A stretch of 64,000 nt of DNA. Source: Anniella stebbinsi (taxonomy: Eukaryota; Chordata; Lepidosauria; Squamata; Anniellidae). The stretch is taken from assembly GCA_029215795.1 (NCBI GenBank), contig JARDYH010000003.1, forward strand, positions 62,844,609 to 62,908,608, written 5' to 3'. The notes beneath the pieces were generated by a model that made no database searches, was not told where the DNA came from, and was given only the letters and a program-made list of their open reading frames with translations. The first letter of the stretch is position 1. Each line of letters starts with the position of its first letter. This document shows, one piece after another, positions 1 through 64,000 of the stretch. The translations under genes and the position numbers were made by a program.

Positions 1-384
1 ATGAACCATGGCCCTTCCACTGACCTCTCCTACTCTAGAAAAAAGCATTTTGAAACCACTAGGTTCCCACTGCACTAGCAGTGAATATCAGCAGAAGCAC
101 ATAGGCAGTGTCGGATACAACCCAAAATGTTGAGTTGAGTAACTGCTTCATTATTCCTGTAATGCATAATCCATAATATAGTTGCTGAGGCCTTTAACTT
201 TTCTGTTACTATGATGCACCTTAGAAAGATGAAGCAATATATACCATATTTTGGTCATCCAGTTTGGCACACTATCCCTTTTTCCTCACCAGGAGAGCAT
301 CCATACTATTCAGTCTGGACACTCAGATCAGCAGTTGAGAAACCTCTCTCTTTTCCCTCCTTGTTAGTCATATACATGATACGG
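1..384. other. No recognised feature
   Basis: AT-rich sequence without a convincing reading frame or repeat that I recognise, up to the point where L2-like homology begins near 385. Confidence 0.4.
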
Positions 385-1745
385 AGTTGAGTTGAGACCG
401 CTATGGTCGCCTTAGTGGATGATCTACGCCTGAGTATTGACAGGGGGAGTGTGTCCCTGTTGGTACTCCTGGACGTCTCAGCGGCTTTCGATACCATCGA
501 CCATGGTATCCTTCTGGAACGCCTGAGGGGATTGGGAATCGGGGGCACTGTGCTTCAGTGGTTCCGGTCCTATCTCTCGGGCAGGTTCCAGATGGTGATG
601 CTTGGGGATAGCTGCTCTTCAAAAAAGGAGTTGCTATGTGGTGTACCACAAGGTGCCATCCTTTCCCCAATGCTGTTTAACATTTATATGAAACCGCTGG
701 GAGAGATCATCTGGAGGCATGGGGCAGGGTGCTATCAGTACGCTGATGACACCCAAATATATTTCTCTATGCCTTCAACAACATCGTCAGCTAAGGATAG
801 TGTGTCTCCTCTGAATGAATGCTTGGAGGCGGTAATGGGCTGGATGAGGAAAAACAAACTGAAGCTGAATCCAGACAAGACGGAGGTGCTTGCTGTCAAA
901 GGCCACAACCTGGGTTTGGAGGTGTGTCAACCTGTTCTGGATGGGCTTACACCCCCCCCCCCCCCGAAAGACTGTGTTCGCAGCTTGGGAGTACTTCTGG
1001 ATCCGTCGCTCCAAATGACAGCCCAGATAGATGCAACGGCCAGGAGTGCCTACTATTAGCTTCAGCTGATACGCCAGCTGCACCCATTCCTAGAGTTGGA
1101 AGACCTAAAGATGGTAGTGCACTCACTGGTAACTTTGAGGCTTGACTTCTGCAATGCACTGTACATAGGGCTACCTTTGTGCCTAGTCCGGAAACTTCAA
1201 CTTGTTCAAAATATGGCAGCCAGGTTGGTCACTGGTACACCTAGGGGTGACCACATAACACTAATCTTAAAATCACTCCACTGGCTGCCCATTAGTTTCC
1301 GGGCGATGTATAAAGTGTTGGTTATTACCTTTATAGCCCTACATGGTTTGGGTCCAGGTTACCTGCGGGATCGCCTTCTCCCTTATAATCCGCCCTGCAC
1401 ACTCAGGTCCTCTGGGTAGAATTTACTCCAGTCAGCCAGAATTAGGCTGACGAGTGTTACCCAGAGGACCTTCTCTTCTGCCGCTCCCAGGCTGTGGAAT
1501 GGCCTGCCAGATGAGATTCGACAAATTAGCAGTCTTCTGGAATTTAAGAAAGCCGTGAAGACTGCTCTCTTCCGGCAGGCCTACCCAGTTTAATTTTAAA
1601 ATGTTTTTAATAATGTATTTGTTTTTATCTGTTTTAATGGTTTATCTATTTTATTGTTTTTATATTTTTATTTATTGTTGTTCCCCGCCTCAATCTGGAT
1701 GGAGAGGTGGGTTAGAAATGAAATGAAATAAATAAATAAATAATA
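385..1745 (+). mobile_element. L2-type LINE, 5'-truncated, with AATAAA-type tail
   Basis: A non-LTR retrotransposon fragment in the sense orientation. It begins inside the reverse transcriptase region, runs through the end of ORF2 (stop at 1591-1593), a short AT-rich 3' UTR and a tail of AAATAAATAAATAA units ending near 1745. Tails of short tandem repeats rather than poly(A) are usual for L2/CR1-group LINEs. The 5' truncation is the normal outcome of target-primed reverse transcription. A second copy starting at the equivalent place lies at 30,463-31,650. Assignment to L2 rather than another CR1-group clade is from memory of lizard L2 protein motifs and was not checked. Confidence 0.8.
403..1593 (+). 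pseudogene. L2-like ORF2 fragment: reverse transcriptase and C-terminus
   Basis: The frame encodes the palm of a LINE reverse transcriptase, which copies the element's RNA at the target site. Visible motifs are LLVLLDVSAAFDTIDHGIL (first catalytic Asp), GVPQGAILSPMLFNIYMKPL and YADDTQIYF, the YADD catalytic box. After the palm the frame continues into the family's C-terminal region (SLHWLPISFRAMYK, then RLWNGLPDEIRQ) and ends at TAA 1591. The whole stretch is in one frame, interrupted only by two TAG codons at 1057-1059 and 1417-1419. The run of C's at 951-965 does not shift the frame. No endonuclease domain is present, so the copy is dead on arrival. The few disruptions suggest moderate age. 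Confidence 0.82.
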
Positions 1746-1769
1746 AAGTGGGTGACAACCGGAGAGAAG

Positions 1770-2004
1770 GGCCTAATCTACACCAAGCAGGATATAACAG
1801 TATGAAGGTGGTATGAAAGTGGTATATAAAAGGCAGAGGCCACACCAAGCAGTATATAGCAGTATATGGTATGTGTCTTATGGGCCCTAACAGCTGTCAG
1901 TGCACTTCAATACCACTATAAAGCAGTAGTGTGACTCCTGCCTTTTATATACCACTTTCATACTGCTTTCATTGTGCTATATTCTGCTTGGTGTATATTG
2001 GGCC
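1770..2004. mobile_element. Palindromic MITE, GGCC ends, TSD AAG (PIF/Harbinger-like)
   Basis: Terminal inverted repeats pair about 60 bp at each end: left starts GGCCTAATCTACACCAAGC, right (reverse complement) GGCCCAATATACACCAAGC. The 3-bp direct repeat AAG flanks it at 1767-1769 and 2005-2007. A 3-bp TSD and GG-initial TIRs fit PIF/Harbinger. There is no coding capacity. A similar terminus occurs in the MITE at 40,474-40,865. Superfamily assignment is inference. Confidence 0.65.
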
Positions 2005-2014
2005 AAGGCCTTAT

Positions 2015-2270
2015 TTGGCCATGACACTCCATCTTTGGAATGCCTTTCCCAGAGAAGTTCACCAAGCATAAGCATTGCTATCTTTTAAGCATCAGGCAAC
2101 ACCCTTTTTTAAATTCTCTCAGGCTTTTAAATTTTAGGCATTTTTAAAGCTTCCCAGTCCCTCTGTTTTATCTTTTGGTTTTGTTCTATCATATGGTTTC
2201 ACGGTTTTTATATTTTAATTGTGCAAACCAACCTGGTACCAGGGCAGTACAACAATATTTTAAATCAATA
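2015..2270 (+). mobile_element. Degraded LINE 3' end, probably L2-like
   Basis: The stretch resembles the 3' terminal portion of an L2-type LINE (a TTTGGAATGCCTTTCCCAGA-type segment followed by an AT-rich UTR), with no readable frame remaining. Identification rests on a short recognisable segment. Confidence 0.4.
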
Positions 2271-3082
2271 TAACATTGGGTGTTTCTGTGAGAGGGTATT
2301 TTTTTGACAGAAGAGCATCAAGGAAATTGAACATGTTAAGAAGTTGCTTCTGCCCTTCAGCGGAGCATAACCAGAGGCTTTTAAGAAATTGTTGCTGAAG
2401 GAGTTTGCTTTTGTTTGCTTTTTATTGAAAAGGATAAAAAAAGACACCGGATTTACTGCTGTGTGCCATCTGTGCATGGACAAATTGGACCGTACAAGGA
2501 AGAAATGAGTTATTGTAAAGAAGGAACATTTTGTGATAAAGTATGAGAAACTGATGGTAATAGCAATGTTTGAGTCTTAAGCATTTGGCCTCTCTGCCTG
2601 ATCAGTTAGAATTCTTTCAGATAGAAAAGCCATCCTTTCATAGAATTTGGACACAGTGTACTGAGCAAGCCCTATTAGAAATCCCATTCATTTCAGCGTG
2701 GCTTGTGTGTGATGAGATTATCCCCTTGCTTTGAGCAAAGTTATATTTTTATACACCACCAAACAACTGATGCAGGAGTAGGTATTTTGATCTTTTAAAA
2801 ATCAAGTGCTCATCCCCAAAATCTAAAACAGTATGAAGAATCACAACCGGCACTTGTTGCAGTCCAACTTAAATAACTAGAAACGGATCTCAAAAGCAGC
2901 CTCTTGTAATAAATACATTAAACAGCATATTCAGTGACCGATTTATAGGGTTGTAGATGTGGTCATCAAAAATATAAAAGGTAAACTGTCACTTGAATAG
3001 CATAGTTGTGGTTACCATAGACGATGCTGATCCTCTGTCCATAGTCACTTCTAAAGGAACAATTAAATATTTGCTGGATCAG
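2271..3082. other. No recognised feature
   Basis: AT-rich sequence with scattered short frames only. Nothing recognisable seen on either strand. Confidence 0.4.
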
Positions 3083-3236
3083 AAGTGGTGGGCTCTCCCA
3101 CATTAGAAGCATTCAAGAGGCACCTGAACAACCATCTGTCAGGGATGCTTTAAGGTAGATTCCTGAATTTAGCAGGGTGTTGGATTCAATGGCCTTATAG
3201 GCCCCTTCCAACTCTACTATTCTATAATTCTATGAT
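3083..3236 (+). mobile_element. CR1 LINE 3' end
   Basis: Contains the characteristic CR1 3' terminus, ending CCTTCCAACTCTACTATTCT followed by the ATTCTATGATT-type terminal unit at about 3220-3236. Only the last 150 bp are present, a typical severe 5' truncation. Confidence 0.8.
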
Positions 3237-4144
3237 TTACGGATGTCTACAAACACATTATTTGAGCACAGGAGCCTTGGTGGAGCAGTTCTGGAAATGC
3301 CTATTTTTGGCTTTGCCAATTTGTAGCAGAACTGAGTTGGAATTTCACAATCTGTCCTCTCCACCCAGGACCAGTTCTCTGACTTCTTTAACACTGATTT
3401 CCCCTCCTTTTTGTAATGTGAGAATAAAATAAAATTTCATGCAGTATTTTTTAAAATGGAAATTTTAGCCCATCTAAAGCATTGGGTTGTTAGCAAGTAC
3501 ACTTGTCATGTAGGTTATGAAAACACAGCAAAGTCAACTTCCCCACAAAGCAACCCCCCCCCAAAAAAAACACAACCCGTGGTGACTGCTGTTTCAATGT
3601 ATACTTGTACACAGCCTATGCCAGTTTATTATTAACAATAATAGTGATTGCTGTTGAAAATATTCAGTGCATCTATTATTTTGAGCTACTGCTTTTAAAT
3701 GTGCAGCTATGCAAATAGTTCCAAACACAAAGTTGTAAAATGTACCTTTTAAGGCAGTGATGCAGAACGTTAGGTCTGACAGGCAAATCTGGGCCCCCTC
3801 CCTTCCCTGGACTAACCAATCATTTGTCGGTTTCCACATTTTTCACATTTCTCCCTTATTCTAAAAGCTTGAACTGCATCTCCTAAGGCTTAGTTACTGG
3901 CAATCAGAACTTTAAGCTAAAATATGCTAGTATTTTTAGCCTCACCCTTTTGACCTTTAACGTCATCCACATATGGAGTAAGTACATCCCTGGAGAGCTT
4001 CTCTGAAATTGAATTTGGCGCTCAGGCTGAAAGAGGTCCAACACTTCTGTTTTAGGGGCTGGTTATGGAGCTTATGTATGATCTCTGAATTACATAACCC
4101 TGAAAGCAAATCGGTGCAAAACTCATATGATACACCCAGAGTAT
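3237..4144. other. No recognised feature
   Basis: AT-rich non-coding sequence with a short C-rich then A-rich run near 3553-3572. Nothing else identified. Confidence 0.4.
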
Positions 4145-4500
4145 GGCCCCCTCTAGATGGATTCCGTTTGACGCCCGGTTAGCCGATTATGCGCATAATC
4201 GCTAAAGCGCTTTATCGTTAATGCTTGTATGCAGGAGGTAATTGAGCACTCAACAGGTGGCCTTACCGGTTGCTTCAAATGCGCTTTACAAGTAGTTAAT
4301 GTGGAGAATCGCTTGTTCACATAGTCAAAATGCGCTTTAACGGCCGGAGCAAAATAAAACTCGCTATTTAACGCGCATTCGATAATGCGCATAATCAGAT
4401 GTTTAAAGCGCCTCTACACCCGATTTGCGCTCCGTTCTTGTAGAGGTAAATTTTTTAATGCGCCTTGAAAGAGTTTTAAATGCCTCTTGTAGAGGCAGCC
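4145..4500 (-). mobile_element. 356-bp MITE, copy 1 (GGCC ends)
   Basis: One of two related copies in this window. Ends are GGCCCCCTCTAGATGG on the left and, reverse-complemented, GGCTGCCTCTACAAG on the right. Flanking trinucleotides are TAT and TAA. The interior is rich in AATGCGC / TTAAAGCGC words and matches the copy at 4952-5306 read in the opposite direction; translated shadows of both share the same residue string. The two copies form an inverted pair with about 450 bp between them. The 3-bp TSD-like flanks suggest PIF/Harbinger. Confidence 0.7.
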
Positions 4501-4951
4501 TAAGTGTCTGCCAAATGTCCTTTCATATGACTAAGGTTCATCCAGAAGCAGGTGCATGTATCCATCTGTCTTCACTAATGGTCTGTGCCCTTTTGTAAAC
4601 CAAGGTAGCCTAAAATCACCCTAAATAGAAACTACATGCAACCCCCACCCCTGTGATGATTAGTGATGTCAGCACCCAAAGTGGTAGAGCGATTTTAGGA
4701 AATGCTGCTGATACACCTCTGAAATGCACATCACTATCAGCTTGGCTCTCATTCTTTATTCTGTATGAATCACCTGGGTTGTGAGTGAATCGTGATTGCA
4801 CAGGTACGTTTTCAGTATATCAGGGTTTTACTTTTAATTCTATGCATTTTTGCAATAGATCTGAAGCATCTACATGTCAGATCACCAGATGTTTCCACAG
4901 AATCTTCATCCAATGAATGCAAACTAGGGTTTTTTTGTTACATGCTTCTAA
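4501..4951. other. Spacer between inverted MITE copies
   Basis: No coding or repeat feature recognised between the two MITE copies. Confidence 0.4.
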
Positions 4952-5306
4952 GGCCTCCTCCACACGAGACGTTTAATGAGCCTTGAAGGCTCATTAAAAA
5001 ATTTACCTCCACAAGCACGGAGCGCAAAACGGGTGTACAGGCGCGTTATCTCCCCGATAATGCGCATTTTCGAACGCGCGTTAAATAGCGACTTTTATTT
5101 TGCTCCGGCCGTTAAAGCGCATTTTCGCGGTGTGAACAAGCGATTACGCGCATTAACTGCTTGTAAAGCGCTTTTTGGACATGAATCAATGCGCTTCGCC
5201 GCCTCTCGCCGCCTCCGGTGCAGAGGGATTAGGCGTAAATGCGCCTCCGCGAAAATGCGCATAATCCCCGAACCGGGCGCAAAAGCGCATCCTTGTGGAG
5301 GGGGCC
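4952..5306 (+). mobile_element. 355-bp MITE, copy 2 (GGCC ends, TSD TAA)
   Basis: Ends GGCCTCCTCCACACGAG and (reverse complement of right end) GGCCCCCTCCACAAGG, flanked on both sides by TAA (4949-4951 and 5307-5309). Its interior is rich in CpG-containing GCGC words, unlike its surroundings. It is the better-preserved member of the inverted pair with 4145-4500. The TAA 3-bp duplication is the usual PIF/Harbinger target preference. Confidence 0.75.
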
Positions 5307-6567
5307 TAAAACATGCTGTGTTTTCATTCAGAAGACCTTGGACTGTTTTATAATCCCTCAGGGACTATGTGCAGATGCATTTCCTCCATGGTAATATTGT
5401 TAGTCTGGAAGATGTCAGTAAAGGTGAACAAGAAAAAAAACAGCATAGGATTTCACTGTGGGGCCTGCCATTTTGCTACAGTCCCAGCTGCTGGGCTGCT
5501 TAGACTAGCCAAGACCAGCAGAGGAATCTCTCAAGTCCTTGCGGGAATACCCTAAAGCATCCTTCTCTCATCAGCCCCAGCCAGCATGGCCAATGGTTAG
5601 GAATGCTGGGTCTTGAAAAACCAAAACAACTGGAGGTCACCAGTTAGGAAAGACTAACCTAAAGTCTTCCACATTTTTCCCCAGGGCAAAAGGAGCTATA
5701 TTCACCTCAGTGGTATTGTAGTGCTAGCCTTGCTGTTTCATCAGTAGAATGACCACTAATACATGAGGGCTGCTATGTGAAAATGGGGAGGGGAGAGATC
5801 TGTGCTAGAAGGAAGGAAGAAGTGACATTCTTTGAAGAATTGTTTTTGTTTTTTTTAAACCTTGAAATGGTGGGGGAGGGAGTTGCTTTTCACTATTTCA
5901 TGAAGATCCTTAAAGTAAGACAGATAACCTCTCTCACTCTGCAGAGTCTTGTACCAAGCTGTCGGCATTTCATCACTAGTGATAGGACACTCCATCCATC
6001 CATCCATTACATGCCAGTGACGGTAGCACAAAACTGCTTACAAAAATGCTTATGTACCGGGAAGGAGATGGATTATGCTAGCACCTTTTCAGGACAGGTT
6101 TTCAATACTAAAAGTGCAAAAATAATAAATAAAAGAAGAACAAGACCACATCCATGTTGCTGAAAATAGTTAACTGTAAACACACCGAGGTGAATATTTT
6201 GACATTTGGCATGGTACAAATATGATGTGGTCACTCAGTGCCTACATTAAAAGTACTGAATTAGCCTGCATTTGAAGCCCTTTCTCAATCCCCAGATAAG
6301 CAAGGCCTGGTTGTGTTTACTAAGTAAATATGGAACTGTACTCTGAATATGCTCATAGAGATACCATTCTTTATAATGTCACATGTCCATAGGCTGAAAT
6401 TAAGTCCTGCATCCAAATACTAGAATAATTTTGTGCACACGTGTGAAATTATTAGTGAATTTACCATTGGATGAGTGGAGAGTTTTGATAAATCCAACCC
6501 AATGAATTTTCCTGTTCTTTACTTTCAACTGATTACTGTCTCTCTTTAAAAAAAAAAAAAAAATCAA
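5307..6567. other. Mostly unrecognised; half-copy of a palindromic MITE near 5565-5640
   Basis: The segment around 5565-5640 resembles one arm of the palindromic MITE also seen at 18,362-18,498 and 22,027-22,140 (AGCATGGCCAATGGTTAGGA type). The rest, including a run of A's at 6548-6563, shows nothing. Confidence 0.4.
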
Positions 6568-7678
6568 TAGGGATGTGCACTGGATCGGATCGGATCCACA
6601 ATCCAATTCCGATCCAGGGGGAAATCGGATAAATTATCCGATTTTCAATCTCACTGCTGGATCAGCCGATCCAATCTGATCCAATCCGGAAAGGTTCCGA
6701 ACCGGTTCGGATGGATCGGCGGATCGGAGGGCGCTCGCTGGTGCCCGCCACCGCTTCCATTAGCGGGCGCCAGCTGGCACCCACCGATGGAAGCGGACAA
6801 CGGGGGCAAGGGGCGTCAGACGGGAGCAAACGGCCAGGAAAGGTAAGCAGTGGGCAGGGGGAGGGGGGAGGGGGGCGCACCGCACGCTTACCTTTCCTGG
6901 CCGTCCACTCCCATCCGCCGCTGGCTGCTACTGCAAGCAGGCTTCGCAGCTTACTCCTAGGTAGCGTGCCACATGATGACATCACCTGGCATGCTACTCT
7001 GGAGCAGGCCGCAAAGCCCGCTCGCAGTAGCAACCGGTGGCAGATGGGAGCAGACAGCCAGGAAAGGTAAGCAGGGGACAGGGGGAGGGGGGGCTCAACG
7101 CGCTTACCTTTCCTGGCCGTCCGCTCCCGTCCGCCGCCGGCTGCTACTGCGAGCAGGCTTCACGGCCTGCTCCTAGGTAGTGAGCCAGTAGCAAGCGCGC
7201 TACTCTGGAGCAGGCCGCGGAGCCCGCTCACAGTAGTAGCCGGCGGCGGACGGGAGCGGATGGCTAGGAAAGGTAAGCAGGGGGCAGGGGGGAGGGGGTT
7301 TATCCCCCCGTGGCCATCCACTTCCATCCGCTGGCACCTGCGGGCGCCAGCAGATGGAAGCGGACGGCCCCGGGGGGGGTAAGGAGCATGGGGGAGGGGG
7401 CTTACCTGCCAGGGCCATCCACAACGGACGGCCCCGGGGAGGAGCGAATTAGGCCCCCCCTCACCCACCCGCCGCCATTTTTTCCTCATAGACTTGCATT
7501 GCAGTGCAAGTCTATGGGGGGGGAAATGACAGCCGATCCAAAAAGTTCCGATTTTTGGATCGGGATTGGACTCGATCCGGTCCAGGGGGCCTCCGAGTTT
7601 GTCTGATCCGATCTGTGACAAAATTGGAGGTCCCGATCCGGGTCCCGATCCAATCCGGGGGGTCCGTGCACACCCCTA
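6568..7678. mobile_element. Non-autonomous hAT element of the TAGGGATGTGCA family
   Basis: 1,111-bp element with ends TAGGGATGTGCACTGGATCG and (reverse complement) TAGGGGTGTGCACGGACC, flanked by AAAATCAA (6560-6567) and ATAATCAA (7679-7686), an 8-bp duplication matching at 7 of 8 positions. Subterminal sequence is dense in GGATCGGATC-type words, as in the 11.6 kb hAT at 43,561. The interior is GC-rich and made of about 200-bp inverted modules that repeat CAGGAAAGGTAAGC-like words on the plus strand near 6838, 7057 and 7267, and their complements near 6889 and 7104. No transposase is present, so it would depend on enzyme supplied in trans, plausibly by the large element. Confidence 0.85.
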
Positions 7679-8566
7679 ATAATCAACACCGACATGCAGA
7701 AATGCTAAATGTGTTAATATTGTCTTCACAAGTTCTAGTATTTATATTCTCACTTTGTGTGACATAAGCTCTCATTTTCTGTATAAACTTCCTATTTTTC
7801 CCATTAAATCAAGATGGTTTCATGACCTTTTGCTGGGTAAGAGTTCTGCAACAGGTACAAATGAAAATTAACCTTACCTGACCAACAAGCACAGTGGCAT
7901 TTTTTTACCACAGAAAAGGGGTTTAACAAAACTGAGAGCTGGTTTAACCAGTGTGTTCAGTATTTACCTTAGATTAGGTAGGTTAATTTGCAGTGGGCAG
8001 ATGAGTAGATTTTCTGACTCTGGGGGTGGGGAGGTTAGACTGTCTGATGAACAAAAGCACTTTCTTTGAATGTGAAAGTAATGTGTGTTTTCATCCTGCA
8101 AGACAACAGAAAATTCTCTAGTAGCCCCTTAAAGCACAGGAAATAGTTAATACCTTTTCCCCTCTCAGTAAATACTTTGGGCCCATGGCAACTGTGCAGG
8201 AATAAGGCCTTTCATGGTTCTCTGCCCCTAAAGGTGGTAAAAAATAACCTTCCATTGATTTGTCATCATGCTACAGGCTAACCTTTGAATGCAGTCACTC
8301 CAGATTTCAGATCTCTTGACTCACACCAAATTCCTTCTCTGAATATGACCAGTAAAAGAAAAGAGGATATTTACATAATAAATGACTAAAAGTAGAGTAC
8401 ATTCATGAACAATCATGGACTAATTGCTCTACTTTTGATATTAACCTTTGAAAACAAATGCCCTTTCTGGATCACTGGGATAGGGTCTTTTTGGGGTGGG
8501 GGGAAGACCAATATGGTTTGCTTTTGATCTAGATTAAGAGTAGACTCTTCCTGGCCACCTTCATCT
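7679..8566. other. No recognised feature
   Basis: AT-rich sequence, no credible gene or repeat identified. Confidence 0.4.
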
Positions 8567-8870
8567 AGGGATGTCTGCCGCTTGTGAATCAGGTTCTTTT
8601 TTGGTACAACAGAGTCCTGCGGCATGTATGACTTGATTTGTGTCTGAAAGCTGAGCTCCAGGTTGTTCCCTGAACTCCGGCAACGTTTTGGTGCATTTTT
8701 GGAAGGTTCTGCAATTTGAGCAAATTTCTGAGCAATGTTTGCAAATTGCAGCCTAATCTGTGCATATTACAGCCAAATTTGTGCAAATTTGGCAATACTT
8801 TGTGCAAATCTGGCCACAATTTTCACAAATTGTTCAGAAACAAATTGTAGAACCCCCCCCCCCCATGTGC
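8567..8870 (+). mobile_element. Possible hAT-type fragment
   Basis: Starts with TAGGGATGTCTGCC, close to the TIR of the hAT family in this window, and continues with repeated words such as TGTGCAAATT/TTGCAAATTG. No right terminus or TSD could be found, so it is either truncated or a chance resemblance. Confidence 0.3.
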
Positions 8871-9826
8871 AAAATTCCCAGAAAATCTGCCAACTGGCCT
8901 GACTTGCTGCAGATTGAGTCAGGTGCCACAGCAGGAATCAAAATGAAATCCAGGATGCCGAGGCTAGGAAAATTCACTGACCTCCACCCCCAAAACGGAT
9001 TTCTCTGATATCCAAGGGACTTCAGCTATACGCACCTATCCTCTTGTCTAAATCCAATTGCACTGAGATGTACACACATATCTTCTGCAAGCAGAGGAGT
9101 TCTCATTCATTTTGGCAAGGCGAGCCCAACCCTATGCAAAAGAAAGCATGCAGAGATCAGCTCTATCCACTGCAATGACTGTGGAATATATCCTATATCA
9201 CAGTTCCCACTACTGGCATAGAGTGAGGTGGCTGTGTTTTCTAGTGTTCTCTGTGAATAAAATATTTTTCTCACTTTTTCTTGCAATGAAAGTGCTATAT
9301 ATTATCACAATACAGATAAATTGACTAAATTCCATAGTTGTCTGGAAATCCGCAAATGCTTGCAATTAACCCTTCACACTCATAACTTGAAGAATTGTGA
9401 AGACGTTTATTCTTAACCATACTGCCTCCATTCACAGTCACTGAGAGACCAGAATATTTCAAACACGGATGATTCCTGCCCCACTGCATCTTACTCCTAC
9501 TGTCTCCAGAAGCTTCTAGTTGCTGAGCCATCAATGTGGTGGTGGTGGGGAGAGACTATTTCCCCTTGTATGAGCAGTGTGCACATGGATCATAGGAAAG
9601 GAGAAAGCAGAGGGACACAAAATCTGACAACACAAACAAACCCAGATGGGTTAAGAAAACTGGCCACAACTTACATAGATTTTGATGGGGGTATAGGACA
9701 TGGATTCAGTGAAATCATGCCAAAACAGTTGCCTGTTAACGTCCACTAATTTAGGGCCAAAGTAGATGCAATGTGGGTAATCTGCGATTAGGTTCTCTTG
9801 AAGTTTGGTTTTCCCCCCTATAACTC
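8871..9826. other. No recognised feature
   Basis: Nothing recognised on either strand. Confidence 0.4.
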
Positions 9827-10401
9827 AGGGGTCAGCAACCCAGTGTCTATGGGGACCCTGGTGCCTGCCAGGACCCTCAAAGTGTGCCCATGATACCTCC
9901 ATTGTCCCCACACTCACCCCATCACAGCTTTATGCCTCCCACCATGCTAAGCAGTGAAGAAACCGGAAGTCAGCAAATCAGAAAACTTATCTCCCAATCT
10001 GCTGACTTCCTACTTCCTTGCTACAGAGGTGAATGTGGCAGGAGGCAGAAGCAGCAGCTAGTGGCGATAGGGCTAAGTGTGGTGGAATGATGGGTGTGAG
10101 AAGGAAGAGGGGAAGGAAAACCTGAACAGGAGGGGGAGGAGCAGGATAAATAAGAGGAGGAGGAGGAGGAGGAGGAGGGCCAAGAGAAGTGGGAATCCTG
10201 GAAGGGAATTCAAGTCAAGTGGGGGTCCTGAAAAGGGGAGTTCAAGAGAAATGGGAATCCCAGAAGGGGGTCAGGAAAAGAGAGAATCTCAAAAATAAGT
10301 ATGCACAGGCCCAAATGACTGTGGGACAAATGTGTCCTCGGGCACCCCCAGAAAGAACAAGTGTGGCCAAGGGTCTGAAACATTTGCCTATTCCTGCTGT
10401 G
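9827..10401. mobile_element. Possible Charlie-like hAT non-autonomous element
   Basis: Left end CAGGGGTCAGCAACCC is the kind of terminus used by Charlie-group hAT elements. A partly matching end (reverse complement CAGCAGGAATAGGCAAA) lies near 10,400. No convincing 8-bp TSD was found. The interior contains a purine-rich stretch. Confidence 0.4.
10153..10179 (+). repeat. (GGA)n microsatellite
   Basis: Run of AGG/GGA trinucleotides within a longer purine-rich tract from about 10,090 to 10,290. Confidence 0.85.
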
Positions 10402-10460
10402 ACTATTTAGCAATGGCTACTTTAAAGACTGGGATATTGGCCTGGGGTAAGGGGTTTCAC

Positions 10461-10780
10461 TAGGCTGACCATCTGAAAAGGAGGTCAGGGCTCATGTAAC
10501 TTTAACAGTTGTGGAGAAAAGGGAATTTCAGCCAGAGTCATTCGTATGCAATTAGTTCCTGGTGAAATTCCCTCTTCATCACAACAGTTAAAGTTGCAGG
10601 GGCCCTGCCTTCTTTTGTATATGGTCACTCTAGTATAGAGCCTGCACCTTTAACTGTTGTGATGAAGAGGGAATTTCACCAGGAACTAATCGCATACAAA
10701 TGACACTGGTTGAAATTCCCTTTTCTCTACAACTGTTAAAGTTACATGAGCCCTGTCCTCCTTTTCAGATGGTCAGCCTA
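10461..10780. mobile_element. 320-bp inverted-dimer MITE, copy A
   Basis: Near-perfect palindrome: left end TAGGCTGACCATCTGAAAAG, right end its complement. Flanking 7-mers GTTTCAC (10,454-10,460) and GTTTAAC (10,781-10,787) match at 6 of 7. Near the centre (about 10,600-10,632) sits a second terminus-like sequence, TGGTCACTCTAG, so the element looks like two inverted half-units. Copies B (15,586), C (19,992) and a half copy D (48,200) are in the window. Confidence 0.8.
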
Positions 10781-12716
10781 GTTTAACCCTTTTTTCCCAC
10801 TCTGTTTCCCTGATCTAAATCTTCCCCCATTCCCTGAAAACTTATTAGCTGCAAGGGGGAACATATACAGATAAATGTGTGTTTTCTCTCATGGACCTAA
10901 AGTAACTTCAGAGAGGGGAGATTTACACCAAGGAAATGCATGAGAGGTAAAGATGAACATGCCTTATCCCAGTACCACTTTCCTAATATTCAAGACATAT
11001 AAATTAATGTGGCTGTTAATTAATACTTTTTAAAAAACCTACAGATCTCCCACATCATCTCTAACAATCTAATTGTTCAGTCATTTTTGGCTGTCTAAGG
11101 GGCTGTCTATACATGGGGAAAGCCTTGTGTTGTCTTTGCATCTGTGCTGCGTCGGTTAGATGATGCAGACGTTGTTTTGCAGCCACAGCAGGGCTTACCT
11201 GCAATGCTGTGATTTGAAAAAGTCAGTGATTTGCCTTGACTTTTTCAATCGGAGCGACATCAATACGGTGCTTCCGCCATCTGATGTCACTCCAGGGCCA
11301 ATCCAGGTTCAACCGGGCAGCGGTGCCTGGTGGAAGGCAACCAGCGATTGGTTGCCTTCCACCAGGAAGAGGGTGGGGTGGCTTTGGTACCTGGATGGCC
11401 ACCCAGAAACCCAGCACTCCATCCTCGGGATTATCCGACCCCACCTTAGGAGAGAGAAAGCATGGGGTTTGAGAGGGAGGCGACACTTAACACTACTAAC
11501 CAAATCTAAGTTAAACAGGTTCTTTAAATAAATGAACTTATAAAACAAATGGAAATAGAGGAGGGGGGAATGACTAGTTTGATATTAGCAAAGGCACACA
11601 AACAAAAATGCTAATTATTTTGCAGAAGATGGTCATAAGTATTAAATATCTTCTTTCCCTAAAACCACTCTTGGTGGTAGTCTGAGTAATTCCTTGCCTT
11701 CAAAGACAATCTCCATGAACAAGGGGAAGGTATCATCAGGCTTGGGGGAACCCCAAGCTTTGCAGAAGCCCAGTGAGAACTCAGCATGCTCAGTGGACAC
11801 TGAATGCTGACTGTCATGGGGAAGAGAGACAAACAGAAAACCAGAGAAATGGGGAATGGGATGGAGTGTCCTAGAATGGGGCACAGGTTGCTGGAACCTG
11901 GAACAGGAATATTCCACACCGCAACATTTTGTTGCAGGTCCCACTTGTTTCTGATTACACATGAATTTCTTTGTGACACTCCAAAGTACATCCCATGTTC
12001 CCCTGAGACTACAGAGTACCCAGAATGTAAATATATAAACAGATTTCCACAAGGAGGAGTGCAGCTTTCTTTCCTCCAAACCTACTGCCCTTGGTCATAA
12101 ATTTTAACAGTAATATATATTAGTATCTGTTAAAAAAGTTTTTAACAATAGACATCTGAACAAACGTTTACAACACCATTCATCATGGCCATTTTCCTGC
12201 ACCTTCTCATCTGTTACTTTTATCATCTTTACTTCTTTTTAAAACTCTATGTGTGTGTATGTCTGCCCTGAGCATGTGTGTACCTCTCCCACTGAAATCA
12301 ATGGGGCTTACAGTGACTCTGACTGTGTAATGCCCATTATTTGTAATCAAATATTTCTCTTTTCTTCTTACAAAGGAAGGGATATTTGGTCCAGCTGAGA
12401 CCGGTATATGCTTGTGTGCTCTATGTATTTTCAGACATGGAAGAACAGTTGGGGTACAGTGTCTCATGCACAGTTACTATTTAAAATGCAATATTTACAA
12501 TTCAGTGAATATTCACCATCCATATGTTCTACAATTATAAGCTGACTTCATTAGCATGCTGCATCATTTATTATTCAGTTCTCATTTTTGCTGCTTTTGT
12601 TAAATGCAGTTTGGTTTAAATAGTTTTCTCCTGGCCAAAGTAAAAGCACTATTAATTGAAGAATTTAACATAATTGGAAGATGTTTATTCAGAAATACCT
12701 TACTATCTCGGTGTTG
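10781..12716. other. Mostly unrecognised; MITE-like fragment near 11,097-11,400
   Basis: Around 11,097 the sequence GGGGCTGTCTATACATGG resembles the left end of a MITE, followed by GC-richer sequence with local inverted repeats (GGTGGAAGGCAACC and its complement at 11,328-11,368). No right end was found. The rest shows nothing. Confidence 0.35.

Positions 12717-12746
<30 letters not shown>
12717..12746 (+). repeat. (CT)n microsatellite
   Basis: About 12 CT dinucleotides followed by CCCTCCCTC. Confidence 0.9.
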
Positions 12747-12747
<1 letters not shown>

Positions 12748-13023
12748 CCTCATATCTCTCTATGCTCACCCACGTAACTACAATTACAGGGAGGTCTTCC
12801 AGTCTGACCTATTTCAAATCAGTCATGAAAATAACAAGCATCTTTGGCATATTCAAAATAGCTCATTCCCTCCTGCCTGTGCCCTTGCAAACCTAGAAAA
12901 ATAATATAGATACTTGATCAGCTTGTGATTGCAAATACATTTCATCAGTGCATAGATTTTCAGATTAAAAACAAAGAGACACACTATGGTCCATGAGTAA
13001 AAAAAAAATCCAAAAGCTGCACC

Positions 13024-13049
13024 GTGGGGGGGGGGGGGGGGAGGGGGCA
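13024..13049 (+). repeat. Poly(G) tract
   Basis: A run of more than 15 G's broken only by one A, then GGGGGCAGGG. Confidence 0.85.
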
Positions 13050-13083
13050 GGGACAGGGAAACCAAATTCTATTTTTAAGCAAT

Positions 13084-13500
13084 TAGAGATTTGCAAATCA
13101 GCAAAACCTGAGCTCACTCAAAACTTGATCTGATTCAAGTCCATATCAGATTGCGAACTTTGGTTCCCGCCCCTTTTTGCATTAAATTCCATGTGTATTT
13201 TCCCAAATGGATGCATCAATTGTGCACATCTTTGAAATGTACGCATTCTTTTTCTATTGGTTAAGGCATATTTGTGTGCATTTTTCAAAACGATGCATTT
13301 GCTCATGGGTGGGTGGGTGTGTTTCAAATATGTGCATGTTATCGAACACTTGTTTTTGGCATGCGATTCACATTGCGATCTCAGAAATGTATGGGCTTCA
13401 ACTGCAGATTGCATCTTAGTCTGTGTTCAGTTCAGAACCTGCAAATTGGGTAAATCCTGATCAAAACTGAACTGAAATAAATTTTTCATCCATCCGTATA
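13084..13500. mobile_element. Possible degenerate hAT-like element
   Basis: Starts TAGAGATTTGCAAATC and ends near CATCCATCCGTATAG. The interior has repeated TGTGCAT/TTTTGCATT words like the fragment at 8567-8870. Ends pair poorly and no TSD was confirmed. Confidence 0.3.
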
Positions 13501-14035
13501 GACAATACTTCATTAGGACCAACCAGAGCCTTGCAAAAGCTTGTGCAAGCTTTCAATTGCTCCAGAACTCTTCACCTGGTTAAGCATTATGTGAAGAAGA
13601 TGGTGGGAGAAGAAGCAGAAAAGTTCAAACGTTAGGCCAGATCTTACCATTGTTCATTTTATTTCTGCTGAATTCCCATTGAAGGGCTCTGTGTGTCTCA
13701 GCCAGGACAAGAGGCAGATCTGAATTATAGACAGCCTTTGTATTTTCAGAACTGGGAGTCAAACATTGAATATTTGTCCTAGAATGATGTTATCTGATAC
13801 TGGTAACACCTACCAGCGACTCATTCAGGCTGCAGTCATCGTTTTATTACTATATTGGAACTGAGTCCTCATGGCCACAAGATCAGCACAGACCTCTGGT
13901 AGGACTTTGGGTACATCACTTGATGTCTCCCTCTGTTTCAGTTCCTTTTTATACAGTGCAACAGATACAGCAGTTCACCATTTCATAGGGTGCTACTTTT
14001 AGACTCCAAGGTAGTGCTGGTACCATCTAAAGTGC

Positions 14036-14150
14036 CTAGAATCAGAGTTGGATGAGACCTCAAAGGTCACATAGTCTATCCTCCTGCAGATGCAGGGTAA
14101 AGTTTCTATCAAATGTCAAGAAAACGGTCTGCACACTGCTCATATTCTGT
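14036..14150 (-). mobile_element. CR1 LINE 3' fragment, antisense
   Basis: AGAGTTGGATGAGACCTCAA followed by GGTCACATAGTCTATCCTCC is the complement of the 3' end of CR1-type LINEs. Short and diverged. Confidence 0.6.
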
Positions 14151-15585
14151 CATTTCATGTCTCTCTAAGGCCCTTGACATTGCATACCAGAGAGGTGTTC
14201 TCCTTGTTGCTCTTTCCAATGAAATTATATATGGATCTACTAGACTCCATAAGATCCCCACACCAGTAAGCAAGGGCAGCACACAGTGGTAGGATAACCA
14301 AGATCAGCCATGTAGATTGCACAGGTAAGGTATTTGTAACACTTATACCAGGGTATTAATGGAGGACAGCCGTGCCTCCATTGTTAAGGGCCGTCAGTAA
14401 AAACCACATTCCGCCATGTTAAAGTGATAATTGGGGGGGGGGGGTCATTCTAACAGCCATAAAATCGAAAATATTTCATCAACTTTCTGAAATTTACAGG
14501 TGCCAGAAAGAAATGTTTGTTTACATTACTTGAAATTTCAAGAACATTGGTGAAAGATTGAAGGAAGGAGAGCAGTTTAAGGTAGAAAAGGAATACAAAC
14601 CTCTCTCCCTGCTTTTGTAAAATTTACTTCCGGGTTGAGACTTTTTGTGCTCACAATTTGCATAATTTCTAGAGCCTTATTAACTAATCCAGTGGTGGGG
14701 TCTTCTTTCTCCTTGACTGTAGTGGGTGGAAAGCTTTTCTTTTTAAAAAAATTCCCTTCGGTTGACTTTTAAGGACTATTTTAACCTCTCATTCAAGTCA
14801 ATGAGGTGGCCATCTTCCCTCATAACGCGACACTGACACATGCTCAGTAGCGTCGCTCTCCCCCCTCCCTCCTGCCTTAGAATGTGGGGTGGGTGAGTGA
14901 AATGGCCGCTGCCTCTATAGCACAGGCCTTTTGAGTGAAGAAGAAGAGTTTTTCTTTTCTCTTCTGGAATATGCATTCCATTGGCTCTGAGAGTATTTTG
15001 GGCTATCTTTATAAGGCCAGTTTGCTATTTTACTCCCTGGTTAAGCAGGGTGTGGTTCCTCTGGATCCATGACAACCTGATCTTCAGATCTCTCCTGGGA
15101 ATAGGTGGCTATACCTTTCTTTCTATCCCCCCCACCCCATACACACACAGTGTGCTCCTTCCCTCTTTTCTAAGAGTTTGGTCCATACTGCTATAAGTTG
15201 AAAGCTTAAAACACTTCATTTAATTAGTTTAGGCCGGTGTTAAGTTTTAAGTACAAGTTGAAACCTTTCAAAGTGCTTCTGGGCCTAAAACGTTGGTTTC
15301 GGCCTAGTCACCCTGTTTTTCTAATAAGGTTTAGAAACAGTTGAGCTGTCGTTTATTTTGCAAAGTGTACACACATGGATTTTCTTTCTAATCCTTGCAG
15401 TCTACACTGGCTCCCTCCTTGATGTGTTTTTGGATGCAGACAAACCCTTTTTTGTTCCAGCAGGCCTTTGGCAAATAATCTGGACCTCTGTCTATACCTT
15501 TGACTTTTAAATTGTTATGTATTTAAAATGTTTTAAATGCTTTAATATTGAAAAGTATTTAATTATATTTTAACTTTTGTATATT
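14151..15585. other. No recognised feature
   Basis: Contains a poly(G) run at 14,433-14,444 and a GC-richer patch near 14,820-14,900. No gene or firm repeat identified. Confidence 0.4.
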
Positions 15586-15898
15586 TAGGCTGACCATATG
15601 AAAAGGAGGACAGGGCACATGTAACTTTAACAATTGTAGAGAAAAGGGAATTTCAGCCAGTGTCATTTGTATGCAATTAGTCCCTGGTGAAATTCCCTCT
15701 TCATCACAACAGTTAAAGTTGCAGGCACTATACTAGAGTGACCATATACAAAATAAGGCAGGGCCCCTGCAACTTTAACTGTTGTGATGAAGAGGGAATT
15801 TCACCAGGAACTAATTGCATACAAATAACACTGGCTGAAATCCCCTTTTCTCTACAACTGTTAAAGTTACATGAGCCCTGTCCTCCTTTTCATATGGT
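15586..15898. mobile_element. Inverted-dimer MITE, copy B
   Basis: Same family as 10,461-10,780, with the dimer centre in the opposite orientation (internal TAGAGTGACCATATACAAAA at about 15,734). The left end TAGGCTGACCATATG is intact; the right end stops at CATATGGT and loses the expected CAGCCTA. GTATATT occurs at 15,579-15,585 and again at 15,904-15,910 but is not cleanly adjacent to the right end. Confidence 0.75.
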
Positions 15899-15910
15899 AT
15901 ATAGTATATT

Positions 15911-16747
15911 CCTATTTATAGGTTTTAGCTGTATATGTTTTAGTTTTGTAAGGCTGCCCTGAGGCCCAGCATTGGGCAAAAGGCAGGATACTACCACTAC
16001 TACTAGTAGTAATGTTTCAGATTTCACTTCTGCATCTGATGTTCTTTTGCATTTACTTTTCTTTATAAACCATTCATATCTTAAGACTTCTTGTGTGGCA
16101 TGTTTTCATTGGTTTAACAAGTTAAAAGGGGTATTCACTGTTTTCATGCTTATGTTATAAAATCTATTTTCAACAGACCTAGTAACTTCAAGAGTAACAG
16201 AGTTGGGGAAAATCCTCAATCTCTTTGCTATCAGAGCACTGAGTAAGGGACCCCTAGAGATAATTTAGACTGACCCCAACCACAAAACACTATTCCCCCT
16301 TCTGAAGAGATCTGAACCACAGACTACTAAAGACAAACAAAGTAGCAGGCCATAATAACAGTTCTCATGTGGCCATTTGCCTTATGAGGCAGGTGCTCTG
16401 CGGGCTACCAAATGGAGGGACTAACAAGCCATAAAGTTGCCTGGCTGGGTCTGCCAGAAATCCACCCTCAACACTCCTGGAAGGTCCATGTTCTATAGCA
16501 CCTGCTGTCAGATGAACTTGAGGGAATCCCTCCCTCCACCTCTGGGTTTAATTTTCTGGCTTCCCCTGACTGGACCTTGCAGGAAACTATAGGGATAGAC
16601 AGAGCAGGCATTCATAGCACACATAGAATGCTGAGACTGGCAAATCTAAAAGCAAGTGTGTTGCTTTTCAAGAACCAAGGAAATTCAATGGGTCTTACTT
16701 TTGTGTAAATATCTAGGGATGGAAATGCAGCCTGTGCAAGAATTGAG
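15911..16747. other. No recognised feature
   Basis: Includes a short CTACTACTAGTAG-type run at about 15,993-16,011. Nothing else seen. Confidence 0.4.
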
Positions 16748-17379
16748 TAGGGTGACCATATTTGGGAAACCAAAAAAGAGGACACCTAGTGGGTGGCAGG
16801 AAAATGGCTTTCTGGGGCCACCTTAAAGTCCCCAATTGGAGCAGAGGAGGGGAAAGCATGTCATTCTCACCCCACCCCACTGCTCCAATCAGGCCTTTTT
16901 CTATAATGTCTGGAAATGACACATTTTTCCCTTTTAAGGCCTTGATTGGAGCAGTGGGAGAGAATGACACACCTCCAGAAAGCATGTCATTCCCCGCTGC
17001 CACGCTACTGGTGGCCTTAAAAGGGAAAGTGTGTAATTCCAGGTCACTATAGACTATTGCATAAAATCCCCTCTGACATCGAGGATACAACAAAAACCAG
17101 GAGAAATCTGGGGAAATCATGAAAGTTTTTTTTAATTTATTATTGCATTTATATCACACCTTTTTTTCTGCCAAGAAACCCAAGGTGGCATACATAATCC
17201 TCCTCCTCTCCATTTTATCCTCACAACAGCAACCCTGTGAGGTGGGTTGGGCTGAGAGTCTGCAACTGGCCCAAAGTCACCCAATGGGTTTCCATGGCTA
17301 AGTGGGGAGTAGAACCCAGATCTCCCAGCTCCCAGTCCAACACTTTAGGCCACTACGCCACACCCTAATGGTCACCCTA
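16748..17379. mobile_element. Non-autonomous hAT element (TAGGGTGACCATA ends) carrying a SINE
   Basis: Ends TAGGGTGACCATATTTGGGA and (reverse complement) TAGGGTGACCATTAGGG, flanked by GAATTGAG (16,740-16,747) and GAATTCAG (17,380-17,387), an 8-bp TSD matching at 7 of 8. The left part holds inverted copies of a segment with AATGACACA and GGCCTTGATTGGAGCAG words. A tRNA-derived SINE at 17,120-17,368 has inserted near the right end. Confidence 0.75.
17120..17368 (-). mobile_element. tRNA-derived SINE, squamate type
   Basis: Read on the minus strand it begins with a tRNA-like head: A box TGGCGTAGTGG (17,350-17,360) and B box GGTTCTACTCC (17,306-17,316), the two RNA polymerase III promoter elements. 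A tRNA-unrelated body follows with TGGGTGACTTTGGGCCAGT and CCCAACCCACCTCACAGGG, and an A-rich tail at the 17,120 side. This body is the abundant lizard SINE as I remember it. It is nested in the hAT element at 16,748-17,379, so it is younger than that element. Confidence 0.82.
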
Positions 17380-17382
17380 GAA

Positions 17383-17960
17383 TTCAGCCATGCCAAGTTG
17401 GAAGCAGATCGGTTTGTGCCTTAATTTTTAGGATAGTTTTTTTAAAAGTTTGACTTCAATTTTTTTTCTAAAATTCAAGGCATGAACCAATCTGCTTTCA
17501 ACTTGGCATGGCTAAAGCCTTACTTAAGAGGTACCATGGTGCCAAGTTTCATCTCTTCATCTTTACTTTATTTTTATTTTTAATGTACTGTTCAAGGCCC
17601 TAGATCCGAAAGAGAAGTGTTGGGTTTGAACTTTAAAAAAAATCCTAAAACTCAAGGCATAAACAGATCTGCTTCCAACTTGGCATAGCTCAATCCCTAC
17701 TTAAGAGCTACCATGCTGTCAAGTTTCATCCCTTTATCTTTAAAAATGATGGAATTGTAAGCATTTTAGTTAATTTAAAAAATTAAATTGAAGTTTTAAA
17801 CATTTCTAAAAATCAAGGGATGAACGGATCTGCTTCCAACTTGGCATGGCTAAATCCCTACTTCAGAGCTACCATGATGCCAGGTTTCATCTCTTTATCT
17901 TTACAAATGAGGGTGATGCAAGCATTTTGGTTGATTTATTAATGTTAAAAGTGAGTTCAA
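17383..17960. repeat. Diverged tandem repeat, about 170-bp unit
   Basis: The words CTGCTTCCAACTTGGCATGG, then CTACTTAAGAGCTACCATG and GCCAAGTTTCATCTCTTTAT, recur at about 17,490, 17,670 and 17,830. An inverted copy of the first word is at 17,388-17,415. The structure and the AAGTTTCAT...TTTAAAAATGA phrase resemble monomers in the terminal repeats of the hAT at 43,561, so it may be part of a related non-autonomous transposon. No ends were identified. Confidence 0.55.
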
Positions 17961-18076
17961 CACATAATACTAGCTTTGATTTTATATTGGATGTCAAGAT
18001 GGTATAACATTCTGGCTGACGCTGGCTTGGTTGTCAACTGTATAATATCCAGTCATCCGTTACACAAAGCCATGAA

Positions 18077-18463
18077 ATTCATTAAACAAAAAACGTACTA
18101 TTTACAAAAACAATGTTAAGGCTCTACAGATTCCAACCAAGCACCAAAAAGCAGGGAAATTGGGAGTTAAGGCTCACAAGCCTTAACGCCACATCCTCCC
18201 TAAGGAGGCAAAAAGTGCAAGTGAAATTCTTATTCTCCCAAAGCAGATAAACCATGAGGACAGGGTGGAGAATATGATATGCAGAGGTGACTGTGGGTTT
18301 GTGAAAAACTGATCACGAACAACTTAGGGCCACCTACTTCTCTTTTTTTGTTTAGAGCAGCCCTTCCCCAACCTGGTGCCCTCCAAAGGTGTTGGACTAA
18401 AACTCCCATCATTGCAAGTCAGTATGTCCCATGGTCAGGAATGCTGGGACTTGTCATCTCAAA
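18077..18463 (+). repeat. Left arm of a 387-bp inverted repeat
   Basis: Pairs with 19,568-19,954 on the opposite strand with only scattered mismatches over the whole length. It includes the left part of the palindromic MITE at 18,362-18,498. The outer edge is at ATTCATTAAAC. Confidence 0.85.
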
Positions 18464-18498
18464 CACCTGGAGGGCAGCAGGATGGGGAATGCTGTTCC
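18362..18498. mobile_element. Palindromic MITE (CTTCCCCAACCTGGTGCCC ends)
   Basis: About 130-bp foldback whose halves read CTTCCCCAACCTGGTGCCCT and, complemented, CATTCCCCATCCTGCTGCCC, with ACTCCCATCATTG in the middle. A second full copy is at 22,027-22,140, and partial arms occur near 5600, 18,890, 19,410 and 19,590-19,675. Confidence 0.7.
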
Positions 18499-19567
18499 AT
18501 ACCCTTACCAAATACAGGGTCTGCCCAATACTTTTCTCTCACACACATCTCGCATATAGCAGCACTCTTGATAACAAAAGGGGCACTATTCATTACAGAT
18601 CTAGAACCAGAGCATGTGCCAGGCACTTCCAACTTTTGGTCAATATCCTGCCTTTCAAAGAACCAATGTTTTTTTTTTCTTAAAATGTATTTACAAAAAA
18701 ATATACTGTTCACTCCCCACAATCCCTGCACAATACATCATCTCATAAAAGCAACAGCGGAGCAGAAGAGGTTTAGTTTGGCTGTCTTGAACACCTTTCA
18801 GATGAGATTAGTTTGCAATCCTATACCTCTTGGGAGAAAGCCCTAGTGAATTCAGTGGCACTGGCTTCTGAGAAGACATGTATAGGAGTCAACCTTCTCC
18901 AGCCTGGTGCTCTCCAGATGTGTTGCACTGTAACTCCCATGTTATGTGTCATGGGGAAGACAAAAATCAATTCACACTTAATTTTAAAATAATACTTACG
19001 CATGAAAGTATTAGGTGGTAGCTCTGTCTTTGATCTCACACTGCTGAACAAGTAAGAGAAATCCTTTATCTGATATTCAAGAAACAGACATCCTATGCCA
19101 TGTGTTGAAAACTAATGTTGATGTCTGAAGGGCTATCTGGATTAGGTATTCAAGATTCATTCATTGTTGTTTCATTTGGTTTTGACAGTTTATTTAAAGT
19201 GATGCAGCTCTTTTGTAGTTCCTTGATTGATCACATAATGCTGGAAAACGTCATACTTTAGTACAGATGTGGGCAGAAAATAGATCTATCCTGATGATTT
19301 GGACATCAACTCGCGGCATTCCTGATAACTGCCCATGCTGATAGGGGCTTTTACAAGTTGAATTCCAAAACATCTGAAGATCTACATTCTGCCTTCCCTT
19401 GTTCTTGAACAACATTCCCCAACCTGGTGCCTGTCAGATATGTTGGTTTGCAACTCTCAACATAAGGAGATGCTCTAAGAAATGAGAAGTAGCTGTTCCT
19501 AAGTTGTTCATCATCATTTCCCACAACCCCACAGTCACCTCTGCAGATCAAATTGCATATCTAGATT

Positions 19568-19954
19568 TTTGAGATGACAAGTCCCAGCATTCCTGACCAT
19601 GGGACATACTGACTTGCAATGATGGGAGTTGTAATCCAACACCTTTGGAGGGCACCAGGTTGGGGAAGGGCTGCTCTAAACAAAAAAAGAGAAGTAGGTG
19701 GCCCTAAGTTGTTTGTGATCAGTTTTCCACAACCCCACAGTCACCTCTGCATATCATATCCTCCACCCTGTCCTCATGGTTTATCTGCTTTGGGAGAATG
19801 AGAATTTCACTTGCACTTTCTGCCTCCTTAGGGAAGATGTGGCGTTAAGGCTTGTGAGCCTTAACTCCCAATTTCCCTGCTTTTTGGTGCTTGGTTGGAA
19901 ACTGTAGAGCCTTAACATTGTTTTTGTAAACCGTAGGTTTTTTGTTTAATGAAT
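19568..19954 (-). repeat. Right arm of the 387-bp inverted repeat
   Basis: Reverse complement of 18,077-18,463, same length, ending TTTAATGAAT. It breaks inside the palindromic MITE, at a TTTTTGAGATGAC edge, while the left arm carries the MITE complete. Confidence 0.85.
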
Positions 19955-19991
19955 AAGATCATAAATCCTCTTAGTGTAAAAGTGCACAAGT

Positions 19992-20311
19992 TAGGCTGAC
20001 CGTATGAAAAGGAGGACAGGGCTCATGTAACTTTAACAGTTGTAGAGAAAAGGGAATTTCAGCCAGTGTCATTTGTATGCAATTAGTTCCTGGTGAAATT
20101 CCCTCTTCATCACAACAGTTAAAGTTGCAGGGGCCCTGCCTTCTTTTGTATATGGTCACTTTAGTATAGTACCTGCACCTTTAACTGTTGCGATGAAGAG
20201 GGACTATTTCCAGGAACTAATTGCATACAAATGACACTGGCTGAAATTCCCTTTTCTCTAGAACTGTTAAAGTTACATGAGCCCTGTCCTCCTTTTCATA
20301 TGGTCAGCCTA
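19992..20311. mobile_element. 320-bp inverted-dimer MITE, copy C
   Basis: Same length and structure as copy A (10,461-10,780): TAGGCTGACCGTATGAAAAG at the left, complement at the right. Flanked by a perfect 7-mer CACAAGT at 19,985-19,991 and 20,312-20,318. Confidence 0.85.
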
Positions 20312-22026
20312 CACAAGTAAAGGGCTTGCATTCCTATGTGGGAGAATGTTTACTAGGAAGCGAATAGGACTTTTGATCTCTCTCTGGACCAAAACATACA
20401 TTACTGTAAATAGTGTTTATCTGCTATGTCTTCTTTTTTGGTTTTACTCTAGAGTAAGCACCAAGGCCCTGCTCTGAACCTTAAATACTTTCCTACCCTC
20501 CACATTAGGGCCTCAATCTGGATCAGGGGCCTTGCACCTACTCTAGAGTAAAAATGACCAGGGGAAATACATTGCTGCTAGATATGCATTTAAAGTAACA
20601 TCAGTTTGGGCCCTGAGTTAGCAACATCTTTGCCTATGGAAGATATGACTCAAACATTTCTCAAAATCAGAGCGCTTCTATGGCTTAGCTGTATATAGTT
20701 GTCAATGGGAGTTCTGTTATATTCCATCAAACTGGATGTTCTGCTGTGCTCTTTTCCCCACATGTCAACAGCAGCAGGAGAATAGCTGCTTATCCTTCCA
20801 AAGCTGATGACGCCAGCAACTGTAGAGTACACAAGACCTTCTGCATAGGTTTTACAATTCATTCTGCAACAGTTATTTTAAAGGCAGAATATGTCTTCCT
20901 TCACCAGACCAGAAGAAAGGCACTGTCCTATAGCCACAGTACAAGGAGAAAGGAAGAAGAGATGAACAGCAACAAATCAGTCAGCTTGTGGCCTCGTCAT
21001 GGAAAAGCTTACTTTTCTGAGAATATATGCTAAGCCTTAATGCTGTCTTTGCTTCCACTTGGTAGAGAAAATTGAAAAGATTTGCTGTTTCAATAATGCT
21101 AGCAGGGCCAGCTCAGTCCTCTTGGGAATAAAGAGATTGTTTATTAGTGGAAGGAAAGGAAGCTTGGTCCATGCTGCTTAATTGTCATCACACAGACCAG
21201 TCCAACAGATTTGTGAACCAGAGGATACCCAGGAGGACATTTCTGTCTGATCTTGCAGTACAAATCAACAGACTGGCAGGAAAACAAACAGAATGATTTA
21301 ATAGTTATTGACTAACAGTGGTGGCGCTGGAAAAAAAATATATTGGGAGGACACCGAAAGAGTGGAATGCATTTGAAGACAGGCTTCGCCCAACATATTA
21401 GGTTTCTGAGATTCAACCCTATTTCCTGGGGGCCGACTTAAGACAAGGGTTCTGTGTGCTTTTAAAATCACACTACACATGTTAATGGGCTCACCACTGC
21501 AATGATGTCTATCTTAAATTAATCATCACTGTCTGTAGTGTTTTTGCATTTCTGTTCTCTCTGACAACACAGTTTACAACTGTTTACAACACACAGTTTA
21601 CATTACATTGATCTGCCAATTAGAAGGTAAGACTTCATGCATCTGATGAAGTGAACAGAATCCATGAAAGCTTATGCCAGAATAAATTTGTTAGCTTTTA
21701 AGGTGCTAGAGCACTCCGTTGTTTTTTCTGCAATAGACTAACATGGTTATCCCTTTGGTATAGTTCACATTAACGCTCCCATCCGAAAAGTGCTTTCTCT
21801 CATATTGATGAGAGTCGTTTTGGGTTGAATTAGCTTTCAAGTAAGCATGCCCAGAATTGTACCCTTATTTTAAATTCAAGTTTATGATTCCATTATCATT
21901 TGTATGTGAAAAGTGCCTTTCCTTCAAGTGATCACATGAGTCAAGCAATGGAGTGGGCCGGGTGGGGGGGACTATTTGCCTCAAGTGATTTTTGTTCTCC
22001 CTCCTTTGGTGCTGTCTATGGATCAG
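20312..22026. other. Mostly unrecognised; dispersed repeat fragment near 21,630-21,745
   Basis: GCATCTGATGAAGTGAACAG ... GAAAGCTTATGCCAGAATAA ... GACTAACATGGTTATCC at 21,636-21,745 matches a phrase I recall as a widespread amniote repeat (possibly Penelope-like; class uncertain). No gene was seen in the remainder. Confidence 0.4.
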
Positions 22027-22140
22027 TCTTCCCCAATCTGGTACCCTCTAGGTCTGTTGGCCTCTGATTCTCATCATGGCTGTGGGTGATGGGTGTTGTA
22101 GTCCAACAGAGCTGGAGGGCTCCAGATTGGGAAAGGCTGC
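22027..22140. mobile_element. Palindromic MITE, second copy
   Basis: CTTCCCCAATCTGGTACCCT at the left pairs with GAGGGCTCCAGATTGGGAAA at the right. Same family as 18,362-18,498. Confidence 0.7.
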
Positions 22141-23703
22141 TATATATACTGAATAAAACTTTCCATCATATGGACACATCCATCCCAGTTCCATCCCTCC
22201 AATGGCTTCAAGTTCAGCCTAATAATTATCCCTGCTTTGCTTTTCCTTTTCCTAGAATCAAACAAGCCAACCGTAAGCTTTTGCACTTCTGTCTCCAACA
22301 CAAGTCCCTTGTAGAATATAGATGTAAATACCTTCTGCTGCGCTGCTTTTGCTGCCTGTAAAAACATAGCACCTCTTTTAAAACATTTGTTCCCTGTTAG
22401 ATGAGCACCTCATTGTGAATTTCGCTCATTCATGTCATATTTGCATTACGGAGCAATCTGTCAGGCTTTTTGTCGGAGGTTTAAATCTTCTTATGTGAGA
22501 AAAGTGTAAGTCACAATCATCGTCATCTCAGAAGCTCTACCTTCACCACATTATGCCTACATTGTTATGTGCTCCCCAAATATCCCTAAAGACATCTGAT
22601 TTTGCTAACACATTAAAATAAAAATCATCCTGCAACAATATTAAATTTAAAGACTAAATAAAGACTAAATATTAAATTAAAAGACTAAATAAGCGCAACC
22701 TCCATACTTAGAAAATGTCTTGCTTCTTATACTTAGATTACTGCAAATTATTAAAAGTAATGATGGGGGAGGGGCATTCTGTTTGGAGGATGGGGGCTGA
22801 GCCCAAATTCTGGAGAAGTACCCAACTGGTGAGGTTTTTATTTCCCAATCATATGATTTATGCTTTCCACTCATATGAAGTAATTCCATGCTTAGCAAAC
22901 ATAATGGTTTAACCTGAGCACACTCTGGATTGGGCTAGGCAGAATGTGCACATTTGGTTTAGATTTGGTTTAGTCTTCATGTTTTCAGTAAAACAATGCT
23001 AGTTTCTTTCAGACTACTCTGGTTTACAAATATCTGCCATACATATCTGCTAAGTATGGTTTCAGATTTTGCCAGAAGCACCCAGCAAGCAGTTGCACAA
23101 ATATTTTGGGCTTCTGCCATTTACACTTTCTCTTTTTCACAGGGTAACTGTGCAATGATCAAGCACTACAACAGGGATGCAAGAAGTAGAAGATCAAGGT
23201 ACTTGGCACTTGGGATAACCTGCTGGCATTCAGATTTTCTAGTCTAGAAAAGTTACCCATGGCTGAACTGCAACAGAAGAATACAGTGTGCTTAATGACC
23301 AAGATGTTGCCAAGATCCAACCTTTGGCCACTCATGAAGCCCACAAAGCTTTGAGCAAGTCACTGTCTCTCAATTTAACATACCTTGGGGATTGTTGACA
23401 CACTAAACAGTGTTCTGAGCTGCTTGGAAGAAGGATGAGATACAACTGTAACACATTTTTTAAAAAAAGGGAACCCAAGCATCATGAAACAAGGAAAAGA
23501 AGCAAACTTTATTTATTTATTTATTTATTTACTCAAGATCAAAAACAATCTGGCCCAGCAAACAAATTTCATCATACTCATTTAATCCTTGGCAAAACAA
23601 AATTAAATAGCATTCCCTCTAGACTTTGTTACTAGCAGGGTGTGTGACTTTGAATGACACATTAATTAGTACCCCAAGTGTGAAGGTTTATCCAATCAAA
23701 AGT
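22141..23703. other. No recognised feature
   Basis: Contains a (TTTA)n microsatellite at about 23,509-23,532. Nothing else identified. Confidence 0.4.
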
Positions 23704-24610
23704 AGGGATGTGCACTGACCCCCTGGATTGGATTGAATCGCAGATCAGGATCAGACCGGGTGGACTGGATCAGATTGGATCAGACTGGAGGTTGGGCGGA
23801 TCGGATAGGATCCAATTCCAATTCGAAAATCGGATGTCCGATTTTCGGATCGGACGCCATTTTGAATGCTTTTCCCCATAGCCTAGTATTGTGTTACAAA
23901 AATGGCTATAACTTTTTCATTTTTAAAGATAAAAGGATGGAAAATGGGCACTTTGTAGATGGGTTAGGGATAGTTATCTGTGAGAAATTTCAGAAAGATT
24001 GGTGCAGGCATTTTGTGGCAATTAATTTTTCAATAAAGAACCAGGAATGCCTATAACTTTTTCATTTTTAAAGTTCCACACATGAAACTTTGCCACATTG
24101 TAGATGGTACATTGCGACCCATGTGTGCGAAATTTCAGAAACATAGGTGCTTGCTTTATGTGGCAATTAATTTTAGAAAAATGGGTAGCAGTGGGGTAAA
24201 TACAGTGATGCCTTCAACTTTTTTATTTTTAAAGATACAAACAGGAAACTTGGGCAAATTACAGGTAACACTTTGCTTGATATGTGTGTGAAATTTCAGA
24301 AACATAGGTCCAGGCATTTGATGGCTATGGATTTTTTAGATTAAAAGTTACAAAAGTTTTTCCACAGAGGCTTGGGCTGTCAATTGCACCCCCCTCCCCC
24401 CTCCCCCTCCCTCTTTTATCTGTCAAAACTCCATGTTGTTGTAACTTTTAATCTAAAAAATTCGTAGCCACCAAATGCCTGGACCTAACTTTCTGAAATT
24501 TCTGACAGATAACTACCACTGACCCATCTACAAAGTGAGCAACTTTCAGACTTGTAACTTTTAAAATAAAAAAGTTATAGGCATTTCTTTCCTCATTGTT
24601 TCAAAAATGA
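23704..24610. mobile_element. hAT-family derivative, right end missing
   Basis: Begins TAGGGATGTGCACTGACCCC, the same first 20 bases as the left end of the 11.6 kb hAT at 43,561. It then repeats the monomers of that element's terminal repeat (CTATAACTTTTTCATTTTTA, GTGAGAAATTTCAGAAAGAT). The second half folds back on the first around about 24,390 (CCCCCTCCCCCCTCCCCCTC loop). The sequence stops resembling the family near 24,600 and no second TAGGGATGTGCA end was found, so the right terminus is lost. Confidence 0.75.
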
Positions 24611-24619
24611 TTTCTGTTT

Positions 24620-26330
24620 ATTTTTGCCATCTTCACTGGTGTCAAGTATCATTTTTGTGCTATTTTTAAAGCCCCTTCCCTTATCCTTGTTGTTTGGAAG
24701 GGGAATTTCTCCAATATATCTCCCCATTCCTTATCTTCTATTCCCTCTTTCAAATCTCCTTCCCATACTTGCCTTACTATCTGCTTTCCTCCAGTCTCTT
24801 GTCTTATCAAAATTCTGTATATTTGTGTTATCATTCCTTTATCCCTGACTCTGTATTTATCTCCATATTTTTCCCATTCTGTTAATTCCCTTGTACTTTC
24901 CCTGCCTATCTTTCTATTTCTTATATATTTGCCAATCTGCATCCATGCCATCTATGAAATTTCCAGATTTTGTATTCCTCTATTCCATATTTCTTGTGTT
25001 ATTGGATTTTGTTGCTCATATTTGTTTTTCATTTGTATCATTCCTATTTCTTTCAACTTAGTTTTGGTTATTGCTTTCTTACTTATAAAATTCTGGATGC
25101 TTCCAGATTGGCGTTAGAGGTGATATCCCCAGCATTAATTTTCCTTTTTTGTGATACCATACTTTCATCATTCCTTTTATTGAGCTTTGTTTATTGTTCA
25201 TTTGTTTTTAATATCTTTCTTACTGTAAAATATATTGTACAATTCTTCTTTTTAAAATCCCATTAGCTCCCTTTCTATCTTTACCCATTGTAGATTCCCC
25301 TCTTCCTTTGTTATTACTAATAAATATTTTAACTGGTTTGCCTCATAGTATGTTTTTAATTGTGGAATACTCCATCCTCCATCTTGCGTAACCCTATATC
25401 TAAACATTTTTGCTGTTCATGTTTTTTTTTACTTTTGAATATAATTTTTTCCAAGCTATTTTGCCAATTTTTAAACCTACTATTTTGAATTTCCTGTGGT
25501 AGTACATTGAACAAATATGTAAATTTCAGCACCAGCATCATCTTTACTGCCATAATTCGATCTGATAGCGATAATTGCTTTTTCTCCCATCTGGCCAAAT
25601 CCTTCTTAATTTCTATCCATACTTTTCCATAATTTAATTTCAATATGTACTTCTTTTTTTTGGGATCTGTACTCCTAGATATCTAAATGCTTCAGATATT
25701 ATAGGGATACTAGTCATTTTCGATATTTCTATTTGTTCCTGAGGCCCTATATTTAGACACATCAGTCCCCATTTCTTTTTGTTTACCTTGAGCCCCACTA
25801 CCTGATAAAATTCTTCCAATTCTCTTGTCATTTCTTTTATTCCTTTTTTGTGTTTTGTATTGTCAATATAATGTCATCTGCATATAAGCTTAATTTAAAT
25901 TCTTTTTTTCCCACCTGTATTCCTTTAATCTTTGTATTTGTTCTAATTCTGTCTGCCAGAAATTCAATGGCCATTGTAAATAATATTGGTGATAATGGGC
26001 ATCCCTGCCATGTTCCTGAATTTAACTTTATTTCCTGTTTCCAATCCATTGTACCTAATTTTTGCTGTTGTCTGTACATATATTGCATCTATTATGTGTT
26101 TGAATTTATTCCCCAGATTGTATATTGTTGGTACATTGATTATAAATTTTGGGTTTACTCTATCAAATGCCTTATACAGATCCAGAGTCAATAATGTCAA
26201 TGGAATTTTCCTTATATTGCTCAACTTCATCAGACCCAATAATTTCCTCACCGGTTCTGCTATGAACCTGTTTTTTAGAAACCCATATTGATCTGCCCCA
26301 ATAGAGTCATTAATTGGAAGAGTGTTTAGC
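24620..26330 (-). pseudogene. L1-type ORF2 fragment, heavily broken
   Basis: Minus-strand remnants of an L1-clade ORF2 polyprotein, in order from the right edge: NDSIGADQYGFLKNRFI (finger region), TLDLYKAFDRVN (first catalytic Asp), WQGCPLSPILFTMAIEFLAD, then YADDIILTIQNT (catalytic box), EAFRYLGVQIPKKRSTY, KNWQNSLEKIIFKSKKK, and a C-terminal part with EWEKYGDKYRVRDKG. The order is that of L1 reverse transcriptase and downstream region. Multiple frame changes and stops separate the pieces and the endonuclease is absent. It resembles the better-preserved L1 at 61,536-64,000 in the C-terminal region. A dead, 5'-truncated copy. Confidence 0.8.
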
Positions 26331-26332
26331 CT

Positions 26333-26354
26333 ATATATATATATATATATATAT
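26333..26354. repeat. (TA)n microsatellite
   Basis: About 11 TA dinucleotides at the upstream edge of the L1 fragment. Confidence 0.85.
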
Positions 26355-26723
26355 GATAATTGGTTTGAACATGAAAAAGAATATTTCTGCATTATCCTGT
26401 TGGGCTGACTGGAACTCCAATTAGTATTGTAATTGGCTATTTGGGGGGGAAAGTGGTTGGTTATCAAAGCCCACCAGAATCGTTGGACCCGTGGTCACAG
26501 GTACAGCTCTATCTGTAGCCCTGGTCAGTCATTATGGTGCCAACAGGTTTCATTGTATCAAACTAAGGGCTGTTCCAGCCCATGCGAAGCCAGGTCCATT
26601 TGCTAGTATTTTTTTAAAAAAAAGTGTTCCCATTTATCTGCAAATAATGTCTGGTTTTTCCCTTTGCAAATCCAGTAAATGATATTGTTATGTAGAATGC
26701 ATTTGTGTGATATAACTTCCTTA

Positions 26724-26856
26724 GAGTAAAATCCAACATAAGTCTTCTCAGAGGAAACCCAATGAAATGAATGAGAATTCAGTTTGGCATGAGTAATTTA
26801 AGTTCCATTTGTTTCAATGGCTCTCCTCTAAATAGGACTTACATTGGATTTTACTC
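26724..26856. mobile_element. 133-bp palindromic MITE, TSD TTA
   Basis: Ends GAGTAAAATCCAACATAAGT and the complementary ACTTACATTGGATTTTACTC, flanked by TTA at 26,721-26,723 and 26,857-26,859. The TTA target and short TIR fit a PIF/Harbinger MITE. Confidence 0.75.
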
Positions 26857-26946
26857 TTAATTCATGATTGTGGAATTCTATAGTCATCGAAATAAAAGTA
26901 GCTATCTGCCGCATTGATCTATTTCATTGATGTAACTCGCATTTCA

Positions 26947-26990
26947 TACACACCCACACCCACACCCACACCCACACGTACACACACATA
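26947..26990 (+). repeat. (ACACCC)n / (CA)n microsatellite
   Basis: CACACCCACACCCACACCCA then CACGTACACACACA. Confidence 0.9.
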
Positions 26991-28965
26991 CTGCCCATAT
27001 TTTACAATGAATGCATTGGTAGGGAGAATGACTTCTTCAACATGTTGCAGAAGAAAAGCTGCATATGCAATCAGTTAATTTGTTTATTCCCTAACAGAGA
27101 TTACAAATCTATAGTACTCATCTGTGTTCTGGGTTTTGCATATGAATCTCAAATTTAGCTAGGACATGTGTGAAAATTAAAGTAAGCTGACAGATTCTTA
27201 TTAGATGCATAACTAAAGAGTCTCAGGTGGATTATTGTTCCATCCTGATTAAGTTTGAACTTATGCTTTCTCAATTTGGCCTGGTCTTGCCTATTTCAGA
27301 TTAGAAAACGAAAAAGACATCACCAGATCCAATTCCTATATACTGAGATCTCTAATTACTTAGATTTGCAAAATAAATAAATAAATAAATCCATATGTAC
27401 AAGAAAGAATTGAAAACATGTTCATTTCCCCCAAAAAACAAAAAGGAAAGACCAGCATCTGCCAAATTATTTTCATATTCCAAATTCACGTGTATGAGTT
27501 AGAAGATGTTGCCTTGTGTGATTTTGCATTTGCAACAGGGGTGGGGTCATGTTAGGAGCAGGTAAGAGAGATGCATAGGGCACAGAGATTTATAGAAAGG
27601 ACCTCAGAACTGAGTAATCCAGGCAAAAGTATTTTCAAGCTGCTATACTACTCCCAGCTGTGGTCTCAGAGATACCAAACCTATGCAAGTCTAAAAATTT
27701 AAGCTTTTACCATTTATGTCTTCTAGTTTCAGGATGATGCCACCAATAGGCATATTCTGCAGAAATTCTACAACAATTGCAAAATTCAGTAAATATTTTG
27801 CAGTCCTAGAAGTAATGGTTGCAGCTGGGGAGCTGACGCTTCTGCCTCAAGCACGTGCCACCTGAGGCAGTCATCTCACTCTACTGGCCCTGTTGTTGGT
27901 ACCTTACATTGGTGTATCCAGTCAAACACATGTTCTTCCAGGGCAACCATATATAGCAATTGCCATCCCAGGCCAGACCAAAAGTCCATTTTGTCCAGTA
28001 ATTTATATCCAACAGTAGCCTAAGCAGATGACTCTGGAATATTTCCAAGCAACAACAACCCCTCCCCCCCAAAAAAACCTGAGATAACAATTCCCTATTT
28101 ATTGCCAGCATGTGGTAAACATAGTTCTACTGCTTCTAAATATGAAAGATCTATTCTTAGCTGATACCAATTGATAGATGTATTTTCCATGAATCCTTTT
28201 TATAAATGATCTTTGCTAATGGCCAACATCACTTCCTGACCTGTAGCAATGTCTGGCATCGAGCTGCAGAAGTGCCAAGGTGTCCCTTTACTGCATGGCC
28301 TTTCTAGGAAGTTATAAAACTATTTTCATGCAAAATCCATTGCAGCTGAAGGGTGAATTAGATCTTGGACAGATTTTAGTATTCGTACCTGAAAATGGGA
28401 ACTAGCTGTCATCTCTATAAACTTGGCCATCAGCAAGGGTTACAACTAATTCCGTCTGATAAAGCCTTGTAGGTCAGCTAAGATATCATAACAAATCATC
28501 CAGAGACCTGTTCCAAACTTGTAAAGACTATACTAAATTTAGTAATAAATAATTCTCCATATGTATGGATTTCACATGTATAAAGTTGCAAAAGATGGCT
28601 ATGTAAATTGGATAAAATTCAAATAAGAAGAAAGCAATTGTGTGTGATTGTACAAACAATGTAAACAGAAATGGAGTGCAATTTTTTCATATGCAAATAA
28701 AGAGCCAATTAATAACAACTTTATGTTTGAAAATTGAAATGAAGAGAGGTAGAAAGCAGTCAAAAACAAACACCTGCAACTATCAGGTACATTGTTCCCA
28801 GAAAGCATAATTTATCCCATCCAGTCTGTACATCCTACAAAACCTTGCAGTCAACTCCATCCAGCACAAGCTGATCATTTTAGCTGAGGTGCTCTAAGGA
28901 GATCAGAGGTGCATATGTGAATATGGCTCTGTTCAGTAGTGTTGCAGCTCAGCCCTGGTTCCTCA
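26991..28965. other. No recognised feature
   Basis: AT-rich; an (AAAT)n run is at about 27,370-27,392. No gene or firm repeat. Confidence 0.4.
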
Positions 28966-28968
28966 GTG

Positions 28969-29463
28969 TCAAACTACACATTACGTTAATTAAGTTGCAT
29001 ATAGCTGAATCTTCTCTTTATTTTGACTCTAGAGTTGGTGTGCATGGCCCTAATTTGACTTGGGACCACTGTGCACCAGGAAAGAAAGTTAAACCTTCCA
29101 CCTCCTCTTACTGTTTACTTCCTGAAACTCCCCTGAAATTCACTGCAGGGGTTAAAAAGGAGGGGAAGCTTCCATTGAGCTGAAAAAAAGCTTCCACTGA
29201 GGCTTTTTAAAACCTCATTTTTTAAAAACATGTGTGAGCAGGGTGGAGGGATTTGGGGAAGCATATGCCTTGGGTGGAAAGATTTAATCTTCCACTTGTG
29301 GTACATAGTGGTCCCAATCCACCTGGAGAGTAAAAATACTCTAGTGAAAATAAACATTTCATCTACCGCTTCTGGTACATGGTTGTCCCAATCCATCTTG
29401 AGAGTAAAAAGAAAAGTTAAGTCTCAGCTACACATGACATAATTAACTTAATGTGTAGTTCGA
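28969..29463. mobile_element. TIR element, about 495 bp
   Basis: Left end GTCAAACTACACATTACGTT and, reverse-complemented from the right, GTCGAACTACACATTAAGTT, continuing in register for about 40 bp (ending GTTGCATATAGCTGA / GTCATGTGTAGCTGA). A second internal inverted pair (TACATAGTGGTCCCAATCCA / TACATGGTTGTCCCAATCCA as direct repeats at about 29,303 and 29,372) is present. TSD not certain. No transposase. Confidence 0.65.
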
Positions 29464-30462
29464 CCCTTAGTCTGAGATTGCTGGAGTGAAGATCAAGCTG
29501 TCTCATACTATCCACATCTGCTCCGTGTTTGTTTTGCCTCCAGTCTACGCATTTTAATTGACGTGTACCAGAAATCCAAGCCTGTCTCCATGTCCTCATT
29601 TGTTTTTAAGATACTCAGAATTTTGTTTCTCGATGTGCAGTTTATGGTATCTCATTTAAATCGGATCGTTAACATTTCAATATACAAGGAAAGCAATTTG
29701 CTTCCTGGCAGATAATATGAACTAATACGAATCAGAAAGTACATATTGGAAAATATATCTGAGGAAAAGTGGTATTGGAGAGTCTGACCCATCACGGAAT
29801 ACCATATAATGCCTCAGGATATAAAACAGAGTCAAACTGGGATGTAGAAGGAACAAAAACCCAGACACTGAAATGTTAGATTTGTCTAACTCTGGGGTCT
29901 CCAACTTGGTACTCCTGAGCACCAATGTGCCCACCAGGCTCCCTGTTCCTCCTGATTTTTATTTTATTAAGTTTTTTTAAATTTAACTAGGATGTTGCAA
30001 AGCAAAGTGCTGCCCTCCAACGCCATTGTCATCTAAGTTCAAAATAGCAGCTTGTCATTAGGTTGTCCAGCAAGTTAATTTTCTTTTAGTCTCACAAGTT
30101 TGTCTTCTAGTCAATTAGTATTTTGTGACTGACCACGCCCACTATGGCAACCATTTTGTAAATGGGCAAGCCTGCCCATAGCAATCATTTTGTGGGAGGG
30201 CCCACAACACTCTCCCAAAGTTACAGATGTGCCAAAATCCTTGAGGATCATAAATTGTGCTTTCTTTGAAATGTATTGAGTAGAATGTTAACTGAAGATT
30301 TTTTCCTGTTTGTGTTAGGCTGAGATTATTTAACCTGCAGACTGCTCTTAGTACATAATGTAAATAATAGAAATCCAGGGGTGATGGGAGATGATTTGTG
30401 TGATAATGAATACATATTTGGATGCATCTGGTTATCTGAACCCATTTCAATCAAGCTTTTAG
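29464..30462. other. Possible hAT fragment at 29,887-30,240; otherwise unrecognised
   Basis: CTCTGGGGTCTCCAACTTGG at 29,889, with GACCACGCCCACTATGGCAA and GTGGGAGGGCCCACAACACT later, is a composition typical of Charlie-like hAT non-autonomous elements. Ends not paired. Confidence 0.35.
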
Positions 30463-31650
30463 TCAGGATAAGGAACTCATATTGCTTTGGTCACCTTGGT
30501 GGGTGACCTCTGCCAGGAACTGGATGGTAGTTCAACCATATTACTTTTCTTGGACCTCTAGACAGGTCTTCAATACCATCAACCATTATATTTTTCTGAA
30601 CTGCCTGGCTGGAGCTTGTGGGTGCTGGTTTACAGTGGTTCTGGTCTGGTCTGTTTGGCCATGTCCCAAAGGTGGTGCTGGGGTATTACTGTTTAACTCC
30701 ATGGCCTTTGGCCTGTCTGGAGCTTCAAAGTAGGATGCCATCAATATGCTGATGACACCCAGCTTTATTTTCTTTATCACCTAATAACAAGGAAGCAGTT
30801 GAAACCCTTGAACATTGCCAGGGTTCCGTAATGACTGGATGAGATTGAACAAGCTAAGGTTAAACCCGGGCATGACTGAGGCGTCGATGGTCAGTAGAAA
30901 GCCTGACTTGGGGTTTGGGATTCAACCTGAATAGATTGCGCTCTCCCTGAAGGATCAAGTCTGTAGCTTGGGAATGCTCCTTCCTATGCTGTCTCTGGAT
31001 CTTCAGGTGGTGGCAATGGCAAGGAGTACGTTGGCACAATTATGCTTGGTTCACTAGCTGCAACCTTTCCTGAATCGGTCTGACTTGGCAACAGTTCTCC
31101 ATGCCTTGGTTACATCACACTTAGACTATTGCAGTGAGCTCTATGTGGCCTACCAATCTTCAAATGATGCAAACTGTGGCAGCTAGGCTGCTAACCAGTA
31201 CATGGTATCGGCACCATGTTACAATTGCCTTGAAAGACCTGCACTGGTTGCCAATTGTTTCTTAGGCACAATTCAAGGTGTTGGTTTTAAGCTTTAAAGC
31301 GCAGCTTAGGACCTGGCTCGCTTTGAACCTGCCTGGGTATCAAAAATCTCCAGGAGAGGGGCTTTTGAGGGTACCATTATTCACAGAGGCCCATTTCTTG
31401 TTTCTCCTGTATTGCTCCCAAACTATGGAATCTGTTCCCTCAGCCACTATGATTGGCTTTTAGAAAAAGTGGAATGCATCTTTTCAATCTAGCCTTTTAA
31501 ATGTGTAGTTTAACGTTTGAATGTTTTTATCGTTGTTAATGTTGTTTTTTTATTGTTTTATAGTTTTAAATTTATTGCACACCACCCTGATGGCTTTTTG
31601 TCAGATAATGCAGTACATAAATACTAATAATAAATAAATATAATAAGTAT
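30463..31650 (+). pseudogene. L2-type LINE, strongly degraded
   Basis: Second L2 copy, parallel in extent to 385-1745. It starts at the equivalent GCTTTGGTCACCTTGGTGGG, retains DNA matching the palm region (TCTTCAATACCATCAACCA for the first catalytic Asp region, ATGCTGATGACACCCAGC for the YADD box), the C-terminal region (CTGCACTGGTTGCCAATTG) and ends in an AATAAATAAATATAATAA tail near 31,650. No frame longer than about 80 codons survives, so this copy is older than the first. Confidence 0.75.
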
Positions 31651-32011
31651 TTAATTATCCTGGGTGTTTTCCAAAAACTTTGGAGAATCTGCACTTTGGA
31701 TAAATATTAATATATGACTAATGGCCAGTTCAAAGAAGTGTTTGGATAATGGGATCTACTTTAGCTGCTCATGTACATCCAAAGCAAAGAGGCTTCCCCT
31801 CCCTTTTGTTTCAGCTTATGCACCGATTTAGTGTGCAAAATGGAAGTAAAATACCTTCTGATTAAAACAACAACAATATAGCAAGCATTTGAAGCATTTG
31901 AAGCATAGTGCTTGAACCAAAGACACACTACTTAAAAGAATCACTAACAGATGTTACAATCACTCCAGACCATCAATACATCTTCACCCCTCTGCCTCCA
32001 AACGTTGTTTT
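31651..32011. other. No recognised feature
   Basis: AT-rich; nothing recognised. Confidence 0.4.
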
Positions 32012-32749
32012 CCTCCCAATAAAGACAGCAATCTGCTGCAGACACAATTTTCCTTCTTGCATGGCAAATGTGTCATCTAGATTTATCTTGCCAGCTCATA
32101 TATGTGCATAACTCTCCCCAGGCGAGTCCCTTGCTTGACATCAAGCAGGAAACAAGCACAGAGTCACATTCAGTTTCATGCACAGGCATGGGCATGCACA
32201 CAGGTGGTTCACCTGGTGCCCAGGCACCACCTAATGAAAAGTCCGGGAAAGGTGCAGCACAGAGAGAAGGGTGGGAAGCAGGCTGTGCGTTGTCCGAAGC
32301 TATGGAAAGTGCACAGATGGCCTACACTATTAGCATGACTAACACGCTAATAGCGTAGGCCACCTGCGCACTTTCCAATACCTCCCAATAAAGACAGCAA
32401 TCTGCTGCAGACACAATTTTCCTTCTTGCATGGCAAATGTGTCATCTAGATTTATCTTGCCAGCTCATATATGTGCATAACTCTCCCCAGGCGAGTCCCT
32501 TGCTTGACATCAAGCAGGAAACAAGCACAGAGTCACATTCAGTTTCATGCACAGGCATGGGCATGCACACAGGTGGTTCACCTGGTGCCCAGGCACCACC
32601 TAATGAAAAGTCCGGGAAAGGTGCAGCACAGAGAGAAGGGTGGGAAGCAGGCTGTGCGTTGTCCGAAGCTATGGAAAGTGCACAGATGGCCTACACTATT
32701 AGCATGACTAACACGCTAATAGCGTAGGCCACCTGCGCACTTTCCAGAG
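32012..32749 (+). repeat. Tandem duplication of a 369-bp unit
   Basis: Unit 1 is 32,012-32,380 and unit 2 is 32,381-32,749; I found no difference until the last few bases. Each unit contains a CACTATTAGCATGACTAACA / CGCTAATAGCG hairpin near its end. Short frames are conserved only because the DNA is identical. Confidence 0.9.
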
Positions 32750-32789
32750 CTTAGGACAATGTGTGGCCTCCTCTGCCCCCTCCCCCCCC

Positions 32790-33110
32790 CGCAACTTTTC
32801 CAGTATGAAAGGGTCTCTTAATGCTTGAATTAAGAGGCCCTTTCACACTGGGAAAGGTGGGAGGGGGTGGAGGAGGGAGCAGAGCAGGCCACGCGTTCTC
32901 CAGAGCTCTGGAAAGTGTGGAGATCACCTAAAGCCATTAGCGTGGCTGGGAGGATTCTCCCAGCCACACTAATGGCGTTAGGTGATCTCCACGCCTCTAG
33001 AGAACACGCGGCCTGCTCTATCCCCCTCCCACCTTTCCCAGTATGAAACGGCCTCTTAATTCAAGGGTTAAAAAGACCCTTTCATACTGGGTAAGGTGCG
33101 GGGGGGAAGG
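32790..33110. repeat. Cluster of nested palindromes
   Basis: Two hairpins (TCCAGTATGAAAGGGTCTCT with CCCTTTCACACTGG near 32,802-32,862, and a similar one near 33,038-33,095) flank a larger palindrome centred near 32,957. That one carries GTGGAGATCACCTAAAGCCA and its complement, and GGCCACGCGTTCTCCAGAG and its complement. It looks like a foldback transposon that continues the hairpin theme of the adjacent duplicated unit. Confidence 0.75.
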
Positions 33111-33867
33111 AGCAGTCACAGCTTACCTGCTCTCTCCTCTCCCCCAGTCTCGCGATACTTCAGGATGAGACTTTTGACATTTCATCCCCATCTCGCGAGA
33201 CTTGTGGGACAGGCAGGGTCTGAGTATGAGCGGCAAAAAGGAAGGAGGCAGCAGCAGCAGCAGCATGGGCCTGGGGTAAGTAAGGCAGGGTGGGAGGGCA
33301 GCGGGGGCAGGCAGAGGGCAGGGCATGTGGGTGGTCGAGCAGCAGGTGGCGGTTGAGCGAGCAGTGGGTGAGCGAGTAGTGGGCAGGTCGGGTGGGCAGG
33401 TGGCAGGCACCGCAGGCGGGCTGCTGGCAGCTGAGTAGCAGGAAGCCTAAGGATGAAGGGGTGAGGGGTGAGGTGGGGGCTCAAACTGCAGGCTCAAAGG
33501 AGTGGTTTTCTGCTTTGCACACAGAACCTCGGTCTAATTACCAGCCAATATGCTTCACTTTGCTTTTTTAAAAATGGGTTTCTGCAGGAGCAAACAAATG
33601 TGGATTCAAAGGACACAGAATTTTGTGTTTTGGATGTTCAGACTCCACCTCTGCTTATTGCTCCTATTTCTGCTGACCCAGGTGCCCAAGTCTCTGAACT
33701 TTCTTGCCAGTTCTTTTATATATTACCTGCAAGTATTTTCATGTATATATAAAAATGTACAACATTATGATGTATAACATATGACCCCGTGCCTTTTACA
33801 GCTACTCAATGTTCCTACATAGCTTTTCAGACAAGGGAATAACTTTGGATCATTTCACTTGCATGTG
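33111..33867. other. GC-rich then AT-rich unrecognised sequence
   Basis: 33,090-33,480 is GC-rich with GCAGCAGCAGCAGCAG at about 33,248 and repeated GAGCGAGCAGTGGGTGAGC words. The overlapping frames in it are compositional. Nothing is recognised further right. Confidence 0.4.
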
Positions 33868-34075
33868 TTGTAGATCACAAGCTGAATATGAGCCAACAGT
33901 GTGATGTGGCTGCAAAAAAAGCAAATGCTATTTTGAGATGTATTAATAGAGTATAGCTTCCAAATCGCATGAGGTACTGGCTCCCCTTTATTTGGCACTG
34001 GTTAGGCCTCATCTTGAATATTGCATCCAGTTCTGGGCACCACACTTCAAGAGGGATGCATACAACTTGGAGGCC
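33868..34075 (+). pseudogene. CR1 ORF2 fragment
   Basis: Translated in sense this gives DHKLNMSQQCDVAAKKANAI followed by LRCINR and a TRP-rich segment, the conserved region of CR1 ORF2 downstream of the polymerase palm. It contains stops and joins abruptly, near 34,075, to another repeat (ATCCAATTGCTACTCCTAAC) that is itself split by the Harbinger element. Confidence 0.75.
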
Positions 34076-34113
34076 TAAATCCAATTGCTACTCCTAACTA
34101 GAATAGACACAGT

Positions 34114-34200
34114 GGCTGAATTCGGACGACACGCTGAACAACTGTGGGTTGTTGAAGCAACAACCCACTGCGTTGTTAAGCGTGTCGTCTGAATTGAGCC
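34114..34200. repeat. Subterminal hairpin made of left TIR and its inverted copy
   Basis: The terminal GGCTGAATTCGGACGACACG is repeated inverted at 34,180-34,200 (CGTGTCGTCTGAATTGAGCC) around GTGGGTTGTTGAAGCAACAA. A further TIR-like inverted copy, GTTGTCCGAATTGGGGC, lies at about 34,306-34,322, and ACAACCCACAGTTGTT words recur between them, as expected of subterminal transposase-binding repeats. Confidence 0.8.
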
Positions 34201-35082
34201 ACACAACCCACAGTTGTTCAAGTAACAACCCACAGTTGTTACAGGAACAACTGAGATGAACAACTCATTTGCGAGTTGTTGAGGGATTCAACAACTGACA
34301 AATGTGTTGTCCGAATTGGGGCGTTGTTGAAGCAACAACCATGAGTTGTTGAGCAAGGAAAATCAGAGAGCGGAGCGGCAAGAGAGGCAGAAAGCAGGCG
34401 GCCGCTCAAGCACGCTCGCAACAGAGACCCGGCTTCGCCGCCATAGCAACCAGGACGCCCGCCTCCCCCACCAGGCAGCCGGCATGGAGCTCAACAAGGG
34501 GCCTGCTCCTGCCAGCACTTATGCAGGGTGCCCAGCCAACCACCCAAACGGACAGGGAAGAGCACCAGAACAGAGCCATGGCCAAGGGGGGGAAGGGGAG
34601 ATGGAAGAAGCAACACCTGCAGGCACCCAGGAACAGGGGGTAGCCCCCCACCCCAACAGTGAGAACAACACCCCACCCAACGTAGACCCTCTCCGCAATG
34701 CCACCTCCACCCTTGCTTCACCCAGAAATACGAGGGATGGGGAAGCGGCGCCCAGAGCTCCCCCCCCATTCGCCCAAGACGATCTGACAGCAACCAACAG
34801 CCACGTACATCCCCAAGACGCATGAAACTGCATGGCAAAGGGCGCCCATGGGCACCAGCCAGCCACCTGCAGATGTGTTGGAAAACAGGCAGAGGTATGC
34901 ACAACAATCCCAAGGACAAGAAGTGGCCCCGGCCAGCAACGACAACAACGCCTACACACGGGGCACATCCAGAGGAAGCACAACATCCCACCAGCACCCA
35001 CCACCATACAAACACATGGGATGGGGGAAAGCAGCCCTGGGCACAGACAGCCAACACCTACGAAACACACATCCGCAGACAA

Positions 35083-37220
35083 CATGGAGCCAGAGGGAGA
35101 AGGAGGATGGGACAACATGGCCGAGGAGACCGGCTCACAAACCCCAGGAGAGGGGGGCAGCCAAGACCCCACGGAAAAACGTAGACTGAAGCAATGGTCC
35201 CATGCAGAGAACGGCCAATTCATAGAGCTCTGGGAGAGCCTGGAAGCCAGGAGGATCATGGCCACTGCCAGACACAATCAGCTCTACCCATGGCTCGCCA
35301 AGCAGATGCGGGAACGGGGACATGACCGCAATGGCAAGCAATGCAAGGACAAGCTGCACAGACTCAAGACAAAGTTCAAGGAGACCGTCGCCCACAATAA
35401 AAGGACCGGCACCCAGCCATGCACCATGCCCTTCTACGACAAACTGTCACGCCTGCTGTTGGAGCGCCACGACGTCATCCTGGGACACACGGCAGGCAGC
35501 GGGGTCACCACCAATGAGCCTCCGCGCACATGACAATGAGCAAGGCTGGACTAAGGGGCGCAATGGGAGGAGGCCCCCGATGCACGCAAACCAGAGCCAA
35601 CCCCACAGATGGACGCCCCACGCCCAACACCCCCCAAGAAGGCTCCGGCGGCAGCCCCTCCTCCCCCCAAGAAGGCTCCAGTGGCAGCCCCCCTCCCCCC
35701 AGGAAGGCTCCGGCGGCAGCCCCCCTCCCAACAGGAAGGCTCCGGCGGCAGTCCCCCCTCCCCCCAAGAAAGTCCTGAAGGCAACAGCCGTGGCATATCC
35801 TGCCAAGGCAAGGCCAATGAGCCATCCTGTGCCATCCAACAGCCCTTCGTTGCTGGCGAAGATGCCACCCACGCCGTCCAGGACTGCCAGCACCTCAAGG
35901 AGCATCACCCTGATGCTGGCATCTTCCAGCAGCAGCCCCATGGCCTTTCTACGCCTCATCTGTGCAGACATGCAGGTCAAGGACCGTTCACCCGAGCCCC
36001 TGGTGCCAGAGACTCAGCAGGATGAGGATGAGCCAGGGCCGTCGCACCCGAGGAAAACATGCGAAGGGGACTGTGGCAGTCACCGCAGGTCGGGTGCCAC
36101 GGCCAGTGCCTGCACCCCGTACGTGGCTGGGGTCTTCGACACATGCAGCTATGGTGCAGGGTTTCACTAGCAGCATCTTGGAAGCCGTGACGGAGTCGGG
36201 GCCGGTGTCACAGGAGGACCAGGTCGAAATGGAGCAGCTCGAGGAACAACAGGTGGGCGACGTGTTGGAACCAGAGCTGTCACCATCCAAGGAAGAGCTG
36301 CTAGACATTGACAGGCAGGCCACCGACAAAACCAACATGGAGATGGCGGCCATGGAGGAAGAGGCACCGTCAGATGGCGAGCTCGAGGCTGGGGAGGCTG
36401 TGCTAGAAGAGCAAATCGAGGGGCCTCCACAGCCGGAGGACGAGCCGATGGAGGGAGCTACCCCCCTAGAGGAGGAGCCACCACGGCCGAAGAAGCCCGT
36501 CCCCTGACCAACACGCAGAGGTGTGTCCGAATGCGCAACAGGCGCAGGGCAGACTAGCTGCAGGTGGCGAGGGAGTTGGTCACGGTCACGGTGACAACAG
36601 GAGAACGCATCCACGACCTGTTCACACACATGGCAGCTGAGGAGGAGGCCAGGCGCACCAAGGAGCGCGTCCTCACCGTGTGGGCTACACGCACAGCCAG
36701 TCAAGCCATGGAGGAGTGTGCCCAAGCCATACGGGAGGTAGGGAGGGACGTGCGTATAGGCCTTGAGCGCCATGTCACAGGGATGACCGAGGCCATGTCG
36801 GCCACCGATGCCATCATCGACTGAGGGATGCGTGAACACACAGCAGCCATCGACCGCCAAACCAAGGTGCTCAGGGAGCTAGCCCAATCATTCCAGGGCG
36901 CCTACCATGGGCCCCCGCAGCCCGCGCCCTACATGGGGCCGTACAGATACATGGCGTCGCCGCAGCAACAGCAGTATTTGCCCCCACCAATGGCCGCACC
37001 GTATCGGGCCCCATGTTCAGCATTGGCGGCAGCAGGTGCCACAGGGAAGGCAGGAGTGGCGGCCAGAGGGCAGGAGCAGCGGAGCATAGGCGGCCGCCCA
37101 AAGAGAGGCCGCGATATCCCACCAGACTCCGATGGAGAGGGGGAGGAGGAGGGGGAAGAGGCAGATGAGGACGAGGATGAGGAGGGGGCAGAAAGGCCCT
37201 TCCAGGGCGACATGGCCTAA
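35083..37220 (+). pseudogene. Harbinger Myb/SANT-like DNA-binding protein gene, broken
   Basis: First gene of the element. An N-terminal acidic segment starting MEPEGEGGWDNMAEE (35,083) precedes a trihelix/Myb-like domain: KRRLKQWSHAENGQFIELWE, then LYPWLAKQMRERGHDRNGKQ, CKDKLHRLKTKFKETVAHNK and MPFYDKLSRLLLERHDV, with the tryptophan and KC.DK..RLK pattern of Myb/SANT-like adaptors. This frame stops at 35,531-35,533. Coding-like sequence continues in other frames: a proline-rich segment (35,640-35,775), an acidic stretch (to 36,507), a helical segment from 36,564 with an in-frame TGA at 36,822-36,824, and a C-terminus with acidic DEDEDEEG and QQQ motifs ending 37,220. At least two frame changes and one stop imply loss of function, unless introns explain the shifts. 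An upstream frame (34,346-34,825) could be a leader or another exon. Confidence 0.7.
35637..35775 (+). repeat. Proline/alanine-coding tandem repeat
   Basis: About four to five diverged copies of an AAGGCTCCGGCGGCAGCCCC-containing 33-36 bp unit inside the Myb-like gene. Different frames give PPPPKKAP-type or Gly/Ser-rich runs, so frame slips here would be easy. Confidence 0.8.
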
Positions 37221-38097
37221 GGCACAGTCGTCCTACAGGTCCCTATACTCATCCACCATGGGACCATAGGGGAATGCAGTTGTAGGTTCACCCCCACCTC
37301 TATACGCGATAAGGCCCCCTCTGGCCGCTGCCTCCCTCGGGCCAGTCTAGATGCTCAAGGCTATGTCCATCGGCATGCCTATGCAACAATGTTGCACACG
37401 CTGGATGCCTTTCGTTCCCGGCCCTATCTCCCCCCATTGCAGCCAGATCCAGTTGAGATGGCAGCACCCTACAGGTCCCACAGGCACTGAGCAGGGTGCA
37501 TTGTTCGACACCGAAGGGCCCTTTGGCGTGGAGGTTAGTTACGGGGCTGCTGGGCAGGATGCAATGGTGTTGCTGTGGCCTCCGTGTCACTGATGGCGGC
37601 CCCCCCTCCTCTCCTCCCTTCTATTCTCGTCCCCCAGGGAAACTATGCGCCCTCCGCCGTGCCATCCACAGAAGGCATAGGTCCCAAAAGGCACGGCGTC
37701 TCCACGCTCTGGAGGTCGCCCTGGGAGAAGTCATACGTCGCTTAAGATGCCTGGAACGAAGCGTCCGGCGTCGCCAGCGTCCGATCCATGGCCAGCCGTA
37801 GCCTGTCCGCCAGCATGGAGGCTCACGCCCATCCCCCCTACCCGTAGAGTAGACCCGGCCTCCTGTGCCGATCCCCCCTCACGCACCCCACTCTGGCCGC
37901 TTCCTGTCACTCCCCTCTGTCTAGCAGGTGCGCTTCAGCCTAAACAAATCCTCCTGCCCTCCCATTCCCACGCTACTGTAGTTGGCGGTCCCACGTTCCT
38001 ATCCTCGCTCCACCTCCCTCCGCCCTCCTGCTCCGTCACACCCACCGCTCCTCCCATCCTGTCCGCCCCCCCCCCGGCCCAGCTGGCATTGGCGACT
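37221..38097 (+). other. Inter-gene region of the Harbinger element
   Basis: GC-rich sequence between the two Harbinger genes. Frames such as the arginine-rich one at about 37,625-37,801 (HRRHRSQKARRLHALEVALG) could be part of an N-terminal exon of the nuclease or the end of the Myb gene. I cannot decide. Confidence 0.4.
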
Positions 38098-39524
38098 ATG
38101 TCCCGGAGGGAGCTCGCAACGGCCTGCTTGCAAAGAGCGATCCAGGCGGCCACGCAGAACCACAGTGACGCCAACGAGGAGGACCTGTTTCGTGCCCGGC
38201 TGTGGCGGATAAGTGGGGCCATGCCCGTGATGCCAGTGTTTGAGACGGAGTCCTTCCACTGGTCCCTAGGAGCAACGGAGGCTGTGCCTTGTCTCCGAGC
38301 CGCCATCCTGCCCCTGGTTCATCCCCGTGGGGCACCCCCGATGATTGTGGAGCAGCTGGCCAAAGGCATGGCCAAGGGAGCCCTTCATCGCGCTTCCCCC
38401 TCTCAACGTTGGCCGAGCTACTCGCCGAGCATGAGACCGTCCATCGCTGGGTGCTCCCCCGGATGGATGCCATGTGGAATGAGATGCAGGATTGGGAGGA
38501 TTGGGACGACGAGCGCTTCCGTGGCAGCTTCTGCATGTCTCGCGCGACTTTCAAGGTGTTGATGGCCAAGGTGACTCCTGTCCTGCAGCGGGAATGTACA
38601 AATATGCGCAGAAGTATTCCAGTGTCTCGTCAGCTCAGCCTGACGCTGTACAAGCTGCTGTTCAATGTGGGCTACTTGCCACTGTCAACCGTCTTTGGAG
38701 TGGGTGTGTCTACCGCGTGCGAGATCTTCCATGAGACGGTGAGTGTGCTGAACAAGCTGTACCTGGCCGACATCATCCGGGTGGGGGACGAGAAGGAGAA
38801 CATGCATGGTTTCCATACCCTGGGCTTCCCATGGGCGGTGGGGGCGGTGGACTCTACCCATGTGTGCATCCTGGCCCCTCCTACCCATGGCGAGGAGTAC
38901 TACAACTGTAAGGATTTCTACAGCATGGTTCTGCAGGTGGTGGTAGATGACAAGGGCCGCTTCCTTGACATCTATGCAGGTGTATCTGGGCGGAGCCACG
39001 ACACAGCTGTCTTCTTGAACTCCCCCCTGGCTGCCAAGCTGGCATCGGGGCATTTCCTGAAGTCTGGCCCCGCTTGCGTGTGCGGGCATGCAGTGGGCCT
39101 GTTCCTCCTGGCCGACCAGGTGTACGCCCTGCAGCCGTGGCTGATGGCCCCATACTGCTACCCATGCACCAGCGTCCAGCGTAAATACAACTACTATCAT
39201 TGCCGTGCCCGCCTGCCTGTGGAGCGCTGGCGCTCCCTGTTCAGCTTGTTGGACTTGCAAGCCGACATCATTCCAGACGTGATGGTGTGCTGCTGCATCC
39301 TGCACAACTTCTGCGAGTCCCGTGGGGACGTGTTACTCGCCGAGCACCCCGACCTCCCCCGGGCGGTCGACGACGACGACGGCATCCCTGTGGATGGGTG
39401 GGACATCGAGCCTTTGCCGGGCCCCAAGAATCCCGTTGGGGAGCGCCACGCCCGTGTGGAGGCATTCCGGGTGCGTGAAAGCAACAGTGTCTGGATCTGG
39501 CTGCACTACCCCCACCCCGTGTGA
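38098..39524 (+). pseudogene. Harbinger DDE nuclease (transposase) gene, nearly intact
   Basis: Second gene of the element, encoding the endonuclease that cuts at the TIRs. An N-terminal part (MSRRELATACLQRAIQAAT, 38,098) is in a different frame from the main part; the switch is near 38,390 and may be an indel or an intron. The main frame, open to 39,524, contains RFRGSFCMSRATFKVL, an HTH-like SRQLSLTLYKLL region, then the DDE_Tnp_4-type core: GAVDSTHV (first Asp, 38,850-38,852), GVSGRSHDTAVF (HD pair), LLADQVYALQPWLM (third Asp box, usually G-D-x-G-Y-P) and ARLPVERW, with the Glu. Between VE and RWRSL about eight residues of the usual FG.LK segment appear missing. The C-terminus has VMVCCCILHNFCESRGD, the family's I.HN motif. 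AATAAA follows 245 bp downstream. Probably inactive or impaired. Confidence 0.85.
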
Positions 39525-39768
39525 GCGTCGACTGTGGAGTGCCATCTCTGGACTGGCATCCCTCCCTGGCATGCCACCCCTCTCCACCTCCTCCCCTTGG
39601 CACGTTCCGTGCTTAGCTCCCTGGGGGCGTGGCATCGGCCGTCCCCTCTTCACCGCTGTGCCTTCCAGCTGCCTCCTCCCTTCCCGGGGGCAACTGTCCT
39701 TTCCGTTAGCTCTGCCTTGGCATAGTGGTGCCCATGTGCCTTACTGCCCATGTCTGATCTTCCTGCTA

Positions 39769-39774
39769 AATAAA
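39769..39774 (+). promoter_or_regulatory. Polyadenylation signal for the Harbinger nuclease
   Basis: AATAAA in CTGCTAAATAAAGTTTCC, correctly placed downstream of the nuclease stop codon and inside the transposon. Confidence 0.65.
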
Positions 39775-40325
39775 GTTTCCTACGCCACCCCACTCTCGCC
39801 TTCATTCCTGTGTGTGCAGGTGGCTGCTCTGGGAGGGAGGTGGGAGGGGGGCTGGGGGAGGGGGGTGACCCTCGCAGATGGCAGGTCTCCCATATAGGGT
39901 GGGCAGGGGTGGCTCCCTGGGGTGTGGGTGCCAACGTTTGGGGAGCATTGCTGGTTGTTACTCTTGTATTGGTGCGGCCATTTCTCCTGGCTGCCTCTTC
40001 GCCCGAGGCTGTTGTGTTCCACCCACTGACTGAGGAAGCCAATGGGGTTTGGGAGGCGTGTCCTGCATCAGCTTCAATGGCAGCGCCCATGGTTTTTGGC
40101 CACAGTGCCTTCTGGGATACCTGCTGGAGGACTAACAGAGTTTGGTTGGCAGGGAAAATGGCGGCCGAGCTGTCTGTCAGAGCCGAGTTGTTGATCTGCA
40201 ACCGGGGTGGTAGCTGATTCCTTGCAGCCCCTGCTGCAGCGTGTTGTCTGTAGATTACCGCCCTTCTCAACAACCGTCAGTGGGTGGTCAACAACTGAGG
40301 CTCAGCATGTCATCCGAATTGAGCC
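39775..40325. other. 3' non-coding part of the Harbinger element
   Basis: Runs from the nuclease polyadenylation signal to the right TIR. The last 70 bp hold CAACAACCGTCAGTGGGTGG and GTCAACAACTGA, matching the ACAAC-rich subterminal repeats of the left end. Frames here are short and unconvincing. Confidence 0.6.
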
Positions 40326-40473
40326 AGTGAATCAATGGGAACTTGTTAAGTCCACACTTATCTAAGTTTCATTGCTTCATTGTGTTTGCTGTGGTGGGGA
40401 CTAGCAGTTGGACTGGTTATCTGATCTGTTTCTGTAATAGCCAGAAATGCAGAATGTGATACTGCTGGACCCA

Positions 40474-40865
40474 GGCCGAATCTACACGTCGTCCTCGATG
40501 CGCCCTCCCTGCACCACAAGCCACTTTGGAGTGCTGCACTTCATCTAGTGTGGTCCAAGCCTCGGAGGCTGTGCTTGCGCTCACGCCACTGCCGCCGCCC
40601 TTTCATCCCGGCCTTTCCCAGGGAGGGAGGAGGGAGAGTTGTAAATAAAAGCTAGCAATTGGAAATCCCTCTCCCAATCGCTGGCTTTTGTTTACAACCC
40701 TCCCCCCTCCCTCCTCGGGACCGGCCTGGATGAAAGGGTGGCGGCCACAGCAGTGCAGCTGCGGGCAGAGCCTCCGAGGCTTGAGCCACAATAGGCGGGG
40801 TGAAGCACTCCGAAGCGGCTTGTGGCGCAGGGAGGGTGCATCGAGGATGACGTGTAGATCCTGCC
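40474..40865. mobile_element. 392-bp MITE, TSD CCA, Harbinger-like ends
   Basis: Left GGCCGAATCTACACGTCGTC, right (reverse complement) GGCAGGATCTACACGTCATC, extending into CTCGATGC...CCTCCCTGC in both arms. CCA flanks at 40,471-40,473 and 40,866-40,868. GC-rich palindrome without coding capacity. It lies 146 bp from the autonomous Harbinger, and its terminus resembles that element's TIR (GGCTGAATTCGGACGAC). Confidence 0.75.
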
Positions 40866-40868
40866 CCA

Positions 40869-41745
40869 GAGTTCAGCCACCAGAAAATCTGAGTTTTTCT
40901 TTTAAAAAAGGATTCTAGCCTTTATGGCTGCAAAGATGTCATTGGAAGTGTGTCATAATGTCTGCTGAAATCTCAGCATTTGTATTCTTTGATGGTGATG
41001 TAACCCACTTTTGTTTTTGAGAGACATGTTTGTAAAATAAACATGGGAAGTGGTGATGTTGTAGTTCTGTCCCTTTCCCCCTTTTTCCAAGCTCTGACTG
41101 CATTTCACAACAGTAATGGTTTAGTTGTAGGATTCAGAGATGCTCAACGATATCATATTTTATTGACTTTTAGATTCTGGTTTACAGTTCAGTAAATCAG
41201 ACGTGTGACCAAGGTCACACACCCTTGGGGACGGTTATGTCAGGATGGGCACACATCTTTGGGGGCTGGACATGTTGGGGTGGGCACGCCTCCTTGAGGG
41301 TCGGCTATGATGTCCTCCTTTTTGGTTTCCAAAATATGGTCACCCTAGTTAAATGGAATTTACTCCCAAGTTTACCTTAAAAAATCCCTGGGGGCACCAC
41401 CTAATGAAATGTGCTACGCACGCTTATGGGAACGAGCAACTGTCAACTGAAAGATTAAGCACTTCCTTTTGTCCTATCCTTTTGTCTGGGCTAGGCCATG
41501 GGCAGCAGTTTGAGATGAATCAGGAGCTGAGAACAAGCCAATGGCAGAATAGAAACACCAAAGGACAAACCAGGAGGCAAGAGCAAGGAACAAGAGTTAG
41601 GACTCCAGAACAACCAAGGATACAGGAACATATCAGAACTCAGGAAACTTGTTGCTCAAGCATGGCTCAGCTGGAACAGGAGTATATAATGACCAGCTTG
41701 AGTGAGCAGAGTCAGTTTCAGACCTGAGAGTATATTACTGAAAGT
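40869..41745. other. Unrecognised, with a TAGGGTGACCATA-type right end at 41,320-41,349
   Basis: TTTTTGGTTTCCAAAATATG then GTCACCCTAG at 41,318-41,348 is the right terminus of the hAT family seen at 16,748-17,379. Three diverged repeats of CACACCCTTGGGGAC-type words precede it (about 41,200-41,310). The left end was not found. The rest is featureless. Confidence 0.45.
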
Positions 41746-42530
41746 AGAGATGTGAACTCCCAAAAATATCGTATTTTATTGTTATTGGAATTTCGGACCA
41801 AACAAATTATTGTCTAAAATAATATCATAGGTTAATCGTATCGTCTTCATGATAATTATTGGAAATTCGATATTTAATTTGCAGCCCCATTGTGCCCTAT
41901 AGAGCTGATTTATTTTAGAAAAAATGCCTATAACTTCTGTATTTTCAAAGTTGCATGCTTGAAACTTGGTCACAATGCTTATGGGGTATGCCTAAGTATG
42001 TGTATGAAATTTGAGATCGATCCCTCCACCCCTTGATTTTATATGAATTTATTAAAGAACGTTTAAGTTTTGACATGTCAAAAGTTGCACGATCATTCAA
42101 AAATTCATATAAAATACAGGGGTGGAGGGATTGATCTGAAATTTGGCACATATGTGTAGCAACATGTGCTAGACATGTGTATGAAATTTGAGATCGATCC
42201 CTCCAACCCTCGGTTTTATATGAATTTTTTAAAGATCCTACAACTTTTTGACAGGTCTGAATGAACGCACGTGGCGAGCTGTCATTCTGACCTGTCAGAA
42301 ATTAAACAATATTTAATAAATTCATATAAAATTGAAAGTTAGAGGGATCGATCTCAAATTTCATACACATACTTAGGCATATCCCCTAAGCACAGTGACC
42401 AAGTTTCAAGCCTCTAACATTTAAAATACAGAAGTTATAGGTTTATTTATATGGCGGTCCGATAATCTGATATAATCGGACTGAAAATTATCAGATTGGA
42501 TATTTATTGGAGGTTTTTCTATCGTATCCA
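41746..42530. mobile_element. Foldback non-autonomous element
   Basis: Long inverted repeat: GTATGAAATTTGAGATCGAT at about 42,000 pairs with ATCGATCTCAAATTTCATAC at about 42,345-42,365. Flanking CTATAACTTCTGTATTTT (left) matches AAATACAGAAGTTATAGG (right). A direct copy of the same phrase is at about 42,178-42,200. The left edge AGTAGAGATGTGAACTCCC resembles a decayed TAGGGATGTGCA terminus. Probably a diverged relative of the hAT family in this window. No TSD confirmed. Confidence 0.55.
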
Positions 42531-43204
42531 TGTTCAGTCAAAATAAAGAACATAGTGCAAAAAGGTATCTAACTGATTAAGCACTCCTCCCTTATGTTAG
42601 GCTGAGTTTCTTGCACACTCGATGTTGATCACATCTAACAGTAGGGTAGGCTACAGGGGTGGCTACAGGGCTACAGGGGTGGCTGCTCGCTCACTTCAGG
42701 TGGCAACTTGCCTCAGGCCAGGCCTGATCTGGTTTGGATAATACCTGAATCATCCAAACCCATTGATGCATCTCCACCTTTGCCATCCCCAGCAATCCAC
42801 ACCTTGATGGGCTATCCACATAAGGCTGTACACTTACAGGCCTAAATCCTGGAGTTGAATCCCAGATTCCCCTCAGCAGAACGAGCAGAAGGTCCCCCAA
42901 ATGAATCAGGGCTTGAACATGGATTACCACTTAAGTGAAGCAATACACATTAACAAATAGAGAGGACTCACCATGTCACCATTAAGCCCAGAGTCTAATA
43001 TTACCTAATTGCACCACTGTATGTGTTCAGTATTTTTCATAATTAAAATTAACGACATTGTTAATTAACATTAAGTTCATTGTGATAAAGAAAAAGTGAC
43101 AGTAGCAGAAATATGTGAAACTCAGGATTTATAATCTCCTGAAATATTTCTCAGCTTTGATAAACTTGGAATCAATCTCTCCCTCTCTCTCTCTCTTATC
43201 TATT
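42531..43204. other. No recognised feature
   Basis: Contains a short (CT)n run at about 43,179-43,195. Nothing else. Confidence 0.4.
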
Positions 43205-43552
43205 TATTAAACAACTAAAAAAAAATACATTTCTCTAGGTACTTTACAACAGCGACAAGCAACAGAAGCAACAACAATAATAATATCACATAATTAACAA
43301 TATAATCAAACAGGACAACACAGCATAAAATACAATATCAGGTATAAGAGATAAAACCAAATTGAAGGGACTAGGATAAGAAAACACAATAAATCTAAAA
43401 TATTTTTGAAAATACTTTTAAAAGCCTGAGACAATGTCTTAGCTTGGTGCTGGAAAAATAGCCATGTGCATCCCAGGGGAGCTTCCTTTGGGAGAGCATT
43501 ACAGAGCTGGGGGGCCAGCATTGAAAATGTCCTGTCTCTTTTTATTATTGTT
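43205..43552 (-). mobile_element. L2-like LINE 3' end, antisense
   Basis: On the minus strand: CCAGCTCTGTAATGCTCTCC (the family's LWN.LP region) followed by CTCAGGCTTTTAAAAGTATT, an AT-rich UTR and a GTTTAATAAATAGATAAGAG tail near 43,205. The giant hAT inserted just beyond it. Confidence 0.6.
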
Positions 43553-43560
43553 ATTATTAC

Positions 43561-44820
43561 TAGGGATGTGCACTGACCCCCCGGATCGGATCGGATAGCG
43601 GATCGGAATCGGACCTGGGGGGTCGGATCGGATCGGATCGGATCGTGTGTCGGATCGGATCGGATCCGATTCCGATCCGCGGATCGGATTTTCCGATCCG
43701 GATCGGACGCCATTTTGAATGCTTTTTCCTATAGCAAATTATTGTTTTACAAAAACGCCTATAACTTTTTCATTTTTAACGACAGAAGGATGAAACTTGG
43801 GCACATTGTACACTGGTTAGGGATAGGTATCTGTGAGAAATTTCAGAAAGATTGGTGCATGCAGTTTGTGGCAATTAATTTTTTAATAAATAACATGGAA
43901 TGCCTATAACTCGGTCATTTTTAAAGTTACACACATGAAACTTTGCCACATTGTAGGTGGAACCTTGGGACCCACGTGTGTGAAATCCCAGAACCGTGGG
44001 TGCTTGCCTGGTGTGGCAATGAATTTTTGAAAAATGGGTAGTAGTGGGGTAAATGCAGTTATGCCTCCCATGTTTTTATTTTTAAAGATACAAACAGGAC
44101 ACTTCGGCACATTACAGGGAACACTTCCCTTGATATGTGTGTAAAATTTCAGACAGCTAGCTCCAGGCATGTGTTGGCAATGAATTGTTGAAAATTGGGT
44201 AGCAGTGGGGTAAAATACAGTTTTGCCTCCCATTTTTTTATTTTCAAAGATACAAACGGGAAACTTTGGCACATTGCAGGGAACACTTCACTTCAAATGT
44301 GTGTGAAATTTCCGGAAGCTAGGTGCAACATTTTAGTGGGAAACGAACGTTTATTCATGGCATTTCACATGGGATTTATGGGTTGGTTTTAAGAGCTACA
44401 AACCTCTAACTCGCTCACATGGCACAGGACCTATGCCCGCTCAAACGCTGGAAATTTAACAAACTTTGGTGCAATGCTTTAGTGGGAAAACAAAGGTTTA
44501 TGCATGGCATTTCACATGGGATTTATGGGTTGGTTTTAAGAGCTACAAACCTCTAACTCGCTCACATGGCACAGGACCTATGCCCGCTCAAACGCTGGAA
44601 ATTTAACAAACTTTGGTGCAATGCTTTAGTGGGAAAACAAAGGTTTATGCATGGCATTTCACATGGGATTTATGGGTTGGTTTTAAGAGCTACAAACCTC
44701 TAACTCGCTCACATGGCACAGGACCTATGCCCGCTCAAACGCTGGAAATTTAACAAACTTTGGTGCAATGCTTTAGTGGGAAAACAAAGGTTAAACTTTA
44801 TTATTTTAAACCTTCAGGAA
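43561..44820 (+). repeat. Left long terminal inverted repeat of the hAT
   Basis: First about 150 bp are GGATCGGATC-type words. Then four diverged about 150-160 bp monomers follow, each with CCTATAACT/CCTCCCATTTTTTTATTTT, a GAAACTTTGGCACATTGCAG phrase and GTGTGAAATTTC; then three near-identical 147-bp units. It ends TTTAAACCTTCAGGAA. Confidence 0.9.
44340..44793 (+). repeat. 147-bp tandem units, three copies (left arm)
   Basis: CATTTCACATGGGATTTATG begins at 44,361, 44,508 and 44,655, a period of exactly 147 bp. The units are almost identical. Confidence 0.9.
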
Positions 44821-45153
44821 GGGGACATTGCCTGCCTGGTGTGGATTGGTAATGAGGGAAGAAAGTTTCACTTATTCATTTGTAAAATGTAAAGTGATTG
44901 TAAATTGCTTTAGGGACCCATACATTTACATGACAAGACAGGTGTTGGTTGCAGGAATGCTACCAAATGCACTAGTAGCTAATCCCAGGTAATAGCTATT
45001 CAGATCCTAGCTAATAGCTATTATTCAGATCCTAGCCTGGGAAGGGATCTTGCAGGATAAGTGATTGTTCTTTTCTTGTGTACTATGTAATTCTAAACCA
45101 GAAGGCTGCTTTGATGTAGAGCCAATCCACATGGTCTCTTGCAGCACCTAGTA
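44821..45153. other. Non-coding spacer of the hAT, left side
   Basis: Unique sequence between the left terminal repeat and the terminal exon of the module array, with a small direct repeat (TAGCTAATAGCTATT/ATTCAGATCCTAG) at about 44,977-45,037. Confidence 0.5.
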
Positions 45154-46235
45154 TTATTTATTTCTCCTTCCACAGCAGAATCTGGAAGGCGGGCAGGCAG
45201 GCTGGCATTTAATGGGCAAAGTCCAACAGCGGCATTGGGGACTGGGTGACATTCTCCTTGAGGGCGAATGCCAAGTCCCATGGCTTGTGCGAGGAGGGCG
45301 GCTTGCTCTCTTTGCAGGAAGGATCTGGAAGGCGGCAGGCGGCATCAGCAGCGGGCGGGCAGGCTGGCATTTAATGGGCAAAGTCCAACAGCGGCATTGG
45401 GGACTGGGTGACATTCTCCTTGAGGGCGAATGCCAAGTCCCATGGCTTGTGCGAGGAGGGCGGCTTGCTCTCTTTGCAGGAAGGATCTGGGAGGCGGCAG
45501 GCGGCATCAGCAGCGGGCGGGCAGGCTGGCATTTAATGGGCAAAGTCCAACAGCGGCATTGGGGACTGGGTGACATTCTCCTTGAGGGCGAATGCCAAGT
45601 CCCATGGCTTGTGCGAGGAGGGCGGCTTGCTCTCTTTGCAGGAAGGATCTGGGAGGCGGCAGGCGGCATCAGCAGCGGGCGGGCAGGCTGGCATTTAATG
45701 GGCAAAGTCCAACAGCGGCTTTGGGGACTGGGTGACATTCTCCTTGAGGGCGAATGCCAAGTCCCATGGCTTGTGCGAGGAGGGCGGCTTGCTCTCTTTG
45801 CAGGAAGGATCTGGAAGGCGGCAGGCGGCATCAGCAGCGGGCGGGCAGGCTGGCATTTAATGGGCAAAGTCCAACAGCGGCTTTGGGGACTGGGTGACAT
45901 TCTCCTTGAGGGCGAATGCCAAGTCCCATGGCTTGTGCGAGGAGGGCGGCTTGCTCTCTTTGCAGGAAGGATCTGGGAGGCGGCAGGCGGCATCAGCAGC
46001 GGGCGGGCAGGCTGGCATTTAATGGGCAAAGTCCAACAGCGGCTTTGGGGACTGGGTGACATTCTCCTTGAGGGCGAATGCCAAGTCCCATGGCTTGTGC
46101 GAGGAGGGCGGCTTGCTCTCTTTGCAGGAAGGATCTGGAAGGCGGCAGGCGGCATCAGCAGCGGGCGGGCAGGCTGGCATTTAATGGGCAAAGTCTCTCC
46201 TTTCCCGGGCACTGTGGCAGTGAGAGTGCCATAGG
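45154..46235 (-). CDS. Terminal exon of the hAT module gene, 54-residue repeats
   Basis: Candidate last exon on the minus strand. It begins at an acceptor (pyrimidine tract, TTCTTCTTTTGCAG, then CCTATGG at 46,235) and runs open to a TAA at 45,154-45,156. The frame, with one base carried from the preceding exon, encodes an opening segment (YGTLTATVPGKGETLP), six complete 54-residue repeats and a partial seventh. The repeat contains LPIKCQPARPLLMPP, KRASRPPRTSHGTWHS and RMSPSPQSRCW; it is basic, proline- and cysteine-containing, and matches no family I recognise. Repeats vary mainly at F/S and S/C positions. The stop codon lies directly against an AATAAA signal (45,157-45,162), reading AATAAATAA. 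Coding status is inference. The plus strand is also open because the unit length is a multiple of three. Confidence 0.5.
45157..45162 (-). promoter_or_regulatory. Polyadenylation signal AATAAA, minus strand
   Basis: TTTATT on the plus strand. By eye I saw no other minus-strand AATAAA between here and the end of the transposase gene at 50,616, so transcripts from the hAT promoter might end here. Confidence 0.5.
45181..46190. repeat. 162-bp tandem repeat, six units plus a partial
   Basis: GGCATTTAATGGGCAAAGTC starts at 45,204, 45,366 and every 162 bp onward to about 46,177. Units are nearly identical (C/T in GGCATTGG/GGCTTTGG; AAGGC/GAGGC). Confidence 0.95.
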
Positions 46236-46440
46236 CTGCAAAAGAAGAAGGGGGGGGAAAAAGAATGAATATTAGTTGACCACTTCAACACAACCAGCTC
46301 CCTTCCACCCAGGATTGCCCTTCCTGAGTGCCCACGCCAAAGCAGGCACACGGGGCTGCCTGCTCACTCGGAAGTTAGCAGGCAGACAGCCAACCTTCAG
46401 TTAGGTGGAAGGTGCCCCCCCCCATTCACAGAACACTTAC

Positions 46441-46556
46441 CGTAGTCCTCCTGAGGGCGTTGTTGATAAGATGCCACTTCCAGGCGGGCAGTGACGGGCA
46501 GGTGGGCAGTCTGCATTACCGTCTCTCCTGGGCACTGTGGCAAAGAGTTCCATAGG
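46441..46556 (-). CDS. Module exon 2 (116 bp)
   Basis: Acceptor TTCTTCTTTTGCAG precedes 46,556 and donor GTAAGTGTTC follows 46,441 (minus strand). With two bases carried in, the frame reads LWNSLPQCPGETVMQTAHL to ASYQQRPQEDY without a stop and leaves one base for the terminal exon. Near-identical to exon 4. No known domain. Coding is inferred from splice signals plus openness. Confidence 0.45.
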
Positions 46557-46727
46557 CTGCAAAAGAAGAAGGGGGGGGGGAAGAATATGAGGAAAATGAT
46601 ACTTTTCCACCACTGGCTCCCTCCCACCCAAGACTGGCATGTGCCCGTCCTGAGTGCCCACGCCCCAGCAGGCACACGGGGCTGCCTGCTTGCTTACTCG
46701 TGGGTAAGCTCTCTGACAGGCTCTTAC

Positions 46728-46842
46728 CAGAGTCGTGCGGGCGACGTGAATCGATGGGCCACCTCCATGCGGCCGTGGCTGGGGCAGATGGGCAGTCTGG
46801 ATTCACGGGTACGCTTTGCGCAGTGGCGAAGAGTTCCATAGG
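46728..46842 (-). CDS. Module exon 3 (115 bp)
   Basis: Acceptor CTCCTTCTTTTGCAG, donor GTAAGAGCC. With one base carried in it reads AYGTLRHCAKRTRESRLP to RMEVAHRFTSPARL, open, leaving two bases for exon 2. Related in sequence to exon 2 (shared CCTATGGAACTCTT start), so the 115- and 116-bp modules derive from one another. Confidence 0.45.
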
Positions 46843-47059
46843 CTGCAAAAGAAGGAGGGGGGGGGGAAAGAATTAACATGAGATAAATCATACTTTTCCA
46901 CCATTGGCTCCCTCTCACCCAGGACTGGCATCTGCCCGGTCCTGAGTGCCCACGCCCCAGTAGGCACACGGGGCTGCCTGCTCACTCGGAAGTTAGCAGG
47001 CAGACAGCCAACCTTCAGTTAGGTGGAAGGTGCCCCCCCCCCATTCACAGAACACTTAC

Positions 47060-47175
47060 CGTAGTCCTCCTGAGGGCGTTGTTGATAAGATGCCACTTCC
47101 AGGCGGGCAGTGACGGGCAGGTGGGCAGTCTGCATTACCGTCTCTCCTGGGCACTGTGGCAAAGAGTTCCATAGG
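47060..47175 (-). CDS. Module exon 4 (116 bp)
   Basis: Duplicate of exon 2 with the same acceptor and donor (GTAAGTGTTC) and the same open frame. Confidence 0.45.
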
Positions 47176-47345
47176 CTGCAAAAGAAGAAGGGGGGGGGAA
47201 GAATATGAGGAAAATGATACTTTTCCACCACTGGCTCCCTCCCACCCAAGACTGGCATGTGCCCGTCCTGAGTGCCCACGCCCCAGCAGGCACACGGGGC
47301 TGCCTGCTTGCTTACTCGTGGGTAAGCTCTCTGACAGGCTCTTAC

Positions 47346-47460
47346 CAGAGTCGTGCGGGCGACGTGAATCGATGGGCCACCTCCATGCGGCCGTGGCTGG
47401 GGCAGATGGGCAGTCTGGATTCACGGGTACGCTTTGCGCAGTGGCGAAGAGTTCCATAGG
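47346..47460 (-). CDS. Module exon 5 (115 bp)
   Basis: Duplicate of exon 3 with identical splice signals and open frame. Confidence 0.45.
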
Positions 47461-47675
47461 CTGCAAAAGAAGGAGGGGGGGGGAAAGAATTAACATGAGA
47501 TAAATCATACTTTTCCACCATTGGCTCCCTCTCACCCAGGACTGGCATCTGCCCGGTCCTGAGTGCCCACGCCCCAGTAGGCACACGGGGCTGCCTGCTC
47601 ACTCGGAAGTTAGCAGGCAGACAGCCAACCTTCAGTTAGGTGGAAGGTGCCCCCCCCCATTCACAGAACACTTAC

Positions 47676-47878
47676 CATAGTCCTGAGGGCGTTGAGGACT
47701 CGGTGAGATTCTCCTGGAGGACCCCTAGTCCCATGGCTTGTGCAAGAAAGGCGGCTGGCCCGCCTCGCAGGAACGATCTGGAAGGCGGCAGGCGGCATCA
47801 GCAGCGGGCGGGCAGGCTGGCATGTAATGGGCAAAGTCTCTCCTTTCCCGGGCACTGTGGCAGTGAGAGTGCCATAGG
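47676..47878 (-). CDS. Module exon 6 (203 bp)
   Basis: Acceptor TCTTCTTTTGCAG, donor GTAAGTGTTC. It combines the start of the terminal exon (AYGTLTATVPGKGETLP) with part of one 54-residue repeat and then an ending like exon 2. In the phase needed by exon 5 it contains a TAG near its end. In another phase it is open but then exon 4 would stop, so it may be skipped or dead. Confidence 0.35.
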
Positions 47879-48199
47879 CTGCAAAAGAAGAGGAGGGGGA
47901 TAATGAATATTACATAAATACTTTTATACTGCAAAAGAAGAAAGGAAAATAAATAAAGATTTGTATTAATTAATACATGCAAGTCCTAGTAACTAGTCTC
48001 CCACCGGCACACTTCTCTGGTTTGTGATGCAATCCTCTTTCTCCTGCACCCCTCCCTTTCTAAATCACTCTTCTGAGCCCATTGTTAGAGGGATTGGCTA
48101 TCCTTTTGTGTCTGGCAGGACACAGCTTACCGGATCATTAGAGAATCACCATTTCTTTTGTCCTTGGGTTATTCATTCACTCCTAATAGCACCCTACGT

Positions 48200-48370
48200 T
48201 AGGCTGACCAGATCAAATCCAGGTCAGGGTTCCTAACTTCAGCAGTTGTAGAGAAAAGGGAATTTCTGCCAGTGTCATTTGTATGGAATTAGTTCCTGCT
48301 GAGATTCCCTCTTCATCACAACAGTTAAAGGTGCAGGGGCCCTGCCTTCTTTTCTATATGGCCACTCTGC
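48200..48370. mobile_element. Half copy of the inverted-dimer MITE (copy D)
   Basis: Starts TAGGCTGACCAGATC and follows the left half of copies A-C to just past the palindrome centre (CTATATGGCCACTCTGCC), then stops. It sits in the intron next to the donor of module exon 7, so it entered the hAT after the module array formed. Confidence 0.7.
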
Positions 48371-48382
48371 CTGCACTCTTAC

Positions 48383-48497
48383 CTGAGTCGTAGGGGCGAC
48401 GTGAATCGAGGGGCCACCTCCATGCGGCCGTGGCTGGGGCAGATGGGCAGTCTGGATTCACGGGTGCGCTTTGCGCAGTGGCGAAGAGTTCCATAGG
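48383..48497 (-). CDS. Module exon 7 (115 bp)
   Basis: Acceptor CTCCTTCTTTTGCAG, donor GTAAGAGTG (after GACTCAG). Same module type as exons 3 and 5 with a few substitutions; open with one base carried in. No function recognised. Confidence 0.4.
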
Positions 48498-48718
48498 CTG
48501 CAAAAGAAGGAGGGGGGGGGGAAAAGAATTAACATGAGATAAATCATACTTTTCCACCATTGGCTCCCTCTCACCCAGGACTGGCATCTGCCCGGTCCTG
48601 AGTGCCCACGCCCCAGTAGGCACACGGGGCTGCCTGCTTGCTTACTCGGAAGTAAGATCTCACACTGCCCCACTTCTGGACACTCTCAGGTGTCCCTGCG
48701 TTGACTGCACACACTTAC

Positions 48719-48780
48719 CTTATTCGTGCGGCCGATGTGGATCGGAGGACTCCAGTGGCACATAGGCTCCTCCAGGCAAA
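48719..48780 (-). other. Probable first or upstream module exon ending in a strong donor
   Basis: On the minus strand GCCGCACGAATAAG is followed by GTAAGTGTGTG, a near-consensus donor at 48,718-48,714. The exon body would be the short-repeat array to the right. I found no acceptor, so its start is unknown, and the phase needed by exon 7 has a TAA next to the donor. Confidence 0.35.
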
Positions 48781-49437
48781 GTCACATTGGCACAGGGTCC
48801 TCCAGGCAAAGTCACAGTTTGGCACAGCTCCCTCCAGGCAAAGTCACATTGGCACAGGGTCCTCCAGGCAAAGTCACAGTTTGGCACAGCTCCCTCCAGG
48901 CAAAGTCCCAGTGGCACAGGCTCCTCCAGGCAAAGTCACAGTTTGGCACAGCTCCCTCCAGGCAAAGTCACATTGGCACAGGGTCCTCCAGGCAAAGTCA
49001 CAGTTTGGCACAGCTCCCTCCAGGCAAAGTCACATTGGCACAGGGTCCTCCAGGCAAAGTCACAGTTTGGCACAGCTCCCTCCAGGCAAAGTCCCAGTGG
49101 CACAGGCTCCTCCAGGCAAAGTCACATTGGCACAGGCTCCTCCAGGCAAAGTCACAGTTTGGCACAGCTCCCTCCAGGCAAAGTCACATTGGCACAGGGT
49201 CCTCCAGGCAAAGTCACAGTTTGGCACAGCTCCCTCCAGGCAAAGTCACATTGGCACAGGGTCCTCCAGGCAAAGTCACAGTTTGGCACAGCTCCCTCCA
49301 GGCAAAGTCCCAGTTTGGCACAGCTCCCTCCAGGCAAAGTCCCAGTTTGGCACAGCTCCCTCCAGGCAAAGTCCCAGTGGCAGAGGCAAAGTCCCAGTGG
49401 CAGAGGCAAAGTCCCACTGGCAGAGGCAAAGTCACAG
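48757..49437. repeat. Short tandem repeat array, about 31/33-bp alternating units
   Basis: Alternating CCTCCAGGCAAAGTCACATT + GGCACAGGGT and CCTCCAGGCAAAGTCACAGT + TTGGCACAGCTC units, about 20 in total, ending with shorter GGCAGAGGCAAAGTCCCAGT units. Long frames on both strands come from the repetition. Confidence 0.95.
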
Positions 49438-49439
49438 CT

Positions 49440-50035
49440 GCATGGGCACCTCCAGGCAGGCAGGCGGGCGGGCAGGCAGAGGCGGGCATGATGCCAGGCG
49501 CTTGCACATTGCACAAGTAAGCAATAGAACCGTGAGACCAGCCCACGCATTCCGGCTACTTCACAATGGCGGCAACCTAGCAGGCGGGCAGGCGGGCAGG
49601 CAGGCAGGCAGGCAGAGGCAGAGGCAGAGGCGGGCATGATGCCAGGCGCTTGCACATTGCACAAGTAAGCAATAGAACCGTGAGACCAGCCCACGCATTC
49701 CGGCTACTTCACAATGGCGGCAACCTAGCAGGCGGGCAGGCGGGCAGGCAGGCAGGCAGGCAGAGGCAGAGGCAGAGGCGGGCATGATGCCAGGCGCTTG
49801 CACATTGCACAAGTAAGCAATAGAACCGTGAGACCAGCCCACGCATTCCGGCTACTTCACAATGGCGGCAACCTAGCAGGCGGGCAGGCAGGCAGGCAGA
49901 GGCAGAGGCAGAGGCGGGCATGATGCCAGGCGCTTGCGCATTGCACAAGTAAGCAATAGAACCGTGAGACCAGCCCACGCATTCCGGCTACTTCACAATG
50001 GCGGCAACCTAGCAGGCGGGCAGGCGGGCAGGCAG
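49440..50035. repeat. 148-bp GC-rich tandem repeat, four units
   Basis: GGGCATGATGCCAGGCGCTT begins near 49,484, 49,632, 49,780 and 49,917. Each unit includes CACAATGGCGGCAACCTAGC and a variable (GGCAGGC)n/(GGCAGA)n run. The last unit gap is shorter (137 bp), from loss of GGCA repeats. Confidence 0.95.
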
Positions 50036-50615
50036 TTTTTTAAATCATATAGCCAAAATAAACACAACACACAGTGACAGCCCTGCAAGGCTGCCACATA
50101 AGTCCAAAAGACACAGTCAGAAACAGTGTGGGATGCTGCTTGTCATCCACTCAATGTAGGAGCCTGGAAGAGGAATCCTATCGCGTCCTTCGTTCATAGT
50201 CAGAGAGGTGCATGCGTTCCTTGGCGATAAAATTAAGCCTTCTTCTTATCCAAAGTTCTCATGAGCCTCTGACGTGGTCTTACAAGAAGAAACGCCCATG
50301 GAAGTGTGGGACCTTACAGAAGGCCTGGAGGGAGCCATCGGAGTCCAATTTCAGAGGCACACGTGCAAGCACATTGGTTCAAGTCAAACAACATAGAATG
50401 TGTGAGATGCTTGTGCATCCCCTCAATGTAAGAGGCTAGGAGAAGAAACTAGATCCCTTCGGGATCCATCGTTCAGAGTTGAGTTACTGAGCTGTAAACA
50501 ACACAGCCAGTAAATTAAAGTAAAGAAAATTAATTAACCGAAAATAAGAATTAAAAAATCAAGGGCCTGCCGGTGCCTGCCCAAAGGTGTGGGATGGATG
50601 GGGGGTGCCTGCCAA
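50036..50615 (-). other. Region downstream of the hAT transposase
   Basis: AT-rich unique sequence, no frame of note. No minus-strand AATAAA was seen between it and the transposase stop. Confidence 0.5.
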
Positions 50616-53147
50616 TTACTCCCCCGCGGGCATGAGGGTGGGGTATCCCAGCAGGGGCAGATTGACCTTGAGGAAGACCAGCTGCTCCACAATCTCAGCG
50701 TCCAAGCGAGAGCGGTGGGGTGTGACCACGTCGCCCGCCATGGAAAACACCCGCTCGCTTGGAACGCTGGACGGTGGGCAGCTGATTCTGTCCATGGCCA
50801 CCCGCGCCAGATCAGGCCACATCTGGCGCCGAGATGACCAGTAGGCCAGGGGTTCGATGGAGCCGTCCTCCATCTGCTCCGCCAGGTAACGCTGCACTGC
50901 TGCTGCAGCGTCATCCTGGCGGCGGCTGGGTTGAGTGCCTCTATGCCCAACCGCAGCCTGCAAAGCCTTGTCCCAAAACCCCTGGCCTGTCCCCCTGCTG
51001 GGTGTGGTGGTGCTGGTGCCGCTGCTGCTGGTGGTGCTCAGCGGACTTAGCGCCTGGGCTTCGGTGGGCTCCTCCTCTGCCTGCCCAATCCTGGCATCCC
51101 GGGCCGCCCGAACGTCCGTCACCAGCATTTCCACCCAACCTGCCCGGGAAGTCTGCCCACATAACCCATCCTTGATGCGCGGGTCGCACATGGTGGCCAA
51201 CATGTACTGCCTCTCGTTGTAGAGAGGCTGGACCCGGCGGGATAGGCTTTCCCTCAGCCTCGTCACCACTTCCCGCACCTCTGGCAGGAAGCGCCTGCCG
51301 GTGACGGCATCCCCGGCCTCCAGAAACTCGCCCATCTGATTCTGGAGATGCCTGGCCACGGGGAGCACCTGGCTGAGAAGGGCAGTGCTGCTGCTCAGGG
51401 TCTCGGTGGCCTCAAGGAACGGCTTGAGGACCACCAGAAGCTGGGACATGGCCTCCCACTGCTGCCTGGACAGTGGGGCCTGGATGCCAATGTCCCCGAC
51501 CCTGAACATCTCGTGGACAACACGCTGTTGCTCCACCATACGCTCGAGCATGTGGTAGGTGGAGTTCCAACGTGTTGCCACGTCCTGCACTAGCCGGTGC
51601 TGCGGAAGTCCCAGCTCCTGCTGCTTCTCCCGCAGCAACCGACTGCCCTTCACGCTGTGGTGGAAATGCCCAGCCACCTTCCTGCAGCTCTCTAGGAGAT
51701 TACGGATTTGGGGAGGGAGAGGGGCCTTGCTGCCTCCAAGGCCATCCCTGACGACCAGGTTGAAGACGTGCGCGATGCAGCGGATGCCCTCAAATCCGCC
51801 ATCGCGCACCGCCTTCAGCATATTGGCTCCCCCGTCCGTGACCATGTAACCGCGGGTGTGCTGGTGCCCGCCCAGCCACCCTGCCACCATGCGGTTCATG
51901 GCCTCCGTAATCTCCTCCGCCGTGTGGGACTGGTCCATGACTGCGGTATGAAGGAGGGCCCAGCGGCAGCCCTCCTTCCCAGTCCCAGAAGTCCTGGGTG
52001 CTTCCTGCCCTGAGGCTCCCCACCAGTGAGCCGTCAGGGACAGGTAAGCGTGCACTCCTCCTTCGCTGGACCAGATGTCCGAAGTGAAGTGCACCTTCTG
52101 TGCCTCTGCCTGGCACAGACGACCCAGAACTAACTCCCTGCATGCCTGGTACAGGGAGGGCACCACACGCCTGCTCAGGGTGGTGCGACACGGCGGCTTG
52201 TAGTATGGAACCACAAGAGCCATCAGCCTCTTGAAGCCTGCGTTCTCGACGAGGCTGAATGGCTGGTCATCCAACGCCACCATCTCACCGATGCAATTGG
52301 TGATCTGGTTGGGCGCTGGAAAACGCCACCTTGTGGCTCCATACTTCCCCCACCCCATCTCTTCCATGGTGGCCTGGCGAAGCCTCTTGGGGATGGGAGG
52401 TCGAGAGCTGGCAGAAGTTGCAGGAGCCTTCTGCTTGCCCTTGCCGCTAGCACCAGTCTGCTGCGAGGTGCCCGCCTCGGTCCCAAGCAAAACAGACTGG
52501 TGGTGCCTCTGCATGTGGCGGGTGAGGTTCGTGGTGGTGAAGTGGCCTGGCATTTTTCCCCTGCTCACTGACATCTTGCAGTGGCGACAGACAGCAAAGC
52601 GGGAATCCACTGCCACCTCAAAGTGGTCCCACACCTTGCTTGCCTGTCGCTTCTGGGGTGACACAGACGGCCTGCCGGCGCCTTCGCTCTGTGGTGTCAC
52701 CTCAGGAGCAAGGGAATGAGTGGAAGAGAGGACGGATTGTGGAGAGTAAGTCTCTGGTGCTGCCTGCTCTTCCTCTTGCCCCACATCAGAGTCCTCCTTC
52801 TCACTCTGAACCTCGCTGACTTCCACAAGATCTGGGAAAAGATCAGTCAGCGGGTTCACAGGCTCACCCACCAAAGAAGGAGCTGGATAATATAGTGCTC
52901 CTTCTTCATGCCCACTGCTGCTCCCAGCACCTGCCTCATGTTGCTGAAAGAGTGCCCTGCAGGCACTACTTTGAGTTGCCTCTGCCTGCTTCTGCTGCCC
53001 CAGTGGAGAACGCCTCAGTTTAACTGGGGGTGTGGAAGTAGGCTGCCTGCTGCTGGTCCCAGCAGCAGCAGCAGCAGCGCCATGCCCAGAGCGGCCTCTC
53101 CCAAATGCTGCCTTGGGAGCACCCCCCCTTTGAGTGCCACGCTTCAT
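50616..53147 (-). CDS. hAT transposase, BED finger type, apparently intact
   Basis: An 843-residue single-exon frame. It is the enzyme that excises the element and produces the 8-bp duplication. Domains in order: low-complexity N-terminus (poly-Ala 24-29); a BED zinc finger at about 170-217 (KVWDHFEVAVDSRFAVCRHC, then H211 and H215/H216) for DNA binding; an RNase H-like catalytic core with D357 in HFTSDIWSSEGGVHAY, D438 in YMVTDGGANMLKAV and E798 in PSSVPSERVFSMAGDVV; the CIAHVFNLVVRDGL and DVATRWNSTYHML motifs typical of hAT; and the C-terminal dimerisation region ending RLDAEIVEQLVFLKVNLPLL. No stop or frameshift, length as expected, and all three catalytic acids present. The ATG at 53,147 opens the frame with MKRGTQRGGAPK. 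Its upstream promoter and position between the long inverted repeats fit an autonomous element. It resembles ZBED-type proteins, which are domesticated hAT transposases, but its setting marks it as a transposon gene. Confidence 0.93.
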   Translation of the reverse strand: MKRGTQRGGAPKAAFGRGRSGHGAAAAAAGTSSRQPTSTPPVKLRRSPLGQQKQAEATQSSACRALFQQHEAGAGSSSGHEEGALYYPAPSLVGEPVNPLTDLFPDLVEVSEVQSEKEDSDVGQEEEQAAPETYSPQSVLSSTHSLAPEVTPQSEGAGRPSVSPQKRQASKVWDHFEVAVDSRFAVCRHCKMSVSRGKMPGHFTTTNLTRHMQRHHQSVLLGTEAGTSQQTGASGKGKQKAPATSASSRPPIPKRLRQATMEEMGWGKYGATRWRFPAPNQITNCIGEMVALDDQPFSLVENAGFKRLMALVVPYYKPPCRTTLSRRVVPSLYQACRELVLGRLCQAEAQKVHFTSDIWSSEGGVHAYLSLTAHWWGASGQEAPRTSGTGKEGCRWALLHTAVMDQSHTAEEITEAMNRMVAGWLGGHQHTRGYMVTDGGANMLKAVRDGGFEGIRCIAHVFNLVVRDGLGGSKAPLPPQIRNLLESCRKVAGHFHHSVKGSRLLREKQQELGLPQHRLVQDVATRWNSTYHMLERMVEQQRVVHEMFRVGDIGIQAPLSRQQWEAMSQLLVVLKPFLEATETLSSSTALLSQVLPVARHLQNQMGEFLEAGDAVTGRRFLPEVREVVTRLRESLSRRVQPLYNERQYMLATMCDPRIKDGLCGQTSRAGWVEMLVTDVRAARDARIGQAEEEPTEAQALSPLSTTSSSGTSTTTPSRGTGQGFWDKALQAAVGHRGTQPSRRQDDAAAAVQRYLAEQMEDGSIEPLAYWSSRRQMWPDLARVAMDRISCPPSSVPSERVFSMAGDVVTPHRSRLDAEIVEQLVFLKVNLPLLGYPTLMPAGE

Positions 53148-53199
53148 TTTATTTTTATTATTATTTATTTTTGTGTAAGTGTGTGCTTTGCTGACTTTT

Positions 53200-53305
53200 T
53201 TTGTGTTTGTAGCAGCAGGCTACACAGCCCAGCAACACACACTCACTCACAAGCGCGCACACACACACACACACACAGAGAAAGAGAGAGAGAGAGAGAG
53301 AGGAT
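53200..53305. repeat. (CA)n and (GA)n microsatellite in the transposase 5' leader
   Basis: ACACACACACACACAC at about 53,258-53,277 followed by GAGAGAGAGAGAGAGAG to 53,302. Confidence 0.9.
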
Positions 53306-53610
53306 AGAAATATTTTTTTATTATTTTTTTGGGTTTTTTTCAGAAAGCGAAAGTAGAACAAACAAACACACTCACTGCAAAGACAAACTGAACTCACAGA
53401 CAAACAAACGTGCTATCTAAGAAAGGAAAGGCAAGAGAGAAAGGAAAGCCAAGAGAGAGAACAAGAAAAGCTGAAGTAAAAGATCAGAAACTCCTCAAAA
53501 CCACCTCCAAATGCAATCAAATCAATACAGTCTCTCCAACACAGCTCCAAAACACTCCCTAATCTCCTCCACGTTCAACCCACAAAGAGCCAGAAGGGCA
53601 GGGCTGAGAG

Positions 53611-53675
53611 AATATATACTGGTGCCCTCCTCCAGCATTGCGATTGGAGGCTGAAGAAAGTCTTCACAGGATTGG
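53611..53675 (-). promoter_or_regulatory. Candidate CCAAT/TATA promoter of the hAT
   Basis: On the minus strand CCAAT (53,643-53,647) lies about 28 bp upstream of AGTATATATT (53,611-53,620), and a second CCAAT is at 53,671-53,675. The transposase ATG is about 460 bp downstream. The region is inside the right terminal repeat boundary. Confidence 0.5.
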
Positions 53676-53757
53676 GTGATTCAGTCATGTATTCTAAAGC
53701 ACAATTGGTGGATCAAGCTGTCAAACACACACACACAAACACAGCCTCCCCCTCCCT

Positions 53758-55183
53758 TTCCTGAAGGTTTAAAATAATAAAGTTTAACCTTTGTTTTCCC
53801 ACTAAAGCATTGCACCAAAGTTTGTTAAATTTCCAGCGTTTGAGCGGGCATAGGTCCTGTGCCATGTGAGCGAGTTAGAGGTTTGTAGCTCTTAAAACCA
53901 ACCCATAAATCCCATGTGAAATGCCATGCATAAACCTTTGTTTTCCCACTAAAGCATTGCACCAAAGTTTGTTAAATTTCCAGCGTTTGAGCGGGCATAG
54001 GTCCTGTGCCATGTGAGCGAGTTAGAGGTTTGTAGCTCTTAAAACCAACCCATAAATCCCATGTGAAATGCCATGCATAAACCTTTGTTTTCCCACTAAA
54101 GCATTGCACCAAAGTTTGTTAAATTTCCAGCGTTTGAGCGGGCATAGGTCCTGTGCCATGTGAGCGAGTTAGAGGTTTGTAGCTCTTAAAACCAACCCAT
54201 AAATCCCATGTGAAATGCCATGCATAAACCTTTGTTTTCCCACTAAAGCATTGCACCAAAGTTTGTTAAATTTCCAGCGTTTGAGCGGGCATAGGTCCTG
54301 TGCCATGTGAGCGAGTTAGAGGTTTGTAGCTCTTAAAACCAACCCATAAATCCCATGTGAAATGCCATGAATAAACGTTCGTTTCCCACTAAAATGTTGC
54401 ACCTAGCTTCCGGAAATTTCACACACATTTGAAGTGAAGTGTTCCCTGCAATGTGCCAAAGTTTCCCGTTTGTATCTTTGAAAATAAAAAAATGGGAGGC
54501 AAAACTGTATTTTACCCCACTGCTACCCAATTTTCAACAATTCATTGCCAACACATGCCTGGAGCTAGCTGTCTGAAATTTTACACACATATCAAGGGAA
54601 GTGTTCCCTGTAATGTGCCGAAGTGTCCTGTTTGTATCTTTAAAAATAAAAACATGGGAGGCATAACTGCATTTACCCCACTACTACCCATTTTTCAAAA
54701 ATTCATTGCCACACCAGGCAAGCACCCACGGTTCTGGGATTTCACACACGTGGGTCCCAAGGTTCCACCTACAATGTGGCAAAGTTTCATATGTGTAACT
54801 TTAAAAATGACCGAGTTATAGGCATTCCATGTTATTTATTAAAAAATTAATTGCCACAAACTGCATGCACCAATCTTTCTGAAATTTCTCACAGATACCT
54901 ATCCCTAACCAGTGTACAATGTGCCCAAGTTTCATCCTTCTGTCGTTAAAAATGAAAAAGTTATAGGCGTTTTTGTAAAACAACAATACTTTGCTATGGG
55001 AAAAACGCATTTAAAATGGCGTCCGATCCGCCGATCCGATCCGATCCGGATCGGACCTCGCCGGATCGGATCGGATCGGATCGGATGGTGTATCGGATCG
55101 GATCGGATCGGATCGGATTTTCCGATTTTTGGGGCGGATCGGATTCGGATCGTGGATCGGATCCGATCCGATGCACACCCCTA
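53758..55183 (-). repeat. Right long terminal inverted repeat of the hAT
   Basis: Reverse complement of 43,561-44,820 with the same order of GGATCGGATC words, diverged monomers and 147-bp units, but one extra 147-bp unit. Confidence 0.9.
53780..54370 (-). repeat. 147-bp tandem units, four copies (right arm)
   Basis: GAAATGCCATG recurs at 53,918, 54,065, 54,212 and 54,359; the left arm has three copies. Confidence 0.9.
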
Positions 55184-55191
55184 ATTATTAC

Positions 55192-55356
55192 TGCTATTGT
55201 TGATCTTCTTGGTTTTACTGTTGGTTTTATTGCTTTAATTGATGTTTTATTGATTTTAATGTTTTATGTATTTTATTGTTGTAAGCTGACTTGTGAAAGC
55301 TTCTGCCCTGAAAGGCAGACAAGAATTTTTTAAATAAATAAATAAATAAATAAATT
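55192..55356 (+). mobile_element. LINE 3' end with AAATAAATAAAT tail
   Basis: AT-rich 3' UTR with GTAAGCTGACTTGTGAAAGC then CTTCTGCCCTGAAAGGCAGA, ending in five AAAT units, as in L2/CR1-group LINEs. Confidence 0.55.
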
Positions 55357-58300
55357 TCTTGCTAGCCTCTGAGCCTTAGAATGAGAGGACATTTGAAGGT
55401 GAGCTTCTGTGGCTATTAGCCCTTGGTAAACATATAATGGGAATGACATGCATAGTGGCTTAATAAGGGAAATCTAGGAGGGGGGGATAATATCTTATGT
55501 ATAGGGGGAACTTTTATGTATATAGTATTTTCTTTGAATATTATTTATTCTTTGTCAGATGAAGATTTAACAGGCCATACTGGCAATATCGCAATTTTAA
55601 AAAAATACCCAGTATATGATATATGAGAAAATATGAACTCTAAGATAAATATGTAAACATTGTAGCATTTATAATCAGTCTCTTCAGTACTTGTTTTGAT
55701 TGCTGCAGAGAGAACTAAGAGAGAATGCCTGACTAGCTTTTTTTTTTACTATGACAAGCTGATATTTAAATCCTTCTTAAGTTAGTTTCCCTTGGGTTTT
55801 ATCTGTTCTGCCTCATGCTTCTGCCATTTGACAGATAAGACCTAAATGAATGATACAAAAATAATAAGCTAGTTACCCTCAGAAACAGATTTAAATAAAA
55901 TATACCATAATAACTTGCAAATAATTTTATTGTGATATGAGCTCTGTGGAGAACTGCCAGTTTGATGCATTCAGACGAGAAAGATGGAGATCTCCTCATA
56001 AAATTACTATATACTACAGGGGAAAAGAAATTAAACACAGAAGTGTAGGCAGTTGCCCTAGTCCCAGAAGCATTGCGTAGAATCCTATTGCATTCAGAGA
56101 TATTGTTCCACTGTCCTCTATCAAACTGACTGTTCAGAAAGCAGACCATAGGGGATCATCTGATAGATGAAAACAACGTGAAGCTAAATTAAACAAAAAT
56201 TAAAAATGTGATAATTTTGTTTTATTTTTACCAGTTCTCTTTTACACAGAATGAATTGGAAATTGATAAAAGACTGAGTCATAGATCTCAAACATCTCTT
56301 CTAATCTGGTCCTCAGTATTAGGCATATTGGTTGGTTGCATGCAAATAGTTGTGAGATGCGGATGGGGATTGGGTAACTGCTCTTGGTATCACAAAAACA
56401 GGGAGTAACAGTAATGTCCCTCAAAGCAGTTCCTAGAGGGAATGGGCATTATTCGGACATCTCTCCCAGGTAAAAAGTTGTATGTTCCCAAACAGTCTAT
56501 TATTTTCATCTCCTTTTCAGATTTTTTTATGGTACCTTTGTGGTCTAAATAAGTAATCCTGACTCACTAGACTTTGGCTATATGAAGTGCGAACTGCAGC
56601 AACTATGGGCATACTACCTGTGAAGGTTCAATATTTCCTAAAAGAAAGAGGGCTTCAATCAATAGTGGCCATCAATAAGAATGCCATCTTCAAACTACGA
56701 AAAGATATATCCTATGAAATTCTTAAAATACATCCAGCTAAGGACCCATCAAAATCAATTATTGACCTCGCAGATTAATTTGAAGGAAGCAAAACTGCCA
56801 ACCTTCCTGAGTTTCATTTTAACAGAGCAAATAGAGCAGAAAAGAAGACGGGAAATAAACAATTTGTTTTGAGGACACTAATTGAAAAATAGGACTGGTC
56901 TTAAAAAGGAAGGATCAAATGGACATAACTCTAAGAGAACAACCCATGAAAACTCAACAATCAGGAAATGTTAAACACAATTGTGGAGGAATCAAGATAG
57001 ACATACACACATACACAATCAAAGCGTTAAAATTATACAATTAACAGTGTGATCCTATACATGGCTATTCAGCATTAAGCCCTATTGAGTTCAATGGGAC
57101 TTATTCCCAGAAGACTGCCATCTGAAACTTACTCCCAGATGAGTGTTTATAGGACTAATTTGCAGCCTAAATTAATTTATGAAATTTATCTCAAAAGCTC
57201 AGGGCAAATAATAGCATGCTAAAACAAAACCCTTACAGCTTTTAAAGCCAAGAATGTAGCCAATATTCTCCCATTTTAATTTTTGAATGAGCTGTTGCGT
57301 TCCTGAAAATTCCTAGAATTGTGAGAATATTCCTCATAGCTGCTGCTGTACTGCTTTTTTTCCTGATTACAGCTTCTTTCTTCTTCCTGAGTGCTCACGT
57401 GTGGTGATCCAAGCCAATCAGAGAACACATAATGAATGGGGTAATATTATGGTGAGGGCAATGCTTCCTGGATTAGTCACTCTGGTGAGTTCAGCACATC
57501 AGGTATCAAACAGGGGATGTGACATTGTCAGGGTGCCACATTATAATCAGTCAGATTTGGCAACTTAAGGCAACAAATACATTTCCATGTGAGGCAATAG
57601 TTCTTGCATAGGCAAAATCTTGCAAAGCAGTTACTGAAAAATTGTCAGGTGAGGCATGTATTTTTCCATGTTGCCAAAAAAGGTCCTTAAAATATTTCAT
57701 AGTGAGCTCTAGTTTTGAGACCTCACATATCTTGCATACTACCATATATCTAGCTCACTGCCCTGAAAAAAAATGTTTCTGAACCTTTCTTCTGAAAAGC
57801 GCTTCAACTTGCATTCAATGAAACACAAAACTCTATCCAAACGGAAATTGAAATCTGGGAAAGTCTCCAAAGTCAATTAGACAGTGATTTTAATTTAATT
57901 GCACTGGACTGAGCTCAAAGTTATTTATCTACAAAATCTGGTATCAATGAAAGAGATACATTCTCCATCGACTTCCCTGGAAAAGGTGGATTGTGCTTTG
58001 TTAAATGAAGTCTTTAAAGATAAACAACTTTGCTCTTCATACTGGGCACTGAATCAAATAAATGGCAGACATTTTTCTACATGTCTTGAACAGACACTTT
58101 GGAATAAACAGATAATGGCTGCAATACAAAGGATAGCAGGAATACTAAACAAATGTCTTGGGTCCAGTTTTCAAATCATTTTCTAGACAGGACTTTTGAG
58201 TAGCCAGAGCAATCCTAACCCAAAAATCTAGCTTTCCGGAGGCAGTTAGAATTAGGCAGAAGTGCCCCTCCACCAACCTCTGCTGGTGGAGAAGAACTTT

Positions 58301-58635
58301 GCCAGCAGGGGGCTTTACCACCATGGAGCGTTCCAAAGGTGTGAGGCTACTGCTGCTTGTACCCAAAGGAAGGCCCCAAAATGAGGTATTCCGGGGACGG
58401 TCTTGGATGTACTGGATTCAAGGCCCCTCCATTGCCTTAAGAGGTTCCAGGATTGGGCCTTTCACCTATGCCAACCTGGAGCTGGTGTAGGAACCTTTCC
58501 TCCTTCTGTAATCAATAGGAGGGAAACATTTTTTTTTTCAAAAAACTGCCATGATGGAAACACACAAACACACAATACACTTTCTTTGGATAAGGTGGTA
58601 GATCTACTGCATCATTCCCCACATCAGCCTCCCCA
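55357..58635. other. Mostly unrecognised; small palindrome at 57,045-57,170
   Basis: GTGATCCTATACATGGCTAT and the matching TGTTTATAGGACTAATTTGC bound a short foldback with GTTCAATGGGACTTATTCCC inside, similar to the repeat at 18,808-18,893 and to the sequence split by the Harbinger element. A possible repeat fragment begins near 58,207 (CAGAGCAATCCTAACCC). No gene was found in the rest. Confidence 0.4.
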
Positions 58636-58639
58636 ACCT

Positions 58640-58683
58640 GGATTCCCATCTCTCCCGGGCACTGTGGTGCAGAGTTCCATGGG
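58640..58683 (-). other. Start of a second exon-like module in the deleted hAT
   Basis: CTTCTTCTTTTTCAG acceptor precedes CCCATGGAACTCTGC at 58,683 (minus strand). The module is cut off by loss of the left part of the element. Confidence 0.45.
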
Positions 58684-58851
58684 CTGAAAAAGAAGAAGGG
58701 AAAGTAAAGATTAGATAACACATAATACTTTAACAACTGGCTCCCTCCCACCCCAGACTGGCATCTGGCCGGTCCTGAGTGCCCACACTCCACTGATAGC
58801 TGCACGGAGCTGCCTGCTCACTGGGAGGTCAGTTCTCTGACAGCCCCTTAC

Positions 58852-58971
58852 CTCAGTCATGCGGGCAACGTGGATCAAAGGGCCAGTTCCAGGCGGGCGG
58901 CTGTGTCTTGGGGAAGACATTCAGTTAGGATTCCAGGGTCTGCTGTGCACTGAGGCACTGAGTTCTGTAGG
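58852..58971 (-). other. Exon-like module with splice signals in the deleted hAT
   Basis: Acceptor CCCTTCTTCTATTTCAG, then CCTACAGAACTCAGTGCC, and donor GTAAGGGGC after CATGACTGAG: a 120-bp module homologous to the 115/116-bp modules of the giant element but diverged. Splice signals are kept although the internal sequence has changed. Confidence 0.5.
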
Positions 58972-59158
58972 CTGAAATAGAAGAAGGGGGGGGGAAAGGA
59001 TTTAATTACAGTGCCTGAACAACTAGCTCCCTCCCACCCATGACTGGCATCTGGCCACTCCTGAGTGCCACGCCCAAGTAGGCACCCAGGGCTGCCTGCT
59101 TACTCAGAGGTAAGCTTGCAGACAGCCCAGCTTCAATTAGGTTGCAGGTGCCCCACGT

Positions 59159-59668
59159 TTACTTGCCCTTGCTAACACCAGTCTGCTGCGAGGTGCCTGC
59201 CTCGGTCCCAAGCAAGACAGACTTGTGGTGCCTCTGCATATGGTGGCTGAGGTTGGTGATGGTGAAGTGGCCTGGCATTTTTACCCTGCTCACAACCATC
59301 TTGCAATGGTGACAGACAGCAAAGCGGGAATCCACTCCCACCTCAAAGTGGTCCCACACCTTGCTTGTCTGTCGCTTCTGTGGTGACAGAGACGGCCCGC
59401 CGGTGCCTTCACTCAGCAGTGTCACCACAGTAGCAGGGGAATGAATGAAAGAGAGGACGGATTCTGGAGAGTGAGGTTCTGCTGCTGCCTGCTCTTCCTC
59501 TTGCCCCACATCAAAGTCCTCCTTCTCACTCTGAACCGCGCTGACTCCCACAAGGTCTGGGAAAAGTTCAGTCAGCGGGTTCACAGGCTCACCCACCAAA
59601 GAAGGAGCTGGAGATACTCCTCCTTCTTCATGGCCACTGCTGCTCCCACGATTGGGTGATTCAGTCAT
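59159..59668 (-). pseudogene. N-terminal hAT transposase fragment with BED finger
   Basis: A 169-codon frame matching residues from about 76 (SSSGHEEG) to about 238 of the giant element's transposase. It includes the acidic region and the complete BED finger (KVWDHFEVGVDSRFAVCHHC ... HMQRHHKSVLLG). The first 75 codons and the 5' leader are lost; a new ATG (59,668) in former upstream sequence gives MTESPNRG. The catalytic core is absent. The transposase homology ends at GGGCAA followed by GTAAACGTGGGGCACC, where the sequence becomes that of a module intron, so the frame stops at once unless spliced. It could make a DNA-binding-only protein able to compete with the transposase; that is speculation. 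Confidence 0.75.
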
Positions 59669-60275
59669 GTAGTCTAAAGCACAATTGGTGGATCAAGCTG
59701 TCAAACACACACACACACAAACACACACACAGTCTCCCCCCCCTTACTGGAAGTTTAAAATAATAAAGTTTAAAACTTTGTTTGCCACTAAAGACTTGCA
59801 CCAATTTATCTGTAATTTTCAACACATGAGGGGACATAAATACTCTCCCATGTCAGCAAGTTTCAACTTTATACCTCTTAAAACAAAAAAGTTACACAGC
59901 ATATTCTTTCTTGGCTGTAAGTCCCATGTAAAACGCCATAATAAACCTTTGTTTGCCACTAAAGTCTTCCACCAATTTCTCTGTAATTTTCAACATACGA
60001 GTAGACATGAATACTCTCCCATGTCAGCGAGTTTCAACTTTATACCTCTTAAAACAAAAAAGTTACAGCACATTATTTTTCAAAGCCCAAAGTCAGTTTA
60101 AAACGCCATAAAAAAAGATCCGATCCGCCGATTTTTTCCGATCCGGATCGGACCTCGCTGGATCAGATTGGATCAGATTGGATGGTTGGTCAGATCGGAT
60201 CGGATCTTTTTCTTCCAATTTTGGGGTGGATCGGATTCGGATCGTGGATCGGATCCAATCCGATGCACATCCCTA

Positions 60276-61403
60276 GTAGATACCCTCCTGGTCTCTGGCT
60301 TGCTAGGTCACAAATTATGCAGGCCTGGTCTTTATTTACAGAAGCTCTGACCCCACCATTTTTTGACATGTGAGGGAATGGGGAACCACACTGTATATTT
60401 TGTAGAAAGCCCCCACTCTCCTGGATCTAATAAAGTGACCAATTAGGGGTTGCCAGTGATGAATACTGAAGGGCAGGTAAGTATAAAGTCAGGAAAGCTT
60501 TTTTCTTTTCTTTTGAGGACCACATTCCCTAGGGGGCAATCTGCTAGGGGACACTTGCCTTTGATGGATCGCGCCTAAAAGTGGGGGAGGTCAGAGCTCA
60601 AAGTGGATAGGGCCACCCTTTTCACTCCCACTCATTTTCACTCCCTTTCTTCCACACACCTCTTCTCACTCTCTCCGTCCAGCAGACTTCCAAGGAAAGG
60701 TCAGATTGCTTTAGCCCAGAGTCTGAACTGATCACTTGTTGAGGGTTTCCCCCATTCTTTCCATCACTCCATCTATTTCGGCTTTCCCCCCCCTACCCAT
60801 TTTTCCCTCCTTGCCAGATGGCTGAATTACTCACTCGCAAAGGACTGTTTTCCACCTTCATTCTTGCATTGCTCCATCTATTTTGTACCTCCTTCTCTTT
60901 CCCTTCTGATTCCTCTTCTCTCCATCTGGGCTCCCCCAACCTGCATGAAATTAGGCCAAGAGTCACATGAAAGATCACGAATGCATTACATGTATGTGTC
61001 TATAATGCTATCTCTGCTTTAGAGAAGGTTACATGGTGCGGAGTCATGGAATCCATGGGAGCCATGGGAAATGCCAATCCAACTTGCATGCAGAGTGCAA
61101 TATTTGATAGGCCCCATTCATTCTTTTATTTTAGTGCTGGGCTGAATCCTGCCCATATTTTCAGGAACATTCTCCCTGCAAAAGAGGCATTGTTTTTTCT
61201 TCCTCTTTCTCAGGGAGGTGGGAAAATTCAGAGATTCCCACATACCTTTTTTTAAGTGTAACAGATTGTTGTGGGCCCTTCTTCCTATTTTTTAAGTTTT
61301 TAAAAACAAACAAAACAAAGCCCCACCCCCTTCCTCCAGCATTTGGATGAGCCCAGCAGTTCTTAGTGGATGTCTATTGGCAACCATGTGACCTTGCCCT
61401 CTC
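60276..61403. other. No recognised feature
   Basis: Pyrimidine-rich in places (60,600-60,930), no gene or firm repeat. Confidence 0.4.
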
Positions 61404-64000
61404 TTTTTTTTTTTTAGTATAATTTTTATTAATTTTTCAACAAAACAAAACAAACATACACATAATACATAATATATAAAACACAAACTAACTCCCTCGA
61501 CTACCCCCGTGCACCCCCCCGAGACCTACTCACATTCATCCATCTTCCTTCCAAAATTTTAATGATTCTTTTGAAGGCGACTGTCCCTTTCCCGATCTTA
61601 AAACATATTCCAAAAAGGGAGTCCATATATCTCCAAAATCACTCTTACTGGACATTCCCCTCATTATTTTCATTTTACATGTCAACATATCATTCAATGC
61701 TATATCCCAAATTTCTTTATACCAATCTTCTATTTTATAACTTCGTTGCCCTTTCCAATTTTTTGCAATCATTATTCTAACGGGTGCCAGGAGGTTGTTT
61801 ACCAATTCTCTATTAATTATATGCTTATTCCTACTATCCCATATTGCTAGTAGAGCTAGCTTCGGGTTTCATTCCAATTTACTTCCAATTATATCACTTA
61901 TTTCTTTAAAACCCTTTTCCCAGAATTTTTGTATTTGTTCACAGCTCCACCACATATGAAAATAGGTCCCAACCTCCTGACATCCCCTCCAACAATTCTT
62001 GGACACTTTTTTATCAATCTGGTGAAATCTTACAGGTGTTAGATACCATCTCCAAACTGTCTTATAATAATTCTCCTTAATTCTAATCGACAATAATTTC
62101 AACATTCTTACATTCCACATCCTCCCCCAATTATCTTCATTAATTTTTTCCCTTATATCTTCTTCCCATACCTCTTTTATAACCTTAAGTGAGTCCTGAA
62201 ATTCCTCCTCTATTAAAATTTTATATATCTCGCTAGTGAGTCCTTTTTTAGCTCTGGCTTCATCTTTTTTTTCTATTTGTTCAATTAAATCTTCAAATCT
62301 GGTATTATTTCTACATTTCTTATTTTTTATCCTCCATTCCTCTGTCCATTTTACCAGTTGCAGACACTTGAACCACGCTATCTTCTGTCCTTTAAACAAA
62401 TCTTTAATATGCTCACTATCTTTCATCTTTCCCATCCAATTCCTTAGCTTAAGAATATCTTGTTCTTTCAGTCTCGCTTCCATCTCTGATTTTAATGCTC
62501 TTGGGAAGTTTCCCACTACTACAACTGGGGCTAGCGGAGAATCTCCTGGTATCAACTTCCCCCTATACTTCTCCCATATCGATATTATATTTTCCAATAA
62601 TGGGTTGTCTAGTACCTTCCATTCTTTCTTCTGCATTTTGGTAAAAAATATATTTCGCAATTTACATTCTATCTCTACTGTTTGCAATTCCAGCCATTCC
62701 AAATCTTGCTCCCCTAAAATAGCATGAATAACATATCTTAACTGATTAGCAATATAGTAATTCTTAATGTTAGGAAGTCCTAAACCTCCTTTCTTTTGAG
62801 TCTTATACCATAACCCCTTGTTTATCCTAGCTCTTTTATCCCCATTACAATATGCATTAATCATATTTTGCCAATTTTTAAGCTCAGCTGCTGAAATTCT
62901 AATAGGTAGCATTCTAAACAAAAAAATAACCTTAGGTAATATCTTCATTTTAATAACCGCTATTCTACCAAACCAAGAATGTTTTAATTTTCTATAAATC
63001 TGTAATTTCTCCCCTACCTCTTTTCTTAAGCTTACAAAATTAAGTTCCTCTATTCTTTCTAATTCTTTATCTATATTAACTCCTAAATATCTTATTATAT
63101 TTTTATGTCTTAATCCTAACTTAGCTTTACATTTCTCCATCTCTTCCTTGTTATAGTTATACAACATCATTTCTGACTTCCCCCAGTTAACTTGTAATCC
63201 TGTAATTTCCCAAAATTCTCTCAAATGTTTCTGAATTGTCTCCCCACTTTCTAGGGGATCTTCTATTGTCAATAACGTATCATCCACAAACATATTTACT
63301 TTAATCTTGTTTTTTCTTCCTATCCCCTTTAATCTTTCATCTTCCCTAATTACATTTGCTAAAATTTCTATAACTATTGCAAATAAAATCGGTGAAAGTG
63401 GACATCCTTGCCTAGTTCCTCGGGCTAGTATTATTTGTTGCGTTAACCCATCATTAACCATTATTTCCGCTTTATTATTTTTATACATCTGATTTATCAC
63501 TCCCATAAATTTATGTCCAAACCCAAATGTTTTTAATATTATTTTTAACGCTGGCCATTCCACGCAATCAAAGGCTTTGAAAATATCTAAAGCTAATAAT
63601 CCTGCTTTTAAGTTCCTTTTTTTAATAATATTTATTATATTTATAACTCTCCCAATTAAATTCGGCATTTTCCTACCTAAAATAAATCCGCATTGATCAT
63701 TTTTAATATATTTAAATATAAATGTACCCATTCTTTTAGCCATAATTGCTGAAAATATTTTTGCATCCTGATTTATTAAAGATATTGGTCTATATGACGC
63801 TGGATCTGTCAAGTCCTTGCCTGGCTTCTGTATTAAAACAACCAGGGACTGGTCCCACGATGGCGGGGTCATTCCTCCTTCTATTATATTATTAAATAAT
63901 TTTTTTAATCTAGGTATTAAAATATCTTTAAATATTTTATAAAATTCCGGCCCCAGACCATCAATCCCCGGAGACTTACCTCCTTTTAGTTTTCCAATAA
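61404..64000 (-). mobile_element. L1-type LINE, 3' part, continues past the window
   Basis: The T-run at 61,404-61,415 is the poly(A) tail of a minus-strand L1. It is followed by a short 3' UTR and ORF2 up to and beyond the window edge. Poly(A) tails distinguish L1 from the L2/CR1 copies here. Confidence 0.85.
61536..64000 (-). pseudogene. L1 ORF2: reverse transcriptase and C-terminal region, partial
   Basis: The frame is open from the window edge (SPGIDGLGPEFYKIF) through the L1 reverse transcriptase: SLVVLIQKPGKDLTDPASYR, PISLINQDAKIFSAIMAKRM, DQCGFILGRKMPNL, LLALDIFKAFDCVEW (first Asp), GTRQGCPLSPILFAIVIEIL and NMFVDDTLLTIED, where the usual ADD box reads VDD. The thumb and C-terminal regions follow, ending with the cysteine-rich motif NCWRGCQEVGTYFHMWWSC typical of L1 ORF2. 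A TGA at 61,869-61,871 interrupts; beyond it the same frame continues (NPKLALLAIWDSRNKHIIN, VRIMIAKNWKG) to the true stop at 61,536. The endonuclease domain would lie outside the window. A single nonsense change indicates a fairly young copy. Confidence 0.85.

Follow-up and report, generated by a model that had tools for sequence, protein, structure and literature searches.

DNA transposons are generally known to be compact, with a short transposase message. The CACTA elements En/Spm produce TnpA and TnpD through alternative splicing, and their small exons encode a known second protein. In the Drosophila P element (PMC7776569), one regulated intron within the coding region yields a truncated repressor. 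The element described here (element 1, Table 1), located in the 64-kb stretch of DNA analysed (the window), resembles the hAT superfamily (Ac/Hermes/ZBED4-like) in its 8-bp target-site duplication, its TAGGG..TGTGCA ends, its BED finger, its hAT C-terminal domain and its similarity to Hermes, and is unlike that superfamily in its length of 11.6 kb and in the tandem exon-like array that follows its transposase. No hAT family with an exon-like array after the transposase appears in the titles or abstract openings of the literature matches listed, and we know of none described with such an amplifying exon cassette. Our favored reading, tentative at a probability of about 0.4, is that the array may form the 3′ end of the transposase transcription unit, a tail that would be spliced and non-coding.

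The terminal inverted repeats of element 1 are short (TAGGGATGTGCA / TAGGGGTGTGCA) and fit the hAT consensus, which resembles [C/T]AGGG; the inverted end regions agree at 97% over 1,183 columns. The transposase frame matches Pfam families PF02892 (BED finger, E 3.9e-10) and PF05699 (hAT C-terminal domain, E 1.8e-15). In comparison with Hermes, E798 lies inside a strong stretch (i-E 1.2e-7) and D357 and D438 inside a weak one (i-E 0.099); they would pair with D180, D248, and E572, the catalytic residues of Hermes, and the transposase, whose frame is open, is predicted to carry the DDE catalytic residues. A protein search gave 32 matches, none above 46% identity, among the best 7,995 candidates by shared words, and among the matches listed ZBED4-like was the commonest specific name of the named relatives. 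As judged from the target-site duplication, terminal repeats, BED finger, hAT C-terminal domain and predicted DDE residues, element 1 is a hAT DNA transposon. Further copies of the element were found neither among plasmids, a collection outside squamate DNA and so a weak test, nor by exact-pattern search of viral contigs and prokaryote genome contigs, and the viral contigs held no transposase relatives (these, too, are not squamate DNA). No known RNA family reached its gathering score within 43,000-60,500, and a scan of the left end for bacterial-type promoters was empty and uninformative.

The initial annotation had proposed modules with exon-like borders, arrayed in tandem inside a DNA transposon, and this description is borne out: read on the minus strand, its six exon coordinates and the acceptor at 46,235 are exact, with 7/7 acceptors and 6/6 internal donors present. 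Modules A1, B1, A2, B2, C, and B3 all have a pyrimidine-rich tract ending in TTTGCAG, a CCTATGG start and GTAAG after their end. Two further features can be added, a seventh donor (AAG/GTAAGT at 48,718, rank 2 of the 6,331 GT sites) and an AATAAA at 45,162. Paired in order, the donors and acceptors delimit seven candidate GT-AG introns of 170-504 nt between 48,718 and 46,236, on one strand and followed by a terminal exon. By eye, the 3′ end of E1 looks like the end of a B exon.

Table 1. Features of element 1 and of its diverged relative, in window coordinates.
Feature	Position	Strand	Remarks
hAT element 1	43,561-55,183	minus	11,623 bp; ends TAGGG[A/G]TGTGCA; 8-bp target-site duplication ATTATTAC at both flanks
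Candidate transposase promoter	53,611-53,675	minus	TATATATT from 53,618; CCAAT at 53,647 and 53,675; pattern search; putative function
Transposase open frame	50,616-53,147	minus	843 aa; BED finger and hAT C-terminal domain; stop at 50,616
Repeat array, 148-bp units	49,453-50,035	minus	separates the transposase frame from the exon-like array
E1, candidate upstream exon	48,719-49,460	minus	62-bp repeats; 49,460 is an arbitrary cut, not a 5′ border
Exon-like module B3	48,383-48,497	minus	115 nt
Exon-like module C	47,676-47,878	minus	203 nt; second acceptor at 47,928
Exon-like module B2	47,346-47,460	minus	115 nt
Exon-like module A2	47,060-47,175	minus	116 nt
Exon-like module B1	46,728-46,842	minus	115 nt; identical to B2
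Exon-like module A1	46,441-46,556	minus	116 nt; identical to A2
Candidate terminal exon T	45,154-46,235	minus	about six 162-bp repeats; acceptor at 46,235; 3′ limit at 45,154 provisional
Poly(A) signal AATAAA	45,157-45,162	minus	immediately precedes the TAA that closes the open frame of T
Element 2	58,638-60,275	minus	diverged relative; one end found, other lost; internally deleted

Across both strands of the window, the seven array donors rank 2-45 among 6,331 GT sites and the seven array acceptors 13-21 among 8,438 AG sites, the modules being copies of one another and not independent events, with repeated signals that are partly inherited. When exon candidates were defined strictly (acceptor of at least 12 bits and donor of at least 8.9 bits, 50-300 nt apart, thresholds taken post hoc from the scores of the array itself), seven were found on the two strands of the window, all within the array on the minus strand and none elsewhere; two of the seven have the donor of C in common. 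Dinucleotide shuffles of one module produced such a candidate in 2/1000 cases for B2, 0/1000 for A2 and 1/1000 for the module of the relative.

The rival that survives best, although we consider it somewhat unlikely, is that the array is a minisatellite-like expansion of a unit that has good splice-like sequences by chance and is never, or only accidentally, spliced. Tandem growth at several unit sizes and the identity of A1 with A2 and of B1 with B2 are consistent with such an expansion, as are the acceptor-like sites of the opposite strand: on the plus strand, the 162-bp repeats hold, six times, an acceptor of 12.81 bits, stronger than those of the array, and the array also yields plus-strand exon candidates once the thresholds are loosened, which indicates that GC-rich repeats here can yield splice-like sites by accident. 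Against chance stand the rarity of such scores in shuffled single modules (at most 2/1000, with the post hoc thresholds) and the complete order of the parts, from an upstream donor to a terminal exon containing AATAAA. The initial annotation had further made its proposal depend on splice positions being better conserved than their neighbors, and here the two ends of the intron divide. In a test with few independent copies, the donor core G/GTAAG is invariant in 6/6 columns vs. 7/21 flanking columns (p 0.0058; seven rows, across module types), whereas the acceptor CAG, invariant in 3/3 columns vs. 16/26 (p 0.27; seven rows), does not differ significantly from its flanks, with p between 0.14 and 0.34 depending on flank width. 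The splice-site columns that do vary (donor -3, -2, and +6; position -4 of the acceptor and part of its tract, C/T for the most part) are those where the consensus is loose, and this tracking of the splice consensus at the donor argues against unused repeats, whereas the acceptor result speaks for them.

Element 2 contains one B-like module, at 58,852-58,971, and a partial A-like one, whose acceptor at 58,683 had escaped the initial annotation; the B-like then A-like order is thus present here too, with both acceptors and one donor retained. The splice signals had been described as kept in this relative, which is true of the AG and GTAAG and not of the longer motifs, the sequence reading CTATTTCAG/CCTACAG. 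Its only full module has stops in all three frames. Exons are also not more conserved than introns: the B exon matches the relative at 83/115 positions and its intron at 127/156 (p 0.08; one full relative module), the A exon at 36/44 and its intron at 109/130 (p 0.82), and between B1 and B3 the exon matches at 110/115 and the whole intron at 189/207 (p 0.18). An impression from B1 and B3 that exons change faster than introns (5/115 vs. 0/140) was dropped, since it applied to no more than the final 140 nt of the intron; the first part is far more diverged (49/67). The stops in the relative and the lack of excess exon conservation favor non-coding exons.

These observations also bear on a second rival, which we judge unlikely and place below unused repeats: the array would be a transcription unit of its own within the transposon, additional to that of the transposase, starting within or upstream of the 148-bp repeats and giving either a long spliced RNA or a small protein. 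The 148-bp repeats just upstream of the array are GC-rich (62% GC, CpG o/e 0.61) and might have a promoter of their own, leaving the array independent of the transposase; however, TATA[AT]A has no match between 48,719 and 50,615. As for a protein, the suggestion in the initial annotation of a second transposon gene fared unevenly. Stops interrupt the full exon chain, C included, in each of the three frames, whereas the chain without C (E1-B3-B2-A2-B1-A1-T), chosen after inspection, is stop-free for 573 aa; in 3,000 shuffles, with T modeled as repeats of one unit, a B3-B2-A2-B1-A1-T chain was open in 0.9% and a B-A-B-A-T chain in 2.5%. A 361-aa concatenation of open frames had no match at E ≤ 10 among 2,477 candidates, in a search restricted to proteins that share exact words and whose length is 0.55-1.75 times that of the query, and covering no squamate genome, and the joined module translations matched no Pfam family and no PDB chain. 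This miss is weak evidence, because even for the transposase none of the 32 matches exceeds 46% identity. The minus-strand frame of T scored 24.1 bits against PF10297 (Hap4_Hap_bind; cut-off 21.1 bits), with two more families below cut-off; the match covers a 17-residue motif in which no individual stretch passes, and we take it to be a repeat effect. Coding is not supported, since the full chain is closed, the exons are not more conserved than the introns and there is no convincing protein relative; the open chain without C gives it some residual probability.

In another suggestion of the initial annotation, a captured host exon, the element would have taken up an exon and the introns on either side of it and amplified them later. 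This now appears very improbable: DNA transposons can in general capture host pieces, and intron-exon-intron modules would be unusual for a hAT element, but within the limits given above the searches of proteins, Pfam and PDB recovered no relative. Least probable of all is a plus-strand gene spanning the 162-bp repeats, whose plus-strand acceptors are strong, for the 360-aa open frame at 45,152-46,234 has no protein relative at E ≤ 1 among the best 7,998 candidates scored and only eight Pfam matches, all under cut-off, and the plus strand has no exon candidate at the strict thresholds, with two in the array at ≥10/8.5 bits and six at ≥9/7.5.

Of the origins that the initial annotation had put forward, a 3′ terminus of the transposase transcripts is the best-fitting candidate, because from the transposase stop to terminal exon T the minus strand has neither AATAAA nor ATTAAA; the first such hexamer after the stop is within T. 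Counting against this reading are variant poly(A) hexamers downstream of the stop (TTTAAA at 50,044 and others). For the array as a spliced 3′ end of this unit, transcription would start at the CCAAT/TATA promoter near 53,618, pass through the transposase frame and the repeats and end at the AATAAA poly(A) signal (45,162), with removal of the seven small introns. The array itself may have grown from one ancestral intron-plus-exon module by tandem duplication, first into A and B types and later as a B-plus-A pair of ~617 bp, with added expansion within the end exons (62-bp repeats in E1 and 162-bp repeats in T).

Exon junctions more than 50 nt after a stop codon make a message a target for nonsense-mediated decay. 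If spliced, the transcript would have seven junctions beyond that distance from the transposase stop and would, by this rule, be such a target, and the array would cap the transposase dose or permit transposase only where decay is weak. We give little credence to the further idea that an expandable row of introns after the transposase stop is a means of self-limitation by a vertebrate hAT, in which each module would add a decay-marking junction, array length would set the dose and expression would be confined to weak-decay cells. Variation in module number between insertions would make this idea directly testable. If real, the array acceptors and poly(A) site would also constitute a ready-made gene trap when the element inserts into a host gene.

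Compared with known systems, the candidate arrangement is like the Drosophila P element (PMC7776569) in that transposase output may depend on splicing of the element's own transcript, and unlike it in that the candidate introns lie past the stop codon and that the sole minus-strand donor of at least 7.5 bits inside the transposase (8.16 bits, at 52,634), located where the BED finger begins, would not give a BED-only repressor. Such a repressor, made by splicing from the transposase into the array, was considered and rejected, as the transposase has no minus-strand donor of at least 7.5 bits after the BED finger. With En/Spm the element would share many small exons near the transposase; the exons of En/Spm code for a second protein, whereas those of the array are without coding sign. 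A spliced, growing 3′ tail would, if true, give transposons a previously unknown means of adjusting their own expression.

The initial annotation had described a tandem series of minus-strand spliced exon modules at 45,154-48,720, inside a DNA transposon, and direct reading of the sequence bore out its borders exactly for six internal modules (A1, B1, A2, B2, C, and B3) and a terminal exon, T. As had been claimed, a pyrimidine-rich tract with TTTGCAG precedes a CCTATGG start at every module and at T, and GTAAG directly follows each internal module. The signals were also said to be kept in a diverged relative (element 2, 58,638-60,275, minus strand), and this held in part, as its B-like module at 58,852-58,971 retains AG and GTAAG, whereas the longer motifs are changed (CTATTTCAG/CCTACAG). 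To these we add a seventh donor, AAG/GTAAGT at 48,718, upstream of B3, which ranks 2 of 6,331 GT sites in the window and lies at an exon end similar by eye to that of the B exons, and a second acceptor in element 2 at 58,683. With the additional parts included there are seven GT-AG introns, of 221, 504, 215, 170, 217, 171, and 205 nt. The intron between B3 and C holds roughly one half of a ~320-bp palindromic repeat (48,198-48,368), other copies of which lie at 10,461-10,780, 15,586-15,898, and 19,992-20,311.

Features of the hAT element and its exon-like array
Feature	Position	Strand	Description	Basis
A1		minus	116 nt	direct reading
B1		minus	115 nt	direct reading
A2		minus	116 nt	direct reading
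B2		minus	115 nt	direct reading
C		minus	203 nt	direct reading
B3		minus	115 nt	direct reading
T (terminal exon)	starts 46,235	minus		direct reading
Transposase frame	50,616-53,147	minus	open, 843 aa; BED finger and hAT C-terminal domain
Candidate transposase promoter	from 53,618	minus	TATATATT; CCAAT at 53,647 and 53,675	pattern search

All modules lie within a single hAT transposon (element 1; 43,561-55,183, 11,623 bp), which terminates in TAGGGATGTGCA and, in inverted orientation, TAGGGGTGTGCA and is flanked on both sides by the 8-bp duplication ATTATTAC. Its transposase aligned with Hermes strongly over the C-terminal region (i-E 1.2e-7) and weakly in the middle (i-E 0.099), and the positions that we take to be catalytic fall within the aligned stretches. 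A search of a collection of 5.8 billion proteins, in which the 7,995 candidates with the most words in common were scored, returned 32 relatives; as the best of those scored was 46% identical, none of these word-richest candidates of the collection is closely related to the transposase. Some are named ZBED4 or ZBED4-like and come from a caecilian, lizards, a frog, and fishes, and others are labelled BED-type, ZBED6 or ZBED6-like, MINDY-3, uncharacterised, or hypothetical; ZBED genes are described as deriving from hAT transposons (PMC3606216). Elsewhere in the window, a 1.1-kb element at 6,568-7,678 shares its kind of ends with the hAT element and has an 8-bp duplication that is nearly perfect (AAAATCAA/ATAATCAA), and another relative of the hAT terminal region lies at 23,703-24,586, where one TAGGGATGTGCA end was located. 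Pfam identified two frames at 34,826-39,524, one for a DDE_Tnp_4 transposase and one Myb/SANT-like, as in PIF/Harbinger elements, and a perfect 369-bp tandem duplication lies at 32,012-32,746.

Splice sites were ranked by position-weight score. Ranks in the window are 2-45 among 6,331 GT sites for the array's seven donors and 13-21 among 8,438 AG sites for its seven acceptors. When acceptors of at least 12 were paired with donors of at least 8.9 at 50-300 nt, thresholds chosen after the array had been seen, both strands of the window gave seven candidates, all in the array, two of which use one donor, that of C. Thresholds of at least 10 and 8.5 gave 17, with nine in the array (seven minus, two plus) and one a module of element 2; at least 9 and 7.5 gave 41, with 14 in the array (eight minus, six plus). 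Shuffled single modules produced strict candidates in 2/1000 (B2), 0/1000 (A2), and 1/1000 (element 2) cases. Better conservation of splice positions than of neighboring bases, named as a check in the initial annotation, was found at the donor but not significantly at the acceptor. Nine modules were aligned and seven rows counted, A1 and B1 being left out as identical copies: the donor core (-1 to +5, present in five rows) was invariant in 6/6 columns versus 7/21 flanking (p 0.0058; 0.0046-0.0069 across other flank widths), with columns -3, -2, and +6 variable, and the acceptor CAG in 3/3 versus 16/26 (p 0.27; 0.14-0.34 across flank widths), with column -4 variable, p-values that are a guide only because the rows are akin (B3 with B2; C with an A-type donor flank). 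The exon reading is weakened by this unexceptional acceptor conservation and by very strong acceptor-like sites (12.81 bits) on the plus strand, antisense to the exon array, which occur six times at 45,318-46,128, one in each 162-bp repeat of T.

Element 2 carries a B-like and then an A-like module, which match B2 and A2 at 75% and 78% identity and the opposite type at 72% and 73%, an order that suggests that both types are older than the split of the two elements. B1 with its adjacent introns (i5-B1-i6) aligns to B2 with its own (i3-B2-i4) with three gap columns and no mismatches in 503. Judged by sequence, duplication of the B-plus-A pair is recent and followed the rise of the types; the end exons were enlarged separately, via 62-bp and 162-bp repeats. 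At 59,141-59,165 in element 2, the transposase frame past the BED part is fused to the intron that precedes the B-like module, apparently by internal deletion. By eye, the joint has GTAA at the element 1 donor position and ends the frame with TAA; the aligner placed the joint elsewhere.

If the exons are used, they probably do not encode protein. Compared with element 2, the B exon is identical at 83/115 positions and its upstream intron at 127/156 (p 0.08), and the partial A exon at 36/44 and its intron at 109/130 (p 0.82), the last 30 nt being left out of both intron counts, while B1 and B3 agree at 110/115 exon positions and 189/207 of the whole upstream intron (p 0.18), so that the exons are not more conserved than the introns, and nothing stronger follows. 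The introns before B1 and B3 have diverged in their first part (49/67 identical), and their last 140 nt show no substitutions and one extra T. These substitution-free ends lie at 46,843-46,982 and 48,498-48,638; the exons differ at 5/115 and the first intron parts at 18/67. The transposase piece common to both elements is identical at 444/490, with no third-position excess of change. The full exon of element 2 has stops in all three frames. With C, the joined chain is closed by stops; when C is skipped, no stop interrupts a stretch of 573 aa. Chains of B3-B2-A2-B1-A1-T, a choice made post hoc, were open in 0.9% of 3,000 shuffles. Joined module translations had no relative in Pfam, in PDB, or among the candidates scored in the protein search, nor had the plus-strand frame among those scored for it in the protein search. 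The T frame has a single Pfam match above cut-off, to the 17-residue motif of PF10297; no one stretch passes alone, and we read the match as an effect of repeats.

We propose that transposase transcripts would continue through the array as far as 45,162, the introns being removed from the 3′ untranslated part of the message. An AATAAA signal at 45,162, absent from the initial annotation, immediately precedes the stop of the T frame and is the sole AATAAA on the minus strand from the transposase stop to 45,100. A pattern search found no AATAAA or ATTAAA on that strand from the transposase stop to the terminal exon, the first ATTAAA being at 46,185, and read-through to 45,162 would be economical because there is no other canonical poly(A) signal. 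Variant hexamers between the transposase stop and T are TTTAAA (50,044), AATGAA (48,177), AAGAAA (48,157), AATACA (47,967), and TATAAA (47,928). By pattern search, CCAAT is present at many sites of element 1 besides those of the candidate promoter. Exon junctions downstream of a stop generally make a message a target of nonsense-mediated decay, and by this rule a transposase message with this spliced tail would be open to such decay. We know of no hAT element with such an exon-array tail, and there was none in print among the matches listed, which covered titles and abstract starts of open-licence papers. In the P element, splicing is described as acting as a brake on the transposase (PMC7776569); element 1 would share the principle of a splicing brake, as proposed here, but the P element uses one coding-region intron.
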